Below, piece by piece: positions 1 to 64,000 of a DNA stretch of 64,000 nt. The DNA is from Chromohalobacter sp. 11-W. Its GTDB lineage: Bacteria; Pseudomonadota; Gammaproteobacteria; Pseudomonadales; Halomonadaceae. Below the pieces are notes generated by a model that saw only the letters and a program-made list of their open reading frames with translations, made no database searches and was not told the DNA's origin. The stretch is taken from contig NZ_JARANZ010000001.1 of NCBI RefSeq assembly GCF_029889905.1, positions 372,001 through 436,000 on the forward strand, read 5' to 3'. Every line of letters starts with the position of its first letter. The stretch's first letter is position 1. The position numbers and the translations under genes are program-made.

Positions 1-3
1 CAC

Positions 4-3000
4 CTAGGTACTCACCAACCGCGCTCGACTCGTCCCATTGCCCAGCGGTTCGACCTGAATCTGCACCGGGATGCGTTCGTGCATCTCCTGTACATGCGAG
101 ATCACGCCGACGCGGCGCCCCAGCGCTTGCAGACCGTCGAGGGCGTCCATGGCGAGCGCCAGGGATTGCGGGTCGAGGCTGCCGAAGCCTTCGTCGATGA
201 ACAGCGATTCGATGACGAGTTCGCCGGAGGCCATGGAGGCGAGTCCCAGCGCCAGCGCCAGCGAAACGAGGAAGGTTTCGCCGCCGGAGAGCGAATGTAC
301 CGAGCGGCGCTCGTCGCCCATGTCGCGGTCCTCCACCAGAAGCCCCAGCTCGCTGCCGCCGCGAATTAGTTTGTAACGGCGACTCAGCCCCGTCAGATGC
401 GCGTTGGCATGTTCCAACAGTTGCTCCAGGTTGTAGGCCTGCGCGATGCGCCGGAAGACCTTGCCGTCGGCGGAGCCGATCAGCTCGCTGATGCGGCCCC
501 AGCGACGGTACTCGGCGCGGGCGGCGTCGAGCTCGGCTTGCCCTTCGCGTTGGCGCTGACGCTTGCGGTCGTCGTCGCGCAGGGCGTGCAGGGCGTCGTC
601 ACGGTGTGCCTGGGCGGCATCATGTCGGGGTGACAGGGCGTCACGCTCGGTGTCGAGCGCCTCCCGGCGCTGATCGATCCGGGCGTCGACTGCCTCGCTC
701 AATAGAGCGTCTGCGCTGGCGTCGTGCTCGGTCAAAGCCTGGTCGTGGCGATGCGCGATGAGGGCCTGGCGGCGCTCGCCGAGGGTGGCGCTGGTCTGCT
801 GGCGGGCCTGCTCGGCTTGAGTCAGCTCCCGTTCCCGGCGTTCGGTGGCGTCGTCGGTTTCGGCGAGTAGCCGCTGCAGGGTGGCGTCGCCCAGCTCAGG
901 GTGAGCTTGGCGCCAGGCATTCAGCTCACGGGCGAGGGTATCGAGTTCCTGCTTGAGCTTGGCAAGCTGCTCGGCCTCGTAGTGCGACTGCTGGGCAAGT
1001 CGCTGGGTTTCCCGCTCACTGTCATGGCATTTGGCAAGCGCCGTATCCCGCGCCTGGCGCGCGGAAGCCTGCCGCGTATCGAGCTGCTGTTGCCAGGCAT
1101 CCGGCGAGGCATGCTCGCCGAGCAGAGCCTTGAGCCGAGCGGCGATGTCGTCGCGCTCGCAGCGTAACGGTGGCAGACGCGCATCGAGTTCTGTGAGTTC
1201 CTTGTCGAGGCGGATGCGCTGGGTGTCGAGTTGCGCCAGTGTCAGCTCGCTCTGGCGCAATGCCTCGTCGAGCGGTGCCAGCTCGGCCTCGGCGCGGGCA
1301 AGGGCCTGAAGCGTTTCCTCGTGTTGCGCGCGTTGGGCGTCGCTTGTCTGGCGTTGTTCGGTCAGCCAGGTGTCGCGCCGATCGGGATCGATGTTGGCAA
1401 GCTCGGCGTATAGCGGATGTTCGTCGAGTGCCTGATGCGCCTCTTGGTGGCGCTTATCGGCATCCGCAGCGTCCTGGCGTTGTTGCGTGAGCGAGGCCTC
1501 CAGCGCGCGGTACTGGCCTAGGAGTTCATCGCGTTGTTGCTGGGCGTGGTCGCGTTGCTGCTGAGCGTCCGTCAACTGACGATCTTCTTCCGCTTGCTGC
1601 GCGGCAAGCTGGGCGGCTTCGGGCGTCTGAGGCGGCTGGTGGCGCCAAGGGTGCTCAAGCCCGCCGCACACCGGGCAGGGCTGGCCCTCCTCGAGGGCGT
1701 CGCGCAGGTGCGTGACACTCTCGCTGCGCACTGCGCGACCGCGTTCGACGAATTCCAGCACGCTGCGATAGTGGCGCTCATGCTCATCGAGGCGTTGACG
1801 CGCGGCCTGGCCTTGGGTGATCAATGCCTCGAGGCGCTTTGAATCTTTTGTTAGGCGCTCATTGAGCGTGCGCTGGGTGTGCTCGGCACGGTAGGCGGTC
1901 TGCCAGCGGCTTTGCAGCTCACCGAGTGCCAAGTGACGTCGAGCGGCATGATCATGCGCGCGCTGAACGGCCTGGCGGGCGTCTTCCACGCGGGTATGCT
2001 CGCCCATCAACTGGCGCAGGGTGGCTTGCCAGTCATCGCGCTGGCGGCGCTGGCGTTGCTGTGTCGCGTGGGCTTCCTGGTGGCGCGTAGTCAGCGCCTG
2101 CGCTTCGCGGCGATGCGCGGCATGCGTGTTGTCGAGCTCGGCCAACTGATGCTCGCGGGTAGCCTGTTGCTGTGCCTGCTCGCGGGCTTGATGCAGTTGA
2201 GGCTCGGCCGTGCGGCGTGCCGCGTCGGCGTCTTGAAGGGCCTGTTCGGCCGTGGCGTGGGTCTGTTTGGCCTGCTGCTGCGTGGCCTCGGCCTGCGCCA
2301 GGGCCTCGCAGGTGTCGGCATGAGTCGTCTCGAGACGCGAGATCTCGTCGGGTAGCGAGGCCTGACGTGCCAGACGATGACGTTGAGGCGCGATCAGGCG
2401 CTGCCAGTCACGGTCGGCGCGGGCTGGGGCCAGCGTTTGCCAATGCGTCTCGGCATCGCAGTGCTCGCGCTGCCCTTGGGTGTGTGCATCGCGAAGCTTG
2501 GCCTCCGTGGCGTGCCACTGTGCCTGTGTCTCCAGGCGCTTGGCATGGCGTTGCACGGTGTCGAGCTCGGCTTGGGCAGCCTCGGTGGTCTTTTCGAGTG
2601 CGGCGCGCGCTTCGGCCTCGGCGGGCAAGTCGTCGGCGAGCTTGGCCTCCAGCGCATCGACGGTTTTTTTGGCCTGGTTGGCGCGGCGGTAGGCGGCGAC
2701 CGAAATCTCGGAGTACTCGGCGGTGCCGGTGAGGCGTTCGAGCAGGTCGCTGCGCTCGTTGTCGTCGGCCTTGAGGAAGGCGGCGAATTCGCTCTGGGCC
2801 AGCAGTACAGCGCGGGTGAATTGCTCGAAGCTGAGCCCCAGACGCTCGGGCAGCAGGCGGTCGAACTCGCGTTTCTGGGTGGTCAGCAGGCGATCGCTAT
2901 CCAGATCGGTGAGCGACTGCTCGATCTTCTGCAATTTGCCATCGGCCTTCTCGCGGGCGCGGCGCACGGCCCAGCGGGCGCGATAGCGGCGGCCGTCGCG

Positions 3001-3309
3001 GCCCAGGAAATCGACTTCGGCATGGCCGCTGGCGGTGCCTCGGCGCAATAGGGTGCGCGGGTCGGCGGTATTGAGGGTAGCGTCGCCCACGTCGGGCAGC
3101 GGGGCGTTCTGGCCGGGCGCCTGGCGCAACCGGGGCGTGCTGCCGTAGAGCGCCAGACACAAGGCGTCGAGCAAGGTGCTTTTGCCGGCGCCGGTGGGGC
3201 CGGTGATGGCGAACAGGCCGGCCTCCGCGAGCGGCGCGGCGGTGAAGTCGAGTTCGAGCGGGCCGGGGATCGAGGCAAGGTTGGTCAGGCGCAGGGCGAG
3301 GATCTTCAT
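4..3309 (-). CDS. sbcC: Exonuclease subunit SbcC (Rad50-like SMC ATPase)
   Basis: ATPase subunit of the SbcCD nuclease, which opens DNA hairpins and protein-blocked ends. The 1101-residue protein has the expected SMC layout. A Walker A motif (GPTGAGKST) lies near residue 40, followed by long coiled coils rich in Gln, Ala and Arg. A CPVCGG zinc hook near residue 543 marks the apex. The ABC signature (SLSGGETFLVSLALALG) and Walker B (LFIDEGFGSLD) are at the C-terminus. The start codon overlaps the sbcD stop by four bases (ATGA), so the two are translationally coupled. The stop codon is at bases 4-6, so the gene is complete. Confidence 0.97.
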   Translation of the reverse strand: MKILALRLTNLASIPGPLELDFTAAPLAEAGLFAITGPTGAGKSTLLDALCLALYGSTPRLRQAPGQNAPLPDVGDATLNTADPRTLLRRGTASGHAEVDFLGRDGRRYRARWAVRRAREKADGKLQKIEQSLTDLDSDRLLTTQKREFDRLLPERLGLSFEQFTRAVLLAQSEFAAFLKADDNERSDLLERLTGTAEYSEISVAAYRRANQAKKTVDALEAKLADDLPAEAEARAALEKTTEAAQAELDTVQRHAKRLETQAQWHATEAKLRDAHTQGQREHCDAETHWQTLAPARADRDWQRLIAPQRHRLARQASLPDEISRLETTHADTCEALAQAEATQQQAKQTHATAEQALQDADAARRTAEPQLHQAREQAQQQATREHQLAELDNTHAAHRREAQALTTRHQEAHATQQRQRRQRDDWQATLRQLMGEHTRVEDARQAVQRAHDHAARRHLALGELQSRWQTAYRAEHTQRTLNERLTKDSKRLEALITQGQAARQRLDEHERHYRSVLEFVERGRAVRSESVTHLRDALEEGQPCPVCGGLEHPWRHQPPQTPEAAQLAAQQAEEDRQLTDAQQQRDHAQQQRDELLGQYRALEASLTQQRQDAADADKRHQEAHQALDEHPLYAELANIDPDRRDTWLTEQRQTSDAQRAQHEETLQALARAEAELAPLDEALRQSELTLAQLDTQRIRLDKELTELDARLPPLRCERDDIAARLKALLGEHASPDAWQQQLDTRQASARQARDTALAKCHDSERETQRLAQQSHYEAEQLAKLKQELDTLARELNAWRQAHPELGDATLQRLLAETDDATERRERELTQAEQARQQTSATLGERRQALIAHRHDQALTEHDASADALLSEAVDARIDQRREALDTERDALSPRHDAAQAHRDDALHALRDDDRKRQRQREGQAELDAARAEYRRWGRISELIGSADGKVFRRIAQAYNLEQLLEHANAHLTGLSRRYKLIRGGSELGLLVEDRDMGDERRSVHSLSGGETFLVSLALALGLASMASGELVIESLFIDEGFGSLDPQSLALAMDALDGLQALGRRVGVISHVQEMHERIPVQIQVEPLGNGTSRARLVST

Positions 3310-4589
3310 GTCGTGGTTTCCTCGTCGTCGAGCACGTCCTGATGTAGCCGGTCGAAGTCGGCGAGTACGTCGTCGGCGGGTGGCTCCCCCCAGCGCGCTT
3401 GCCAGGTACGCTCGAATAGCTTGCGCGGGCCGAGCGCCGCCAGGTCGATGCGGGCGGGCGCGTCTTCGGCGGCGACTCGCGGCAGGCGGCGCTCCAGACG
3501 CAGCAGGCGCAGTGGCTTGCCGTCGAGTGCCGCGTCTACCCGGGCGCGCAGGTCGGGCATCGGGGCGTCGAGTTCGACGCGTACCTCGAGCCAGGGCCAG
3601 CGTTCTCTAGGGAGATCCCGTCCCTGATCTGTCGATAGCTCGGGCGTATCCGCCAGGGCGTCTAGCTCGGCGAGCACGTCGTCGAGTGGCGCCGGGCCGA
3701 GGCGATGCATGGCCACCGGACGCGGGACCGCCAGGCTCTCGACATCGCGCAAGGCGTCGCCGTCGAGCGTGACTTCGATGACCTGATGGGGATAGGCCAC
3801 CTCGCTGAAGTCCAGCGGCAATGGACTGCCGCTGTAGCGGATGCGCTCCTCGCCGACCTGCTGGGCGCGATGCAGGTGACCCAGTGCGACATAGGCGATG
3901 TCGGCGGGGAACAACGAGGCCGGGATCGATTCTTCGCCGCCGATGACGATGGGCCGCTCGCTGGCCTCGGAAACCGCGGCGCCGTGCAGATGAGCGTGAC
4001 TCATGGCAATCAGCGCCTGACCGGGGACGCGCCGTTCGCGCGCCGCGTCGATGAGCTGTTGGTGAACGCGTGTGATGCCCGCGACATAGGTATTGCGTGA
4101 GGCGTCGTCGGTCTCGTCGCCGCTCGGTGCTGTACCACCGGTGACCTCGGAGGGCCGCAAGAAGGGCAGCGCCAGGCACCAGGCGCGAACTTCGCCCTCG
4201 GCATCGGTCAGCGGTACCAGTAGGCGTTCGGCGTCGAGTCGTCCGTCGTCGAGCCAGCTCACCCGGCCCAGGGCGTGGGTATTGAGGCGCTGCATCAGTG
4301 GCGCGGGCAATTCGATACGGTTGCCGCTGTCGTGGTTGCCGGCGATCATGACGATGGTCAGTTGCGGCAAGCGCTGATGCGCCTCGACGATGAAGTCGTA
4401 GAGCATCTCCTGGGCGCGCAGCGATGGATTGACGACATCGAAGATATCGCCTGCGATGAGCAGGGCGTTCGGGCGTCGCGTTTCGAGGGTCGCCAATAGC
4501 CAGTCGAGAAACGCGCGTTGCTCGGTGTGGCGCTCTTGCCCGTGGAAGGTCTGGCCGAGATGCCAGTCCGCTGTGTGGATGAGTTTCAC
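3306..4589 (-). CDS. sbcD: Exonuclease subunit SbcD (Mre11-like nuclease)
   Basis: Metallophosphoesterase nuclease subunit partnering SbcC. The 427-residue protein has all the Mre11-type metal-binding motifs: HTADWHLG at the N-terminus, IAGDIFDVVNP, IAGNHDSGNR, MSHAHLHG and LGHLHRAQQ. The start is GTG, supported by an AGGAGA ribosome binding site six bases upstream. It is the first gene of sbcD-sbcC, divergent from nfi across a 93-base gap that would carry both promoters. Confidence 0.97.
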   Translation of the reverse strand: MKLIHTADWHLGQTFHGQERHTEQRAFLDWLLATLETRRPNALLIAGDIFDVVNPSLRAQEMLYDFIVEAHQRLPQLTIVMIAGNHDSGNRIELPAPLMQRLNTHALGRVSWLDDGRLDAERLLVPLTDAEGEVRAWCLALPFLRPSEVTGGTAPSGDETDDASRNTYVAGITRVHQQLIDAARERRVPGQALIAMSHAHLHGAAVSEASERPIVIGGEESIPASLFPADIAYVALGHLHRAQQVGEERIRYSGSPLPLDFSEVAYPHQVIEVTLDGDALRDVESLAVPRPVAMHRLGPAPLDDVLAELDALADTPELSTDQGRDLPRERWPWLEVRVELDAPMPDLRARVDAALDGKPLRLLRLERRLPRVAAEDAPARIDLAALGPRKLFERTWQARWGEPPADDVLADFDRLHQDVLDDEETTT

Positions 4590-4682
4590 GCAGATCTCCT
4601 ATACCGGAGTGTCAGTCTACCGGTTGCGGGAGGGCGGCCCAATGGGGCCACTGACAAGGAGAAGGAACCACAAGGAGGCGGT

Positions 4683-5402
4683 ATGACACATCATGAAGAT
4701 CTGCATGCCTGGACGCTGACCCCCGAGGAGGCCGTGGCACTGCAGCGTCGCCTGGCACCGCGCGTGGTCAGGCACGGAAAGCCGGAGGCGGTGACCTGCA
4801 TCGCGGGCGTGGACATCGGCTTCGAGGATGGCGGCGAGACGACGCGTGCGGCGGTCGTGGTGCTGGAGTGGCCGTCGCTGACGTTGCGAGAGTCGGTGGT
4901 ACACCGCGAGCCGACACGTATGCCTTATATTCCGGGGTTGCTGTCGTTTCGCGAGATTCCCGCCGCCCTGGCTGCCTTTGGGCGGCTGGCGTCGTGCCCC
5001 GACTTGGTGATGGTCGACGGCCAGGGCATCGCGCATCCACGGCGTCTCGGTGTGGCCTCGCACCTGGGACTATGGCTCGATCTGCCGACGATTGGTGTGG
5101 CCAAGAAGGTGCTTTGCGGTCGTCACGGCGAAGTACCGGCCATGCGCGGTGAATGGACGCCGCTCACCGACCGTCGCCGCGCCGAGGACCCCGCTGACGT
5201 CGAAACCGATGCCGAAGGACGCGTGATCATCGGTGCCATGTTGCGCTCGCGGGAGAACGTCAAACCGGTAATCGTTTCACCGGGACATCGGCTGGACCTG
5301 CCCACAGCGCTGGAATGGACGAACGCCTGCCTGGGCAAGACTAAACTGCCCGAGCCGACGCGGCTGGCGGATCGGCTGGCATCGCGGCGGGGCAAAGCTT
5401 AG
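4683..5402 (+). CDS. nfi: Endonuclease V (deoxyinosine 3'-endonuclease)
   Basis: Repairs deaminated adenine by nicking near deoxyinosine. The 239-residue protein carries the Nfi signatures: AGVDIGF with the first catalytic Asp, and VDGQGIAHPRRLGVASHLG followed by PTIGVAKK. These match the E. coli Nfi pattern closely. The ATG at 4683 is preceded by a strong AAGGAGG ribosome binding site, so longer upstream readings of this frame are not needed. Its 3' end overlaps that of the convergent MocR gene by four bases. Confidence 0.95.
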   Translation: MTHHEDLHAWTLTPEEAVALQRRLAPRVVRHGKPEAVTCIAGVDIGFEDGGETTRAAVVVLEWPSLTLRESVVHREPTRMPYIPGLLSFREIPAALAAFGRLASCPDLVMVDGQGIAHPRRLGVASHLGLWLDLPTIGVAKKVLCGRHGEVPAMRGEWTPLTDRRRAEDPADVETDAEGRVIIGAMLRSRENVKPVIVSPGHRLDLPTALEWTNACLGKTKLPEPTRLADRLASRRGKA

Positions 5403-6901
5403 TCGGGGCTACTGTTGGCTGCGTCTAGTGTCAGTGACTGCCACGTTTCGCTGAGCCACCGGCCGGCGCGTTCGATCTCGGCATCCGTTGCGCCGGCATA
5501 GCCGAGGACCAGCCCCGGCTGGCTGGGCGCTTGCAGATAAAAGCCGGAAAGCGGTGAGAGTCGCAGGCCCGCTTGCTTGCCTCGGTGGACCAGTTCGCGT
5601 TCCAGTTCATGGCTTTGCAGATATGCGACCAGATGCATCCCGGCGTGGCCGGAGGAGAGTTCTAGCCCGCTGGAAACCGCCGGCGCCAGCGCCTGGCGAA
5701 GCGCGGCCTGGCGGTGTCGGTAGCACCTGCGCATGCGCGCTACATGACGCGAGAAATGACCCTCGCCGATGAAGTCGGCCAGCGCCGCCTGAGCGACATA
5801 TTGCCCTTCTCGGTGCAGGCGGGCGTTGATGCGCTGGAAGTTCGCCACCAGCGACGGTGGTAGTACCAGATAGCCCAGCCGTAGTCCCGGATAGAGAACC
5901 TTGCTGAAGGTGCCGACATAGATCACCGGGGCGTTATCCATCAGCCCCTGAAGCGAGGCGATCGGCGCGCTGGTATAGCGGAATTCGCTGTCGTAGTCGT
6001 CCTCGATGATCCAAGCGCCATGTCGCTGGGCGAACGCCAACAGCGCCGTACGGCGTGACAGCGGCAGGGTCGCGCCACTGGGGTACTGGTGCGATGGCGT
6101 CACATAAATCAGCTTGGGGGGTGGCGTCTCGGCGGGCAATGACGCGACGTTCAAGCCGTCACCGTCGACCGATACCGGCTGCAGGGCCAGTCCCGCCGAA
6201 GCAAAACAGGCTTGCGCGCCGCCATAGCCGGGCTCCTCCATCCAGACGCTATCCCCGACGTCGGCGAGCAGTCGTGCGATCAGCTCGAAGCCCTGCTGCG
6301 CCCCTTGGGTGATCAGGATCTGCTCCGGTTGGCAGCGCACTGAGCGAGATAGGCGCAGGTAATCGCACAGCACCTCGCGTAGCGTGCTGACGCCCCCTGC
6401 ATTCTGGTAATCGAACCATTCCACCGGCGCTCGCTGCTGATGGCGTCTAAGCAAGCGTTGCCAGCGTTCACGGGGGAAACGGTCCAGCGCCGGTACGCCC
6501 GGAGCGAAGGCAGTATGGCGTTCGCTCGAGGGCGCCGTGAATTCGAGGAGACGTTCGCCGCGTTGCGAGAGCGCCACGGATAGCGGTGCTGGCGCTTCGA
6601 GGCGTTGCTGTGTTCCCCACTGCCAATCGGCAACGAAAACCCCGGCCCCCGGACGCGATACCAGAAAGCCCTCAGCGATGAGTCGGTCGACCGCGCTCAG
6701 CACGGTATTGCGTCCCATACCCAGGCTGAAGGCCAGTTGTCGGGATGAGGGCAGGGCGCTTCCATGGGGCAGTTGCCCCTGCTGGATGCCGCTGCGCAGG
6801 GCATCATAAAGACGCTGGCTGAGCGTGCGGTCGTCCGGCTCGGCGAGTTGAAGATTCAACGCCTCCTGAATCCAGAGCCGGTGGGCATTCGGATCGATCA
6901 C
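5399..6901 (-). CDS. MocR/PdxR-type regulator (GntR HTH fused to class I aminotransferase)
   Basis: Chimeric transcription factor with a GntR winged helix at residues 25-90 (LPSSRQLAFSLGMGRNTV region) followed by a fold-type I aminotransferase-like domain. The PLP-binding lysine lies in GTFSKVLYPGLRLGY, and the EDDYDSEFRY motif typical of MocR proteins is present. I chose the GTG at 6901, which has AGGAA five bases upstream. A TTG at 6922 in the same frame would add seven residues. It is divergent from a GNAT/GNAT/PaiB operon, its most likely target. MocR proteins usually sense PLP or an amino compound bound to PLP; the ligand here is unknown. Confidence 0.9.
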   Translation of the reverse strand: MIDPNAHRLWIQEALNLQLAEPDDRTLSQRLYDALRSGIQQGQLPHGSALPSSRQLAFSLGMGRNTVLSAVDRLIAEGFLVSRPGAGVFVADWQWGTQQRLEAPAPLSVALSQRGERLLEFTAPSSERHTAFAPGVPALDRFPRERWQRLLRRHQQRAPVEWFDYQNAGGVSTLREVLCDYLRLSRSVRCQPEQILITQGAQQGFELIARLLADVGDSVWMEEPGYGGAQACFASAGLALQPVSVDGDGLNVASLPAETPPPKLIYVTPSHQYPSGATLPLSRRTALLAFAQRHGAWIIEDDYDSEFRYTSAPIASLQGLMDNAPVIYVGTFSKVLYPGLRLGYLVLPPSLVANFQRINARLHREGQYVAQAALADFIGEGHFSRHVARMRRCYRHRQAALRQALAPAVSSGLELSSGHAGMHLVAYLQSHELERELVHRGKQAGLRLSPLSGFYLQAPSQPGLVLGYAGATDAEIERAGRWLSETWQSLTLDAANSSPD

Positions 6902-6902
6902 T

Positions 6903-6944
6903 GGTTCCTCACATATCGGCAATATTGGTTCTTCTTGGGGAACC
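6903..6944. promoter_or_regulatory. Putative MocR operator repeats
   Basis: The 92-base divergent gap contains two direct GGTTC copies (6903-6907 and 6927-6931, 24 bases apart) and a GAACC at 6940-6944 that forms an inverted repeat with the second copy. MocR regulators typically bind direct repeats in the gap next to a divergent target, so this is a reasonable operator candidate. The repeats are short and the assignment is inferred. Confidence 0.35.
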
Positions 6945-6993
6945 GTTATGTCGCCAGACTAATGCTTCGTCATATCCGAACGCGAGTCTTGCC

Positions 6994-7440
6994 ATGATCA
7001 CGATTACCCATGCGACACGCGAAAAGCTCGACGACCTGGTGCCTCTGGTCGATGGCTACCGCCAGTTCTATCGTCAGCCCAGCGATCTCGACGGTGCCCG
7101 GCGTTTTATGTGCGAGCGCTTCGAAAAGGGGGATGCGTACGTGTTGCTGGCGGTCGAGGAGGACAGTCGCGCCGTCGGTTTCGCACAATTCTTCCCGGTG
7201 CCTTCCACGACCAGCTTGGCGTCGCGGTGGATCCTCAACGACCTGTTCGTATTGCCTGACGCTCGCTGTCAGGGTGCCGGGAGCGCCTTGCTGGAAGCGG
7301 CGCGTGAGTTGGCTCGCACCCATGGTTTTCCGCAACTGATGCTACGTACCCAGGTCGACAACGAGACTGCCAAAGCGCGTTATCGAACGCTCGGCTGGCG
7401 GCGCGACGAGGACTTCGATACCTACTTGCTAACGGTTTGA
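6994..7440 (+). CDS. GNAT family N-acetyltransferase
   Basis: A 148-residue single-domain acetyltransferase. The acetyl-CoA motif A is RCQGAGSALLEAA, preceded by a beta strand ending LNDLFVLP, followed by the usual ARYRTLGW segment. It is the first gene of a three-gene operon, 12 bases before the next GNAT, with a PaiB-like gene third. In Bacillus a spermidine acetyltransferase (PaiA) is paired with PaiB, so an amine or polyamine substrate is plausible here, but the sequence alone does not show it. The ATG at 6994 was chosen because upstream codons run into the MocR promoter region. Confidence 0.88.
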   Translation: MITITHATREKLDDLVPLVDGYRQFYRQPSDLDGARRFMCERFEKGDAYVLLAVEEDSRAVGFAQFFPVPSTTSLASRWILNDLFVLPDARCQGAGSALLEAARELARTHGFPQLMLRTQVDNETAKARYRTLGWRRDEDFDTYLLTV

Positions 7441-7452
7441 GGAAAATCTCCC

Positions 7453-8196
7453 ATGAGCCAAGCCTATAACGCTTACGGACAGCCGGTCGGCCCCGCTCTC
7501 GCTCACTGGCAACCGCGGCCAGCGCCAGATAGCGAGCCTCTGGCGGGGCGGTTCTGCCGGCTGGAACCGCTGGATGCCAACCGTCACGCCGAGGCACTGT
7601 GGCAGGCATGGCGGATGCCGGCTTCGGAATTCGACAACGATCCCGATGCGCGTGCTCGCTGGACCTATCTGGGCGGTCGCCCCTTCGATGACGAGGCCGG
7701 CTGCCAAGCCTGGTTGTCGCGTATGAGCGCGGCGTGGGATCCGCTCTGCTATGCCGTGATCGATCCCGCCGATGGGCAAGCGGCAGGCATGGCGACGTAT
7801 CTCAATATCGTGCCGGTCGATGGTCGCATCGAGATCGGCCATCTTAGCTTCTCACCCCGCATGGCACGCAGGCCGATGTCCAGCGAAGCGCTGATGCTGA
7901 TGATGGCGCACGCCTTCGAGATGGGATATCGACGCCTCGAATGGAAGTGCGACGCCCTGAACGCGCCCTCGCGCCGCGCCGCCGAGCGACTCGGGTTTCG
8001 CTTCGAGGGTGTCTTCCGTCAGCATCGAGTCGTCGCCGGGCGCAATCGCGACACGGCCTGGTTCTCGGTGCTAGACGCTGAGTGGCCGGTGGTTCGCGCG
8101 TGTCACCGTCGCTGGCTGGCTCCCGAAAACTTCGATACGGCGGGCTGCCAGCGCCAATCGTTATCGTCGATGACTGCCACGATTTCCCTGTCCTGA
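7453..8196 (+). CDS. GNAT family N-acetyltransferase (RimJ/RimL type)
   Basis: A 247-residue protein with the RimJ/RimL-type acetyltransferase pattern: an N-terminal RLEPLDANRHAEALW strand-helix, an IEIGHLSFSP strand, a MSSEALMLMMAHAFE helix and the C-terminal NAPSRRAAERLGFRFEGVFR segment common to this branch. The last 30 residues have no family counterpart that I recognise. It sits 12 bases after the first GNAT and 10 bases before the PaiB-like gene, so the three are probably co-transcribed. Substrate unknown. Confidence 0.88.
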   Translation: MSQAYNAYGQPVGPALAHWQPRPAPDSEPLAGRFCRLEPLDANRHAEALWQAWRMPASEFDNDPDARARWTYLGGRPFDDEAGCQAWLSRMSAAWDPLCYAVIDPADGQAAGMATYLNIVPVDGRIEIGHLSFSPRMARRPMSSEALMLMMAHAFEMGYRRLEWKCDALNAPSRRAAERLGFRFEGVFRQHRVVAGRNRDTAWFSVLDAEWPVVRACHRRWLAPENFDTAGCQRQSLSSMTATISLS

Positions 8197-8206
8197 AGGT
8201 CGAGCC

Positions 8207-8863
8207 ATGTATCAGCCGTCTCAATTTCGACTCGATGGCCGTGACGAGTGCCGTCGCATCATCGAGGCTGCCCCCTTCGCCACGCTGGTGACCCGTGATG
8301 CATCCGGCGAGTTAAGCGCCGATCACTTGCCACTTTTGCTGGCACCGGCGGAGGACGAGTGCGCATCGGATATCCTGCTTGGCCATATCGCGCGTGCCAA
8401 CCCGCTTGTCAGGGAGCTAGAAAGTCCCTTGGACGGCATCGAGGCCCTGGTGATCTTTCACGGCCCTCAGGCCTATATCACGCCGAGCTGGTATCCGGCC
8501 AAGCGTGAACACGGCAAGGTGGTGCCGACATGGAATTATCAGGTCGTGCATGCGCATGGCAGATTGCGACTGATCGACGATCCGCATTGGTTAGTCGAGA
8601 CGGTGACAGCGCTTACCGAACGTTTCGAAGGTAAGCGTGAAAGGCCTTGGCGGGTTGAGGATGCCCCCGACGATTACATCGCTGCGATGTGCCGCGCCAT
8701 CGTCGGGATCGAGATCACCGTCGATCGACTCGAAGGCAAGCGCAAGGCGAGCCAGCACAAGCCGGTCGAGGAGCGTCAAGCCATTTATGGAGGCTTGCGA
8801 GATGAGTATGGCTACAGCGAAGGCGATGCCGCCTGTCTCAGCGGAATGCCGACCGACGATTGA
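8207..8863 (+). CDS. FMN-binding PaiB-family protein
   Basis: A 218-residue protein of the PaiB family, which has an FMN-binding split barrel. Recognisable segments are MYQPSQFRLDGRDE at the N-terminus, FATLVTRD, the HGPQAYITPSWYPAK motif, VPTWNYQVVHAHG, and a C-terminal IEITVDRLEGKRKASQ segment. Family members are annotated as negative regulators from the Bacillus sporulation and protease phenotype. DNA binding is not evident in the sequence. It is the last gene of the operon opposite the MocR regulator and is convergent with yeaE. Confidence 0.9.
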   Translation: MYQPSQFRLDGRDECRRIIEAAPFATLVTRDASGELSADHLPLLLAPAEDECASDILLGHIARANPLVRELESPLDGIEALVIFHGPQAYITPSWYPAKREHGKVVPTWNYQVVHAHGRLRLIDDPHWLVETVTALTERFEGKRERPWRVEDAPDDYIAAMCRAIVGIEITVDRLEGKRKASQHKPVEERQAIYGGLRDEYGYSEGDAACLSGMPTDD

Positions 8864-8885
8864 CGCTCCCCGAATGGCGATGTGC

Positions 8886-9773
8886 CTAGACGATATCCAG
8901 CGGCGGTTTGCGTGACGGCGCGGGGAAGGCGGCGTCCAGCCGCGCGAGGCTGGCGTGGTCCAGCGTGAGTCTCATGGCGGCGGCATTGGCTTCGACATGG
9001 GCGGGCTGCACGGCCTTGGGAATGGCGATAACGTCGCGCTGGTCGTTCACCGGGCGAATTGCCCATGCGAGAAGGACCTGTGCGGGGCTGACGCCGAACT
9101 CGTCGGCAATGGCGCGGACCTCGGGGTGCTCGAGCTCTCGCCCGCCCTGAGCCAAGGGGCAGTAGGCCATGGTCGGCAGGCCGTGTTCGCGCTGCCAGGG
9201 CAGCAGGCTATGTTCGATACCCCGCGAGCCGAGATGATAGAGCACCTGGTTGACGGTGCAGGCATCGCTACCGGGCAAGGCATGCAGGGCTTGCATGTCG
9301 TCGACGTCGAAGTTGGAGACGCCGTAGCGGCGAATCTTGCCTTGGGCTTGTAGATGCTCGAAGGCTTCCAGCGTTTCTTCCAAGGGCACGTTGCCGGGCC
9401 AGTGCAGTAGATACAGGTCCAGATGATCGGTACCCAAGCGTTTCAGGCTGCGCTCGCAGGCGGCGACGGCGTCGTGACGGCCGGCGTTCCACGGGTAGAC
9501 CTTGGAGACCACGAAGGCCTCGTCGCGACGCCCGCGCAGGGCCTCGCCGACGATTTCCTCGGCACCGCCGTCGGCGTACATCTCGGCGGTGTCGATCAGT
9601 GTCATGCCCAGGTCGAGGCCGTATTGCAGGGCGTGAACTTCGTCGCGGCGCGGGGCACGGTTCTCGCCCATGTGCCAGCTTCCCTGGCCGATGGCGGGCA
9701 ACGTGACGGCGGGTTCCCGGGTGGTGGCGGCGAGGGTGACGCTAGGCGTGTCGGGGGAAAGGAGTTTGACCAT
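8886..9773 (-). CDS. yeaE: Aldo/keto reductase (YeaE-like, methylglyoxal reductase)
   Basis: NADPH-dependent reductase of 295 residues. The protein tracks E. coli YeaE throughout: LPAIGQGSWHMGE, LIDTAEMYADGGAEEIVGEA with the catalytic Asp and Tyr, VSKVYPWNAG with the catalytic Lys, LLHWPG with the catalytic His, and NQVLYHLGSRGIE. The ATG at 9773 begins VKLLSPDTPS. A longer in-frame reading would run into the upstream regulatory region. It is divergent from the DUF1415 gene and convergent with the PaiB-like gene. Confidence 0.93.
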   Translation of the reverse strand: MVKLLSPDTPSVTLAATTREPAVTLPAIGQGSWHMGENRAPRRDEVHALQYGLDLGMTLIDTAEMYADGGAEEIVGEALRGRRDEAFVVSKVYPWNAGRHDAVAACERSLKRLGTDHLDLYLLHWPGNVPLEETLEAFEHLQAQGKIRRYGVSNFDVDDMQALHALPGSDACTVNQVLYHLGSRGIEHSLLPWQREHGLPTMAYCPLAQGGRELEHPEVRAIADEFGVSPAQVLLAWAIRPVNDQRDVIAIPKAVQPAHVEANAAAMRLTLDHASLARLDAAFPAPSRKPPLDIV

Positions 9774-9904
9774 ATCGCTGCCTCCCTGGCATTGGCATGA
9801 GGGGATAGTATGGGTGAATGCGAATACCTTCAGGGTGCGCTGACACGGAGAGCACGACAAGTCCGTTATACTGTCAGCCCTTTCTCGTTTCAGGATCGAT
9901 TCAC

Positions 9905-10504
9905 ATGTCCGAGCGTCCCCTGGATGCCGATATCATCGCCATGACCCGCGCCTGGGTCGCGAACTTCGTCGTGGCGCATGACGTTTGCCCCTTCGCCGGC
10001 CGCGAGGTGCGCCGTGACAGCCTGCGTTATGTCGTGGCGGGCGATGCCGACCCCGAGCGGCTTCTGCATACCTTGATCGAGGAATGTCAGCGGCTGGACG
10101 GCGAGCCGTCGATCGAAACCACGCTGATGATCCTGCCGGAGGGGTTGGCCGACTTCGACGATTATCTGGATCTGCTAGGCGTCGCCGAAGCGTTGCTAGA
10201 AGCGGAGGGGTACGCGGGAATATATCAGTTGGCGAGTTTTCATCCCGACTATGTCTTTGAGAACGAGGTCTTTGAGAACACTGACTTCGAGGGCGTCGCG
10301 GCCGACGATCCCGCCAATTACACCAATCGTTCGCCCTGGCCGATGTGGCATCTCCTGCGTGAGCGCAGTGTCGAAGCCGCCGTGGCGAATCATCCCGCGC
10401 CGGAGTCGATCCCCGAGGAAAATGTCGCATCCTTGCGTGAAATGGGCAGCGCTGCGCTGGCCGAGCAGTGGGCGGCGTGTCGTCGCGTGCGGGCGAGCGA
10501 TTGA
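9905..10504 (+). CDS. DUF1415 family protein
   Basis: A 199-residue cytosolic protein of the DUF1415 family, with the characteristic start AMTRAWVANFVVAHDVCPFA and later YQLASFHPDYVFE and DPANYTNRSPWPMWHLLRE segments. A conserved Cys (VCPFA) and His-Pro-Asp cluster suggest a catalytic or metal role, but no function is established for the family that I know of. It is alone in its orientation before osmC, 84 bases upstream. Confidence 0.88.
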   Translation: MSERPLDADIIAMTRAWVANFVVAHDVCPFAGREVRRDSLRYVVAGDADPERLLHTLIEECQRLDGEPSIETTLMILPEGLADFDDYLDLLGVAEALLEAEGYAGIYQLASFHPDYVFENEVFENTDFEGVAADDPANYTNRSPWPMWHLLRERSVEAAVANHPAPESIPEENVASLREMGSAALAEQWAACRRVRASD

Positions 10505-10588
10505 CCCCTTGCCCCCTTGAAGTCCACGACATCACCCACATGGACTATGGTGTAAGGGCATGACGCCCACTCACGAAAGGAGGCACGA

Positions 10589-11020
10589 ATGAGTATCGAG
10601 AAAACCGGTTCCGCCCATTGGCAAGGCAGTCTCAAGCGCGGCAAGGGGACGGTCTCCACTCAGAGCGGTGCGCTCAAGGACAATCCCTATGGTTTCAACA
10701 CGCGCTTCGAAGGCGAGCCGGGGACCAATCCCGAGGAATTGATCGCGGCATCCCACGCCAGTTGCTATTCGATGGCGCTGTCGATGATTCTGGGAGAGGC
10801 CGGACACGATCCCGACGATGTGCGTACCGAGGCGACCGTGACGCTGGACCAGGACGACAGTGGCTTCAAGATTACCAAGGTGCACCTCGTCACCCGTGCC
10901 AAGGTGCCGGGCATCGATCAATCAGGCTTCGAGGAATCGGCCAACAAGGCCAAGGAAGGCTGCCCAATCTCGCGCGTGCTGAATGCCGAGATCACGCTGG
11001 ATGCAACGCTCGAAAGCTGA
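10589..11020 (+). CDS. osmC: OsmC peroxiredoxin (organic hydroperoxide reductase)
   Basis: Thiol peroxidase of 143 residues. The two catalytic cysteines are in SHASCYSMAL (about residue 59) and EGCPISRVLNAEITL (about residue 124), the standard OsmC/Ohr spacing. The N-terminal GSAHWQGSLKRGKG and NPEELIAASHASC segments identify the OsmC branch rather than Ohr. An AAGGAGG ribosome binding site lies just before the ATG. The gene is monocistronic, followed by a stem-loop. Family members are induced by osmotic or stationary-phase stress in enterobacteria. Confidence 0.94.
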   Translation: MSIEKTGSAHWQGSLKRGKGTVSTQSGALKDNPYGFNTRFEGEPGTNPEELIAASHASCYSMALSMILGEAGHDPDDVRTEATVTLDQDDSGFKITKVHLVTRAKVPGIDQSGFEESANKAKEGCPISRVLNAEITLDATLES

Positions 11021-11048
11021 TAAAAGCTGAGAGCGGTATCGCTTCTCC

Positions 11049-11075
11049 GGGGCCGGCCTTGTGCCGGCTCTTTCA
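11049..11075 (+). terminator. Putative terminator of osmC
   Basis: A GC-rich hairpin with GCCGGC arms at 11052-11057 and 11063-11068, extended by flanking G/C pairs and followed by CTTTC, starts about 30 bases after the osmC stop. The T-run is weak, so termination may be inefficient. Confidence 0.45.
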
Positions 11076-11262
11076 TAGGCATCCCTTCCTTCGCGTCGTT
11101 GGTGCTTGACAACGTCGCCGATGCAGTCTTTCCGCGAATCTGTTAGCCTCCTATACGCTCGTCGGTCGGTACCTCCCGCCTTACTCAGGTATCGCGACGC
11201 TGGACGCAGCTGTTCGTCATATAACAGAACCAACGATCATTCGACGGAAGACCTCATTCATC

Positions 11263-12570
11263 ATGACTACTTCGCAAGAGACCGATGCGGCCTCGTCGCG
11301 CCCGCTGAATCGCCGCGACGTCAAGGTGCTGTCACTGTCCGCCCTGGGCGGCGCACTGGAGTTTTACGACTTCATCATCTTTGTGTATTTCGCGACGGTG
11401 GTGGGGCAGTTGTTCTTTCCCCCCGAGATGCCCGAATGGCTACGCCAGATCCAGACCTTCGGGATCTTCGCCGCCGGCTATCTGGCACGCCCGTTGGGCG
11501 GCATTATCATGGCGCACTTCGGCGACCTGCTGGGGCGCAAGAAGATGTTCACCCTGTCGATCTTCCTGATGGCGGTGCCGACGCTGTTGATCGGTTTGAT
11601 GCCGACCTACGACACCTTGGGCTATGCGGCGCCCCTGCTGCTGGTAGCGCTGCGTATCCTGCAAGGCGCCGCGGTGGGCGGTGAAGTGCCCGGCGCCTGG
11701 GTGTTCGTCACCGAGCACGTCAAGCGTCGCCATGTGGGTTTTGCCTGCGGCACGCTGTCCGCTGGCCTGGTGTCGGGGATCCTCATCGGCTCGCTGATGT
11801 CGGCGTTCATCAAGACCACTTACAGTGATGCGGAGTTGGCCGCGTACGCTTGGCGGATTCCGTTTCTGATCGGTGGTGTGTTCGGGCTGTTGGCCGTGTA
11901 TCTGCGTCGCTGGTTGCAGGAGACACCGGTGTTCGCCGAGATGCAGGAGAAGAAGGCGCTGGCCGAGGAGCTACCGGTCAAGAGTGTCTTGCGGAACCAC
12001 TTGCCGAGCGTGGTGCTGTCGATGGCCGTCACCTGGATTCTGACCGCCGCCGTCGTGGTGGTAATCCTGATGACGCCGAGCCTTCTGCAAAGCCGTTACG
12101 GACTGGATGCCTCGCTGGCCAATGTCTATGCCATCCTCGGCGTGGTGGTCGGGTGCCTGGCCTCGGGCTGGAGCGCGGACCGCTTCGGCAGCGGCCCTAC
12201 CATCATGCTTTGGGGGTTGCTGCTGGCGATCAGCTACTGGGCGATGATGACCACCATCGGCACGCATCCCGAGTGGCTGACGCCGCTTTACATCCTGTGC
12301 GGCTTCGCCGTGGGCATCGTCGGCGTGGTACCGACGATTGCCGTCAAGTCGTTCCCGGCGATGGTGCGCTTCACGGGGCTGTCGTTCTCGTACAATGTGG
12401 CTTATGCGATCTTCGGCGGTTTCACACCCATCGTGGTGTCGGTGTTGATGACCGTACATCCGATGTTTCCGGCGGTCTATGTTGCCGGGTTAGGCGGATT
12501 GGGCATCGTCATCGGGCTTTATCTGATGCGTGCGACGAGTGGTCGGCGACTGGCGGTCATGGCCTCATGA
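11263..12570 (+). CDS. MFS transporter, metabolite:H+ symporter (MHS, ProP-like) type
   Basis: A 435-residue inner-membrane protein with about 12 hydrophobic segments. The start LSALGGALEFYDFIIFVYFA and the loop motif AHFGDLLGRKKMF are typical of the metabolite:H+ symporter family that includes ProP and citrate or shikimate permeases. The LQGAAVGGEVPGAW segment in TM4-TM5 also fits. Substrate cannot be read from sequence; an organic acid or compatible solute is a family-level guess. A 243-base upstream gap carries its promoter. It converges on the amidotransferase gene. Confidence 0.88.
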   Translation: MTTSQETDAASSRPLNRRDVKVLSLSALGGALEFYDFIIFVYFATVVGQLFFPPEMPEWLRQIQTFGIFAAGYLARPLGGIIMAHFGDLLGRKKMFTLSIFLMAVPTLLIGLMPTYDTLGYAAPLLLVALRILQGAAVGGEVPGAWVFVTEHVKRRHVGFACGTLSAGLVSGILIGSLMSAFIKTTYSDAELAAYAWRIPFLIGGVFGLLAVYLRRWLQETPVFAEMQEKKALAEELPVKSVLRNHLPSVVLSMAVTWILTAAVVVVILMTPSLLQSRYGLDASLANVYAILGVVVGCLASGWSADRFGSGPTIMLWGLLLAISYWAMMTTIGTHPEWLTPLYILCGFAVGIVGVVPTIAVKSFPAMVRFTGLSFSYNVAYAIFGGFTPIVVSVLMTVHPMFPAVYVAGLGGLGIVIGLYLMRATSGRRLAVMAS

Positions 12571-12608
12571 GCCGCTGAAAAGTACTCAACGAAAGCCGCA
12601 CGCAGATC

Positions 12609-12638
12609 ACGACGCCCCGCTATCATGCGGGGCGTCGT
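12609..12638. terminator. Perfect 12-bp stem-loop between convergent genes
   Basis: ACGACGCCCCGC at 12609-12620 pairs perfectly with 12627-12638 around a six-base TATCAT loop. It lies between the MFS gene and the convergent amidotransferase gene. Neither side has a real T-run, so a bidirectional terminator or 3'-end protector is inferred from its position. Confidence 0.55.
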
Positions 12639-12667
12639 CGTGTGGGAAGGTCAGCGTTGTAAAGAGC

Positions 12668-13336
12668 TCAATGCTGGCGCGCGGCGTCGACGAGGCCACG
12701 AATCAGTCGCTGCTGAGGGCGATTGAAGATGAGGAATTCGGGATGCCACTGTACGCCGACCAGATAGGGGCATTCGGGTGCCTCGATGGCCTGGATCAGG
12801 CCGTCGCGGTCGCGTGCCACCACGTGAAGGGTTTCGCCGAGTCGATCCACTGCCTGGTGATGCAGGCTATTGACGCGACAGCGCGAGACGCCGAGTAGGG
12901 TATGCAAGCGGCTCCCGGTGGCGATGTCGACCTGCTTGCGAGGCAGCACGGTGCGCTGGCGGCGCACATGATCGTAGGTGGTATAGATATCGCCGATCAG
13001 GGTGCCGCCGCAGTGCACGTTGATGATCTGCGCGCCTCGGCAGATGCCTAGCACGGGCAACTGCTGGGGCAGAAAGCGCTCGAGCAGAGCGAGCTCCAGC
13101 CGGTCGCGTGCCGGGTCGACGCGCACGTCGAGTCGCATTTCTCCGCCGTAGAGCTGGGCGCCGATGTCGTCGCCACCGCCGATCATCAATCCCGACAGCC
13201 CTTCGGGAATCTCGCGCGAGGGCGATAGCCGCACTGGTTGGCCGCCGGCACGCCACACGGCCAGCCGGTCGCATGCCCATGCCAGGAAGCTCTTGTGGTC
13301 CGAGGTGGTGATGCCGATCAGCGGTCGTGAACTCAT
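12668..13336 (-). CDS. Class I glutamine amidotransferase-like hydrolase (peptidase C26, PuuD-like)
   Basis: A 222-residue gamma-glutamyl hydrolase-type protein. The nucleophile Cys is in GICRGAQIINV, and the His-Glu pair is in GVQWHPEF. LMIGGGDDIGAQLY is the usual C26 active-site loop. The start at 13336 overlaps the stop of the upstream amidoligase gene (ATGA), so the two are coupled. PuuD from putrescine catabolism is in the same family, but this gene sits far from the polyamine block. Its likely job is to hydrolyse, or supply ammonia for, an amide bond made by the neighbouring amidoligase. Confidence 0.9.
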   Translation of the reverse strand: MSSRPLIGITTSDHKSFLAWACDRLAVWRAGGQPVRLSPSREIPEGLSGLMIGGGDDIGAQLYGGEMRLDVRVDPARDRLELALLERFLPQQLPVLGICRGAQIINVHCGGTLIGDIYTTYDHVRRQRTVLPRKQVDIATGSRLHTLLGVSRCRVNSLHHQAVDRLGETLHVVARDRDGLIQAIEAPECPYLVGVQWHPEFLIFNRPQQRLIRGLVDAARQH

Positions 13337-14337
13337 TTCTCGACCCAGCGTTTCAGTTTGTCCCGCCATTGCCCCATCGTCGATTGCGTATGGTGGGCGC
13401 GATAAGCCTGCATCTGAGTACGCAGACTGTGCGGGTCGGCGGCGAGGCGTTCGACCGTTACCCAGCGGTTCCATTCCGTGACGCTGCCCCAGTCGAGCGT
13501 GTCGAGCTGGGCGTTGGGCAGACGATAGTGAAAGGTGGGGCGCGGCTTGACCAGGCTTTCCTGGAGCAAGGGATGCGCGGCCTCGGGCGCGAGGTGGGCG
13601 AACAAGGGGCACATGTCGAGTTCCCGGTTGCGCGTCGGGTTGTCGCGTAGGTAATCGCTGATCAACTGTGCCTGTGTCGGCTCGTAATCAGGGTCGAGAA
13701 CCTTCAAGGCATAGGCTTTGGGAAAGGGGTTGGTATGCGGCAGTATCTCGCGCGTGATGTCGACCCGGATCTGATCGCGCAGCCAGGCGGCGAGGATGAT
13801 ATAGGCCTGCAGATGCGCAAGGACGCTCGGCGTATCGGTCGCGGGGACTTCGGGGTTGAGATGCAGCCCGAAACCATAGAAGACGCTGGCATCGGTGCCT
13901 TCTGCGCCATGCCGGCGCAAGGCTTCGAAGAGTCGGTCGAACTCGCCGAGTTCCGACCATGGAATCGGCGGCGAGACGATTTCGGTGGGCACCAGGCCGG
14001 CGACCATTTCGCCGAGCCACTCGCGCGAACGCTGATGGAACTCCACGCGCCATTCGCGTCCCGCTGACGCCGCCTGCCCGGGCGCCATCCTGTTAGCCTT
14101 CATGACCGCGTCGTCGGGATGGACGTACTTGCTGTCCAGCTCGATGGTGAACTTACCCCAGGGCGTGTCCTCGACACTCATGCGGTGGGGGCTCCTGTGC
14201 ACAATGTCGCCACCGAAGCAGTCGGCGACCAGCCGCGCGGCGGTGTCGGGCATGATGCCGGCGAATTCGATTTCCACGCCGACCCGCCGTGGGCGTCCCT
14301 CGGCGGTATTCGGGTAGGGAGGCGGCAATGGCTGCAC
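13333..14337 (-). CDS. Amidoligase family protein (glutamine synthetase/GCS-like fold)
   Basis: A 334-residue protein of the COOH-NH2 amidoligase family related to glutamine synthetase and glutamate-cysteine ligase. Visible motifs are RRVGVEIEFAG near the N-terminus (acidic metal-binding strand), FTIELDSKYV, FGLHLNPEV and a late PRPTFHYRLPN. No substrate is known. I prefer the GTG at 14337, with AGGAG seven bases upstream, over the ATG at 14385 that lacks a ribosome binding site. It is coupled to the downstream C26 amidotransferase. Comparative genomics has predicted such pairs to make amide-linked metabolites or peptide tags. Confidence 0.85.
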   Translation of the reverse strand: MQPLPPPYPNTAEGRPRRVGVEIEFAGIMPDTAARLVADCFGGDIVHRSPHRMSVEDTPWGKFTIELDSKYVHPDDAVMKANRMAPGQAASAGREWRVEFHQRSREWLGEMVAGLVPTEIVSPPIPWSELGEFDRLFEALRRHGAEGTDASVFYGFGLHLNPEVPATDTPSVLAHLQAYIILAAWLRDQIRVDITREILPHTNPFPKAYALKVLDPDYEPTQAQLISDYLRDNPTRNRELDMCPLFAHLAPEAAHPLLQESLVKPRPTFHYRLPNAQLDTLDWGSVTEWNRWVTVERLAADPHSLRTQMQAYRAHHTQSTMGQWRDKLKRWVEK

Positions 14338-14481
14338 GGATGACTCCTCGCGGAATTCGCGGTGCCGGTGAATGAAAGGGCACATGAGCCCGATAGGTTA
14401 ACATTGCCGATGGGCGAAGATGTAACCCGGCTCCTAGCCGGGGCATCTGGATATTGGGGGCTCAGCGGTCTCATCGCGTGC

Positions 14482-15762
14482 TCAAGTAGTGTGGCACTCG
14501 AAAAACCAGTGCTTCATGGCACCGGTAATTTGGCGCAAGTCGTGCCTCGAGGTGATGTAGGCCGGCATGGTGTATAGCCAGCGACCGAAGGGACGCAGCC
14601 ACACGCCTCGGGATCGGGCGAAGTCGGCCACGCCTTTGAGCGCCTCGGCATCGTGGACCTCGATCACCGCAGTGGCGCCCAGCACGCGCACGTCGGCCAC
14701 GTCCGGGTGCGCGCGCAGCTCCGCATCGTCGAGCAGTTCCTCGCGCAGCACGCCGTTCAGCGCCTGAATGCGGCCCAGGTAGTCGTCTTCCTCGAACACC
14801 GCCAGGCTCTCCAGCGCGACGCGACAGGCCAGCGGATTACCCATGAAGGTGGGGCCGTGCATGAAGGCGTGCAGCTCGCTGTCGCCGATGAATGCGTCGT
14901 GTACACGGTCGGTGGCCAGCGTCGCGGCGTGGCCCAGGTAGCCGCCGGTGAGGCCCTTGGAGAGCACCATGATGTCCGGCGTCACGTCGGCGTGGTCGGC
15001 GGCGAACATCCTGCCGGTGCGGCCGAAGCCGGTGGCCACCTCGTCGAACACCAGCAGCACGTCGAACTCGTCGCACAGCTTCCGGGCGCCACGCAGATAG
15101 TGGGGCGAGGTCATGTTGAGCCCGCCGGCTGCCTGTAGCAGCGGCTCCATCAGCAGCGCGCCGATCTCGTGATGGTTGGCCTCCAGCACGCCGCGCAGGG
15201 CGTCGAGGTCGGGCTGCACCTCGTCGCGGCTGGCGTCGAAGCCGGCGGTGGGCGCGGGCGCGAAGCGATGCTGTGGCAGGAGCCCGGCGAACAGCGAATG
15301 CATGCCTTCTTCGGGATCGCACACCGCCATGCACCCGGCGGTGTCGCCGTGGTAGGCCTTCATCAGGGACAGCATGCGATGCTTGCCTGGCTTGCCGCGC
15401 AGGTAGTGGTACTGCACCGCCATTTTCATCGCCACTTCCATGCCCACCGAGCCGCTGTCGGAGAAGAACACGTGGTTCAGGCCTGCCGGCGTGATGCGTA
15501 CCAATTCCCGGGCCAGGCGATCGGCCGGCGCGTGGGTCAGTCCGCCGAGCATCACATGGCAGAGTTCCTCGGCCTGCTGCTGGATGGCGCGCACCAGGCG
15601 GGGATGACGATAGCCGTGGATCATGCACCACCAGGAGCAGGTGGCATCCAGCAAGGACTCGCCGCTTTCCAGAGTGAAGCGGGGCCCCTCGCCGCCGACC
15701 ACCTTGGGTGATGGCGCCTGGGTCTTGAGATGGGCATAGGGGTGCCAAACGGGGGAGGTCAT
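14482..15762 (-). CDS. bioA: Adenosylmethionine-8-amino-7-oxononanoate aminotransferase
   Basis: PLP enzyme converting 7-keto-8-aminopelargonate to 7,8-diaminopelargonate. Class III aminotransferase features are VWHPYAHLKTQ and LLDATCSWWCMIHGYRHP at the N-terminus, LVFDEVATGFGRTG, and the PLP lysine in LSKGLTGGYLG. The ATG at 15762 has GAGGAA upstream; longer in-frame starts lack one. It is the last gene of the biotin operon, 62 bases after bioD. In E. coli bioA is instead divergent from bioBFCD. Confidence 0.96.
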   Translation of the reverse strand: MTSPVWHPYAHLKTQAPSPKVVGGEGPRFTLESGESLLDATCSWWCMIHGYRHPRLVRAIQQQAEELCHVMLGGLTHAPADRLARELVRITPAGLNHVFFSDSGSVGMEVAMKMAVQYHYLRGKPGKHRMLSLMKAYHGDTAGCMAVCDPEEGMHSLFAGLLPQHRFAPAPTAGFDASRDEVQPDLDALRGVLEANHHEIGALLMEPLLQAAGGLNMTSPHYLRGARKLCDEFDVLLVFDEVATGFGRTGRMFAADHADVTPDIMVLSKGLTGGYLGHAATLATDRVHDAFIGDSELHAFMHGPTFMGNPLACRVALESLAVFEEDDYLGRIQALNGVLREELLDDAELRAHPDVADVRVLGATAVIEVHDAEALKGVADFARSRGVWLRPFGRWLYTMPAYITSRHDLRQITGAMKHWFFECHTT

Positions 15763-15824
15763 CGGGGTTCCTCGCATGTAAATCGCATGTCGGTGGCGTG
15801 GGTGTCCGCTGATGCTGTTGATGC

Positions 15825-16526
15825 TCAAGCGTCGCCGGGCAGCGCCAGGTAATCGGCGGCGGCCGCTGCTCGCGCCGCCGGCGTGTCGGCGACCAGGCGC
15901 GGCACGATGCCGAGACAGGGCGCGTCCAGAGTGCGCTCGAGAGTTGCCAGGTTGTCGCGATAGCAGGCCGCGTCGAAGGACAGGCCCGGGTCGATCAGGT
16001 TGCCGACCCAGCCGACCAGTGGCAGGCCGTCGGTGCGGATCGCCTCGGCGCTGAGCCGGGCGTGGTTCAGGCAGCCGAGCTTGAGACCCACGACCAGGAT
16101 CACCGGCAGATCGAGTCGCACCGCCAGGCCAGCGAGGTCCTCGGTATCGTTGAGCGGCACACGCCAGCCGCCGGCGCCCTCGATTAGCGTCAGGTCGCGC
16201 TTCTCGGCCAACGGTTCGGCGACGTGCTCGATCAGGGCGTCGAGGGTGGGTATCTTGCCGGCCCGACGGGCGGCCAGATGCGGGGCAACGGCCGGTGCAT
16301 AGGCGTAGGGGTTGATGGTGGTGTAGGCGGTGGCAGGCTCGCTCTGGGCCTGCAAGGTCAGGGCGTCGATGTTGCGCAACCCCCGAGGCGTGTTGTCACA
16401 GCCGGAAGCCACGGGCTTGAGCCCCAGGGTGGTCAGGTCGCGGCGGCGGGCCAGCGCCAGCAGGCCGCTGGCTACCAGCGTCTTGCCGGCGTCGGTGTCG
16501 GTGCCGGTCACGAAATAAGCGGTCAT
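15825..16526 (-). CDS. bioD: Dethiobiotin synthetase
   Basis: ATP-dependent carboxylase closing the ureido ring of dethiobiotin. The 233-residue protein has the P-loop GTDTDAGKT at residues 8-16, KPVASG, EGAGGWRVPL and LVVGLKLGCLNHA motifs of BioD. It starts one base after the bioC stop, and bioA follows 62 bases later. Confidence 0.96.
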   Translation of the reverse strand: MTAYFVTGTDTDAGKTLVASGLLALARRRDLTTLGLKPVASGCDNTPRGLRNIDALTLQAQSEPATAYTTINPYAYAPAVAPHLAARRAGKIPTLDALIEHVAEPLAEKRDLTLIEGAGGWRVPLNDTEDLAGLAVRLDLPVILVVGLKLGCLNHARLSAEAIRTDGLPLVGWVGNLIDPGLSFDAACYRDNLATLERTLDAPCLGIVPRLVADTPAARAAAAADYLALPGDA

Positions 16527-16527
16527 T

Positions 16528-17328
16528 TCAGCGTTCCAGATCGAGCGTCAGAAGGTGATAGGTCACGGGGAGGCCGGGAGCTTCGCGCAGTGTCTCGTAA
16601 CGCTGCCTGGCCCGTGCCAGATCGCTGCGGGTCAGCAGCTTGCCGGGACGCGCCACTTGGGCGCCGACGCCCTTGATAGAGGCCATCACGGCCGAGAGGT
16701 CGGGATAGTGGAAGCGCTCGGTACGTGCCGTGACCTCGACCCGGCGGAAGCCGGCTCCGTGGGCCGCCCGGCGATGGCGGGCCGCGTCGCGAAATTCGAG
16801 CAGCGCGGCGGGTCGCGTCCAGGCGTGGCCAACCTCGGCCAGGGTGCCCGGCGCCAGGGTGTTGAGCAGGGCGCGTCCTCCCGGCCTCAGCACCCGGCGA
16901 ATTTCGCTGAGTACCCGGTCGAGGTCCGGGCACCACTGGATCGCCAGGTTGGAGACGACGAGGTCGAAGCTGGTGTCGGCGTGGGGCAACATGGCGGCGT
17001 CGCCGCATACCCAACGGATCGCTTCAGGATGGCGTCGACGCGCCTCGGCGAGCATCCCCGGTGCCAAGTCGAGACCTTCGATTCGACGGTGGTCGGGGTA
17101 ATGGCGTGCCAGTCGGGCGGTGAGTTCCCCAGGACCGCAGCCCAAGTCCAGGATGCACTCGGCCTGGCTGGGCAGGTGGGTCAGCAGGTGCTCACTCATG
17201 GCGTGTTGGGCGGTGGCACGGCGCACGTAATGCGGCGCGGCGCGGGAAAAGGCATGCGCGACTCGGGTGCGCCACTCGGTGGCCTCGTCGTGTTCGGCCG
17301 GCTCGACGGCGCTCGGAGCGGTATTCAT
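16528..17328 (-). CDS. bioC: Malonyl-ACP O-methyltransferase
   Basis: SAM-dependent methyltransferase that starts pimelate synthesis by methylating malonyl-ACP. The 266-residue protein has the SAM motif I ILDLGCGPGELTARLA, acidic motif II IEGLDLAPGML, and the BioC-typical FDLVVSNLAIQWCPDL. A BioC-like N-terminus (VAHAFSRAAPHYV) is present. The start overlaps the bioH stop by four bases. Presence of BioC with BioH defines the BioC-BioH pimelate route. Confidence 0.94.
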   Translation of the reverse strand: MNTAPSAVEPAEHDEATEWRTRVAHAFSRAAPHYVRRATAQHAMSEHLLTHLPSQAECILDLGCGPGELTARLARHYPDHRRIEGLDLAPGMLAEARRRHPEAIRWVCGDAAMLPHADTSFDLVVSNLAIQWCPDLDRVLSEIRRVLRPGGRALLNTLAPGTLAEVGHAWTRPAALLEFRDAARHRRAAHGAGFRRVEVTARTERFHYPDLSAVMASIKGVGAQVARPGKLLTRSDLARARQRYETLREAPGLPVTYHLLTLDLER

Positions 17329-18053
17329 GGTCTCGCTCCCGAGCGGACGGCGATGCCTGATAATAACGCCGCCAACTGCTGTGGTTGGCTGAGCAACGGG
17401 CAGTGCCCCGCGTCCTCGATACGTTGATCGGCGCCCGCGAGAACGTCTGGGGCCAGCAAGGGATCGCGTGTGCCGACCAGACGATGTACCGGGCAGGAGG
17501 CGGCGGCAAGGCGTGAAGTGTTGTCGAGCGTGGCGAGCTGCTCGAGGCCTGCGGCCAGCGTGGCCGGCGAGGTTGGGACGTCGTCGCCTAGAATCGCACG
17601 CAGCCGGCGATGGGCGCTCCTGGGGGAGGGTTCTCCGCCTAGTTGCCAGCGCAGGAAGCGGGCGTGCGCAGCCTCCGGATGGCGCTGGAAGGCGTCGCGG
17701 AAGTTGGCCAAGTCGGCTTCGCTGACGCCTTGCGGATGAGGGAAGCGCTCGCCGATCCCCAGCAACACCAGGGCACGGGGCGGGGGCAGCCGGTCGATCA
17801 GGGCACCGGCCAGTAGACCGCCCAGCGACCAGCCGACCCAGACGGCGTCACTGGGCATCGCATCCGCCATGGTGTCGGCCAGTTCGTCCAGCGAGGCGGG
17901 ATCGTCGGGCGTGGCGCGACCGCCATAGCCCGGCCAGTCCGGCGTCTCGACGTCGACTTCCGTCGACCAGTATCCGTCGAGTGCTTGCCAGAGGCGGGCG
18001 TCGCAGCCCCAGCCGGAGAGCAGCACCAGTCGAGGGGGCGTCGATTCGCTCAT
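17325..18053 (-). CDS. bioH: Pimeloyl-ACP methyl ester carboxylesterase
   Basis: Alpha/beta hydrolase of 242 residues that removes the methyl ester at the end of pimelate synthesis. The nucleophile elbow is GWSLGG, the oxyanion region LLSGWGCDARLWQ, the catalytic Asp in VGTRDPLLAP and the His in DAGHCPLLSQP. It overlaps bioF and bioC by four bases on either side. In E. coli bioH lies outside the bio locus, so its inclusion here is tidy evidence for its role. Confidence 0.94.
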   Translation of the reverse strand: MSESTPPRLVLLSGWGCDARLWQALDGYWSTEVDVETPDWPGYGGRATPDDPASLDELADTMADAMPSDAVWVGWSLGGLLAGALIDRLPPPRALVLLGIGERFPHPQGVSEADLANFRDAFQRHPEAAHARFLRWQLGGEPSPRSAHRRLRAILGDDVPTSPATLAAGLEQLATLDNTSRLAAASCPVHRLVGTRDPLLAPDVLAGADQRIEDAGHCPLLSQPQQLAALLSGIAVRSGARP

Positions 18054-19210
18054 GTGACCTCCTCTCGCTGGCAGGCGGCCAACCCGTCGAGCAGGGCGTT
18101 CAGGGCATCATCGTCGTGGGCGGCGGAAAGCGTGATGCGCAGGCGTGCCTGGCCGCGCGGCACGGTGGGGGCACGAATGGCGCCGACGCGTAATCCGGCC
18201 CGAGCCAGGCGCTCGGCCCAGCGCATGACGCGCGCGTTGGCGCCCAGCACGATGGGCTGAATGGGCGTGCGGGAGTCGGCCAGCGGCAAGCCGAGTGTGG
18301 CGGCCTCGCGTCGGAAGCGGGCGATGCGCTCAAATAACTGGATGCGACGCTCGGGTTCGTCTTCGAGGATGTCCAGAGCGGCCAGAGTGGCTGCCGCCAC
18401 GCCGGGCGGTTGGGCCGTCGTGTAGATGTAGGGGCGGGCGAACTGGATAAGGTGGTCGATCAGGGCGGCATCGCCGGCCACGAAGGCCCCGGCACTGCCC
18501 AGTGCCTTGCCCAGGGTGCCAACCAGTATCGGCACCTCGTCGACGCCGTGGGCGCGTCCCACGCAACCGTCGCCATGTGCGCCGAGCACGCCGAGACCAT
18601 GCGCATCGTCGATCATCAGCCAGGCGCCCTGGTGTCGGCAGGTGCTGGCGAGGCCGGCGATGTCGGCGGTATCGCCGTCCATGCTGAACACGCCATCGCT
18701 GACCACCAGCGCCGGGGCATCGTTCGGGGCCCGGGCCAGAAGCCGTTCGAGGTTCGTCAAATCACGATGGTGAAAGCGCCGTGAGGGCGCGCCGGCCAGC
18801 CTTGCGCCATCGATCAGCGAGGCGTGGTTGAGGCGATCCTGAAAGACCGAGGTGTGGCGGTCGCACAGCGCCTGCAGGGTGCCCAGGTTGGCCATGTAGC
18901 CGGTGGAGAACAGCAGGGCCCGGGGGCGTCCGGTCAGCGCGGCCAGGCGTCGTTCGAGTCGTTCGTGGATGTCGAGGTGCCCGGAGACCAGGTGCGATGC
19001 CTTGGCGCCGGCGCCGAAGCGTCTCGCAGCCGCCGCCTGAGCCTCGACCAGACGCGGGTCGTCGGCCAGACCCAGATAATCGTTGCCGGCGAAGTCGATG
19101 CAGGCGTCGTCTTCGCTAAGTAAAGAACGCTGTCGCCAGCCGCCACCCGCTTGCCGTTGGGCGGCGGCGTTCGATAGCCGCTTTGGCCAGAGGTCCGCAC
19201 GCGACAGCAT
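18050..19210 (-). CDS. bioF: 8-amino-7-oxononanoate synthase
   Basis: PLP enzyme condensing pimeloyl thioester and alanine. The 386-residue protein shows FAGNDYLGLADDPRL, LFSTGYMANLGTLQAL, DDAHGLGVLGAHG and the PLP lysine in GTLGKALGSAGAF. It starts three bases after the bioB stop and overlaps bioH, in the middle of the bioB-F-H-C-D-A operon. Confidence 0.96.
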   Translation of the reverse strand: MLSRADLWPKRLSNAAAQRQAGGGWRQRSLLSEDDACIDFAGNDYLGLADDPRLVEAQAAAARRFGAGAKASHLVSGHLDIHERLERRLAALTGRPRALLFSTGYMANLGTLQALCDRHTSVFQDRLNHASLIDGARLAGAPSRRFHHRDLTNLERLLARAPNDAPALVVSDGVFSMDGDTADIAGLASTCRHQGAWLMIDDAHGLGVLGAHGDGCVGRAHGVDEVPILVGTLGKALGSAGAFVAGDAALIDHLIQFARPYIYTTAQPPGVAAATLAALDILEDEPERRIQLFERIARFRREAATLGLPLADSRTPIQPIVLGANARVMRWAERLARAGLRVGAIRAPTVPRGQARLRITLSAAHDDDALNALLDGLAACQREEVT

Positions 19211-19213
19211 GGC

Positions 19214-20326
19214 TCAGGCCCGGGCAGCGTCGTAGAAAAGGGCCTCGTCGCGCTGGCGCTGGATGGCATGGGCCAGCACGGTTTCGGCCTGTTCGTCGTC
19301 GCTGTGGGCCTCGTGCGCGCTCGTTTCGACGTGCTCGGGGTGCAGGCCGAGCTTGTCGAACAGTGCCCGGTCGCGTTCCACCTGAGGGTTGCCGGTGGTC
19401 AGCAGGGTGTCGCCGTAGAAAATGGAGTTGGCACCGGCGAGGAACGCCATGGCCTGAGTCGACTCGTTCATTTGCTCGCGGCCGGCGGACAGCCGCACGT
19501 GGCTCATCGGCATCAGGATGCGGGCCACGGCGATGGCGCGGATGAACTCGAGCGGGTCCAGGTCTTCGACGTTTTCCATCGGTGTGCCCGGTACCTTGAC
19601 CAGCATGTTGATCGGCACCGACTCGGGATGCGGCTCAAGGCCCGCCAGTTGTTGCAGCAGGGCCGCGCGGTCGCGCGGTGCTTCGCCCATTCCGAGAATG
19701 CCGCCCGAACAGACCTTCATGCCCGCCTCACGGACGTTGGATAGGGTATCCAGGCGGTCGGCGTAGGAACGGGTGGTAATGATCTCGCCGTAGTATTCCG
19801 GCGAGGTGTCCAGGTTGTGGTTGTAGTAATCCAGGCCTGCCTCGGCCAGCCGACTTGCCTGACTGGCGTCGACCATGCCCAACGTCATGCAGGTTTCGAG
19901 CCCCAGGGCCTTGACCCGGCCGACCATCTCCATCACCACCCGCAGGTCCTTCTCCTGCGGGCTGCGCCAGGCGGCGCCCATGCAGAAGCGACTGGCCCCC
20001 GCATCCTTGGCCGCTTTGGCCTGCTCCACCACCTTCTCGATTTCGAGCAGCTTTTCCTTGCCGAGCCCGGTGTTGTAGTGCCCGGATTGCGGGCAGTACT
20101 TGCAGTCCTCCGGGCAGGCGCCAGTCTTGATCGATAACAGCGTCGAGACCTGCACGGCGTTGGGGTCGAAATATTCCCGGTGCACCTGCTGGGCACGGAA
20201 CAGCAGGTCGTTGAAGGGTAGCGCGAACAGCGCTTCGATCTCTTCCAGGGACCAGTCGTATCGAATGGCCGCCAGGGGAGCCGCGGAGGGATCGGCCCAA
20301 GCGTTGTCGTGTAACCGGGCAGGCAT
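19214..20326 (-). CDS. bioB: Biotin synthase
   Basis: Radical SAM enzyme inserting sulfur into dethiobiotin. The [4Fe-4S] motif is [12 protein letters not shown] (CxxxCxxC), with [27 protein letters not shown] and RLSAGREQM, whose Arg contacts the auxiliary cluster. I chose the ATG at 20326 (370 residues); 22 extra upstream codons in frame run through the operator region. First gene of the biotin operon. Confidence 0.97.
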
Positions 20327-20342
20327 AATGCTCTCGCTATCT

Positions 20343-20371
20343 GTTAACTTGTAGTGAGTTGAAAAGTTAAC
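20343..20371. promoter_or_regulatory. Inverted repeat next to bioB start (possible second biotin operator)
   Basis: GTTAACTT at 20343-20350 and AAGTTAAC at 20364-20371 form a perfect 8-bp inverted repeat with a 13-base spacer, 17 bases upstream of bioB. The half-sites share the GTTAAC core of the larger repeat further upstream. It would lie in the leader or promoter of the bio operon. It may be a second BirA site; binding is inferred. Confidence 0.45.
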
Positions 20372-20398
20372 CGTGAGGGTACGAGGATGCATGTCTAT

Positions 20399-20427
20399 GT
20401 CAACCTTTTAATTAGTTTAGGTTAACC
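20399..20427. promoter_or_regulatory. BirA-type biotin operator candidate
   Basis: TGTCAACC and GGTTAACC face each other across 14 bases (20406-20419). This matches the BirA consensus architecture, TTGTAAACC and GGTTTACAA with a 14-16 base spacer, with a few changes. It lies about 73 bases upstream of bioB, and an AT-rich core (TTTTAATTAGTTTA) fits overlap with a promoter. Biotinyl-AMP-loaded BirA would repress the whole bioBFHCDA operon. Confidence 0.6.
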
Positions 20428-20559
20428 GACGGCGAGGCCACGTTTTGTGGAATGCGGTCGCTTCCAGGCGCATCGGCTTCCTCTTCCTTCGGGGCTCGGG
20501 GCCATCCACACGATGGTGTAAGATACCGCTGGACGTTACCTCGACCGCCGGGAGCCCCC

Positions 20560-23500
20560 ATGTTCAGCGTCATACACGCCAATCATCTCGAGGACCTGGG
20601 AACCCTGGCGCTCGATGTCATTCGGCGCCATCGCCAACCGCCGCTGGTGCCGGAAACCTTCCTCGTGCAATCCAACGGCATGGCGCAGTGGTTGCGCCTG
20701 ACGCTTGCGGAAGCCGACGGCATCGCCGCCTCGGTGGATTTCCCGCTGCCTTCGAGCTTCGTGTGGCGCGCCTATCGTGCGGTGCTCGGCGATGACATTC
20801 CCGAGCAATCGCCATTCGACAAGACGCCCTTGGCCTGGCGCCTGATGCACCTGCTGGAGCGTTGCCTCGATCCGCAGGCCGCGCCTGACGATCCGAGCTG
20901 TTACGCGCCGCTTCGCGATTACTTGCAGAGTGAGGCGCTGGAGGCCAGCCCCATGCCGGGCGCCGCGCATGAGGCGCAAGAGCGGCGCCGTTGGCATCTG
21001 GCGGTGCGCCTCGCCGATCTCTTCGATCAGTACCTGATCTACCGGCCCGAATGGATCGAAGCCTGGGAGCGCGGCGAGACCGCGCCTCTGGAGTTGCCCG
21101 ACGACCAGCGCTGGCAGCCGGCGCTGTGGCGGGCGCTGATCGAAGATGCCCCCGCGCAGGCGCGCGAGCACCATCGCGCGCGTCTGCACCGGCGTTTTCT
21201 CGACGCCGCCCGGCAGCTTCGCGAGCGCCCCCGCGAGATGCCGCCACGGCTGTTCGTGTTCGGGATCTCGGCGTTGCCGGCGCAGACGCTGGAGGCCTTG
21301 CACGCGCTTTCCGGCGTGGTCGATGTGTTTTTGATGATCGCCAACCCGTGTCGCCACTACTGGGGCGATATCGTTTCCGACCGCGATGCCATCAAGCGCG
21401 CCGGGCGGTTATCGGCCCAGGCACGCCACGAACAGGAAACGCGCCACCCCGAGGCGCCGTGGTTGGCCGAACTCGACGAGGAGGCCCTGCACCTGCACGC
21501 CAATCCGCTGCTGGCGGGGTGGGGCACCCAGGGGCGTGATTTCATCGTCGGCCTGTACGAATTCGAGAGCGCGCGCGGCTTCGATCTGGAAACCGATGTC
21601 TTTCGTGACATGGCGCCTGCGCAGTCGCCGACGCTGTTGCAACAGTTGCAGCAGGACGTGCTCGAACTGGCGCACCCCGGCGAGCGCGCCCGACAGGAAG
21701 GCGCGCCGAGAACGATCGCCGAGGACGACGACTCCCTGGCCCTGGTCAGCGCTCACTCACCGCTGCGCGAGGTGGAGATCCTCCACGACCGTTTGTTGGC
21801 GGCCTTCGAGGACGCCGAGGCGGCGGGCGAACCGCTGCGGCCTCGCGACATCGTGGTCATGGTGCCCGAGATCGACCGCTACGCGCCCTGCATCGAGGCG
21901 GTCTTCGGCCAGTTGCCGCCGTCGCATCCCCGGCATATTCCCTTCACCATTGCCGACCAGGTCGCCAGCGAGGCGCATCCGCTGATGGTGCTGGCCTTGC
22001 TGTTACTCGACTTGCCCGAGCGTCGTCTGACGGTCAGCGAGGTGCTCGATGCGCTGGAAGTGCCCGCCTTTCGAGCCCGCTTCGCCATCGACGAGGCCGA
22101 GCTCGAGAGGCTGCGCCAGTGGCTGGCCGGCAGCGGTGTGCGCTGGGGGCTGAGCGCCGAGCATCGCCATTCGCTGGGATTCCCCGCGCTGGGCGAGAAC
22201 AGCTGGCGCTTCGGGCTGTCGCGCATGCTGCTCGGCTATGCCGTGGGTGAACCGGCTTCGACCGGCGCTCAGGGCGAAAGTGATGACTCACTGGGGCGTC
22301 CGCCGCGCTGGGACTTCCAGGGCATCGTGCCGTATGCCGAAGTGGGTGGTCTCGAGGCCGATCTCGCCGGGCGTGTGGCGGCGTTGCTCGACACTCTGGA
22401 AACGCAGTGTGCGGCGTTGAGCGAGCGGTTGTCCCCCGAGGCATGGCTGGGGCATCTGCAAGCCTTGTTCGCGGCCTGCCTGAGCCCTACCACGGCAGAA
22501 GAACACGATGTCGTGGCACGTCTCGACGCGGCGCTGGGGCGCTGGTCGCAGCAATGTCGGCAGGCCGGTTTCGAGGCCCCGGTGGGACTCGGCGTGGTGC
22601 GCGATGCGCTGCGTGCCGAACTCGACGAAGGCGGCCTCGCGCAGCGCTTTCTGGCCGGCAAGGTCAACTTCGCGACCTTGATGCCGATGCGCGCGATTCC
22701 CTTTCGTCATGTCTATCTGCTGGGCATGAACGACGGCGACTATCCCCGCGTGCGCCAGCCCCAGGATTTCGATTTGATGGCGACGCGGCCACGCCCCGGC
22801 GACCGTTCGCGGCGCGACGACGACCGTTATCTGATGCTCGAAGCCATGCTTTCGGCGCGTGAACGCCTGACGCTTTCCTGGGTGGGGCGCGACGTGCGCG
22901 ACAATACCCCGCGCCCGCCGTCGGTGTTGCTCGGCGAGTTGCTCGATACCCTCGAACAGGGCTGGGACGTGCCGGAGAGCGATGCCGCCGATCGTGCCAC
23001 CCGCCTGGCGCAGCGCCTGATCGAGACACATCCGCTGCAGCCGTTCTCGCGACGCTACTTCGAGCGCGACGACCCGCGCTTCACCTATGAGTCGAGCTGG
23101 GAGGCGCTGTATATGCCACCCGAGCGCGACGAATCCGTGCTACCGAATGCCGCCACGACGGTCGAACTGCCCAGTGAACCGCTTGGGTTGGGCGATCTAC
23201 AACGCGTGCTGCGTCGCCCCTGGACGGTCTATCTCGGGCGCCTGGGCGTGCATTTCGCCGACGCTCATGTGCCCGACGAGGACAACGAGCCGTTCGCGCC
23301 GGATGGCCTGGAAGATCACGGTCTCAAGCGCGAGCTGCTCGAGGGCGCGCGCGATGGTGTGCCGCTTACCGCGGTCGCCGAGCGGCTGCGCATGGCCGGG
23401 CGCTTGCCGACGGCCGGTTTCGGCGAGGCCTTGATCGAACCGCGCCTGGCGCGCCTGTCGCGTCAGGTGGAAAGCTGGCGCCGCGAGGTGGCCGAGTGCG

Positions 23501-24192
23501 CCGCGGCGACGCCGCCGCTGGTGCGTTATGTCGCTGTCCATGAAGCACTGGACGACAAAGCACTCACTCTGAAGGCGCGTCTGGATGGGCTTTTCGCGGC
23601 GCCCGCAGAGGCCTCGGCACCTTGGCGGCTGGTGACGCTAGAGCCGGGACACTACGGGCATCTAAAGGTCGAGGGTGAAGGCCCTTATCGTCACGTCGGC
23701 AAGTTGCATCGGCTGTATGCCGGTTATCTGCGCTGGCTGCTTGCCAATGCCACGTTGGAGGCATCGTGCGCATGGACGGCGATCTTCGAGGATCGCTGCC
23801 TGAGCCTTCCGGGTCTGGACAAGGCCAGCGCCGCAGGCGAGCTCGATGGCCTGCTGGCGGCCTGGGCGCGTGCCTATCGAGCACCGTGGCCGGCCATCGA
23901 CGAGATTGCCAAGGAGGTCTGGAAGCGCTTGCCGCGTGCCGACTGGGTGCCGTTGGCAACCGGGGAGGCGCCGGATGCCGGCGTGCGCGAGGCGCTCATC
24001 GCGCGCTACGAGACCGATGCCTTCGCCGGGCCGGCGGCGCTGCGCGCGAGTGACGGCGCACTGGGGCAACTGTGGCCCGATTTCGCCACCTTCGAGGCAG
24101 CGGGCGGCATCGCCGCCTCGCTCATCCAATATGCGCCGCTGATGGACATGCTGGCGCGAATCACCCAGCGGGTACACGGAGGTCGTTCATGA
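20560..24192 (+). CDS. recC: Exodeoxyribonuclease V subunit gamma (RecC)
   Basis: Chi-recognition and structural subunit of RecBCD. The 1210-residue protein begins FSVIHANHLEDL and has the RecC motifs PLVPETFLVQSNGMAQWL, HSPLREVEILHDRLL (as SAHSPLREVE), and the mid-protein VTFATLMPMRAIPF-type segment (NFATLMPMRAIPFRHVYLLG). The ATG at 20560 follows a GGGAG ribosome binding site. Its stop overlaps the recB start (ATGA). A separate ptrA protease gene, present between recC and recB in E. coli, is absent. Confidence 0.96.
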   Translation: MFSVIHANHLEDLGTLALDVIRRHRQPPLVPETFLVQSNGMAQWLRLTLAEADGIAASVDFPLPSSFVWRAYRAVLGDDIPEQSPFDKTPLAWRLMHLLERCLDPQAAPDDPSCYAPLRDYLQSEALEASPMPGAAHEAQERRRWHLAVRLADLFDQYLIYRPEWIEAWERGETAPLELPDDQRWQPALWRALIEDAPAQAREHHRARLHRRFLDAARQLRERPREMPPRLFVFGISALPAQTLEALHALSGVVDVFLMIANPCRHYWGDIVSDRDAIKRAGRLSAQARHEQETRHPEAPWLAELDEEALHLHANPLLAGWGTQGRDFIVGLYEFESARGFDLETDVFRDMAPAQSPTLLQQLQQDVLELAHPGERARQEGAPRTIAEDDDSLALVSAHSPLREVEILHDRLLAAFEDAEAAGEPLRPRDIVVMVPEIDRYAPCIEAVFGQLPPSHPRHIPFTIADQVASEAHPLMVLALLLLDLPERRLTVSEVLDALEVPAFRARFAIDEAELERLRQWLAGSGVRWGLSAEHRHSLGFPALGENSWRFGLSRMLLGYAVGEPASTGAQGESDDSLGRPPRWDFQGIVPYAEVGGLEADLAGRVAALLDTLETQCAALSERLSPEAWLGHLQALFAACLSPTTAEEHDVVARLDAALGRWSQQCRQAGFEAPVGLGVVRDALRAELDEGGLAQRFLAGKVNFATLMPMRAIPFRHVYLLGMNDGDYPRVRQPQDFDLMATRPRPGDRSRRDDDRYLMLEAMLSARERLTLSWVGRDVRDNTPRPPSVLLGELLDTLEQGWDVPESDAADRATRLAQRLIETHPLQPFSRRYFERDDPRFTYESSWEALYMPPERDESVLPNAATTVELPSEPLGLGDLQRVLRRPWTVYLGRLGVHFADAHVPDEDNEPFAPDGLEDHGLKRELLEGARDGVPLTAVAERLRMAGRLPTAGFGEALIEPRLARLSRQVESWRREVAECAAATPPLVRYVAVHEALDDKALTLKARLDGLFAAPAEASAPWRLVTLEPGHYGHLKVEGEGPYRHVGKLHRLYAGYLRWLLANATLEASCAWTAIFEDRCLSLPGLDKASAAGELDGLLAAWARAYRAPWPAIDEIAKEVWKRLPRADWVPLATGEAPDAGVREALIARYETDAFAGPAALRASDGALGQLWPDFATFEAAGGIAASLIQYAPLMDMLARITQRVHGGRS

Positions 24193-27100
24193 CGTCGCCC
24201 CGCCATGCCACGCCGCCGGCCGTTCAGCCCTTGGTGCTCGAGACCCTGCCACTGACCGGCTACCACCTGATCGAGGCCAGTGCGGGCACCGGCAAGACCT
24301 TCACCCTGGCGGCGCTTTATGTGCGTCTGGTGCTCGGCCCGTTGCCCGGGCGCGAAGAGCACGATTTCCCGCGCCCGCTGTTGCCGCCGGAAATTCTCGT
24401 GGTGACCTTTACCGAAGCCGCCACCGCCGAGCTGCGTGGGCGCATTCGCGCACGTCTCAAGGAGGCCCGAGACTGGTTGCTGGCATCGCAAGAAACGCGT
24501 GATGACAAGGTCCTCGCAGCGCTGCTGGGGCCCTTGGTCGAGGCCGGTGACGACGCCCTGGCCGGTGCCGCCAAGCGCCTCGACCAGGCCGCACGCCTGA
24601 TGGACGAGGCGGCGATCTTCACCATCCATGGCTTCTGCCAGCGCATGCTGACGCGCCATGCCTTCGATGCCGGCGCGCGTTTCGGTGCCGAGCTGCTGCA
24701 AGACGGCTCGGCTTTGTTGACGCGGGTCGTGGAGGACTATTGGCGTTGCCATTTCTATCCCCTCGCCGCGCACTGGCAGCGCGAAATTCGCCGCCGCTGG
24801 GAGGGGCCGGAGGCGCTGAGCCGTGCCTTGACGCCGCTGCTCAAGGAAGGCCGGGCACAGCCGCTGTGGTGGGACGATACGTATATCCAGGCGCCCGCGT
24901 CGTTAAGCGCGTTGCTGGAGAGCGCCGAGCGCTCGCTGGCCGTTCGCAGTGAACTGGAAGCCCGGCTGCGCCAAGCGTGGGATCGCGAGGCCATCGCGGC
25001 CTGCCTGCAGGACGCCTTCGAGCGCGGCGCCCTCAACAAGCGCAGTTACAAGCCGGAAGAGCTCGAGACACGCCTGGCGGCATTCGAGCAGTGGCTGACG
25101 ACACTCGAAGCGGGCGGCGATGGCGACACGACCGACAGCCAAGGCCGCTTCTGGCTGAGCCAGGCCAAACTCGAAGGGGCTAGCAAGAAGGGGCATGAGG
25201 CGCCCACGCATGCGTTTTTCGCGCTGCTCGATGAGCTGGCCGAGACCGCCACGCCTTTTGATCAGTTGGCGCCGCAAGTGTTGGCCCATGCCCGCGACAC
25301 GGTGGCGGCGATGTTCGCCGCCGAGAAGCGTCGTCAGGGCTGGTGGGAATTCGGCGATCTGTTGTGCGACCTGGACGCCGCGCTCGACCCCGACGCGGCT
25401 CCAGAGGCCGCGCTGCGCCTTGCGGGGCGCATTCGTCGGGCGCTACCGGTGGCGCTGATCGACGAGTTTCAGGACACCGATCCGCTGCAGTACCGCATCT
25501 TCTCGCGCATTTACCGGGCGCCCGAGGTGGAGACTACGACCACCTTGCTGATGATCGGCGACCCCAAGCAGGCGATCTACGCCTTTCGCGGTGCCGATAT
25601 CGACACCTATCTGGCGGCGCGGCGCGAAACCCCGAGTCGCTTCACCCTGGCGCGCAATTTTCGCTCCAGTCACGCCATGGTCGAGTCGGTCAATACGCTG
25701 TTCGCGCGCCATCCTGAACCGTTCGGCAGCGACGAGATCCCTTTCGTCGAGGTCGAAGCCCAAGGCAAGTCGACGCGTCTGGTAGATGCCGATGGCCACG
25801 ACATGGCGGCGCTCGGCGCTTGGTGGCCGGATGAGGAACGCCACACCAAGGCGGATTATCAGGCCCGCATGGCAAGCGCCGCGCGTGCCGAGGTCCAGCG
25901 GATGCTCGAGGGTGGTGCTTATTTTGTAGATAACAGCTCCGACGCTGCCAGCGGCGCCCGGCGTCCGGTACGTCCCGCGGACATCGCGATTCTGGTGCGC
26001 AAGGGCACCGAGGCGTTGGCGGTACGTCGCGCGCTGGCCGAGGGCGGCATTCGCAGCGTCTATCTCAGCGAGCGCACCAGCGTCTTCGATACGCCGTTGG
26101 CCTTCGAGCTGTTGCAGTTGTTCGAGGCGGTGGCGCAGCCGCGTCAGGACGCTCGCCTCAAGGCGGCGCTGGCGACGCGCCTTTTATGCGATACGCCGGC
26201 GACGCTGGAAACGCTGCTCGCCGATGAACTGGCCTGGGAGCGCGAAGTCGAGCGTTTCGCCGACTATCATCGCCAGTGGCAGCGGCGTGGTGTGCTGCCC
26301 ATGTTGCGTGCGGTGATGCGTGACTTCCGGGTCGCCGAACGCTTGGGGCAGCGCGACGACGGCGAGCGAGCACTGACCGACCTGTTGCATCTGGGAGAGC
26401 TGGCGCAGACGGTGTCGGCCCGGCTCGACGGCGAACATGCGCTGTTGCGCTGGTGGCATCGCGCGCTCCTCGAAGGGGCGGCCGAGCTTGATGCCGAGGC
26501 CGTCAGCCAGCGGCTGGAAAGCGACGAGGACCTGGTCAAGGTCATCACCATCCACAAGGCCAAGGGCCTCGAGTATCCCATCGTGTTGCTGCCGTTCGTT
26601 TGTGATTACCGGCCGGCGACGCCGGATCGCGGCACCGGCTTGCTCGAATGGCGCGATCCGCAACAAGGCCGAGTCTGGGTACATGGTGCCGACGACACGC
26701 AGCTGGCGGCCGCCGAGCAGGCGCGGTTGGACGAAGACGTGCGGCTGCTCTATGTCGCGCTCACGCGGGCCGCGCATGCCTGTCGCCTGGGCGTCGCGCA
26801 ACTGGGGCGCGGGCGCGGAGCGTCGAGCTGCCTGCACGAGACGGCGCTGGGCCGATTGCTGGGCTGCCAGGCCGATGACGACGGCCATGCTTTGCGCGAA
26901 CGTCTTGCGGCGGCGCTGAACGTCGAAGAACTGCCCGAGCCGCCCGGGCATCGCCTGAGCCTCGGCGACGGCGCTCCGGAAATGGCGCCGGCGCGACGTT
27001 TTACGGGGGGCATCGACGATGACTGGTGGATCGCCTCGTATTCGGCGTTGATCGTCGACGCGCGTCTCGAGACCGGCGGGGGCGCACAGGCGCTGCCTTG

Positions 27101-27971
27101 GGACGCCCCAGCGACGTTGGATGTCGAGGTCAGCCGCGAGCGCGATCCGGTGCCGCGTCCCGCCGCACGCACGCTGCGTGATTTTCCGCGCGGCCCGCGC
27201 CCGGGGACCTTTCTGCACGGCCTGCTGGAAGCGGTGGACTTCGACCGCCTGGGCGAACCGGCTTATCGCGACGAATTGCAGCGTCTGGTCAGCACGCGCC
27301 TGCACCTCGGTGGCTTCGACGCCGAGTGGGCGCCGGTATTGCTCGATTGGTTGTGCCAGGCCCTGCCGGCACCGTTCGCCGGCCATCAGGGCGCGGCGAT
27401 CCGTCTCGATGGACTGACCGCCTGGCGTGCCGAGCTGGAGTTCTGGCTGCCTACCGAGGATGCCTGGAGTACGCCGCTCGATGCGCTGGTCTGCGCATTG
27501 GAGCCCTTGCCGACGCCGCGCCCCCGACTGGCGCCGCGCAAGCTCAATGGCATGCTCAAGGGCTTCATCGATCTGGTGTTCGAGGCCGAGGACGGTCGCT
27601 GGTACGTCCTCGACTGGAAGTCCAATCATCTCGGCGATGCCCTGGCCGACTATCACCACGAGGCGCTGGCCGAGGCCATGGTCGCGCATCGCTACGACCT
27701 GCAGTACGTGTTGTACGTGCTGGCATTGCACCGCCTGCTGACGGCGCGTCTCGAAGGTTACGATTACGATACCCACATGGGCGGGGTCTGTTACGTGTTC
27801 CTGCGCGGCTTCGATGGCACGCCGGGTCATGGCGTCTTCCAGCGGCGCCCCGAACGGCGCTTGATCGAGGCCCTGGATGCCTGGCTCGCCGGCGACGCGG
27901 CGCCCGTCGAGGCGCTGCGTCGCGAACACGGCGTCGCCGCGCCTGAGACTGCCCCGGGAGAGAATGCATGA
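24189..27971 (+). CDS. recB: Exodeoxyribonuclease V subunit beta (RecB)
   Basis: 3'-5' helicase and nuclease subunit, 1260 residues. UvrD-type helicase motifs are in order: Walker A ASAGTGKTFTLAAL near residue 32, VTFTEAATAELRGRIR, LIDEFQDTDPLQYRIF, MIGDPKQAIYAFRGAD and ITIHKAKGLEYPIVLLPF. The C-terminal nuclease motif is near residues 1124-1144 (GFIDLVFE, then DWKSNHLG). ATGA overlaps with both recC and recD indicate a tightly coupled operon. Confidence 0.97.
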   Translation: MTSPRHATPPAVQPLVLETLPLTGYHLIEASAGTGKTFTLAALYVRLVLGPLPGREEHDFPRPLLPPEILVVTFTEAATAELRGRIRARLKEARDWLLASQETRDDKVLAALLGPLVEAGDDALAGAAKRLDQAARLMDEAAIFTIHGFCQRMLTRHAFDAGARFGAELLQDGSALLTRVVEDYWRCHFYPLAAHWQREIRRRWEGPEALSRALTPLLKEGRAQPLWWDDTYIQAPASLSALLESAERSLAVRSELEARLRQAWDREAIAACLQDAFERGALNKRSYKPEELETRLAAFEQWLTTLEAGGDGDTTDSQGRFWLSQAKLEGASKKGHEAPTHAFFALLDELAETATPFDQLAPQVLAHARDTVAAMFAAEKRRQGWWEFGDLLCDLDAALDPDAAPEAALRLAGRIRRALPVALIDEFQDTDPLQYRIFSRIYRAPEVETTTTLLMIGDPKQAIYAFRGADIDTYLAARRETPSRFTLARNFRSSHAMVESVNTLFARHPEPFGSDEIPFVEVEAQGKSTRLVDADGHDMAALGAWWPDEERHTKADYQARMASAARAEVQRMLEGGAYFVDNSSDAASGARRPVRPADIAILVRKGTEALAVRRALAEGGIRSVYLSERTSVFDTPLAFELLQLFEAVAQPRQDARLKAALATRLLCDTPATLETLLADELAWEREVERFADYHRQWQRRGVLPMLRAVMRDFRVAERLGQRDDGERALTDLLHLGELAQTVSARLDGEHALLRWWHRALLEGAAELDAEAVSQRLESDEDLVKVITIHKAKGLEYPIVLLPFVCDYRPATPDRGTGLLEWRDPQQGRVWVHGADDTQLAAAEQARLDEDVRLLYVALTRAAHACRLGVAQLGRGRGASSCLHETALGRLLGCQADDDGHALRERLAAALNVEELPEPPGHRLSLGDGAPEMAPARRFTGGIDDDWWIASYSALIVDARLETGGGAQALPWDAPATLDVEVSRERDPVPRPAARTLRDFPRGPRPGTFLHGLLEAVDFDRLGEPAYRDELQRLVSTRLHLGGFDAEWAPVLLDWLCQALPAPFAGHQGAAIRLDGLTAWRAELEFWLPTEDAWSTPLDALVCALEPLPTPRPRLAPRKLNGMLKGFIDLVFEAEDGRWYVLDWKSNHLGDALADYHHEALAEAMVAHRYDLQYVLYVLALHRLLTARLEGYDYDTHMGGVCYVFLRGFDGTPGHGVFQRRPERRLIEALDAWLAGDAAPVEALRREHGVAAPETAPGENA

Positions 27972-29935
27972 GCGACGCGCAATATTCCTTGACCCTGGAG
28001 GCGACCCCGCCTTCGCGCGCGAGATTGTTCGAGAGTCTGGCGTGGTGGGAGGCGCTGGGCTGGTTGCGCGCGCTGGACGCCCACTTCGTGCGCTTTCTCG
28101 CCGAGCACGACGCCGACGCACCCGCCGAGGTACTGCTGGCGGCGGCGCTCGCCAGCCATCAATTGGGGCGTGGCCATGTCTGCCTGGCGCTGTCGCGTGC
28201 CTTGGCGGCGCCGCGCGATGTGCTTTCGCTGCCGCCGTTGGAAGAAAGCGCGCCGCAGGCCGAGGTGCCGCTCCCCGAGGACTTCCTGCAGGGGTTGGAT
28301 AGCGCCACCTGGGCTGCGCGCTTGGCCGCGTCGCCGTTGGTGTCGCCGCCGGGGCCGGGCACCACGCCGCTGGTGCTGGCGGGCGGGCGGTTGTATCTAC
28401 GCCGCTACTGGTCGGCCGAACGGGCGGTGGCGGCGCATCTCGGCGAGCGCCTGGGACGGCCCCTGGCGGTGGAGGCGTCGCTGGCCGAGCCTCTAGCGCG
28501 GCTGTTTGCCGCGAACACCGCGCACGACGATGCGCCGGATTGGCAGAAGGTGGCCTGCACGCTGGCGCTGCGTAACCGACTGACGATCATTTCCGGCGGC
28601 CCCGGCACCGGCAAGACCACGACCGTGACGCGGCTTTTGGCATTGCTTCAGACGCAGGCGCTGTCGTCGGCGGAGGCGAGCCACGGCCTGCGTATCCAAC
28701 TGGCCGCGCCCACCGGTAAGGCGGCAGCGCGTTTGTCCGAGTCGATTGCCGGCGCGGTGAAGGACCTCGACGTCGGCGATGACGTCAAGGCGGCCTTGCC
28801 ACGCGAGGCGTTGACGCTGCACCGCCTGCTTGGCGCGCGTCCGGATACGCGACGCTTTCGCCATCACGCCGGGCATCCACTGAGTCTCGACCTGCTGGTA
28901 GTGGACGAAGCCTCGATGGTGGATCTGGAACTGATGGCCGCACTGCTCGAAGCCATGCCGGCGGAGGCGCGCCTGATTCTGCTCGGTGACAAGGATCAGC
29001 TCGCCTCGGTGGAAGCCGGCTCGGTGCTTGGCGATCTTTGCGCCAATGCTCTGGATCAGGGCTATTCGCCTCATGCCTGTGACGTTCTCGAGCGGCTGGC
29101 GGGGATCTCGATGACACCCGATGCCGCGTGCTCGCCACTGGCCGATCATGTGGTCATGCTGCGCAAGAGCTACCGCTTCGATGCGCATAGCGGCATCGGC
29201 GCCCTGGCGGCGGCGACCAATGCCGGCGACGTCGTGGCGTTTCGCCGCGCGTGGGACGCGGGGTACGCGGATATACAGTGGCTTTCGGCGGCGCGCGACC
29301 AGGCGGCCGTCGAGCGCGCCGCGTTGGCCGGCTATCGCGATCTCTACCGGCGTATCGTGGCAGGCGCCACGGCGACGGAGGCGCTGGAACGGCTCACGGA
29401 CTTCCAGGTGTTGTGCGCGCTCAAACGTGGCCCCTGGGGCGTCGAAGGGCTCAACGCGTGTATCGCCACACGCCTGTGGCGCGAGGGCTTCATCGACGAT
29501 CATCAGGGCTGGTACGCCGGGCGCCCGGTGATGGTGACACGCAATGACCCGCAATTGGGGCTCTATAACGGTGACATCGGTATCGTCTTGCCCGACCCCG
29601 AGGCGCAGCAGCGTCTGCGGGTGTTCTTCGCGACCGCCGATGGCGCGCGGGCGGTGTTGCCTTCGCGTCTCGAGGCCTGCGAGACGGTGTTCGCGATGAC
29701 GGTGCATAAATCGCAGGGCTCCGAGTTCGCCCATGTACTGTTCGTGTTGCCCGAGCACGCCAACCCGATTCTGACCCGCGAGTTGGTGTATACCGGCATT
29801 ACCCGCGCCAAGCGTCAGTTGACGCTGGCCGGCGGCGACGCGCGGGTCATGGACAGCGCCCTGCACCGACGCGTGGTGCGTGACAGCGGCTTCGCCGACT
29901 GGGTGTCGGCTCTGGAAGAGGAGGAGACATCATGA
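27968..29935 (+). CDS. recD: Exodeoxyribonuclease V subunit alpha (RecD)
   Basis: 5'-3' superfamily 1 helicase subunit, 655 residues. Motifs: Walker A ISGGPGTGKTTTVTRLL near residue 209, LAAPTGKAAARLSES, VVDEASMVDLELM, LGDKDQLASVEAGSVLGDL and the C-terminal AMTVHKSQGSEFAHVL. It starts inside the recB stop and its own stop overlaps the next gene, a creatininase homologue. Confidence 0.96.
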   Translation: MSDAQYSLTLEATPPSRARLFESLAWWEALGWLRALDAHFVRFLAEHDADAPAEVLLAAALASHQLGRGHVCLALSRALAAPRDVLSLPPLEESAPQAEVPLPEDFLQGLDSATWAARLAASPLVSPPGPGTTPLVLAGGRLYLRRYWSAERAVAAHLGERLGRPLAVEASLAEPLARLFAANTAHDDAPDWQKVACTLALRNRLTIISGGPGTGKTTTVTRLLALLQTQALSSAEASHGLRIQLAAPTGKAAARLSESIAGAVKDLDVGDDVKAALPREALTLHRLLGARPDTRRFRHHAGHPLSLDLLVVDEASMVDLELMAALLEAMPAEARLILLGDKDQLASVEAGSVLGDLCANALDQGYSPHACDVLERLAGISMTPDAACSPLADHVVMLRKSYRFDAHSGIGALAAATNAGDVVAFRRAWDAGYADIQWLSAARDQAAVERAALAGYRDLYRRIVAGATATEALERLTDFQVLCALKRGPWGVEGLNACIATRLWREGFIDDHQGWYAGRPVMVTRNDPQLGLYNGDIGIVLPDPEAQQRLRVFFATADGARAVLPSRLEACETVFAMTVHKSQGSEFAHVLFVLPEHANPILTRELVYTGITRAKRQLTLAGGDARVMDSALHRRVVRDSGFADWVSALEEEETS

Positions 29936-30765
29936 GCGCTTCATCGCCTGAACATGCCGCGATCGGTGGCGTCGACTGGGCGTCGTTGAGCAGCCCCGAG
30001 CTGGCCCGTCGCGTCGGCCCGGAGAGCGTGGCGTTGTTGCCGCTGGGGGCCATCGAACAACATGGCGCGCACCTGCCGCTTTCCACCGACGTGGATATCG
30101 CCGAGGGCTTGGTGGCGGCGATGCGTGAACGTGTCGCGGCGTCGCGGGATTTGCTGATACTGCCCACGCTGGCGGTGGGGTCGAGCCTCGAGCATGGTGA
30201 CTTCGCTGGCACCTTGAGTCTGACGCCGGAGACGGCCATCGCGCATCTGGTGGATATCGGCGCCAGCGTGGCGCGAGCGGGGATTCGTCGCCTGGTACTG
30301 TTCAATAGCCATGGCGGCAACAAGGCGGTGGTCGATCTGGCGGCACTCAAGTTGCGCGAGCGCCATGGCTTACTGGTGGTCAAGGCAAATTACTTTCGCT
30401 TTACGCCGCCCGACGACGCGCTGCCCGCCGAGGAGTTGCGGCACGGGCTGCATGGCGGCGCGCTGGAAACCGCGATGATGATGCATTTGGCGCCGCACAA
30501 GGTACGCCAGGCCGCGCTCGGCGAGGCCGTCTCGCTAGGGGCTCATCAGGAACGCGCCGGGCGCACGCTACTCCCCGAGGGCGATGCCGGTTTCGCCTGG
30601 ATGGCGCAGGACCTGCACCCCAGCGGCGTGGTCGGCAACGCAACCCTGGCCACGCCGGCCCTGGGGGAACGGCTGGTCGCTCATTTCGCCGCGCGCCTGG
30701 CGCGCGTGATCGAGGAAGCCTGCTGCTTCGATCTTACCCAACTGCGTGCACGTTCGCTGCAGTGA
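29932..30765 (+). CDS. Creatininase-family amidohydrolase
   Basis: A 277-residue metal-dependent amidohydrolase. The metal-binding motif is GAIEQHGAHLPLSTD, which supplies Glu, His and Asp. NSHGGNKAVVDLAA and GGALETAMM supply the other ligands. The family includes creatininase and the archaeal deformylase ArfB of riboflavin/F420 synthesis. The start overlaps recD by four bases, so it rides on the recCBD transcript, but the gene beyond it is a GTP cyclohydrolase II homologue in opposite orientation. This context suggests an amide or formamide of a GTP-derived pyrimidine as substrate. That is inferred. Confidence 0.88.
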   Translation: MSASSPEHAAIGGVDWASLSSPELARRVGPESVALLPLGAIEQHGAHLPLSTDVDIAEGLVAAMRERVAASRDLLILPTLAVGSSLEHGDFAGTLSLTPETAIAHLVDIGASVARAGIRRLVLFNSHGGNKAVVDLAALKLRERHGLLVVKANYFRFTPPDDALPAEELRHGLHGGALETAMMMHLAPHKVRQAALGEAVSLGAHQERAGRTLLPEGDAGFAWMAQDLHPSGVVGNATLATPALGERLVAHFAARLARVIEEACCFDLTQLRARSLQ

Positions 30766-30778
30766 GCGGTACGTCACG

Positions 30779-31933
30779 TCATTCGAGCGAGCCCGACGTA
30801 TCGCGGCGCGGGGTGCGCCTGTCGGTGGCGTCGGGGCTTTCGAGCAGGTCCTCCAGCCAGTGTCCGGCGCGTTCGGCCTTGGCGCTCAGGTAGCGTCGAT
30901 TGTGCTCGTTGAGCTGGCCGTAACAGGCCTCGCGGCCCACCACGTCGATGCCGCCGAGGCTCATGGCCGCGATCTTCTCGGGGTTGTTGGTCAGCAGCGC
31001 GATGCGCGTGACGGCAAGCTCGGCCAGCATCTGCAGCGCTGCGCGGTACTGCCGCTCGTCCTCGCCGAAACCCAGCACCTGATCGGCATCGACGGTGTCC
31101 AGTCCTGCATCCTGCAGGCCATAGGCGCGCAGCTTGTTGGCCAGGCCGATGCCGCGTCCTTCCTGGGCGAGATACAACAAGATGCCGCCGCCACGTTCGC
31201 TAATGGCCGCCACGCTGGTGCGTAGTTGTTCGCCGCAATCGCAGCGTAGGCTGCCGAACAGATCGCCCGTCAGGCAGGCCGAATGCAGACGCACCGGCAC
31301 GGCATCCGCCCAGTCGGCGGGGTCGCCGACTAGCACCGCTAGATGCTCGCGCAGGCCGTCGCTTTCACGGAACAGCACGAAACGGGCGTTTTCGGCCTCG
31401 GCGAGGGGCACGTTGGCTTCGCTGATACGCTTGAGCGACGTCGTATCGCCTTCGCCGTAGCGTTGCACGTCGTCGAGGGCCACACCGAGCAGAGTACCGT
31501 CGTCGATGAGCGCGGCCAGGGCATCGCGCTGTGTCGCATCGACCCGGGCGCTGAGCGCGGCAGGGACCAGCAGGCCGCGCCGCATCAAACCCAGCGCGGC
31601 CGTTTCCGCCACCGAAGCGGGCTCGGGCGGATGGGCACTCGGGGGCTTGGCCATGGCGGCCATGGCCCAGGCGACGACATCGCTGGCGCGGTGATGCGTG
31701 CCGAGTGGCAGGCTTACTGCGTCGGCGTCATCGGGAGCAATTGCGCCCAGTCGGGCGAGGCGATGCGTGGTGATCACCAGGCTTGGCGCGTGGCCGGCCA
31801 TATCGGCGAGCGTGGCCAGGGCGGTGTCGTCGATGCCTTCCAGTGGCTGGATCAAGACGGCGTCTTGCGGGGTGTGCAGCACGACCGGCAGGCCGCGGCG
31901 CAAGTCGAAGATCGCACGTTCTACCTGTCTCAT
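30779..31933 (-). CDS. GTP cyclohydrolase II with degenerate RibB-like N-terminal domain
   Basis: A 384-residue RibBA-like protein. The C-terminal half is a well-preserved GTP cyclohydrolase II: zinc cysteines C220, C231 and C233 in SACLTGDLFGSLRCDCG, then YLAQEGRGIGLANKLRAY, DTVDADQVLGFGEDERQY and LLTNNPEKI. The N-terminal half begins VERAIFDLRRGLPVVL like DHBP synthase, but the acidic DDEDRENEGD-type catalytic loop is replaced by HTPQDAVLIQPLEG. Only the cyclohydrolase is therefore likely to be active. AAGGAGAGG precedes the ATG. It is divergent from a RibD-type reductase gene, so a housekeeping riboflavin role is possible, but the neighbours suggest a special pathway. Confidence 0.88.
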   Translation of the reverse strand: MRQVERAIFDLRRGLPVVLHTPQDAVLIQPLEGIDDTALATLADMAGHAPSLVITTHRLARLGAIAPDDADAVSLPLGTHHRASDVVAWAMAAMAKPPSAHPPEPASVAETAALGLMRRGLLVPAALSARVDATQRDALAALIDDGTLLGVALDDVQRYGEGDTTSLKRISEANVPLAEAENARFVLFRESDGLREHLAVLVGDPADWADAVPVRLHSACLTGDLFGSLRCDCGEQLRTSVAAISERGGGILLYLAQEGRGIGLANKLRAYGLQDAGLDTVDADQVLGFGEDERQYRAALQMLAELAVTRIALLTNNPEKIAAMSLGGIDVVGREACYGQLNEHNRRYLSAKAERAGHWLEDLLESPDATDRRTPRRDTSGSLE

Positions 31934-32016
31934 GAGCCTCTCCTTGGTTTTTGCGCGTCGTAATGCTTCGATGACGTGTCATGACACTTTCGTTGGCACA
32001 CGGCACGGGAGACCGT

Positions 32017-32862
32017 ATGAGCCCTGCGACACTCGATGTGGCGCTGGCCTGGCATGGGATTTGCGAGGCTCGACGCCAGGACTGGGACGCCCATGCGGCG
32101 TTGACGCTGGCGAGCGGCCGGCTGCGAATCTGGCGCGGCGGCGCCTGGCAGGCCGAGGGCCCGGTCACGGCGGAGGCGACGGCGCTGCTCGATAGCCTGC
32201 TGCCGAGCAGCGCCACGCCCGGGCGTTTCGTCATCGCGCAACTCGGTCAGAGTCTCGATGGACGTATCGCCACGATCACCGGCGCCTCGCACTACGTCAC
32301 CGGCGAAGCGAGCCGTGTGCATCTGCATCGCTTGCGTGCGCTGGTCGATGCCGTGGTCATCGGGGCGGGTACGGCCTGTGCCGACGACCCGCAGCTCACC
32401 GTGCGGCATGTGACGGGGGATAACCCGGTACGCGTGATTCTCGACCCCAATGGCCGCGTGCCCGCGACCAGCGGTGTACTCCAATGCAGTGACGCTCCCA
32501 CGTTGCATATCACTCGGCATCCGTTGCCGCGCGATACCCTGGGCGCGCATGTCGAATCGCTGGTGCCCGAGGACGCGGCCGATCTGACGCCGTCGGCGCT
32601 GCTCGACGCCCTGGCGGCACGTGGTCTTCGCCGCGTGCTCATCGAGGGCGGCGGACAGACCGTGTCGCGCTTCCTGGCGGATGGTCAGCTCGATCGTTTG
32701 CATGTGGTCGTGGCGCCACTGTTGATCGGTTCGGGGCGTCCGGCGGTGAGCCTGGCCGAGATCGAGACCCTCGATGCCGCCCTGCGTCCGCCATGTCGCA
32801 CGTTTGCGATGGGCGACGACACGCTTTTCGATCTGACGCTGCGTCCCGGTCACGTGGGGTAA
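32017..32862 (+). CDS. Stand-alone RibD C-terminal-type pyrimidine reductase
   Basis: A 281-residue protein whose residues ~75-275 match the RibD reductase domain: QLGQSLDGRIATITGASHYV, VHLHRLRALVDAVVIGAGT, CADDPQLTVR, RVILDPNGRVP and VLIEGGGQTVSRFL. The deaminase domain of bifunctional RibD, with its HAE and PCxxxGxxPPC motifs, is absent; about 75 unrecognised residues replace it. I prefer the ATG at 32017 (GGGAGA upstream) to the ATG at 31981. It probably reduces the ribosylamino side chain made after GTP cyclohydrolase II. It is divergent from the cyclohydrolase homologue. Confidence 0.85.
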   Translation: MSPATLDVALAWHGICEARRQDWDAHAALTLASGRLRIWRGGAWQAEGPVTAEATALLDSLLPSSATPGRFVIAQLGQSLDGRIATITGASHYVTGEASRVHLHRLRALVDAVVIGAGTACADDPQLTVRHVTGDNPVRVILDPNGRVPATSGVLQCSDAPTLHITRHPLPRDTLGAHVESLVPEDAADLTPSALLDALAARGLRRVLIEGGGQTVSRFLADGQLDRLHVVVAPLLIGSGRPAVSLAEIETLDAALRPPCRTFAMGDDTLFDLTLRPGHVG

Positions 32863-33004
32863 GAGGGTGTTTACAAAACAGGCGAACGATGGCAAGACAA
32901 GGCAAAATTGGCCGAAAACACGGAGTTTACATGGGGTAAATGAGTCTTTTGAGGCCGATTTTAACGCCGGATTGTCGAGTGCAGGCCTTTTGTAAATACC
33001 CTCT
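32862..33004. mobile_element. MITE-like palindromic element with 17-bp terminal inverted repeats
   Basis: A 143-bp non-coding insertion. The left end AGAGGGTGTTTACAAAA (32862-32878) and the right end TTTTGTAAATACCCTCT (32988-33004) are inverted repeats with one mismatch. The inside is an imperfect palindrome too (CAAGGCAAAATTGGCC against GAGGCCGATTTTAACG). No transposase gene is present and no convincing target duplication is visible. It sits exactly between two convergent stop codons, beginning at the last base of the upstream TAA, and its fold could act as a bidirectional terminator. Confidence 0.75.
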
Positions 33005-33007
33005 GCG

Positions 33008-33988
33008 TTATCGCGCATGGCAGCCTCCTCCGCTCTTGCTCGTTAGTGGGGCGCCTGCCGAGGTGTCATGGTCTCGACGCTGGCGACGCCGGTGGCAGAG
33101 TAGCCAGGCACCTGGCAGGCTCGAGATCAGCACGATGACTCCGTAGATCAGCGAAATGGCCACGCCCTGGGCGGGATCGAGCCCGGCGCCTATCCACACC
33201 AGTGCGGCGGCACTCTCACGTAGCCCCCAACCGGCTACCGAGAGGGGAATCGCCATGACCATCAGCACCGGCGGAATCAGTGGCAACAGGGTGGCGAGGT
33301 CGATATCGGCCCCAATGGCACGGGCGGTGATGGCATAGACGGCGATATAGCTCGCCACCACACCCAGGGAACTGAGGCATTGCCAGAGCCACATGCGCGA
33401 GGCGACCAGGGCGGTGCTGAGATCGCCCAGCGTGTCGCGCAGCCAGGTCGGCGGGCGGCGATAACCCCAGATCGCCAGCCCGCTCAGCACGATGATCCCC
33501 GTCGTCAGTACAACAGGGGCATTACCCAGCCGAGCAAGGCCACTGAGCACGCTATCGCGCAAGGTCGGCGAAGCTAGCAGCCCCACGATGGCGATCAGTG
33601 CCAGCATCAGTTGGCCTGAGAGGCGTTCGATGATGACGGCGCGCCACGCTCGTGGTCGGTCGCTACTCGACCGGGCATGGCGCCAGGCCCGCGAGGCATC
33701 GCCGATGACGCCGCCCGGCAGTACCTGGTTGAGAAAGGTAGCCACGTAGTATTCCGCCACGGCACGGCGTAGCGGTAGCGTCAGACCCATGCGCCGGGCG
33801 GTCAGGCGCCAGCGCCAGGCGGAGAGCACGACCTGGGGCACGCTGATGGCCAATGCCAGCAACAGCCAGCCCGGCGCGGGGGCAACGAAGGCGTCACGTA
33901 GTGCCCGAGCGTCGAGCTGCCAAGCGATGACCCCGAGCAGCACCAGGCTGACGCCCAGACGTGCGAGGGTCGCGTTAGCGGGACGCAT
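33008..33988 (-). CDS. Lysylphosphatidylglycerol synthase TM-region / flippase-like membrane protein
   Basis: A 326-residue integral membrane protein of the UPF0104/MprF-flippase-like family. It has about eight hydrophobic segments, starting LGVSLVLLGVIAWQLDARAL, with the family's NQVLPGGVIGDASRAWRH loop and a late LPLSVAGWGLRESAAALVW motif. Family members are proposed to move lipid-linked or polyisoprenoid compounds. The start at 33988 overlaps the methyltransferase gene by 14 bases. It is the last gene of the operon and abuts the MITE-like element. Confidence 0.88.
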   Translation of the reverse strand: MRPANATLARLGVSLVLLGVIAWQLDARALRDAFVAPAPGWLLLALAISVPQVVLSAWRWRLTARRMGLTLPLRRAVAEYYVATFLNQVLPGGVIGDASRAWRHARSSSDRPRAWRAVIIERLSGQLMLALIAIVGLLASPTLRDSVLSGLARLGNAPVVLTTGIIVLSGLAIWGYRRPPTWLRDTLGDLSTALVASRMWLWQCLSSLGVVASYIAVYAITARAIGADIDLATLLPLIPPVLMVMAIPLSVAGWGLRESAAALVWIGAGLDPAQGVAISLIYGVIVLISSLPGAWLLCHRRRQRRDHDTSAGAPLTSKSGGGCHAR

Positions 33989-34841
33989 GGGGTGGCTCCG
34001 GGGCGGCGAACACATCGCGGTGCCCGACGAGCAGGTCGAGATGCCCTCGGTCGAGGGCCTCCCGGCGGTGTTGCCACCAGCGCTCGATGCGCTGGCGATC
34101 ATGCGGCGCTTGCTCACGGGCGGCGGCGGCCCAGCCGTCGATGAGGCTCAGCGCCAGGGGGCGCTGCGCCGGCGTCAGGCGCCAGGGGCTTTCAGCGTCG
34201 ACGATGTGAAAGTCTCTGGCGGTGAAGGCTGCGATCAATGCCTGGGGCGCCGTGGTGCCAAGCGCAGGGCCGAGGCCTTTGTCGCGGCGTTGATGCGCGG
34301 CGAGTATCTCGAAGAGCCAGGCATCTTCGTCATCATTGACCATCACGTCATCGGCCTGGAAACGAATGTTGCCGTCCACGCTGAGTGTGATCAATGTCGC
34401 GGCGTGATGAGCCGCGCAGGCATCGGCCAGGGCCTCGACCCAGGTGGCGCTGACCAGATCGCACAGTGCCGAGGCGGTAACGAGGTCGATACCGGCGAAC
34501 CAAGACGTGTCGAGCGCATGCAGGTCGCGCTGGTGTGTGGTCACGTGGATGGATGTGCCCGCGTTATCGCGCAAGGGCTGACAGCGCCCCACGGCATGGC
34601 CCAGCAGAGAATCGTCATGATCGATTAGATGCCAGTGCTGGGGCCCCGGCAAGCGAGGCGCGAGATAGCGCACATTGGCACCGCTGCCACTGCCGAGATC
34701 GAGTAGTTGCCAGGGAGCGTGGCGCTCACGCGTGGCAAGCCAGTCGACGGTGGCCTGCAAGGGCGCCATGGCGCGGGCATCGTGATCGGCTTGCTCGCGC
34801 CTCGCCAGCCAGGACTCGCTGAACGTACCGGCAGTGTTCAT
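33975..34841 (-). CDS. Class I SAM-dependent methyltransferase
   Basis: A 288-residue cytosolic protein with SAM-binding motif I LLDLGSGSGANVRYLAPRL, followed by HWHLIDHDDSLL as the acidic motif II and IDLVTASALCDLVSATW. The C-terminal region contains RLTPAQRPLALSLIDGWA, which I do not recognise from a named family. Its start overlaps the glycosyltransferase stop (ATGA) and its end overlaps the membrane protein gene. Substrate unknown; probably modifies the compound made by this operon. Confidence 0.87.
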   Translation of the reverse strand: MNTAGTFSESWLARREQADHDARAMAPLQATVDWLATRERHAPWQLLDLGSGSGANVRYLAPRLPGPQHWHLIDHDDSLLGHAVGRCQPLRDNAGTSIHVTTHQRDLHALDTSWFAGIDLVTASALCDLVSATWVEALADACAAHHAATLITLSVDGNIRFQADDVMVNDDEDAWLFEILAAHQRRDKGLGPALGTTAPQALIAAFTARDFHIVDAESPWRLTPAQRPLALSLIDGWAAAAREQAPHDRQRIERWWQHRREALDRGHLDLLVGHRDVFAAPEPPHASR

Positions 34842-35887
34842 GCGGCGCCTCGTTGCAAGGCGGTGGCGAAGGCCGCACCGACCTGCGACCAGTCACGCAG
34901 CGAGCCCCGGGCGCGCTCGGCGCCTTCGCGCCATGCTTGACGTTTATGGGGGTCGCTGAGCATCTCGCGCAGCGCAGCGGCGAGCGCCTCGACATCGCCG
35001 GGTGGCACCTTTAGCCCGGCATCGTCGGGAAGAGTATGGGCGAGTGCGCCGCCGGTGGTGGTGATCACGGGCAGGGCATGTGCCAGGGCTTCGCTGACGA
35101 CCATGCCGTATCCCTCGTAATGCGAGGGCAGCACGAAGATATCGCTGGCGTGATAGGCCTCGTCCAGCGCCTCGGCGGATCGCTCGCCGAGCAAGTGGAT
35201 ACGTTCTTCCAGGCCGTGGGTGGCGATACGTGCCTGGACATCCTCGACATGCGTCGGCGCGCGGTCCAGGCCACCGATGCAGTCGCATGTCCAGGGCAGA
35301 TCGGTCAGTGTGGCCAGCGCCTCGACGAGCACATCATGTCCCTTGCGCGGGGTGACCGTGGCCACGCACAAAAGGCGAGGCACCTCAGCGTTACCATGGG
35401 CCGGGACGGCGCGCATAACGCCGGGTTCGACCACGTGCAAGCGCTCCGGCCCTACCTCGAAATCCGCCAGACGCCGAGCGGTGAAAGGGCTGGTGACGAT
35501 GACATTGTGCACCGCCGAAAGCGCGCGCGTTTCGCTGATCAAGAAGCGCTCGCGTTCGGCGTCGCCAAGACCGGTTTCGTCGGCGAGCGGATGGTGAACC
35601 AGGGCGGTGAGCGTCACGCGCTGGGCATGAGCTTCGAGCACGTCGGGTAACCCGCCCATCGCGAGTCCGTCGATAATTACATGGGCGCCTGCGGGCCGGG
35701 CCGCTAAAGCGTTTTCCAGTGCCTTTTTTGCCGTGGCGTCGGGTTCGGGAAAACGCCCCTCGAGGCCGATGACCTCGATCGGCCAGCCATGTTCGCGCAG
35801 GGCCGTGACGACGCGCGCATCGTAGACGTAGCCGCCGGTCAACTGCGCTGGGTCGCCGGCAACGATCAGAGTCACGGGATGGCTCAT
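34838..35887 (-). CDS. GT4-family glycosyltransferase
   Basis: A 349-residue GT-B fold protein. The N-terminal acceptor domain has [17 protein letters not shown], and the C-terminal donor domain has [18 protein letters not shown] and the GT4 hallmark [20 protein letters not shown] with [14 protein letters not shown] after it. It is coupled by ATGA to both the PTPS-like gene before it and the methyltransferase after it. A sugar transfer to the pathway's product is inferred from this context. Confidence 0.9.
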
Positions 35888-36282
35888 ATCGCGCCCTCGT
35901 AATTCGCCCAGGCGATATGCGATTCATGCAGCGTGACGCCGAGGGCCGTCAGACCATGCCCGGTCTCGCCGAGTTCGCCCTGGCGGATGGCGTGGGCGAG
36001 CCGCTCGAAAATCACCTTGGCCATGAATTCGGTGGTGGTGTTGCGCCCCTGGAATTCGGGAACCTCGTCGAGGTTGTTGAAATTGAGCTCGCTCAGAACG
36101 CGGGAAAGCGTCTGGCTGGCCAGGCCGATATCGACGATGAGGTCGTCGCGGTCGAGTTCGGGGCGCTTGAAGGCGACATCGACCACATAGGTGGCGCCGT
36201 GCAAGCGTTGCGCGGGGCCGAAGATCTCGCCGTTGAAGCTGTGCGCGATCATGAAATGGTCTCGAACCGTCAGGCTGAACAT
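35884..36282 (-). CDS. 6-pyruvoyl-tetrahydropterin synthase/QueD-fold protein lacking catalytic triad
   Basis: A 132-residue protein with the PTPS T-fold. MIAHSFNG supplies the first zinc His (H14) and RLHGATY the second (H28). The HGH motif has become HGA (A30), the catalytic Cys position is Ala (A24), and the Asp-His pair of LDHxxLN is Ser-Glu (S64-E65, LSELNFNNL). The pterin-anchoring Glu survives as E120 in [12 protein letters not shown]. The protein is therefore not a standard PTPS or QueD enzyme. An AAGGAG site precedes the ATG. A 75-base gap separates it from the dehydrogenase gene upstream. Confidence 0.87.
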
Positions 36283-36357
36283 CCGTGTGGCTCCTTTTGT
36301 ATTGCCATGTATTACCGGTTATGCGTATTACGTGGGTGTCGTCGCATAGTGGCAGTG

Positions 36358-37335
36358 TCACGAATAGCGTATGCGATGGCACAGTGCCGGGCGATCCGCG
36401 TCGCTCAGTCGTGCCAAGGCAGCGGGTAGATCAAGGAAGTTGCTTTCTCCGTCGATCAAGGCATCGAGACGGGCATCGCGGAGTAGCGTCAGGGCTAGTT
36501 GTAGACGCTGAGCATGGCTGCGTCGCGCGCGTCGTGCTGGCGAGACACCGCCGACCTGGCTGGCACGCAGCGTCAACCGCTGCGAATGGAAAGCCTCGCC
36601 GAGGGGCAATGCAACTTCGTCGCGTCCGAACCAGCTCAGTTCGATGATTTCTGCTTCGTATCCCGCCAGTTCAAGGGCGCTGCGCAAGCCATGCGGGTTG
36701 CCGCTGGCGTTGATCACTATGTCTTGTTCAGCCTCGGCATCGTGCGGGTGGCGAAAGGGCAAGCCCAACGCCGCGGCCAATTCGGCCTTACCGGCATCGA
36801 TGTCGAGCAGTTGCACGCGAACCCCCGCCGTTTGTTGGCATAACCAGGCGACCAGGCTGCCGACCACGCCGGCGCCGACAACGCTGATCCGGTCGCCGAC
36901 GCGTGGGGCGGCGTCCCACAAAGCGTTGACGGCGGTTTCCATGTTGGCCGCGAGGACCGCGCGTGTGGCGGGAAGGTCCTCGGGCAGGGGCACGACGGCC
37001 TCGATGGGAACGACGTAACGTGTCTGATGAGGATAGAGACAGAAGACCTCGCGACCGCACCAAGCCTCCGGCCCCTCCTCGACCACGCCGACGTTGGCAT
37101 AGCCATATTTGACCGGCCCCGGGAAATCCCCTTCCTGAAAAGGCGCGCGCATGCGGGTGTATTCGCTCTCCGGGATCTTGCCTTGAAAAACCAGGCTCTC
37201 GGTGCCGCGGCTGACGGCGCTGTAGCGTGTTCTGACCAACAGCTCATGCGTCTGGCGGGTGGGCAAGGCGTGCTGTCTAATTTCACCGTGCCCCGGTGCC
37301 TGTATCCAAAAGGCCTGGGCGTTCGCTGCGAGCAT
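36358..37335 (-). CDS. MDR-family (zinc-type alcohol dehydrogenase-like) oxidoreductase
   Basis: A 325-residue medium-chain dehydrogenase. The Rossmann motif is SVVGAGVVGSLVAWL, followed by LLDIDAGKAELAAALGL. The N-terminal catalytic domain has TRYSAVSRGTE where zinc enzymes have a Cys-containing GICGSD-type motif, and the four-Cys structural zinc lobe is missing. The protein may therefore be zinc-independent, like BchC-type or bi-domain oxidoreductases. AAGGAGA lies six bases before the ATG. First gene of the dehydrogenase-PTPS-GT4-methyltransferase-membrane protein operon, divergent from a CDP-alcohol phosphatidyltransferase. Confidence 0.87.
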   Translation of the reverse strand: MLAANAQAFWIQAPGHGEIRQHALPTRQTHELLVRTRYSAVSRGTESLVFQGKIPESEYTRMRAPFQEGDFPGPVKYGYANVGVVEEGPEAWCGREVFCLYPHQTRYVVPIEAVVPLPEDLPATRAVLAANMETAVNALWDAAPRVGDRISVVGAGVVGSLVAWLCQQTAGVRVQLLDIDAGKAELAAALGLPFRHPHDAEAEQDIVINASGNPHGLRSALELAGYEAEIIELSWFGRDEVALPLGEAFHSQRLTLRASQVGGVSPARRARRSHAQRLQLALTLLRDARLDALIDGESNFLDLPAALARLSDADRPALCHRIRYS

Positions 37336-37358
37336 GGCAAATCTCCTTATTCACCTTG

Positions 37359-37387
37359 AGTATCGTCCATGACACCATTCATGTACA
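37359..37387 (-). promoter_or_regulatory. Candidate promoter of the dehydrogenase/PTPS operon
   Basis: On the minus strand, GATACT (37359-37364) is a fair -10 element, 17 bases from a TGTACA (37382-37387) standing where a -35 would be. The -35 is poor and is itself part of the TGTACA array, which suits an activator or repressor site over the promoter. Confidence 0.35.
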
Positions 37388-37416
37388 GGTATTGTACATA
37401 GAGGTGTTTGTGTACC
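37381..37416. promoter_or_regulatory. TGTACA array, candidate LitR/MerR-type operator
   Basis: ATGTACA (37381-37387) and TGTACAT (37393-37399) form a perfect inverted repeat around GGTAT. From the second TGTACA, 12 bases lead to TGTACC (37411-37416). TGTACA-N12-TGTACC differs by one base from the T(G/A)TACA-N12-TGTA(C/T)A box that I recall for PplR1, a light-responsive LitR homologue of Pseudomonas putida. It lies midway between the divergent dehydrogenase and CDP-alcohol phosphatidyltransferase genes and could control both. Confidence 0.5.
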
Positions 37417-37515
37417 ATTTTATTTTAAGGTTCGAGTGCTATCAGCGTAGTGAAAATCGCGCTGTTTATGGGGCCCTCTGCCATAGTTAAACGCAGACGT
37501 TGGGGAGAAAAGGTC

Positions 37516-38268
37516 ATGCGTGACACATCACGCCACGCCATTGGTCGCAGGGTATCGTGGGTACATGGGTTGCCGGCGGTACTGGAACTACTGTTGGGCT
37601 TGTGCCTGGTGGGGCTGTTGGTGGAAACCCTCCAGTGGCATTTGGCGGCGCCCCCTGGGCTTGGCTGGACGGTAGGAGGTGTGTATCTGGCGATGGCAGT
37701 CATGATCGTATGGGGTTGGCCAGTAGCATTGCGTTGGCTGGGCTGGGCCAATCGCGTGACCTTGCTGCGGGGCGTGTTGATCGCACTGCTGGCCGGCAGC
37801 ATGGCGTTTCCCGCCTTTATGCAGCGTCATGCGCTGGAAATGGGAGGGCTGGCATTGTTGGCCTTGTGCTTGGATGGCCTCGATGGCTGGGTGGCACGAC
37901 ATACGCATTCCGCCACTGCCTTCGGCGCCCGGTTTGACATGGAGCTGGATGCCTTCTTCATCGCCGTGTTGTGCTGCGCGCTCGTGGTGCTCGACAAGCT
38001 GGGCGGTTGGGTGCTGTTGTGTGGGGCGCTGCGATATGTCTTCGTCGCGGCAGGATATGCCTGGACATGGTTGCGGCGGCCGTTGCCGTCGAGTTTACGC
38101 CGCAAGGTGGTTTGCGTGTGGCAGGTGGTCAGCCTGCTGGCAGCGTTGCTGCCTTGGGTCTCGCCCTTCTGGGCCATGTTGAGTGTGGGCCTGGCGCTGG
38201 TATTGCTGTTGTACTCGTTCATGAGTGATGTCGCGTGGCTATATCGCCACCGGCGCACGCGTATCTGA
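37516..38268 (+). CDS. CDP-alcohol phosphatidyltransferase family protein
   Basis: A 250-residue membrane enzyme. The family signature D-x2-DG-x2-AR-x8-G-x3-D-x3-D is complete in DGLDGWVAR followed by GARFDMELD (about residues 122-147). About six hydrophobic segments surround it. The ATG at 37516 has GGGGAGAAAAGG upstream; an earlier in-frame codon at 37450 does not. The family transfers a phosphoalcohol from CDP-diacylglycerol or CDP-alcohol. Next to the pterin-like operon it may attach a lipid or polar head group to the product. That role is inferred. Confidence 0.88.
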   Translation: MRDTSRHAIGRRVSWVHGLPAVLELLLGLCLVGLLVETLQWHLAAPPGLGWTVGGVYLAMAVMIVWGWPVALRWLGWANRVTLLRGVLIALLAGSMAFPAFMQRHALEMGGLALLALCLDGLDGWVARHTHSATAFGARFDMELDAFFIAVLCCALVVLDKLGGWVLLCGALRYVFVAAGYAWTWLRRPLPSSLRRKVVCVWQVVSLLAALLPWVSPFWAMLSVGLALVLLLYSFMSDVAWLYRHRRTRI

Positions 38269-38335
38269 GGTCTTGCGGTCCCGGAGGGGCATCCGGCTCA
38301 ACGTAAGATTCAGCTTATGCGCTTGACCGGCCCGC

Positions 38336-39148
38336 CTAGTGATGTTCTTCCAGGTGATTCAGGTGGTTGATGAACTGCGTGAAAATCTCAGCCTGAGTGG
38401 AGGTGTTCAGTCGCGAATGGATGTTCTTGCGATGCACCTTTACCGTGCCGACGCTGATTTTCAGGTGGTCGGCAATCGCTTGGGAAGAAAAACCCCGCAG
38501 GATGAGATCGGTAATTTCCCGTTCACGCTGAGTCAGCACACCGCTGGCGAAAGTGCGCAGCGCGCGCTTCATGGGGCCGTCGGAACGGCCGTATTGCAGG
38601 AACTCGTCGGACTGGGTCTGCCAGAACTGACGCATGAGCGCGCTGATGACCGGGTGAAACTCTTGTAGGGCATTCAACTCAGTGCGCGAAATGCTTTCCA
38701 GCGAGGCTTTGCGCCCGAGCGTGATGGCGCAGGTCACTTCGTCATCCAGACGGATCAATAGATTGATCTCATCCACCAGCCCGAAGTTCTGATAGCAGGT
38801 TTGATAGTACTCAGTGCTTTTGAATGAGTCCGGCATGATGTCGGCAAGTCGCACGATGCCGGGGGATGCGGTGTCCTTGATGGCGTGGAAAAGTGGGTCG
38901 AGTACATAGGCATGGTTGATGTACTGGCGCAGGGTGTCGCTCTGCTCCGCTGGATCGGAAGGATGTACGAGAATCGGTCGCAGCGATTTCTTGTAGGTCA
39001 GGAGCAGAATCGTGTCGAAGAAACACAGGGTCGACAGGAAGGCCTCCAGCATCGCCGGAAAACTGCGCAGTCGCTGATGCTCGATGAGTACGGCCAAGTT
39101 TTTCTGCCAACTCTCATTGGTCTGTATCTGATTGACGCGATCTCGCAT
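38336..39148 (-). CDS. LuxR-family transcriptional regulator (paralogue 1)
   Basis: A 270-residue regulator with a C-terminal GerE/LuxR HTH: LTQREREITDLILRGFSSQ, then KISVGTVKVHRKNIHSRL. The N-terminal ~200 residues have no named domain that I recognise but share a pattern with the second LuxR protein of this window: FDTILLLTYK, YINHAYVLDP, STEYYQTCYQNFGLVDEI. It is divergent from a glutamine synthetase-like gene and probably controls it in response to a polyamine or a derived metabolite. Confidence 0.9.
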   Translation of the reverse strand: MRDRVNQIQTNESWQKNLAVLIEHQRLRSFPAMLEAFLSTLCFFDTILLLTYKKSLRPILVHPSDPAEQSDTLRQYINHAYVLDPLFHAIKDTASPGIVRLADIMPDSFKSTEYYQTCYQNFGLVDEINLLIRLDDEVTCAITLGRKASLESISRTELNALQEFHPVISALMRQFWQTQSDEFLQYGRSDGPMKRALRTFASGVLTQREREITDLILRGFSSQAIADHLKISVGTVKVHRKNIHSRLNTSTQAEIFTQFINHLNHLEEHH

Positions 39149-39290
39149 CGCTTGTCCTTGCTCTTGTACGCCGCCGGCAGGGCGTTATCGGGGATTTCCC
39201 CAAGGCTAAGCTAGATGGTGGACCGGCACCAGTCCGGCTCGCCTTCGGGTCATGCGGCAGGCAGAGATAAATGACGTCTTCCACCGACCG

Positions 39291-39308
39291 GATACCCCTG
39301 GGGTGATA
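39291..39308. promoter_or_regulatory. CCCC/GGGG dyad upstream of the first GS-like gene
   Basis: GATACCCCTGGGGTGATA holds a CCCCTGGGG-centred dyad in the 228-base gap between the LuxR gene and the GS-like gene, about 70 bases before the GS start. Related dyads occur in two other intergenic gaps of the polyamine block. It may be a LuxR-paralogue operator. Confidence 0.4.
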
Positions 39309-39376
39309 GATACACCGCTATCTGGATGGGATATCTTGATGCTCTGATTTTCGAAAAGCATTCAAGAGTCACGCGT

Positions 39377-40726
39377 ATGGCGACGAATAACAAACAGGAC
39401 AAGACCCGCGATCTGGATCTCTTCATCACGGATTTGAACGGGAATTTACGCGGCAAGCGCCTGCCAGCCAGCGGTTTGAAAAAGGTCCGCAAGGAAGGGC
39501 TCAAACTGCCGCGTTCGGTGGTGGGCTTTGATTTCTGGGGCGCCGATGTACTGGCCAATGGGCTGGTATTCGAGACCGGCGACAGTGATGGTATTTGCAT
39601 GCCTGTCTCAGCAGAGCCAATCCCGGTGCCTTGGTCGGAAGCGCCGCGTGACCAGATGCTGGCGATGATGTTCAACCCCGATGGCACGCCCTTCGAGGCC
39701 GATCCTCGCCAGGTGCTCAAGCGCATGGTGGATCGCTTCGCCGAAAAGGGGCTGACACCGGTGATGGCCACCGAGCTTGAGTTCTATCTGATGGATGCCG
39801 AGTCGGAGAGGACTCAGCGGCCGATTCCGCCGGCACTGACAGAGGGGAAAGGACGCCGCCTGGCCAATACGGAAGGTTATTCCGTTGAGGAAATGGATGG
39901 CTTCGAGGCGTTTTTTGCCGATGTTCGCGAGGCCTGCCAGGTGCAGGGTATAGGCGCGGATACCATCATTGCCGAGATGGGGCCGGGGCAGTTCGAGGTT
40001 AATCTCAACCATGTGGCCGATCCGTTGAATGCGGGCGATCAGGCGATTATGTTCAAGCGTCTCGTACGCGGCGTCTCCCGTCGCCACGGTTATGCGGCTA
40101 CCTTCATGGCCAAGCCCTATGTCGAGGAAAGCGGCAACGGCTTTCACGCGCATTTCAGCCTGCTCGACCGCGACGGTCACAATGTCTTCGATGATGGCAC
40201 CGAGCAGGGCAGTGACCTACTGCGCCATGCCATCGCCGGGCTGATGCAATCGATGCCGGAGAGCATGCTGGTATTCGCGCCGCACCTGAATTCCTATCGT
40301 CGCTTCATGCCAGGCGCCTATGCCCCGACCCATGCTAGTTGGGGTTACGAGAACCGGACGGTGGCGCTGCGTGTGCCGGAAAGCCCCAATCTGGCGCGGC
40401 GGATCGAACACCGGGTGGCCGGTGCGGATGCCAATCCGTATCTGGTGCTGGCGGCCATTCTCGCCGGTGCGCTGCATGGCATGGAAAACGAGCTCGAGCC
40501 AGATGCCCCGGTGGAAGGTGATGCCTACGCCGAAGAGAATTCCCAATATCCGTTGCCTTGTGAATGGCAGGACGCCATCACTCGCTTCGACCAGAGTGAG
40601 AAACTGAGGGGATACCTGGGAGAAGAGTTCGTGTGTGTATACGCGCACGCCAAACGCCAGGAGCGCCTTCGCCTGAATGAGCGCATCTCCGATGTTGAAT
40701 ACGAGGCCTATCTGGGATTGCTCTGA
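39377..40726 (+). CDS. Glutamine synthetase family protein (PuuA-like gamma-glutamylpolyamine synthetase)
   Basis: A 449-residue GS-fold ligase. Visible features are the FITDLNGNLRGKRLP N-terminal beta-grasp segment, the ATELEFYLMD metal-binding strand, EMGPGQFEVNLNHV, NGFHAHFSL, and ENRTVALRVP with the Arg-containing active-site loop. The length and the FDFWG and GDSDG region resemble PuuA rather than GlnA, and the adenylylation loop of GlnA is not apparent. It probably ligates glutamate to putrescine or a related amine. A GATase gene follows 54 bases downstream and a LuxR gene is divergent. Confidence 0.9.
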   Translation: MATNNKQDKTRDLDLFITDLNGNLRGKRLPASGLKKVRKEGLKLPRSVVGFDFWGADVLANGLVFETGDSDGICMPVSAEPIPVPWSEAPRDQMLAMMFNPDGTPFEADPRQVLKRMVDRFAEKGLTPVMATELEFYLMDAESERTQRPIPPALTEGKGRRLANTEGYSVEEMDGFEAFFADVREACQVQGIGADTIIAEMGPGQFEVNLNHVADPLNAGDQAIMFKRLVRGVSRRHGYAATFMAKPYVEESGNGFHAHFSLLDRDGHNVFDDGTEQGSDLLRHAIAGLMQSMPESMLVFAPHLNSYRRFMPGAYAPTHASWGYENRTVALRVPESPNLARRIEHRVAGADANPYLVLAAILAGALHGMENELEPDAPVEGDAYAEENSQYPLPCEWQDAITRFDQSEKLRGYLGEEFVCVYAHAKRQERLRLNERISDVEYEAYLGLL

Positions 40727-40780
40727 TCCTGGCTAGGTCCTGAATACATGCACGGCGAGACCGTGAGCGAGGAATCCGTC

Positions 40781-41518
40781 ATGACGCTGGAAGTCGGCAT
40801 ACTGGCCACCGGCACGACGCCGGACAACCTGATCGAAACGTATGGTTCCTATGCTGATATGTTCGTTCACTTGTTTGGGCAAGCCGGTTATGACTTTACC
40901 TTCATTACCTTCGATGTCCGGGACGATATCTTTCCCGAATCAGCCGATGCCTGTGATGCTTGGCTCATCACCGGCTCAAAATCCAGCGTCTGTGACAAGA
41001 CGCCCTGGATGGCACGCTTGAAAGAACTGATTCTGGAAATCTACGCCACCGGCCGTCCGATCGTGGGCATTTGCTTTGGCCACCAGATCGTGGCCGAGGC
41101 CTTTGGTGCCGACGTTAACCAGTATCCGCAAGGTTGGGGCGTGGGCCTGCATACCTATCAACTGGACAAAAGCGTGCCGGAACTGGACGCCCTGGGTGGC
41201 CAATTCACGCTGAATGCAGTGCATCAGGACCAGGTGCTGAGCAAGCCGAAGCAGGCCGAGGTCATTGCCTCTTCGTCGTTCTGCCCGTTTGCGGCACTTC
41301 AGTACGATGACCGTATCCTGACCCTTCAGGCGCATCCGGAATTCAATGTGGCGTTCGAAACCCAGTTGCTTCAGGCACGCCGTGACGCTCCGATTCCGTC
41401 GACGGCGACCGACCCGGCGCTGACCAAGCTCCATGGGGCGTCTGCGCGTACGGACTCACTGCAGGTCGCCCACTGGATGGCCGCTTTTTTGCAGCAGGGT
41501 TGCTCTTCAACAGAGTAG
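40781..41518 (+). CDS. Class I glutamine amidotransferase domain protein
   Basis: A 245-residue GuaA-type GATase domain. The nucleophile Cys is in IVGICFGHQIVAEAFGA, and the His-Glu of the triad is in LQAHPEF. CDAWLITGSKSSV matches the usual oxyanion loop. The ATG at 40781 has GAGGAA upstream. Unlike PuuD (C26 type), it belongs to the GuaA-like branch, yet its position directly after a PuuA-like gene suggests it hydrolyses a gamma-glutamyl intermediate such as gamma-glutamyl-GABA. That is inferred. Confidence 0.87.
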   Translation: MTLEVGILATGTTPDNLIETYGSYADMFVHLFGQAGYDFTFITFDVRDDIFPESADACDAWLITGSKSSVCDKTPWMARLKELILEIYATGRPIVGICFGHQIVAEAFGADVNQYPQGWGVGLHTYQLDKSVPELDALGGQFTLNAVHQDQVLSKPKQAEVIASSSFCPFAALQYDDRILTLQAHPEFNVAFETQLLQARRDAPIPSTATDPALTKLHGASARTDSLQVAHWMAAFLQQGCSSTE

Positions 41519-41587
41519 GCGTCGTCGAGCGTATCTGACATGGCCATCCTGCTGCATAGGCTTGTCGTACGATAGTGCCTGACAGGG

Positions 41588-42700
41588 TCAGGCCCGGGGC
41601 TGCTGTTGGGTGATGCAGTGGATGTTGCCGCCGCCCAGCAGGATTTCGCGGGCATCGACCGCGACCACCCGGCGGTCTGGAAACAATCTCTCGAGGATGA
41701 CTCGTGCCGCGTCGTCATAGGCCGGATCGAGTTTGGGCATTACCACCACCGAGTTGCCGATATAGAAATTGACGTAGGAGGCGGCCATGCGGTCGCCGGG
41801 TTGGCGCGGGCGCGAACTGCTCAGCCGGTCGACGCCGCTGGCTTCGGTCTCGGCGATGGTCAGCGGGCCGGGCATCGGCAGTTTGTGCACGGTAATCTTC
41901 CGCCCCTTGGCGTCCGTGGCAGCTTCGAGAATCGCCAGGGCCTCGCGGGAGATAGTTTGCTGTGGGTCACTCGCGTCGTCGGTCCAGGTCAGCGCCACCT
42001 CGCCGGGGGCAACGAAGCAGCACAGGTTGTCGACGTGGCCGTCGGTCTCGTCCTGGAAACAGCCGCGCGGTAGCCAGATGACCTTTTCGACACCCAGGTA
42101 GACGCTCAACAGCCGTTCAATCTCGGCCTTGTCGAGATCGGGATTGCGGTTGGGGTTGAGCAGGCACTCCTCCGTGGTGATCAGGGTGCCCTCGCCGTCG
42201 ACGTGGATCGCGCCACCCTCGACCACCAGCGGGGTGATGAAGCGTTCGATACCGAGCATCTCGGCGATTTTTTGGCGAATGCGGCGGTCCTTGTCCCAGG
42301 GGAAGTAGAGCCCACCGTTGAGCCCGCCCCAGGCGTTGAATTCCCAGTCGACCATTGCCAGGCGACCATCCGGATGCGTCAGAAAGGTTGGCCCGACATC
42401 GCGCATCCAGGCATCGTTGCTGGAAAGCTCGACCACCCGGACGTGGGCCGGCAACTGGTTGCGTGCGTTCTCGTATTGATCGTCGTTAACGCCGACGAAT
42501 ACCGTCTCGCTCTCGGCGACTGCCTCAGCGACAGCGACGAACGCCGCCTGAGCCGGCTTGGCGCCGTAGCGCCAGTTGTCGGGACGCTGCGGCCAGAGCA
42601 TCCAGCAGGCGTCGTGCGCGGCGAACTCGGCGGGCATGGAAAAGCCCAGCTCGGCGGGAGTGGCGGTGCGCCGCTCAGTTGTAATGTATGTGTCGTTCAT
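41588..42700 (-). CDS. aguA: Agmatine deiminase
   Basis: Converts agmatine to N-carbamoylputrescine and ammonia. The 370-residue protein has the guanidino-modifying enzyme features: MLWPQRPDNWRYGAKPAQ, NDAWMRDVGPTF, GGAIHVDGEGT, DETDGHVDNLCCF and the catalytic Cys in GGGNIHCITQQQP at the C-terminus. The ATG at 42700 lies nine bases after the antiporter stop, so it is the third gene of aminotransferase-antiporter-aguA. It is convergent with the GATase gene. Confidence 0.95.
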   Translation of the reverse strand: MNDTYITTERRTATPAELGFSMPAEFAAHDACWMLWPQRPDNWRYGAKPAQAAFVAVAEAVAESETVFVGVNDDQYENARNQLPAHVRVVELSSNDAWMRDVGPTFLTHPDGRLAMVDWEFNAWGGLNGGLYFPWDKDRRIRQKIAEMLGIERFITPLVVEGGAIHVDGEGTLITTEECLLNPNRNPDLDKAEIERLLSVYLGVEKVIWLPRGCFQDETDGHVDNLCCFVAPGEVALTWTDDASDPQQTISREALAILEAATDAKGRKITVHKLPMPGPLTIAETEASGVDRLSSSRPRQPGDRMAASYVNFYIGNSVVVMPKLDPAYDDAARVILERLFPDRRVVAVDAREILLGGGNIHCITQQQPRA

Positions 42701-42708
42701 GACGAACC

Positions 42709-44055
42709 TCAAAGATAGCCTGCCGCCAGGAATACCAGCATGGCCAGGAAGGCGGCAATAAGCGCATAGGGAAGCTGTGTCAGGGCATGAGCCATCGGCG
42801 TGCAGCCGCTACCCTGGGCCGAGAGCACGGTGGAGTCGCCGTAGAAGCAGGCGTGGCTGCCGAAGGCGCTGGCCGAGATCAGCGCGCCGATCACCAGTGG
42901 CATCTCGGCGTGGACGCTACTCGCCAGCGGCAGCACGATGGGCATCGCCACGGCGAAGAGCCCCCAGAACGAGCCGGTGGCAAAGGCCAGGAACGCCATG
43001 GTGACGAAGCTTACCGCCGGCAGCAGTTGGGCGGTCATCAGCGGTTGCAGGGTCTGGATCACGTATTCGGTGAGCCCCAGGCCGTCGTTGACTTCCTTGA
43101 GCGTGAAGCCGGCGACCAGCGTACCCAGCGGCATCAGCATCGATTTGAAGCCCTCGAGCGCGGTGTCGAAGGTGGCATGAAAGCTCATCAGGCGCTGACT
43201 GAAGATCAGTACCAGTGTCACGGCCAAGGCCACGATCACCCCGCGCAGGATGTCGATGTCGAAATACCAGGTGAAGAAGATCAGGCTGGCGATGGGCAGC
43301 AGGAAGTTGAGCAGGTGCGGGCGACGCTGGCCTTCGTCCTCGACCTCCAAGGCGTTTTCCTCGGCGCCGTCGGGCATCACCTGACCGCCACTGGCGCGCA
43401 ACTCGGCCGTCTTCATGGGGCCGATGGCGGGGATCCAGCCCATCGCTACCAGGGGCACCACTGCAGCGGCGATCCAGGCGTAGAACATGTAGGGAATCGA
43501 TTCGATGTAGAGGCCCATGCCGCTGCCGGTCACATTGTTGTCCTCGAGCAGACCGGCGAAAAATACCGCCCAGGTGGAGAAGGGTACCAGGATGCAGATC
43601 GGCGCGGCGGTGGAGTCGACGATATAGGCGAGCATCTCCCGCGAAACCTTGAAGCGGTCGGTGATCTTCTTCATCGAGGCGCTGATCGCCAGGGCGTTGA
43701 GGTAGTCGTCGACGAAAATGGCCAGACCGAGGATCCAGGTGGTCAGCAGCCCCTGACGCCGGCCGTGGATACGGTGGGTCATGACGTCGCCGAAGGTCAG
43801 CACGCCGCCGGTACGCACCAGCAGTGCGATCAGACTGCCGAACAGCCCGCAGACCAGAATGATCCAGGTCACGGTATCGTTGCCGAGCACCGTGAGCAGC
43901 GTGTCAGAGGCCTGGGTCACCACACTCGTCGGGTCGATCATCAACATGCCAACCAGCGCGCCGGTCATCAGCGATTCGATGGTGCGGCGGGTGACGATGG
44001 CCATGATCAGCACAATCAGGGTGGGAAACAGGCTCCAGAGTCCGTAAGTGTCCAT
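42709..44055 (-). CDS. NhaC-family Na+/H+ antiporter
   Basis: A 448-residue membrane protein with about 11-12 hydrophobic segments. NhaC-family features include TRRTIESLMTGALVGML near the start, DDYLNALAISASMKKITDRF, STAAPICILVPFSTWAVFF and GSHACFYGDSTVLSAQGSGC near the end. Members exchange Na+ with protons or with organic anions. Between the aminotransferase and aguA it may carry agmatine, putrescine or a product against an ion, but this cannot be read from the sequence. Confidence 0.9.
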   Translation of the reverse strand: MDTYGLWSLFPTLIVLIMAIVTRRTIESLMTGALVGMLMIDPTSVVTQASDTLLTVLGNDTVTWIILVCGLFGSLIALLVRTGGVLTFGDVMTHRIHGRRQGLLTTWILGLAIFVDDYLNALAISASMKKITDRFKVSREMLAYIVDSTAAPICILVPFSTWAVFFAGLLEDNNVTGSGMGLYIESIPYMFYAWIAAAVVPLVAMGWIPAIGPMKTAELRASGGQVMPDGAEENALEVEDEGQRRPHLLNFLLPIASLIFFTWYFDIDILRGVIVALAVTLVLIFSQRLMSFHATFDTALEGFKSMLMPLGTLVAGFTLKEVNDGLGLTEYVIQTLQPLMTAQLLPAVSFVTMAFLAFATGSFWGLFAVAMPIVLPLASSVHAEMPLVIGALISASAFGSHACFYGDSTVLSAQGSGCTPMAHALTQLPYALIAAFLAMLVFLAAGYL

Positions 44056-44126
44056 GGTTGGTTGGCTCGTTTTGTGGTTGTTGAGAAAGCGCGGAGCGTG
44101 CCGGGCCGTGTCAGACCCGGCGAGGA

Positions 44127-45524
44127 TTAGAGATAGCCGTCGGCTTCGAGGCTTTTGGTCGTGGCCGTCAGCGCCGCGTCGAGGATATCCACCACGCGAT
44201 CGACGGTTTCCCGCGTCCAGATCAGTGGGGGCGACACGATGTTGAGATGACCTACCGGACGAATGATGAGGCCGCGCTTCTGTGCCTCGAAGGCGATCCG
44301 GTCACCGACCCGCGCCTCCACCGGGAATAGCGCCTTGCTCTGCTTGTCGGCGACATTCTCGAGACACATCATGAAATGGCTGCCGCGCACGTCGCCCACT
44401 GTGGCGTGATGCGACAGCGAATGCAGGCGCTCTTCGAGATAGGGGCCCACCTCGCGGACGTTTTCGCAGATCCCCTCGCGCTCGATGATCTCGATGTTCT
44501 TAAGTGCCGCCGCGCAGCTCACCGGATGGCCGGAATAGGTAAAACCGGTGCTCAGCACGCCGCCCGGTCCCTGCGGGGTAGATAGCACTTCGTAGAGTTC
44601 GTCGGAGATCAGCGTCGCGCCCAGTGGTGCATAGCCGGACGACAGCCCCTTGGCGCAGTTGATGATATCGGGCTGGGTCTCGAACACTTCTTCGGAGGCG
44701 AAGAAGTGTCCCAGACGACCGAAACCGGTCACTACCTCGTCGGCGATGTAGAGGATGTCGTTGGCGCGACACACCGCCTGCATGCGCTTGTGATAGCCCT
44801 TCGGTGCCACCAGCACGCCGCCGGCACCCATGATCGGTTCGGCGATGAAGGCGGCGATGTTGTCGGCGCCGATCTCGGCGACGGTTTCCTCGAACTCCTT
44901 GACCAGCTGATCGCAGTACTCGGCCTCGCTCATCCCCTCGGGGCGGCGGTAGCAGTTGGCCTCGCTCAGATGGGTGACCAGGTGATCGAGGGTATCGAAG
45001 TCCCAGTTGTTGCTGGCGATGCCGGTCAGGGTCGAGGCGAGGTAGGTGGTGCCGTGGTAAGCGTTGTTGCGTGAAATGATGCGCTTCTTGGCCGGCTTGC
45101 CGATCCGGTTGAAGTAGTAATGCACCAGACGGATGGTGGCGTCGTTGGCCGCCGAGCCGCCACAGCTATAGAAGACGTGGTTGAGGTGCGCGGGCGCCAG
45201 CTCGGCGAGTTTGTCGGCGAGTAGCGTGGCCGGCACGTTGGAGAGGTTGTTGAAGGTCGAAAAGTAGGCCATGCGCGTGGCCTGCTCGGCCATGGCCTGG
45301 CCGATCTCGGCTCGGCCATGGCCGACGTTGACGCACCACAGCCCGGCGATGCCGTCGATGAAGCGGTTGCCGTGGGCGTCCTGCACGTAGATGCCGTCAC
45401 TGTCGGTGATCAGGTCACAGCCTTCCTCGTGAAAGGTGCTGAAGTCGGTGAATGGGTGGATGAAGTGATCCTTGTCCTTCTGCCATAGCGCTTGGGCATC
45501 GTGGGTACGGGTCTCGGTGTTCAT
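44127..45524 (-). CDS. Class III aminotransferase (putrescine/GABA:pyruvate type, SpuC-like)
   Basis: A 465-residue PLP enzyme. It starts HFIHPFTDFSTFHEEGCDL and continues IDGIAGLWCVNVGHGR, as in SpuC-type putrescine-pyruvate aminotransferases. YHGTTYLAS, ADEVVTGFGRLG and the PLP lysine in CAKGLSSGYAPLGA follow. The ATG at 45524 was preferred over the first codon of the frame at 45620. It heads an operon with the NhaC-like antiporter and aguA, divergent from the carbamoylase and puuC. Possible roles are putrescine to 4-aminobutanal, or GABA to succinate semialdehyde. Confidence 0.92.
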   Translation of the reverse strand: MNTETRTHDAQALWQKDKDHFIHPFTDFSTFHEEGCDLITDSDGIYVQDAHGNRFIDGIAGLWCVNVGHGRAEIGQAMAEQATRMAYFSTFNNLSNVPATLLADKLAELAPAHLNHVFYSCGGSAANDATIRLVHYYFNRIGKPAKKRIISRNNAYHGTTYLASTLTGIASNNWDFDTLDHLVTHLSEANCYRRPEGMSEAEYCDQLVKEFEETVAEIGADNIAAFIAEPIMGAGGVLVAPKGYHKRMQAVCRANDILYIADEVVTGFGRLGHFFASEEVFETQPDIINCAKGLSSGYAPLGATLISDELYEVLSTPQGPGGVLSTGFTYSGHPVSCAAALKNIEIIEREGICENVREVGPYLEERLHSLSHHATVGDVRGSHFMMCLENVADKQSKALFPVEARVGDRIAFEAQKRGLIIRPVGHLNIVSPPLIWTRETVDRVVDILDAALTATTKSLEADGYL

Positions 45525-45650
45525 GGTCTCGTCTCGCCAGTTAAAAGCGTTCATTGCCGTGATGGGTGGCCGCGATGCGTCGTTGTGAAGAGTCGTTGTG
45601 ATGCATCGTTGCGTTCGCAAACGAGATTAGCGAGGAAGGGGAGGGCAGGA

Positions 45651-45673
45651 ATATATCCTGATAGGGGTATATC
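45651..45673. promoter_or_regulatory. AT-flanked CC/GGGG dyad in divergent aminotransferase/carbamoylase promoter
   Basis: ATATATCC (45651-45658) and GGGTATAT (45665-45672) face each other in the 218-base divergent gap. The arms resemble those of the perfect dyad at 57794-57813. It is a candidate operator for the polyamine-responsive regulator, placed to control both operons. Confidence 0.45.
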
Positions 45674-45742
45674 GCAACGACCGGAGAGCCGCCTAATGTG
45701 TTCAATGATTCAAACACCTAACAAGCACAAAGGGGGTACCTC

Positions 45743-46981
45743 ATGGCGGTTTCCATTGACAGCCAACGGTTATGGGACAGCCTGATGGCAATGGCCGAGA
45801 TCGGCCCGACCGAGAACGGTGGTAGTTGCCGCCTAGCCTTGACGCCGGAGGATGCCGCCGGACGACGCTTGCTGCTCGACTGGTGTGAGTCGCTCGGCTG
45901 TACCTGGCGGGTCGACCGCGTCGGCAACCTCTTCATTCGCCGCGCCGGCAAGCGCGACGACCTCGACCCGGTGGCCATGGGCAGTCATCTGGACACCCAG
46001 CCCAAGGGCGGGCGCTTCGACGGTATTCTCGGTGTCCTGGCCGGACTCGAAGTGTTGCGTACCCTCGCGGACCAGGGCATCGCCACCGAGCGGTCGCTGG
46101 AACTGGTGGTCTGGACCAACGAGGAAGGTAGCCGCTTCGCGCCGGCCATGGTCGCTTCCGGCACCTATGCCGGTGCGTTCAGCGTCGAGTCGACGCTGGC
46201 CCGCGAGGACCGCGACGGCGTGACATTCGGCGAGGCCCTCGAGGCTTGCGGGTATGCCGGCGAGTCGCCGGTAGGCGAGCCACGCCTGGACAGTTTCTTC
46301 GAGGTGCACATCGAGCAGGGGCCGGTGCTCGAGGAAGAGGGCGAGACCATTGGCGTGGTAACCGGCGTTCAGGGCATGCGCTGGTTCGACGTGACGCTTT
46401 CGGGCCAATCGGCCCATGCCGGCCCGACCCCCATGCGCTATCGCCGCGATGCGCTGGCGGCAGCGGCGTGCCTTGTCGACCGTCTGCAGGCCCATGCCCT
46501 AGCGGACGATAGCGGCGATACCAAAGTGACCTGTGGTTGTCTGGAGATCGTGTCGGCGTCACGCAATGTGGTCCCGGGCGACGTCAAGCTCACTATCGAC
46601 CTGCGCCATGTGGTAGAGAGCGAACTTGACGCGTTGCAAACGTATTTCGAAGGGCTACTTGCCGAGGTGGGCGAGACCTGCGGCGTCACGGTGGCCCAGG
46701 AGCGGATCTGGGCCTCGCCGGTGGTCGAGTTCGCCCCCGAGTGCGTCGCTGCGGTGGAACGCGGCGCCCGTGAGCAGGGGCTGAAATACCGTCGCATGAT
46801 GAGCGGGGCCGGTCATGATGCCGTCTATGTGTCGCGGGTGGCGCCGACGGCCATGATCTTCGTGCCCTGCCGCGACGGCATCAGCCATAACGAGGCCGAA
46901 TACGCCACGCCGGAACACTGTGCCGCAGGCACTCAAGTGCTTTGCGATGCCATCCTTGAACGCGTCAATCGCGTGTCCTGA
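45743..46981 (+). CDS. Zn-dependent N-carbamoyl amidohydrolase (hydantoinase/carbamoylase family, M20)
   Basis: A 412-residue dinuclear-zinc hydrolase. Metal and substrate motifs are GSHLDTQPKGGRFDGILGV, EEGSRFAPAMVASG, EVHIEQGPVLEEEG, SAHAGPTPMRYRRDA, GAGHDAVYVS and GISHNEAEY. The family covers N-carbamoyl-amino acid hydrolases, beta-ureidopropionase and allantoate amidohydrolase. Its neighbour aguA makes N-carbamoylputrescine and no nitrilase-type AguB is present in this block. It is therefore a good candidate to release putrescine from that intermediate. It is in operon with puuC, 15 bases downstream. Confidence 0.9.
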   Translation: MAVSIDSQRLWDSLMAMAEIGPTENGGSCRLALTPEDAAGRRLLLDWCESLGCTWRVDRVGNLFIRRAGKRDDLDPVAMGSHLDTQPKGGRFDGILGVLAGLEVLRTLADQGIATERSLELVVWTNEEGSRFAPAMVASGTYAGAFSVESTLAREDRDGVTFGEALEACGYAGESPVGEPRLDSFFEVHIEQGPVLEEEGETIGVVTGVQGMRWFDVTLSGQSAHAGPTPMRYRRDALAAAACLVDRLQAHALADDSGDTKVTCGCLEIVSASRNVVPGDVKLTIDLRHVVESELDALQTYFEGLLAEVGETCGVTVAQERIWASPVVEFAPECVAAVERGAREQGLKYRRMMSGAGHDAVYVSRVAPTAMIFVPCRDGISHNEAEYATPEHCAAGTQVLCDAILERVNRVS

Positions 46982-46996
46982 CCTGGGGAGAACGAC

Positions 46997-48538
46997 ATGA
47001 CTCAATCCATAGCCTCAATTCCCGAAACCCATGCCGATTGGCGGACGCTGGCCGAGCGCCTGAGTGTCGAAAAGAGCCTCGAGGCGCGTGCCTATATCGA
47101 TGATACCTTCGTGGACGCTGTCAGCGGCGAGACCTTCACGACGCTTAATCCAGCCACCGGCGAGACGCTCGCTGAGGTAGCCAGCTGCGATGCCGCTGAC
47201 GCCGAGGCAGCAGTGGCGGTCGCGCGACGTGTCTTCGAGAGCGGCGAGTGGTCGCGTGCGTCACCGGGGGAACGCAAGGCCGCGATGCTGCGTCTCGCCG
47301 ACCTGATGGAGTTGCACCAGCACGAGTTGGCGCTGCTCGACAGTCTGGACATGGGCAAGCCGGTGTCGAGCGCCATGGGGGACATGGCCGGTGCTATCGG
47401 CTGCATTCGTCACCATGCCGAGTCCATCGACAAGCTCTATGGCGAGATCGCCCCCACCGGTGAGGACAGCCTGGGATTGGTACTACGCGAGCCGCTCGGT
47501 GTGGTGGCGTCGATCGTACCCTGGAACTTTCCGTTGATGATGACCGCCTGGAAGATCAGCCCGGCGCTGGCGGCTGGCAACAGTGTCATCCTCAAGCCCT
47601 CGGAAAAGTCGCCGCTGTCGGCATTGCGCCTCGCTCAATTGACGCGCGAAGCCGGCTTGCCGCGCGGCGTTTTTCAGGTGTTGCCCGGTTTCGGCCACAC
47701 CGTGGGCAAGGCATTGGCACTGTCGATGGGCGTCGACTGCCTGGCCTTTACCGGCTCCACCGGGGTCGGCAAGCAACTGATGCAGTACGCCGGCCAGTCG
47801 AACCTCAAGAAAGTCTTTCTAGAGTGCGGCGGCAAGAGCCCGAATGTGGTCTTCGCCGACTGCAAGGACCTGGACCAAGTGGCGGAGCATGCCGCCGCCG
47901 CGATCTTTCACAACCAGGGCGAAGTGTGCATCGCCGGCTCGCGGCTATTAGTCGAAAACAGCATTCGCGAGCGCTTCGTCGACAAAGTGCTGGCCGCCGC
48001 CGAAAGCATGCAGCCCGGCGATCCATTGGACCCGGCGAGCTTCATGGGGGCGATGGTCGATCAGACCCAGTACCAGCGGGTGCTCGACTACATCCGCCAG
48101 GGCGTCGAAGAAGGCGCGACGCTACGGACCGGTGGCAAAGCGATGGACGGCGAAGGGCCGAATGGTCAGGGCCTGTTCATCGGCCCGACGGTGTTCGACG
48201 GCGTGACCGACGCCATGACCATTGGCCGGGAGGAAATATTCGGCCCGGTATTGGCGGTATTCGGCTTCGATACCGAGGAAGAAGCCGTGCGGCTGGCCAA
48301 CGACAGCGACTACGGCCTCGCCGCAGGCCTGTGGAGTCAGGACATCGATCGCATCATGCGTGTCACGCGGCGGCTACGCTCGGGCCAGGTGTTCGTCAAT
48401 AACTGGGCGGATATGGACCAGACGGTCCCCTTTGGCGGCGTCAAGCAGTCCGGCAATGGCCGTGACAAGTCACACCATTCGCTGGAGGAATACTCCGATC
48501 TCAAGACCGTCTGGATATCGCTGATGCCCGCGCCTTGA
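46997..48538 (+). CDS. puuC: Gamma-glutamyl-gamma-aminobutyraldehyde dehydrogenase
   Basis: NAD(P)-dependent aldehyde dehydrogenase of 513 residues that closely follows E. coli PuuC along its length. Matching segments include VPWNFPLMMTAWKISPALAA, LKPSEKSPLSALRLAQL, FTGSTGVGKQLMQYAGQSN, LECGGKSPNVVFADC with the catalytic Glu, NQGEVCIAGSRLL with the catalytic Cys, and PFGGVKQSGNGRDKS. It oxidises the aldehyde from PuuB. Second gene of the carbamoylase-puuC operon. Confidence 0.94.
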   Translation: MTQSIASIPETHADWRTLAERLSVEKSLEARAYIDDTFVDAVSGETFTTLNPATGETLAEVASCDAADAEAAVAVARRVFESGEWSRASPGERKAAMLRLADLMELHQHELALLDSLDMGKPVSSAMGDMAGAIGCIRHHAESIDKLYGEIAPTGEDSLGLVLREPLGVVASIVPWNFPLMMTAWKISPALAAGNSVILKPSEKSPLSALRLAQLTREAGLPRGVFQVLPGFGHTVGKALALSMGVDCLAFTGSTGVGKQLMQYAGQSNLKKVFLECGGKSPNVVFADCKDLDQVAEHAAAAIFHNQGEVCIAGSRLLVENSIRERFVDKVLAAAESMQPGDPLDPASFMGAMVDQTQYQRVLDYIRQGVEEGATLRTGGKAMDGEGPNGQGLFIGPTVFDGVTDAMTIGREEIFGPVLAVFGFDTEEEAVRLANDSDYGLAAGLWSQDIDRIMRVTRRLRSGQVFVNNWADMDQTVPFGGVKQSGNGRDKSHHSLEEYSDLKTVWISLMPAP

Positions 48539-48647
48539 GTACTGTCACGAGACGCGAGCGGCAGTGACTGGTGCCAATGAGGAAGGGAGGCAAGCCCAAG
48601 GAAGGGCACCCTCATGGCGATATGGCTGAGTGCGGTTGGAAGCCTAC

Positions 48648-49475
48648 TTACTGTTCTGCCTGGCGTCGTGAGACCAGCGCCACATGGTCGAGGAAAAGCC
48701 GAAAGAGTTGCGACTGGCTGGAGATCTCGAGACGCTGGTAGACGTGCTTACGATGGACCTTGACGGTGCCGTCGCTAATGCCCAGTTCACGTGCTGCCGA
48801 CTTGGTGGAGTGACCGGCCAGCAGCAGACGCACGATATCCCGTTCACGTGCCGTCAGGCGTTCCCGCCCGAAGCTATCGAAGGCTTCCTCCACCGGTTCT
48901 CGCTCGGCCAGGCATTGGTGGAAGCGGTGTTCCTGCCACTTCCAGTATTCCCCGAGCAGCACTTCCAGCACTGGCGAGATATGGCGTAACGCCAGCATAT
49001 CCCGACGGGTGATCCTTGGGGCATCGTCGCGAAACCCCAGTGACACCACCATGACGACGTCAGTGTCGACCCTTGCGAACAAGCCGATCTCGTCGGTGAG
49101 CCCCAAGGCGCGATAGTAGTGATGATAGTAGTCGCTGCTCTCGAAACGATCCGGGGCTAGCTCGCGCAGCCGCTGCGCGCCGCTCTCCAGTCCGTCATGG
49201 ACGGCCTTGAAGAACGGGTCCAGCAGAAAGGCATGGTTCAAATAGCGCTCGATGCCCTGTTCGCGCCGCGTCGGTGGGTAATTGTCGTGGATCAGCAGCG
49301 GCCGTCGTTGTCCTTTATACGTATTGATCAAGATGGTATCGAAACCGACCAGCTCGCGCAGCGTCTGTTCCAACAGGAGCGGAAAGCCACTGCCTGCGAC
49401 GGCTTGGAAAAGCCTGGCCAGATGATGGTGCCAGGTCAGGCTGGCTGGATGGGCGAGGTGGTCGGTGGGTGTCAC
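48648..49475 (-). CDS. LuxR-family transcriptional regulator (paralogue 2)
   Basis: A 275-residue regulator, paralogous to the one at 38336-39148. The HTH is LTARERDIVRLLLAGHSTK and GISDGTVKVHRKHVYQRL. The N-terminal region repeats the same unnamed pattern (GFDTILINTYKGQRRPLL, YLNHAFLLDPFF, SSDYYHHYYRALGLTDEI). A GTG start at 49475 lies 11 bases after the GS-like stop and gives a length matching the paralogue. The longer in-frame reading overlaps the GS gene. Last gene of the pot operon. Confidence 0.87.
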   Translation of the reverse strand: MTPTDHLAHPASLTWHHHLARLFQAVAGSGFPLLLEQTLRELVGFDTILINTYKGQRRPLLIHDNYPPTRREQGIERYLNHAFLLDPFFKAVHDGLESGAQRLRELAPDRFESSDYYHHYYRALGLTDEIGLFARVDTDVVMVVSLGFRDDAPRITRRDMLALRHISPVLEVLLGEYWKWQEHRFHQCLAEREPVEEAFDSFGRERLTARERDIVRLLLAGHSTKSAARELGISDGTVKVHRKHVYQRLEISSQSQLFRLFLDHVALVSRRQAEQ

Positions 49476-49486
49476 GAAAAATAAGC

Positions 49487-50854
49487 CTAGACTCTGAGAA
49501 GAAGATGCTCGCGCTCCCAGGAGCTGATCACCTGGAAGTACTCGCGGTGCTCGGCGCGCTTGACCGCCAGGTAGCTGTTGGTGAAACGCTCGCCGAGGAC
49601 CTCGGCCAGCGGCTGACAATCGCTCAGCATATCCAGCGCCGGACGGATATCGTCAGGCAGTGTGTGGCCGCCGGACCAAGCCGATCCAATCATCGGCGGA
49701 CGTGGCTCGAGCTGGCTGAGCATGCCGAGATAGCCGCATGCCAGCGAGGCTGCCATGACCAGATAAGGATTGGCATCGGCCCCCGCCAGACGATTCTCGA
49801 CCCGCGTCGCCTCGGGCGTCGAGACCGGCACCCGTAGGCCCACGGTACGGTTGTCGGTACCCCATTCGACGTTGGTCGGCGCCGAGCCGCTGGTCTCGGT
49901 GCGCATCAGCCGGCGGTAGGAGTTGACGTTGGGCGCCAGTAGCGGCATGGCCGAGGGTAGGTAGTGCTGCAGCCCACCGATGAACTGCTGGAACAATCGG
50001 CTGGACTTGCCGTTTTCGCCGGCGAACAGATTATCACCGGATTCGGCGTCCAACAGGCTCTGATGGAGATGCATCGAACTGCCCGGCTCATTGGCCATCG
50101 GCTTGGCCATGAAGGTGGCATACATGCCGTGACGGAGCGCCGTTTCGCGCAAGGCGCGCTTGAACATCACCACCTGGTCGGCCAGCCGCAGGGGGTCGCC
50201 GTGCTGGAAGTTGACCTCCATCTGCCCGGCACCTTCTTCGTGAATCAGAGTATCCAGGTCGAGGTCCATGGCATCGCAGTAGTCGTACATTTCCTCGAAA
50301 AGCGGATCGAATTCGTTGACCGCATCGATGGAGAACGACTGCCGGCTGCTCTCCTGACGGCCGTTGCGACCGATCGGCGGCTCCAGAGGATAGTCGGAGT
50401 CGGTATTGGTCTTGACCAGAAAGAACTCGACCTCGGGCGCGACGATCGGCTTCCAGCCGCGCGCCTCGTAGAAGGATAACACCCGCTTGAGCACGTGGCG
50501 GGGGGAAAGCTCTACTGGCTCGCCGGTCAGGTAGTGGCAATCGTGGATGATCTGGGCGGTAGCATCATCGGCCCAGGGCACCAGGAAGATGGCGTTGGGG
50601 TCGGGCACCAGCTCCATATCCCGCTCGGCAGGGTTCCAGAAGTGGATGTCATCGTCATCGGGATAGCCGCCGGTGACGGTCTGGATGAAGATCGAGTCCG
50701 GCAGTCGTGGGCGACCACCGCCCAGGTACTTGCCGGCAGGCATGATCTTGCCTTTGAGAATGCCAGTGAGGTCGGTGACCAGGCATTCGACCTCGGTGAT
50801 GCCGCGCGTCTGAAACCAGTCGTTGAAGTGGGGGTGTTCCTGACGGTTACTCAT
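49487..50854 (-). CDS. Glutamine synthetase family protein (PuuA/SpuI-like)
   Basis: A 455-residue GS-fold ligase. It has ECLVTDLTGILKGKIMP, the APEVEFFLVK strand, HEEGAGQMEVNFQHGDP, EPGSSMHLHQSL and DNRTVGLRVPVS. GTGGYPDDDDIHF-type residues near 70 (TGGYPDDDD) set it apart from the other GS-like protein. Its place between potD and a LuxR gene, with puuB upstream in the same operon, supports gamma-glutamylation of an imported polyamine. AAGGAAA precedes the ATG. Confidence 0.92.
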   Translation of the reverse strand: MSNRQEHPHFNDWFQTRGITEVECLVTDLTGILKGKIMPAGKYLGGGRPRLPDSIFIQTVTGGYPDDDDIHFWNPAERDMELVPDPNAIFLVPWADDATAQIIHDCHYLTGEPVELSPRHVLKRVLSFYEARGWKPIVAPEVEFFLVKTNTDSDYPLEPPIGRNGRQESSRQSFSIDAVNEFDPLFEEMYDYCDAMDLDLDTLIHEEGAGQMEVNFQHGDPLRLADQVVMFKRALRETALRHGMYATFMAKPMANEPGSSMHLHQSLLDAESGDNLFAGENGKSSRLFQQFIGGLQHYLPSAMPLLAPNVNSYRRLMRTETSGSAPTNVEWGTDNRTVGLRVPVSTPEATRVENRLAGADANPYLVMAASLACGYLGMLSQLEPRPPMIGSAWSGGHTLPDDIRPALDMLSDCQPLAEVLGERFTNSYLAVKRAEHREYFQVISSWEREHLLLRV

Positions 50855-50880
50855 GGGATTTCCTTGCTCTGCAGATGGGT

Positions 50881-50900
50881 CCCCGGCCGAGTGGCCGGGG
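50881..50900. terminator. Perfect 8-bp GC hairpin between potD and the GS-like gene
   Basis: CCCCGGCC (50881-50888) pairs perfectly with GGCCGGGG (50893-50900). It lies in the 55-base gap inside an otherwise continuous operon and has no T-run on either strand. It may stabilise the upstream pot mRNA or cause partial termination so that the binding protein is made in excess. Confidence 0.45.
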
Positions 50901-50909
50901 CCTGTCGTT

Positions 50910-51977
50910 TCAGCGTGACTGGACCTCTGACCAAAACTGCTGGAAGACCTGCAGTTGTTCGCCCTCGAGACTGGGCGTGAAGTGCAGCCGCTGCATATCT
51001 TCCTCGGACGGCTGGATAGGGGGTTGGGTCAGTATGTCGTCGAGGTAGGGCTGAGCCGCCGCATTGGGGCTGGCGTAGTAGTTGTAGTTGGATAGCTGAG
51101 CGCCGATCTTGGCGTCGAGGATGAAGTTGATGAACTTGTGGGCCAGATCGGGATGGGGCGCCTTGGAGGGGATCAGCATGGTGTCGACCCACATCTCGGT
51201 GCCTTCGTCGGGAATCATGAACTTGATGTTCTCGAAAGAGTCCGGGTTTTCCTGGCTGTAGAAGAGGTAGTCGCCGTTGTAGCTCAAGGCGACGTGCGTC
51301 ACGCCACGCGCCAGTTGTTGCAGACTCGGCGTGCCGTCGACGAAGCCGCTGAAGTTGCTGCGATTCTTGGTGTCGATCAGCAACCTGGCGGCCTCCTTCC
51401 AGGCCTCGGTGTCGGTGCAGTCATAGCCGTGGCCCAGATGCGCACAGGCGCCGCCCATGGTGACCTGCCCATCGCCCATCAGTGCGAAAGGGTATCCAGG
51501 ATTGACCTCGGGATCGAACATCAACGACCAGCTCTTGGGGGCGTCGGGGAACGTCTCGGCGTTGTACACCAGGCCGGTCACCCCCCACTGGTAGGGCGCC
51601 GAATAGGTGCTCTGCGGGTCATAGCTGGGACTCTCGAACTGCTCCATGACATTGTCCAAGTTGGGGATCTTGGACTTGTCGAGCTTCTGTACCATGCCGG
51701 TCTCGATGAGCCGTGGCACGTAGTAGTTGGATGGGACGATGATGTCGTACTGCGATACGCCGCCGGCATTGAGCTTGGCGAACATCTCGGGCAGCGAGTT
51801 GTAGTAGTTCTGCACCACCTCGGCGTCGTATTTCTCCTCGAAGGCTGTGATGATCGCTGGGTCCATGTACTGGGTCCAGTTGAACAGGTAAAGCTTGTTG
51901 TCTTCCTGAGCCTGGACGCCGCTGGCCAGCAATAGGCCCCCGATTGTAGCGGCGATTCTTGTGGTCATTGTTTTCAT
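50910..51977 (-). CDS. potD: Polyamine ABC transporter periplasmic binding protein
   Basis: A 355-residue PotD/PotF-type binding protein. A signal peptide with a hydrophobic core (AATIGGLLLASGVQA) ends near residue 23. The mature protein starts DNKLYLFNWTQYMDPAI, then YDIIVPSNYYVPRLIETG and PYQWGVTGLVYN, all typical of polyamine binders. The preceding genes encode the two permeases and ATPase in E. coli potABCD order. Confidence 0.93.
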   Translation of the reverse strand: MKTMTTRIAATIGGLLLASGVQAQEDNKLYLFNWTQYMDPAIITAFEEKYDAEVVQNYYNSLPEMFAKLNAGGVSQYDIIVPSNYYVPRLIETGMVQKLDKSKIPNLDNVMEQFESPSYDPQSTYSAPYQWGVTGLVYNAETFPDAPKSWSLMFDPEVNPGYPFALMGDGQVTMGGACAHLGHGYDCTDTEAWKEAARLLIDTKNRSNFSGFVDGTPSLQQLARGVTHVALSYNGDYLFYSQENPDSFENIKFMIPDEGTEMWVDTMLIPSKAPHPDLAHKFINFILDAKIGAQLSNYNYYASPNAAAQPYLDDILTQPPIQPSEEDMQRLHFTPSLEGEQLQVFQQFWSEVQSR

Positions 51978-52037
51978 CGTTTCGCTCTCCTTCGGTGCTA
52001 CGTTTTGTTGGTGCTACATCGTTTTGACAGGAAGCGC

Positions 52038-52835
52038 CTAGCGGCGACCCCGCCGGTTGAATAGCATGCTGAATATGGCGGCCATGGCCACCGCACCGAT
52101 CATCAGGGTGGCAATCGCATTGATCTCGGGCGTCACTCCCTTCTTGATGGCGCTCCAGATATAGATCGGCAATGTGGCGCTCTCCGGCCCTGCCGTGAAG
52201 AAACTGATCACGAAGTCGTCGATCGACAGCGTAAACGACAAGAAGAAGGCGGAGATCAACGCTGGTTTGATGGTGGGCACCATGAAGTGCACCACGCGCT
52301 TGATCGGCGATGCGTAGAGGTCCTTGGCAGCCTCGAACAGTGTCGGGTCCAGGCCTACGAAGCGCGAGTAGACGATCAGTGCCACGAAGGGGATCTGGAA
52401 CGTCACATGCGCGATGATCATGGTACCGAGTCCCGGCTGCAGCAGGCCGGTCCATTCATGGATCTGTACGAAGAAGGCCATCTCGGAGATGCCAAAGACG
52501 ATATCCGGCAGCACGATAGGCAGATAGATCAACACGATCAGCCACCCCAGCTTGCGATGGCGGTGACGATACATGCCGTAGCCGATCAGGCACCCAATCA
52601 CCAGCGCTATGATCGAAGAGCTCACCGCCAGGACCAGGCTATTGCCGAAGGCGTTGATGATCTGCTCGTTGCCGAACAGTCTGCGATACCAAGCCAGCGA
52701 GAAGTTTTCGAAAATGGCGGTGCTGTTGGCTGAATTGAATGAGAACAGCACGATCACGAACAGGGGGGCGTAGAGGAAGAACAGCGTCACCCACCAGATG
52801 CCGGCGAGACCGCGCGCAAGCGTTCGCTTTCTCAT
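52038..52835 (-). CDS. potC: Polyamine ABC transporter permease (PotC/PotI type)
   Basis: A 265-residue inner-membrane permease with six predicted TM segments. The ABC permease EAA loop is in the form FEAAKDLYASPIKRVVHFM, and FFLSFTLSIDDFVISFFTAG is the segment characteristic of PotC and PotI. The start overlaps the potB stop by four bases, with GGAGG inside the end of potB. Confidence 0.93.
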   Translation of the reverse strand: MRKRTLARGLAGIWWVTLFFLYAPLFVIVLFSFNSANSTAIFENFSLAWYRRLFGNEQIINAFGNSLVLAVSSSIIALVIGCLIGYGMYRHRHRKLGWLIVLIYLPIVLPDIVFGISEMAFFVQIHEWTGLLQPGLGTMIIAHVTFQIPFVALIVYSRFVGLDPTLFEAAKDLYASPIKRVVHFMVPTIKPALISAFFLSFTLSIDDFVISFFTAGPESATLPIYIWSAIKKGVTPEINAIATLMIGAVAMAAIFSMLFNRRGRR

Positions 52836-53755
52836 ATCACTACCTCCTCACCGCCGCCCAGACGCTTGCCAATACGCCGCATGGCGAACAGGCCGATGAA
52901 TGTCGCGATCAACATCAAAATCGCCCCAGCGGCTCCCAGTGGCCAATTGGAGCTTCCGGCGAACTGGTTGGCGACCAGGTTGCCGAGCATCATGCCTTTA
53001 CCGCCGCCGAGTAGTTCGGGAATCACGTACATGCCGAAGGCGGGAATCGCGACCAGTACCGTACCGGCCAGTAGTCCAGGGAGCGTCTGCGGGAAGACGG
53101 CATGCCAGAAGGCTCGTACCGGGCTGGCATAGAGATCTTGTGCGGCCTGCACCTGTGCCGTATCGAGCTTCTCGAAGGCGGCATACAGCGGAAGCACCAT
53201 GAAGGGCAGGAAGTTGTAGACCAGCCCCAGGGTGACCGCGAAGTTGGAGGGATAGAGTCCCATGTTGGGTGCCACTAGTCCGAGGCTCTCGGCCAGGCTG
53301 GACAGTGGTGTGCCCGGTGCCAGCAGGTTCATCCAGCCGAAAGCGCGAATCACCTGATTGGTCCACGATGGCACGACGACCAGCAGCAGTAGGATCGGCC
53401 GCCACTTTTCACGACAGGTCGTGATGTAGTAGGCCACTGGATAGGCGACGATCACTACCAGCACCGTCGATACCAGGGTCTGCCACAGTGAGCGCAGCAG
53501 GGTGTAGAGATTGCCCGGGCTCCAGCCTAGAAAGCCGACACCGGCTAGGCGCTCGAAGGCGTCCAGTGACAGCGGCATCTGCGGCAGGCCATAGGGGCCG
53601 TTGGTCATGAAAGCGACCCCCATCAGATACGCACTGGGCAACACCAGGAAGATGAAGATCCACACCGCGCCCGGTGCCACGCTGAACAGCAGATGGCGGG
53701 TCTCGCGGACCATGGCCCGGCTGCGGGCAGTGGGTACTGCTCCAGAATAGGACAT
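52832..53755 (-). CDS. potB: Polyamine ABC transporter permease (PotB/PotH type)
   Basis: A 307-residue permease. It has an N-terminal TM (FSVAPGAVWIFIFLVLPSAY), the PSWTNQVIRAFGWMNLL segment typical of PotB/PotH, and an EAA loop VQAAQDLYASPVRAFWHAVF. It starts 10 bases after the ATPase gene and is coupled to potC. Confidence 0.93.
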   Translation of the reverse strand: MSYSGAVPTARSRAMVRETRHLLFSVAPGAVWIFIFLVLPSAYLMGVAFMTNGPYGLPQMPLSLDAFERLAGVGFLGWSPGNLYTLLRSLWQTLVSTVLVVIVAYPVAYYITTCREKWRPILLLLVVVPSWTNQVIRAFGWMNLLAPGTPLSSLAESLGLVAPNMGLYPSNFAVTLGLVYNFLPFMVLPLYAAFEKLDTAQVQAAQDLYASPVRAFWHAVFPQTLPGLLAGTVLVAIPAFGMYVIPELLGGGKGMMLGNLVANQFAGSSNWPLGAAGAILMLIATFIGLFAMRRIGKRLGGGEEVVI

Positions 53756-53765
53756 GCTCGCCTCC

Positions 53766-54890
53766 TCACTCGCTCAGGGTGACCAGGTCTTCCGGCGCCA
53801 CCACCACCGTCACCGTTTCGCCGACCTCAGGCAGGTGACGGCCGCGGTTGTTGACCGTGGCCTGCAAAGTGGTGTCGGCGATGGCCAGGCGGAACTCGGC
53901 ATGGCTGCCACGATAGAGTCTTTCGGCTACGGTTGCCGTCAGATGGTTGGGTCCCTCGACCGCGCCAGGCAATAGATCCAGCGTCTCGGGGCGGATCAGC
54001 AACAGCTCGCCGTCGCCGGCTTCCTCGGCGGTCAGTTCCCCCAGCGCCGTGATCAAACGGTCGCTCTTGCGGGCGCTGATCGGATAAAGATTATCGTGGC
54101 CCATGAAGTGTGCCACGAAGGCATTCACTGGGCGCTCGTAGACATCACGCGGCGCGCCTACCTGTTGGATGGTGCCGCCATTGAGCACGGCGATGCGATC
54201 GGACATGACCATCGCTTCCTGCTGATCGTGGGTCACGAACACGAAGGTCATGCCGAGTCGCTTCTGCACCCGCAATAGCTCTACCTGCAGTTGGCTGCGC
54301 AGCCCGGCATCCAGTGCCGAGAGTGGCTCATCGAGCAGCAGGACATCGGGCTCGCAGATCAGCGCTCGAGCCAGCGCGATGCGCTGGCGCTGGCCGCCGG
54401 AGAGTTGATCGACGTGGCGATCGATCAGATCACCGAGCTTGATGAAGTCGGCGATCTCGTCGACCTTGCTGTGGCGCTCAGCCGCTGGCATGCCGCGCAT
54501 CTTTAGCCCGAAGGCCAAATTCTCGCGCACCGAAAGATGCGGGAAGAGCGCATAGGACTGGAAGACGGTATTGACGCTGCGTTGGTGGGGAGGCGTTTCG
54601 GTGATGTCCTTGCCGCCTACCACCAGCGAACCGGCATCCGGCTCTTCGAGTCCGGCGAGGATGCGTAGAAGAGTGGTTTTGCCGCAGCCGGACGGCCCCA
54701 GCAGGGTGAAGAACTCGCCGGCCCGGATGTTCAGGTCGACGCCGTCCAAGGCGACGGTATCGCGACCGAAGCGCTTGTGCAGGCCCTGCATCTCGATCGA
54801 AGACGCTTTATGGTTCGCCCGACCACGTGCATTGGCGGCCGGGCGAGCGCCCGGATGGTCGGCAGTCTCCGCCGTCATGGTCTCGCTCAT
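53766..54890 (-). CDS. potA: Polyamine ABC transporter ATP-binding protein
   Basis: A 374-residue ATPase. Walker A is LGPSGCGKTTLLR, the Q-loop VFQSYALFPHLSV, the signature QLSGGQRQRIALARAL, Walker B VLLLDEPLSALD and the switch His in FVTHDQQEAM. The C-terminal ~130 residues form a TOBE-type regulatory domain as in PotA. It follows the PuuB-like gene by 33 bases in the same operon. Confidence 0.94.
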   Translation of the reverse strand: MSETMTAETADHPGARPAANARGRANHKASSIEMQGLHKRFGRDTVALDGVDLNIRAGEFFTLLGPSGCGKTTLLRILAGLEEPDAGSLVVGGKDITETPPHQRSVNTVFQSYALFPHLSVRENLAFGLKMRGMPAAERHSKVDEIADFIKLGDLIDRHVDQLSGGQRQRIALARALICEPDVLLLDEPLSALDAGLRSQLQVELLRVQKRLGMTFVFVTHDQQEAMVMSDRIAVLNGGTIQQVGAPRDVYERPVNAFVAHFMGHDNLYPISARKSDRLITALGELTAEEAGDGELLLIRPETLDLLPGAVEGPNHLTATVAERLYRGSHAEFRLAIADTTLQATVNNRGRHLPEVGETVTVVVAPEDLVTLSE

Positions 54891-54923
54891 GGAAGTACCC
54901 TCTTCGCTTGTCGTTGGCCTTAT

Positions 54924-56222
54924 TTAGAGACGGTCGCGCAGTTTGTAGAAATTGGTCGCCAGCACCAGCAGCGGCTTGCGCAGAGCATGACCGCCTGGGA
55001 AGTGTCGATGTGGCATGGCGGAAAAGACATCGAAGCGCTCGCTTTGGCCGGCGATGGCCTCGGCCATCAGCTTGCCGGCGAGCCCGGCCATGGCCATGCC
55101 ATGGCCAGAGTAGCCTTGGGCATAGTAGAGATTATCGCCCAGACGACCGAAATCGGGCGCTCGATTGAGGGTGATCGCGACATCGCCGCCCCAGCGGTAC
55201 TCGATGGGTACCCCCTCGAGTACCGGGAACAGCCGGGCAATCTTGGCGTCCATGCGCGCCTGAAGGCGCGGGGGCTCCCGGCCGTCGTAACTGACCTCGC
55301 CGCCGTAAATCAGACGTCGATCGGCGCTGAGTCGGTAATAGTCGAGCACGAAGTTGGCATCGGCCAGGGCGTCGTTTTTCGGTAGCACCTTTGCCGCTTG
55401 TGCCTCGCTCAGTGGCGCGGTGGCGATCATGTAGTTGGCGGCCCGCATGACGCGACCGGAGAGCTCCGGAATCAGGTCGTCGTGATAGGCATTAGTGGCC
55501 AGCACGACGAAATCGGCGGTCACGCTGCCGTGCTCGGTGGTGACCGTGGCTGGCTTACCTCGGCGGATCGATCGTGCGGCGCTATGGGAATGCACGCGTA
55601 CCCCGGCGCGCTGTGCCGCCCGGGCCAGGCCCAGCGTGTAGTTGAGGGGATGAAGATGGCCGCCTTCGCGGTCATATAGGGCTGCCGGATAGGCATCGGT
55701 GACGACGTGCTCGCGCAGGGCATCGCCCTCCAGCCACTCGAGAGCGGCGTAGCCGTAGTCACGGGCCATCTGCTCGCGGAAGGCTGTGAGCTCCTTGATA
55801 TGCCGCGGCTTGACCGCTGCGTGAAGATAGCCCCAGGCCAGATCGCAGGGAATGGCATGGCGCTCGATCAACTCGGCGGTGAGGCGCACCGCCTCACGGC
55901 TCATCTCCCATACCTCGCGGGCGCGAGTTAGCCCCAGGGCCTGCTGGACGGTGGTGATGTCGGTGCCCAGCCCCGGCAGGATCTGCCCACCGCTGCGCCC
56001 GGAGGCGCCGTGGCCGATATCGCCGGCTTCGAGCAATGTCACCGAGTAGCCACGCTCGGCCAGGTGCAGGGCCGTTGAGCAGCCTGTCACCCCACCGCCG
56101 ATCACACACACATCGCTCCTCGTTTCGCCTTCATGGGGCATGGTGGGGTCGAGCTCGACGGCGATGGAAGCCCGGTACCACGAAGCGGGGGTGTCGGAGA
56201 CGGTACTGCACATAGATTCCAT
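54924..56222 (-). CDS. FAD-dependent oxidoreductase, PuuB-like (paralogue 1)
   Basis: A DAO-fold flavoprotein related to gamma-glutamylputrescine oxidase. It has a dinucleotide-binding motif CVIGGGVTGCSTALHLAE, GHGASGRSGGQILPGLG and a C-terminal YYAQGYSGHGMAMAGLAGK. The start is uncertain between ATG 56222 and 56213; neither has a strong ribosome binding site. It is the first gene of the potABCD/GS/LuxR operon. It is more diverged from E. coli PuuB than its neighbour and may prefer another gamma-glutamyl amine or amino acid. Confidence 0.9.
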   Translation of the reverse strand: MESMCSTVSDTPASWYRASIAVELDPTMPHEGETRSDVCVIGGGVTGCSTALHLAERGYSVTLLEAGDIGHGASGRSGGQILPGLGTDITTVQQALGLTRAREVWEMSREAVRLTAELIERHAIPCDLAWGYLHAAVKPRHIKELTAFREQMARDYGYAALEWLEGDALREHVVTDAYPAALYDREGGHLHPLNYTLGLARAAQRAGVRVHSHSAARSIRRGKPATVTTEHGSVTADFVVLATNAYHDDLIPELSGRVMRAANYMIATAPLSEAQAAKVLPKNDALADANFVLDYYRLSADRRLIYGGEVSYDGREPPRLQARMDAKIARLFPVLEGVPIEYRWGGDVAITLNRAPDFGRLGDNLYYAQGYSGHGMAMAGLAGKLMAEAIAGQSERFDVFSAMPHRHFPGGHALRKPLLVLATNFYKLRDRL

Positions 56223-56406
56223 CCAGTTATTGTTGTTGAATAATTCACGAGAATACGGCAAACGTTTCGCGCCACGGAGGGGAAGTCCCTCGGAGAGGCT
56301 AGCGAGTCAGTTATTTTTCACTTATTCAGCTTTATAGCCCAGTTCATCGCTTAGATGTCTGCCCGATTTTTGATATTCATTTCGGTAATTGCTGATTTTT
56401 AAAAAA

Positions 56407-57690
56407 TCAAATCCCGAGCTTGTCGCGCACGTTGTAGTACCAGGCTCCCATGGCGGTCAGCGGAATCTGCATGGCCCGCCCGCCAGGGAACGAGTGCTGG
56501 GGCAGGCCGGCGAAAATATCGAAGCGCTCTGACTGACCCCGAATGGCGTCACTGATCACTTTGCCTGCCAAGTGGGTGCAGGTGAGGCCATGGCCGCTAT
56601 ACCCTTGTGCGTAGTAGATGTTGTTTCCGATGCGGCCGAATTGGGGTAAGCGGGTCAGTGTCAGCAGGAAGTTGCCGGTCCAGGCAAAATCCACCTTGGT
56701 GTCTTTCAACTCAGGGAACGTCTTGAGCATCTTCGGCATGATCAGGGCTTCGACTTGCGCCGGCTCGCGGGCACCATAGGTAACGCCGCCGCCGTAGATC
56801 ATCCGGCCATCGCCGGATAGGCGGAAATAGTCAAGCAGGTAGTTGCAGTCCTCGATGCAGTTGTCTTTCGGTAGCAAACATTGCCGCACGCTTTCCGGCA
56901 GTGGCTCGGTGGCGATGACCTGGGTGCCGCAGGGGATGGCCTTGGATTCCAGCTTTGGCATCAGGCCATTTAGATAGGCATTACCGGCGACGAGTACGTA
57001 GTCTGCTTCAACGTCGCCTTCTGCGGTATGGACGATCGGTTTGTCGCCTTGATGAATCCGCAGTGCCGAGGAGTTCTCGTAGATGGTGCCGCCCAGGGAC
57101 TCCACGGCGTCGGCTTCGCCGAGTACCAGATTCAGTGGGTGGAAATGCCCACCACTGTGATCGATCAGGCCGCCAACGTAGCGCTGGGTACCCACGTAGT
57201 GTGGGATGGCATTCTCGTCGAGCAGTTCCAATTGTTCGTGGCCGTGGGCTTCCCAGAGCTTCTTTTTCTCGACCAGCTCATCGAACTGCTTGCGGTTGCA
57301 TGCGGCGAAAATACCGCCTTCCTTCAAGTCACACTGGATGTCGTAGTCCTTGACGATACGACGTAGGATGCGGCCGCCCTCGAAGGCCATCCGCCCCATC
57401 TCTGCCCCGACCTTCTGGCCGTAATGGTGCTCGATGAAGTCGATATCGCGGCTGTAGCTGTTGACGATCTGTCCGCCATTGCGGCCGGAAGCACCGAATC
57501 CAATGCGGCTGCCTTCCAGGACAACCACTTTGTAGCCATTTTCGGCCATGTGGAGGGCTGTAGACATCCCGGTAAAGCCAGCGCCGACGATGCAGATGTC
57601 TGCCTTCACGTGACCCTGCAGGGTCGGACGCACGCGCTTGTCATTCGCGGACGCTGCGTAATAAGAATGGGGATGAGACGTTGCCTGCAC
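56407..57690 (-). CDS. puuB: Gamma-glutamylputrescine oxidase
   Basis: A 427-residue FAD enzyme following E. coli PuuB closely: SYYAASAN at the N-terminus, CIVGAGFTGMSTALHMAE, GFGASGRNGGQIVNSYSRDI, LDHSGGHFHPLNL, PCGTQVIATE, YLLDYFRLS and YAQGYSGHGLTCTHLAGK. It oxidises gamma-glutamylputrescine to the aldehyde used by PuuC. A 184-base gap separates it from the first PuuB-like gene, so it may be its own transcript. It is divergent from the deacylase gene. Confidence 0.94.
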   Translation of the reverse strand: MQATSHPHSYYAASANDKRVRPTLQGHVKADICIVGAGFTGMSTALHMAENGYKVVVLEGSRIGFGASGRNGGQIVNSYSRDIDFIEHHYGQKVGAEMGRMAFEGGRILRRIVKDYDIQCDLKEGGIFAACNRKQFDELVEKKKLWEAHGHEQLELLDENAIPHYVGTQRYVGGLIDHSGGHFHPLNLVLGEADAVESLGGTIYENSSALRIHQGDKPIVHTAEGDVEADYVLVAGNAYLNGLMPKLESKAIPCGTQVIATEPLPESVRQCLLPKDNCIEDCNYLLDYFRLSGDGRMIYGGGVTYGAREPAQVEALIMPKMLKTFPELKDTKVDFAWTGNFLLTLTRLPQFGRIGNNIYYAQGYSGHGLTCTHLAGKVISDAIRGQSERFDIFAGLPQHSFPGGRAMQIPLTAMGAWYYNVRDKLGI

Positions 57691-58025
57691 GGTTTGCTCC
57701 CGAAACGTTGTTGTATCTTACTGGCCTTTATTAAAGGCTGGCCAGTTGAGCATTAGCGTTGGGATAACGTTACGAAGGGGTGGCAACCCTGTGATATACC
57801 CCCTTGGGTATATTTTAAGAGCACGCCGCCCAAGAAGGCCCTTGGGGTTCTCCGGAGATGAGCATGCTGCATTTCTCACGTCATGCCAGTGATCGAAAGC
57901 CTACGGCGCTGGCATGCGTCGCGCCCTTCGTTGACGCCTAAACAAAGAATCGCTTGCATGAATGGGGTGTCATGAGGCGCCATGGCGGGTATAAAGAATT
58001 CGCCATCTTCGGTATAGGAACACTC
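57691..58025. other. Divergent intergenic region with perfect ATATACCC dyad
   Basis: A 335-base gap between puuB and the AstE-like gene, with no supported gene. Its main feature is ATATACCCCCTTGGGTATAT at 57794-57813, an 8-bp perfect inverted repeat around CCTT, about 105 bases upstream of puuB. It is related to the dyads at 39291 and 45651 and is the best candidate for the shared regulator site. In-frame codons from 57954 were rejected as the start of the deacylase because ATG 58026 has the better ribosome binding site. Confidence 0.5.
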
Positions 58026-59051
58026 ATGGCTCGCGCTCCCTTCGAACTCGCCGGTACGCGTATTCCGCCCGGCAGCCGGGCACAGATCGATGTACCGGTG
58101 GCCAAGCTTTACACCCATGCACCGCTGCATATTCCCGTCGAGGTCGTTCATGGCCGTCAGCCGGGGCCGGTGCTGTTGGTGTGTGGGGCGATTCACGGTG
58201 ATGAGATCAATGGCGTCGAGATCGTGCGTCGCATGCTGAGGCTGGCATCGCTATCGCGCTTGCGAGGCACGCTGATTGCGGTGCCCATCGTCAATGTCTT
58301 CGGTTTCGTGCAGCAGACGCGTTACTTGCCTGACCGGCGTGACTTGAATCGCTGCTTTCCGGGCAGCGAGGCCGGTTCCCTGGGCTCGCGCGTCGCATCG
58401 TTGTTTCGCGAGCAGATCGTCGATCTTGCAACGCATATCGTCGACCTGCATACCGGCGCGATTCATCGTACCAATCTCCCCCAGGTGCGGGCACAGATGA
58501 AGGACCGCCCCGCAACACAGGCCATGGCCGAGGCGTTTGGGGTGCCGGTGATTCTCAATGCCGAATTGCGCGAAGGGAGCCTACGGGAATATGCGCAGTC
58601 GCGTGACGTGCCGGTGCTCACCTATGAGGCTGGCGAGGCGCTGCGCTTCGACGAGTGGGCGATCGCGCCGGGAGTAAGAGGGGTGCAGCGCGTGATGCGC
58701 TTGCTGGGCATGCTACCCACCGACCGGCGCCGGCATGCGCCTGCCGTTGCGGAGGTTGCCAATGGCTCGAGTTGGGCTCGCTCGCCCATCGACGGCATTC
58801 TACGCCCCCGGGCGCGGTTGGGCGCGCGCGTCGCACGGGGCGATGTTCTGGGACGCGTTGCCGACCCGTTCGGTAATGCCGAGCAGGAAGTGCTCGCCAA
58901 CGCCGATGGTATCGTCATTGGCATGAGCAATCTGCCGCTCGCCAATGAAGGCGAAGCGCTATTTCATGTGGCGCGCTTCGATGAAATCGAAGAGGCTGAA
59001 AACGCCGTTGAAACCTTCCACTCCGATTTCGAAACGCGTCAGGAGCTATAG
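58026..59051 (+). CDS. Succinylglutamate desuccinylase/aspartoacylase-family deacylase
   Basis: A 341-residue M14-type zinc hydrolase. Zinc ligands are in GAIHGDEINGVEI and VDLHTGAIHRT. The substrate Arg region is DRRDLNRCFPG. A C-terminal ~90-residue beta domain (SPIDGILRPRARLGARVARG) resembles the barrel appended in this branch. The family removes acyl groups from amino acids; the exact substrate is unknown. AGGA lies seven bases before the ATG at 58026. It is convergent with dusA, seven bases away. Confidence 0.88.
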   Translation: MARAPFELAGTRIPPGSRAQIDVPVAKLYTHAPLHIPVEVVHGRQPGPVLLVCGAIHGDEINGVEIVRRMLRLASLSRLRGTLIAVPIVNVFGFVQQTRYLPDRRDLNRCFPGSEAGSLGSRVASLFREQIVDLATHIVDLHTGAIHRTNLPQVRAQMKDRPATQAMAEAFGVPVILNAELREGSLREYAQSRDVPVLTYEAGEALRFDEWAIAPGVRGVQRVMRLLGMLPTDRRRHAPAVAEVANGSSWARSPIDGILRPRARLGARVARGDVLGRVADPFGNAEQEVLANADGIVIGMSNLPLANEGEALFHVARFDEIEEAENAVETFHSDFETRQEL

Positions 59052-59058
59052 TGTCGGC

Positions 59059-60081
59059 TCAGGCAACGGCGCTTGCAGTATCGAGCTCGCGCACCTTGGC
59101 CAGCGCTGCGTCGAAAACCTCGAGCCCGGCGCCGGCACGGTGGGCATTTTCCGACAGGTGGCGACGGAATTGACGCCCACCCGGGCAACCCTGGAACAGG
59201 CCGAGCAGGTGACGGGTGACGTGATTGAGCTTGGCGCCCGCGGCCAGGCGTTCGGCGATGTAGGGACGGAAAGCGCGTGCGGCGGCATGGCGGCTACGCA
59301 CTGGCGAGGCGCCGCCGTAAATGGCGGCATCCACTCCGGCCAGTAACCAGGGATTCTGATACGCCTCACGTCCGATCATCACGCTATCGACGAGATCGAG
59401 CTGTGCCTGGCACTCGTCCAGCGTCTTGATACCGCCGTTGATACCGATATGAAGATCGGGGTACTGCGCCTTGAGACGATGCACGCGTGGATAATTGAGC
59501 GGCGGCACGTCGCGATTCTCCTTGGGCGAGAGCCCCTCGAGCCAGGCCTTGCGGGCATGCACGATGAAGACCTCGCAGCCAGCATCGGCGACGCGTTCGA
59601 TGAAGCGCGCCAGGTCGGCATCTTCATCCTGCTCGTCGATGCCGATACGACACTTGACCGTGACCGGAATCGAGGCCGCCGCCTGCATGGCGCTGACCGC
59701 CGCCGCCACCTTGTCCGGATGCTCCATGAGGCAGGCGCCGATCAGGTTGTTCTGTACCCGATCGCTAGGGCATCCCACGTTCAGATTGACTTCATCGTAG
59801 CCCCAGGCCTCGGCGATGGCGGCGCATTCCGCCAGTGCAGCAGGATCGCTGCCGCCTAGTTGTAGCGCCACCGGATGCTCCACGTCGCTATACCCCAAAA
59901 AGCGCTCGCGCGGTGAGCCATGCAGGATCGCCCCGGTCGTGACCATTTCGGTATACAGCAGCGCTTCACGCGTCAGCGTGCGGGCGAACGCGCGGTAGTC
60001 GCGGGTCGTCCAATCCATCATCGGGGCGATGGAGAACCGGCGGGCCCGCGCTAGCGAGTCTTTCGCTGATTTTTCAATCAT
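59059..60081 (-). CDS. dusA: tRNA-dihydrouridine(20/20a) synthase
   Basis: FMN enzyme reducing uridines 20 and 20a of the tRNA D-loop. The 340-residue protein has RFSIAPMMDWTTRDYR, the catalytic Cys in NLNVGCPSDRVQ, IVHARKAWLEGLSPKENRDV (a DusA hallmark) and GINGGIKTLDE. GGAGG precedes the ATG. The divergent 5' region is shared with the Csr/Rsm-type sRNA. Confidence 0.96.
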   Translation of the reverse strand: MIEKSAKDSLARARRFSIAPMMDWTTRDYRAFARTLTREALLYTEMVTTGAILHGSPRERFLGYSDVEHPVALQLGGSDPAALAECAAIAEAWGYDEVNLNVGCPSDRVQNNLIGACLMEHPDKVAAAVSAMQAAASIPVTVKCRIGIDEQDEDADLARFIERVADAGCEVFIVHARKAWLEGLSPKENRDVPPLNYPRVHRLKAQYPDLHIGINGGIKTLDECQAQLDLVDSVMIGREAYQNPWLLAGVDAAIYGGASPVRSRHAAARAFRPYIAERLAAGAKLNHVTRHLLGLFQGCPGGRQFRRHLSENAHRAGAGLEVFDAALAKVRELDTASAVA

Positions 60082-60299
60082 TTATGGCCTCCGGTGAAGG
60101 GATTGGCTAAGAACGATAGCGGATGCAGTGGCCGCGTATTGTACGTCATACGGCTAGCTCGGCAATATCGCTCCGGATCCGAGTCGAGTTAGCTTGTATG
60201 AGGGGCAATGACACCTTTGCGGCCTGCGTTACTTCCTGGAACATTAAATTGGAGTTATTTAATGCAGGTTATTTTTACTGCTGGAGATCTTCTGCCACG

Positions 60300-60451
60300 G
60301 TGATCATGTCCGCCAAGGAAGGGCGGAAAGCAAGGAAGCTAGGTATAAAGGACGCCTAGGTAAGCATGGAGGCACGGACAGGAAGTTCGTGATAACTGCA
60401 AGGACATGCAGGTTTGCATAAAAACCCGGCCGGTATTGGTCGGGTTTTTTT
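60300..60451 (+). ncRNA. Csr/Rsm-antagonist small RNA (RsmX/Y/Z, CsrB-like)
   Basis: A non-coding stretch with eight GGA motifs within 90 bases (60317, 60325, 60334, 60350, 60368, 60376, 60381, 60402). Several are displayed in hairpin loops: CCGCC-AAGGAAG-GGCGG (60310-60326), CTAGG around an AGGAC loop to CCTAG (60339-60359), ACGGAC-AGGAA-GTTCGT (60374-60390) and CTGCA-AGGACA-TGCAG (60396-60411). It ends in a strong intrinsic terminator. This is the layout of RNAs that sequester CsrA/RsmA. The 5' end is estimated. No clear GacA/UvrY palindrome was recognised upstream. Confidence 0.8.
60421..60451 (+). terminator. Intrinsic terminator of the sRNA
   Basis: AACCCGGCC and GGTCGGGTT form a GC-rich stem around TATT-containing loop bases, flanked by AAAA before and seven Ts after. 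The symmetry lets it also terminate the convergent small-protein gene that ends three bases further on. Confidence 0.85.
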
Positions 60452-60454
60452 GTG

Positions 60455-60748
60455 TCAGGGTGACTGGTTGCGCTGATTTCTGAGCTCGCGTTGCGAGTCT
60501 TCCAGACGCCGCTGAGAGCGCTTGAGCTGACGCTCTTGACGCTGGCGCTCGTCGAAACGTTCATCGCGGTGTTCGCTACGGTTCAGCGACTGGCGGCGTT
60601 CGATCGTGGTGGCGCGGTCGCTACTGACGTCACGTTGCAGTTGGTTGCGCTGTCGACTGTCGTTGAGCGAGTCGCTTTGACCGTCGTCATCAGCCAGCAC
60701 CGGCCCTGCCAAGGCGAACAGTATCACCAGCAGAATGGCGTTCATCAT
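60455..60748 (-). CDS. Small secreted, highly charged hypothetical protein
   Basis: A 97-residue protein with a clear signal peptide (MNAILLVILFALAGPVLA, cleavage before DDDGQ). The mature part is almost entirely Arg, Gln, Asp, Glu and Ser, in a pattern suggesting a periplasmic alpha-helical or disordered chain. GGGAGG sits six bases before the ATG at 60748. I do not recognise a family. It converges on the sRNA and probably shares its terminator. Confidence 0.72.
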   Translation of the reverse strand: MMNAILLVILFALAGPVLADDDGQSDSLNDSRQRNQLQRDVSSDRATTIERRQSLNRSEHRDERFDERQRQERQLKRSQRRLEDSQRELRNQRNQSP

Positions 60749-60831
60749 GATGCCTCCCGTCGATGAGATATGCACTCAGTATGGACCAAGACGTCATCCA
60801 TTGAATTCCTGAGACGGCCTGCCGGGTAATA

Positions 60832-61473
60832 TCAAGCGCTGATGTCATGTTGTTGCCAGCGAGCCTGAAGGCGCCCCACGATTCGAAACGGGAATGGCTG
60901 CTTTGGATCGACGCTAGTGTGGTGCGCCGGGTCGGCGATGCGCAACGTCTCCGGTTCAGGCAGGCTTAGGTGTTGGATCGTGAGTGCGTGCCGCCATTCG
61001 AGCAGGTAAAGCCCTTCCTGCCGGAAGTGGGTGGTGGGAAGAATGGCGGCGATATCGCCTTCCTCGAGATAGGCGAATGTCTCGCCTGCACCTGGTGTCA
61101 CGAGGTAACACCCTCGAACGAGGGCGTCGATGGCGGTGCCCGAGGCGGGAAGAGGGGCGGCGAGCGTGTGAGCTTCCCACGGCACCGGGGGCATGGTGTG
61201 TAGCAAGAGGCGTGCCTTGCCGGGCACGTCATCGGTGATCCGTTGAGAGGCCGTATGTGTTGTGGCGGCAGTGCCATCTTCGAGTAGTCGTTCGATCGGG
61301 CAATGCAGTGCATCGGCCAGCGCGATGAGTCGCTCGTGTCCGACTTGTTTGATCGTGCCGGATTCCCAATAGGAAATCGTGACATCCGATACGCCGACAC
61401 GTCTGGCCAAGGCGGCCTTGCTCAAGCCGGCGTCTATCCTTAGCTGCTTGATCCGGGGTCCCAGTGCGTCCAT
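60832..61473 (-). CDS. XRE-family regulator with S24/LexA-like C-terminal domain
   Basis: A 213-residue repressor-type protein. The N-terminal Cro/C1 HTH spans about residues 6-60 (LSKAALARRVGVSDVTISYWE). The C-terminal half has the shape of a peptidase S24 domain (EGDIAAILP, LYLLEWRHALTIQHL, RIVGRLQARW), but no obvious Ser-Lys catalytic pair in its usual context. It may therefore bind a partner or ligand without self-cleavage. The ATG at 61473 was chosen to start just before the HTH. No prophage genes surround it. Confidence 0.82.
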   Translation of the reverse strand: MDALGPRIKQLRIDAGLSKAALARRVGVSDVTISYWESGTIKQVGHERLIALADALHCPIERLLEDGTAATTHTASQRITDDVPGKARLLLHTMPPVPWEAHTLAAPLPASGTAIDALVRGCYLVTPGAGETFAYLEEGDIAAILPTTHFRQEGLYLLEWRHALTIQHLSLPEPETLRIADPAHHTSVDPKQPFPFRIVGRLQARWQQHDISA

Positions 61474-61885
61474 GTAGACATCTCGCCATGAGGTGAACGC
61501 GTTAGCATATCCAGCCAATGGCAAAGTATGTTTCGGGTTGGGGGATATGAACAGTACGTAGTGCGTATGTCTTGTATCCGGATTGCAGTGTGGGGACGGA
61601 GAGAATGAGGGATAAAAGAGCGCCGGCCGTCCCGGAGAACAGCCTAGTGGCGCAAAGAAAAGCTCGTTTCACTGAAGACGCCACACGGCGCAGGAAAGCC
61701 GAAGCCATCGAGCGCCGCTAGCGTGCGCGTGGCGATTCTGCTGAGAAAAGGCCACGCATGTTGGGAGCGATACATCGCTTGCCCGAACGCGGCCAGTATA
61801 GGCAGTCGGTCTTTGCATAATAAGAGGGTACAATCGAAAACTAGTGTTTCTAATTTGGAAACTAGCAGGCTGGAGTATCTTCAAC
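61474..61885. other. Intergenic region with LysR-type operator
   Basis: A 412-base gap with no gene I can support on either strand. TTTCTAATTTGGAAA at 61847-61861 contains a T-N11-A dyad (TTC-N7-GAA) typical of LysR binding sites, 25 bases before the LysR start, and a TACAAT lies at 61829-61834. Autoregulation of the downstream LysR gene is likely. The remainder up to the XRE gene holds its promoter; nothing else stands out. Confidence 0.45.
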
Positions 61886-62782
61886 GTGACGACACTGGAT
61901 GCATTGCGTGTCTTCGTCGAAGTCGTGCGAGCGGGCAGTTTTACCGCGGCGGCGCGGCGTCTGAGTATTTCCAAGTCGTTGGCTTCCAAGCGTGTGGCTG
62001 CGCTCGAGGATGAGTTGAGTGTCAGTCTACTCAATCGCTCGACACGTTCGCTGCGCCTCACGGAGGCGGGGCAGATCTATTACGAGCATGGGTTGCGGGT
62101 CATCGAGGAATTGCAGACGGCGGAGGCGCAGGTACAGTCGGTGACGTCGCAACCTCGGGGACAACTCAAGGTCAGTGCTCAGGTGAGCTTCGGCTTCATG
62201 TACTTGGCGGCGCCGACCACGGCCTTCATGCGCCGCTATCCCGAGATGTCGGTGGAGATCCTGCTCGAGGATCAGCGTTTCGAGCCGATCGACGACTCGG
62301 TGGACCTGGCCATTCGCATGGGTCCAATGCCGCCTTCGAGCCTTGTGTCGCGCCCGCTGTGCAAAGTGGTCTATGGCCTTTACGCCGCGCCGGATTATTT
62401 GGCCCGTGTCGGGCGACCGCTGCATCCCAAGGATATCGCCGAGTTCGATACAGTGTTCTACGGCAATTACGATCTCGGTGCGCACTGGCGCTTTTCGCTC
62501 AATGGACAGCCGCTGGATATCGAGCCCAACTCTCGTCTGGTGATCAATAATCTGCTGGGGGTGGTCGAAGCGGCCAAGGCGGGGTTCGGCTTGGCCTATC
62601 TGCCGACATTCGCGGCGCGCGCGGCGGTGGAGGAGGGACAGCTGACGCCACTCTTGCAGCCGTATTGGAATGAGCACGGCAGCATGTTGGTGTTGTTTCG
62701 CTCGCGCAAATACCTGCCCGACAAGACTCGGGCTTATCTGGATTTCATCACGGAGTGGTTTCGCGAGCACTTGGCCTTGTGA
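61886..62782 (+). CDS. LysR-family transcriptional regulator
   Basis: A 298-residue LysR regulator. The N-terminal HTH is LRVFVEVVRAGSFTAAARRL then ISKSLASKRVAALED. LNRSTRSLRLTEAGQIYYE follows, and the periplasmic-binding-protein-like effector domain fills the rest. I chose GTG at 61886 with GGAG upstream because it aligns with the usual TTLDALRVF start; an earlier frame codon at 61844 adds 14 atypical residues over the operator. The target is not evident: the gene upstream is 412 bases away and gltX follows. Confidence 0.9.
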   Translation: MTTLDALRVFVEVVRAGSFTAAARRLSISKSLASKRVAALEDELSVSLLNRSTRSLRLTEAGQIYYEHGLRVIEELQTAEAQVQSVTSQPRGQLKVSAQVSFGFMYLAAPTTAFMRRYPEMSVEILLEDQRFEPIDDSVDLAIRMGPMPPSSLVSRPLCKVVYGLYAAPDYLARVGRPLHPKDIAEFDTVFYGNYDLGAHWRFSLNGQPLDIEPNSRLVINNLLGVVEAAKAGFGLAYLPTFAARAAVEEGQLTPLLQPYWNEHGSMLVLFRSRKYLPDKTRAYLDFITEWFREHLAL

Positions 62783-62822
62783 AGAAGATGTCGACGGTGC
62801 TGATGCCGGGTAGGTGCATGCG

Positions 62823-62828
62823 TATAAT
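62823..62828 (+). promoter_or_regulatory. Candidate -10 element of gltX
   Basis: A perfect TATAAT lies 36 bases before the gltX start in the 81-base gap after the LysR gene. No good -35 is seen at 16-18 bases upstream, so the assignment is tentative. Confidence 0.4.
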
Positions 62829-62863
62829 GATGCCATCGTCAGTCACCAATGATCGGGAACTTC

Positions 62864-64000
62864 ATGACCGTACGTACACGTATTGCGCCGTCGCCGACCG
62901 GCGATCCCCATGTCGGCACGGCCTATATAGCGCTGTTCAATCTATGCTTCGCGCGTCAGCACGGCGGGCAGTTCATTCTCCGCATCGAGGATACGGACCG
63001 GGTACGTTCGACGGCCGAGTCGGAGCAGATGATCCTCGACTCTCTGCGCTGGCTGGGACTCGAGTGGGATGAAGGTCCCGATATCGGTGGCCCTCATGGT
63101 CCTTACCGGCAGAGCGAGCGTGGCGATATCTATGCGCAATATGCGCAGCAGTTGCTCGACGCCGGGCATGCGTTCAAGTGCTATCGGACCAGCGAAGAAC
63201 TCGATGAGCTGCGTGAGACACGCAAGGCGGCGGGGCTGCATCTGGCGCTCAAGCCCGCCGATCTAGCGCTTAGCGATGAAGAAGCCGCGCGTCGCGAGCG
63301 CGAGCAGTGGCCTTACGTGGTGCGCATGAAGGTACCGGGCGAGGGGAGCTGTATCGTCAGCGATATGCTGCGTGGCGAGATCGAAGTCGATTGGGCACAG
63401 GTCGATGCCCAGATCCTGCTCAAGTCCGACGGTATGCCGACCTATCACCTTGCCAATGTCGTCGACGACCATCTGATGGGCATCACGCATGTCATGCGTG
63501 GTGAGGAGTGGATCAACTCGGCACCCAAGCACAAGCTGCTGTATGAGTACTTCGCTTGGCCGATGCCGACGCTGTGCCATATGCCGTTGCTGCGCAACCC
63601 GGACAAGTCGAAGCTATCCAAGCGCAAGAACCCGACCTCGATCAATTATTATCGGCACATGGGCTTTTTGCCGCAGGCGGTGACCAATTATCTGGGCCGC
63701 ATGGGCTGGTCGATGCCCGATGACCGCGAGAAGTTCACCCTCGCGGAAATGATGGAGAACTTCGATATTCAGCGCGTGTCGCTGGGCGGCCCTGTGTTCG
63801 ACCTGGAGAAACTCACTTGGCTCAACGGCGTCTATATCCGCGAGGATCTGGACGATGCAGCCTTGCTGGAAGCCCTGAGAGAGTGGGCCTTCAACGAAGA
63901 CTACGTCAGTCAGATCTTGCCGCAGGTACGTCCGCGAATCTCGACGCTCTCCGATGTCATGCCGCTGGCCGGGCATTTCTTTTCGGGGGTGCCGCCGCTC
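62864..64000 (+). CDS. gltX: Glutamyl-tRNA synthetase, 5' part (runs off the window)
   Basis: Charges tRNA-Glu. The first 379 residues are present and the reading frame is open to the last base, so the gene is cut by the window end. The HIGH-like motif is in [30 protein letters not shown] binds glutamate, and the KMSKS motif is SKLSKRKNP. These identify a discriminating-type class I GluRS. GGGAA precedes the ATG. Confidence 0.95.

Follow-up and report, generated by a model that had tools for sequence, protein, structure and literature searches.

A nine-gene cluster of Chromohalobacter, found at positions 29932..38268 of the window (the whole 64,000-nucleotide stretch of DNA analyzed here), is a conserved but patchily distributed set. 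Judged from its enzymes, there is about an even chance that it makes a GTP-derived, methylated and glycosylated 2-amino-pyrimidinone or pterin compound that is attached to phospholipid and exported. The early steps, from GTP to a diaminopyrimidine, are well supported; we infer the ring chemistry and the lipid linkage. A sequence-only reading had proposed nine genes and a compound from GTP that is glycosylated, methylated, and possibly lipid-linked. All nine reading frames are open and fall into the families it named (Pfam/NCBIfam), and its proposal is supported by conserved linkage and by separate riboflavin genes, with the later chemistry still conjectural. The features are as follows:

29932..30765, plus strand: cre, creatininase-family amidohydrolase, probable FAPy formamidase (PF02633, 2.9e-67)
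30779..31933, minus strand: gch2, GTP cyclohydrolase II (GCHII) with an N-terminal extension of ~165 aa (GTP_cyclohydro2, PF00925, 6.9e-54, residues 169-334 of 384)
31981..32862, plus strand: ribD, RibD C-terminal-type reductase without a deaminase domain (RibD_C, PF01872, 4.5e-41)
33008..33988, minus strand: flip, flippase-like LPG_synthase_TM membrane protein (PF03706, 5.9e-40)
33975..34841, minus strand: mt, class I SAM methyltransferase (just under Pfam cut-offs, 26.2 vs 27 bits)
34838..35887, minus strand: gt4, GT4 glycosyltransferase (Glycos_transf_1, PF00534, 2.5e-32)
35884..36282, minus strand: ptps, PTPS-fold protein, SCO6650 type (PF01242, 3.8e-25)
36358..37335, minus strand: mdr, MDR dehydrogenase, apparently zinc-free (nearest NCBIfam model BchC)
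37382..37398, no strand: TGTACA-N5-TGTACA dyad, possible operator (exact match, in the mdr/cdp divergent intergenic region)
37450..38268, plus strand: cdp, CDP-alcohol phosphatidyltransferase, divergent from mdr (CDP-OH_P_transf, PF01066, 9.4e-17)

A tight five-gene operon had also been claimed, and the minus strand indeed reads mdr, a 75-nt gap, ptps, a 4-nt overlap, gt4, a 4-nt overlap, mt, a 14-nt overlap, and flip. The start of flip is probably the ATG at 33988; the GTG at 34117 given in the ORF list falls inside mt. On the other side of the cluster, cre overlaps the stop of an upstream recD-like gene by 4 nt. Positions 29000-39500 gave no Rfam match at the gathering score.

Conservation was assessed in 88 loci, comprising the window and 87 relatives: the best 80 of 574 PTPS-profile matches, together with seven plasmid loci chosen from mdr matches. 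The presence of ptps in the 80 genome loci is therefore by construction, and because seven of the loci are represented by contig fragments shorter than 15 kb, some gene absences reflect truncation. Within this sample, mdr (88/88), gt4 (87/88), ptps, and mt form a near-invariant core, each found in 86-88 loci; cdp (77), the flippase (63), ribD (52), GCHII (50), and the creatininase (49) are less constant. Gene order is similar in the clusters of Pseudomonadota, Actinomycetota, and Acidobacteriota, which rules out chance neighbors, and linkage holds across phyla and reaches the archaea in reduced form. The nine families stand as a conserved set, but neither RibD nor the CDP-alcohol transferase belongs to it in every locus. 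Among 58 genomes searched, the window genome included, 25 carry mdr; ptps and gt4 lie within ~1.5 kb of it in all 25 loci, and cdp is present in 24. A cre gene was found in 10/10 genomes of the genus. Pairwise distance correlations among the nine families are all positive (0.34 to 0.90); they ignore species relatedness and are not counted as evidence. As for further partners, a sulfatase-superfamily-like protein occurs near the cluster in 15/88 loci, and cytochrome b561, found in only two, was rejected.

The divergent mdr/cdp region contains a dyad that may be an operator and is suggestive of the MerR/LitR type. At up to two mismatches, the window holds two matches, against a mean of 0.46 in shuffled sequences, with 8/100 shuffles reaching two. 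The dyad recurs within two mismatches in six of nine parsed Halomonadaceae upstream regions (two of them from the same genus) and in none of 71 others. A light regulon was considered and set aside: three of the other matches in the same genome (L129, L133, L135) adjoin PAS chemoreceptor, chemotaxis-receptor, and apparently unrelated genes. With these neighbors, and with 11 genomic matches against six for a reversed control (palindromic sites being counted on both strands), no regulon is claimed. One sigma-70-type promoter is found at 37445-37417, against 1.3 expected.

The best-supported step is the opening of the guanine ring. The window GCHII keeps the Cys motif and Tyr271, which aligns with Tyr105 of PDB 2bz0, and shares 44% identity over 195 aa with a separate RibA of the same genome. 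In the cluster GCHIIs, the equivalent of E. coli Tyr105 is absent from 29/50; 26 of the 50, all in actinobacterial clusters, have Met instead. A creatininase is nearby in all 29 clusters with a non-Tyr GCHII, and Tyr is kept in all six GCHII clusters that lack cre, as expected if the creatininase deformylates the GCHII product. Most of this pattern comes from a single lineage, that of Streptomyces and its relatives. Fifteen clusters, including that of the window, combine a Tyr-type GCHII with a creatininase, which should be redundant there; five have a creatininase with no GCHII in view, and GCHII is out of view in 38/88 loci altogether. SCO6655, which we take to be the Streptomyces coelicolor GCHII from the same kind of cluster as SCO6650, reportedly carries the Met of the 26 actinobacterial clusters and stops at the formyl intermediate FAPy, a finding attributed to Spoonamore in 2006. 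The window system differs from SCO6650/SCO6655 in its clustered ribD, and its GCHII in the Tyr and the N-terminal extension.

In the creatininases, the motifs EQHG..LPL.TD, N.HGGN, and H.G..ET, presumably the metal site, recur in 95% or more of the 49 cluster sequences. The window protein scores below the NCBIfam ArfB cut-off (25.7 vs 180 bits) and below those of three other creatininase-type models, with no BrbF model among the matches. BrbF, a bacterial creatininase relative, deformylates the same FAPy intermediate, and the BrbF/ArfB formamidases likewise are creatininase-family proteins beside a GTP cyclohydrolase (PMC9478397). The window creatininase differs in being linked to gt4, mt, and cdp and in falling short of ArfB; it is probably a FAPy formamidase. 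Together, the Tyr/creatininase pattern and this precedent (PMC9478397) strengthen the case for diaminopyrimidine supply by the two enzymes. GCHII, or GTP cyclohydrolase IIa/III in some haloarchaea, would open the guanine ring; a GCHII without the deformylating Tyr would stop at the formylamino pyrimidine (FAPy), from which the creatininase would remove formate to yield 2,5-diamino-6-ribosylamino-pyrimidinone 5'-phosphate.

Haloarchaeal plasmids carry reduced versions of the cluster. GTP cyclohydrolase IIa, an enzyme unrelated to GCHII, is annotated beside mdr in 5/12 haloarchaeal plasmid records (H17-H21; 29 plasmid records overall), and the neighborhoods of two such records were read directly. 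Such an exchange makes little sense if the pathway is not supplied by ring opening of GTP.

A reduction of the ribosyl side chain to ribityl by RibD would follow as an optional, moderately supported step. The window RibD shares the SLDG and L-x-V-R motifs with the bifunctional RibD of the same genome; it matches RibD_C at residues 82-263 only, and no deaminase domain was detected by Pfam or NCBIfam in any of the nine proteins, so that the 2-amino group would be kept. No ribD was found in 36/88 loci, some of them truncated. At E 1e-10, no relative was detected in 8/8 Streptomyces genomes with a ribD-less cluster, in a search of limited reach, which likewise failed to pick up the weaker RibD-type gene in a Lentzea cluster (L087). 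The ribityl route is thus not general.

Canonical PTPS/QueD enzymes use HxH zinc ligands and a Cys between the zinc His residues. The window PTPS is a close homolog of S. coelicolor SCO6650, whose PDB entry 3d7j is labeled 'uncharacterized'; residues 1-130 align with 22-151 of that structure (E 6.5e-53). In eight aligned bacterial sequences, H28-G-A30 replaces the canonical HGH, the stretch from H14 to H28 has no conserved Cys, and E85 and E120, which we take to be the pterin anchor, are invariant; a haloarchaeal copy (L029) keeps HSH. An active-site Cys and zinc His residues are described for canonical PTPS (PMC2229834). The MDR dehydrogenase scores 19.9 bits against ADH_zinc_N (cut-off 31.8), and its best NCBIfam model is BchC TIGR01202 (2.3e-12; 46.6 bits, below the cut-off of 291). 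Conserved columns of 88 sequences, aligned with no zinc enzyme among them, show an SRGTE motif, no zinc-type Cys pattern, and Cys ~98 and ~319 kept in at least 80%. The protein is apparently zinc-free, a reading for which we assume that the expected zinc sites follow the usual MDR pattern. The two proteins may build and modify the ring or the side chain of a pterin-like compound, the PTPS without the canonical catalytic residues but with conserved Glu in the pterin-anchor place.

The methyltransferase and GT4 may then decorate this pterin-like core. The methyltransferase model (AlphaFold, pLDDT 94.0) has a class I methyltransferase as best Foldseek match (E 1.1e-11). A substrate could not be read from the fold: the best 50 matches, with query-normalized TM-scores of at most 0.60, span many kinds of methyltransferase and other SAM-dependent enzymes, such as cyclopropane synthases.

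The last step, which is about as likely as not, would be attachment of a phosphatidyl group by the PgsA-like transferase, plausibly at a sugar phosphate; the flippase-like protein would bring the resulting lipid into the outer leaflet, and there many relatives may have a YceI-type protein to receive it. The catalytic motif of cdp, DxxDGxxAR...GxxxDxxxD, is invariant in 27 aligned sequences (two of them haloarchaeal), and its structure model matches a solved PGP synthase (PgsA fold), the closest enzyme by alignment. A clear YceI domain was found in 22 loci, of Alpha-, Beta-, and Gammaproteobacteria, and in 21 of these the YceI lipid-binding-type gene immediately follows cdp in the same orientation, with 37-243 nt between the domain ends; one of the 21, in an alphaproteobacterial MAG (L057), encodes a single 468-aa fusion. 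Beside the window cluster, neither YceI nor a sulfatase-type gene was detected. Alternatively, the transferase and the YceI protein serving it may form a module apart from the pathway. Extended to its full scope, this reading would posit that at least three bacterial phyla and haloarchaea have in common a novel class of membrane lipid, whose headgroup is a guanine-derived pterin or pyrimidine that is methylated, glycosylated, and phosphatidyl-linked; the lipid would be placed in the outer leaflet and, in many proteobacteria, handed over to YceI. We regard this as rather unlikely.

A soluble, exported pterin glycoside for redox, light-screening, or signaling purposes, with cdp and the flippase serving a lipid carrier or envelope partner instead of the final product, is a possible but somewhat improbable alternative. 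It fits the near-invariant core of mdr, ptps, gt4, and mt and the absence of cdp and the flippase each from some lineages, and pterin glycosides exist in cyanobacteria (PMC13259868). Eleven of the 88 loci lack cdp; of seven such genomes searched, three have a clear copy elsewhere and four have none. With a 10-kb Halobellus stretch in which no cdp was detected, these genomes indicate that a phospholipid product is not obligatory. Against the soluble product stand the 77 loci with cdp, its proximity to mdr in three stretches of haloarchaeal DNA, and the YceI genes directly behind or fused to it.

Less probable still, and in our view doubtful, is a bypass of GTP cyclohydrolase I, in which the diaminopyrimidine from GCHII and the creatininase would be converted by the PTPS-like protein, through Amadori rearrangement and ring closure, into a neopterin-type phosphate, with RibD, in clusters that have it, reducing a dihydropterin. 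In chemical terms it is a version of the lipid-linked GTP-derived product, and both can hold together. The dispensability of RibD and the retained E85 and E120 agree with it, and T-fold proteins act on diaminopyrimidine-type intermediates; however, RibD keeps its riboflavin-reductase motifs, and the genome already has folE.

That GCHII, RibD, and PTPS, each from such a family, are spare housekeeping copies for riboflavin, folate, or queuosine synthesis and neighbors by accident is barely credible, given that their linkage with gt4, mt, and cdp is conserved, that the PTPS scores below the QueD cut-off (45 vs 89.25 bits), and that separate homologs exist. The genome holds three GCHII-family and two RibD_C places: nrdR-ribD-ribBA-ribH-nusB lie in this order elsewhere, another ribA adjoins hemE (both partly named by reading ORFs), and folE and queC/E/D are present as well. 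The cluster copies are therefore not the only ones, and housekeeping duplication is rejected.

The earlier statement that no pathway with this enzyme list had been described holds for the whole cluster as far as the open-licence papers searched show, but parts of it were already known as SCO6650 (PDB 3d7j) and SCO6655. Toxoflavin-type 7-azapteridine clusters also use GCHII, a RibD-type protein, and a methyltransferase for a secondary metabolite; they are not known to include a PTPS, a GT4, a flippase, or a CDP-alcohol transferase. Cyanobacterial pterin glycosides start from GTP cyclohydrolase I, whereas the window cluster has GCHII/III, a RibD reductase, and a phosphatidyltransferase. Halopterins of Haloarcula marismortui were considered as product candidates and set aside; no open-licence paper naming them was found, the matches being to 'pterin glycoside' only. 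Like the proposed product of the window cluster, the cyanobacterial compounds join a pterin-type core to a sugar, with a possible light-protection role (PMC13259868). Among the open-licence papers searched, none on the pathway or product of SCO6650/SCO6655 was found, although one names SCO6655 once (PMC2853524), and none describing the cluster or its product was recognized. The metabolite thus appears to be undescribed so far.

The order conserved from Streptomyces to Chromohalobacter, together with the reduced haloarchaeal version, suggests that the metabolite matters physiologically. The cluster gives context to two Streptomyces orphans, the PTPS homolog SCO6650 and a GCHII said to stop at the formyl stage, and its genes and their presumed substrates lend themselves to direct testing. 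Should the lipid reading prove true, it would represent new lipid headgroup chemistry common to bacteria and archaea, and the envelope would gain a redox- or light-active lipid.

All nine genes that the sequence-only reading had assigned to the cluster proved real, their families and coordinates being borne out by ORF reading and domain models. Five of them, encoding an MDR dehydrogenase (mdr), a PTPS-fold protein of the SCO6650 type (ptps), a GT4 glycosyltransferase (gt4), a methyltransferase (mt), and a flippase-like protein (flip), run head-to-tail on the minus strand. The tight spacing described for these five was confirmed, with a gap of 75 nt between mdr and ptps followed by overlaps of 4, 4, and 14 nt; the probable start of flip is the ATG at 33988 and not a GTG inside mt. 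The CDP-alcohol phosphatidyltransferase gene (cdp) is divergent from mdr. On the opposite side of the cluster, the genes for a RibD reductase (ribD), GTP cyclohydrolase II (GCHII; gch2), and a creatininase (cre) lie on alternating strands, and the first 4 nt of cre are shared with the end of a recD-like gene. The surroundings are as follows:

20452-29935: large recBCD-type genes (named from ORF reading) directly upstream of cre, the last being the recD-like gene
37382-37398: exact TGTACA-N5-TGTACA dyad, between mdr and cdp
38336-39148: LuxR-type regulator gene, beyond cdp
39326-42712: glutamine synthetase-like, glutamine amidotransferase-like, and agmatine deiminase-like genes beyond the LuxR-type gene, resembling a block for polyamine degradation as judged from the sequence alone

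The dyad, a possible operator, has counterparts with at most 2 mismatches ahead of mdr in six of nine Halomonadaceae loci parsed (14 were listed and 5 left out); in 18 Streptomyces loci, at about the same distance, the sequence is TGTGCG-N5-TGTGCA (3 mismatches). Near-matches elsewhere in the same genome (contig positions C1:56763 and C23:319746; L129 and L135) sit beside a pair of PAS chemoreceptor genes and near a gene for a methyl-accepting chemotaxis protein.

Within the genus, cre was found in 10 of 10 Chromohalobacter genomes, and the PTPS protein shares 98% identity with its C. moromii counterpart. Among 58 genomes searched, the window's own included, mdr is present in 25; ptps and gt4 adjoin it in all 25, and cdp is present in 24. 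For a wider comparison, a PTPS-protein profile was run against a genome collection, matching at least 574 stretches; the best 80, together with seven plasmid loci and the window, gave 88 loci, seven of them pieces shorter than 15 kb. The core is nearly constant (mdr 88, ptps 87, gt4 87, mt 86), PTPS presence in the 80 genome loci being by construction. The other genes are less regular in these 88 loci (cdp 77, flip 63, ribD 52, gch2 50, cre 49). The commonest order, cdp- mdr+ ptps+ gt4+ mt+ flip+ cre- gch2+, occurs in 20 loci, and cdp- mdr+ ptps+ gt4+ mt+ flip+ ribD- gch2+ cre- in 12. As the nearest 80, the sample is tilted to Halomonadaceae, Marinobacter, and Streptomyces; within it, conserved co-occurrence holds, and haloarchaea show it in reduced form. 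In an even draw of Pseudomonadota, the profile matched 27 of 398 genomes, in 20 of 213 genera; thus, the cluster is patchy and accessory. An FkbM-type methyltransferase gene lies near the cluster in 10 of the 88 loci (L033, L034, L057, L058, L061, L063, L067, L072, L092, and L093). On a Streptomyces anthocyanicus plasmid (L123, 7998-8423), an SCO6650-like PTPS gene sits beside a MEKHLA-domain gene, with no further cluster gene annotated within 8 kb.

The reduced haloarchaeal forms are plasmid-borne:

Natronorubrum: cdp-mdr-ptps-gt4-mt, interrupted by one small gene on the opposite strand
Halobellus: mdr-ptps-mt
Haloarcula pelagica: cdp-GTP cyclohydrolase IIa-mdr-ptps-mt
Natrarchaeobaculum: GTP cyclohydrolase IIa-mdr
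H. marismortui: cre, cdp, mdr, an unannotated ptps stretch, gt4, and mt

Of the 12 haloarchaeal plasmid records, five have an annotated GTP cyclohydrolase IIa, the archaeal GTP cyclohydrolase III, under the mdr match. GTP cyclohydrolases II and IIa are unrelated enzymes, and the best indication that the core is supplied by GTP ring opening is that both types are joined to it.

The GCHII sequences bear on the same step. At the position of Tyr105 in PDB 2bz0, the catalytic tyrosine of the E. coli enzyme, the 50 cluster GCHIIs have Tyr (21), Met (26), His (2), or Ile (1). SCO6655 of Streptomyces coelicolor, which carries Met, reportedly stops at the formyl intermediate (Spoonamore 2006, cited in PMC3509567). 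All 29 clusters with a non-Tyr GCHII contain cre, and the six GCHII clusters lacking cre all keep Tyr (L033, L034, L082, L093, L100, and L109), the probability that all six would fall among the 21 Tyr clusters by chance being 0.003; since Met-type GCHIIs come mostly from a single lineage and cre may lie beyond a locus, this pattern is supporting evidence, not proof. Tyr-type GCHII and cre occur together in 15 of the 50 clusters, the window included, and cre is also present at five other loci where no GCHII could be seen. No GCHII was in view at 38 of the 88 loci, some of them short pieces and some with the archaeal-type enzyme; the remainder presumably draw on the housekeeping supply. According to PMC9478397, the product of archaeal GTP cyclohydrolase III requires a separate formamidase, and a bacterial creatininase relative deformylates exactly the formylamino pyrimidine intermediate from GTP ring opening. 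A chain from GTP to a diaminopyrimidine is very likely.

Elsewhere in the genome lie nrdR-ribD-ribBA-ribH-nusB, a separate ribA by hemE, folE, and queC-queE-queD, several of these named from ORF reading. The separate riboflavin set comprises ribD, ribBA, ribH, and the further ribA. With 45 bits, the PTPS of the cluster falls short of the QueD cut-off (89.25). To judge from gene content and model scores, the cluster genes are not housekeeping copies. The queC-queE-linked QueD-type ORF (C12:229408-230160; L002, 1402-2286) matches the PTPS family twice within a single 294-aa frame.

Regarding the location of the product, the lipids bound by YceI proteins are isoprenoid or amphiphilic. YceI-family genes occur in 23 of the 88 loci, 22 with a clear domain whose ends were mapped. 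In 21 of these 22, from Gamma-, Beta-, and Alphaproteobacteria, the YceI domain follows cdp immediately and in the same orientation, with 37 to 243 nt between domain ends, the sole exception being L095 (6 kb away). One of the 21, a Kiloniellales MAG (L057, 6795-8198), has the transferase and YceI domains fused in a single protein of 468 aa (E-values 2.8e-16 for CDP-OH_P_transf and 3e-40 for YceI). Together with cdp, the flippase, and a sulfatase-superfamily-like protein (below the Pfam cut-off) in 15 of 88 loci, YceI argues for a membrane- or envelope-located product. Next to the window's own cluster there is no YceI gene. In 11 of the 88 loci, cdp was not found; seven of these genomes were searched (the other four being plasmid loci, two, and short contigs, two), with a clear copy elsewhere in three and none in four, and none was seen within 10 kb in Halobellus, which counts against an obligatory lipid link. 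That the product is phospholipid-linked and flipped is plausible, at slightly less than even chance.

A literature search, with subscription journals mostly outside its scope, found no description of the cluster or its product. Overall, the reading of the cluster as a source of a GTP-derived, methylated, glycosylated, and possibly lipid-linked compound is supported in outline: a pterin-type ring in the product is an evenly balanced prospect, and the product is probably methylated and glycosylated.
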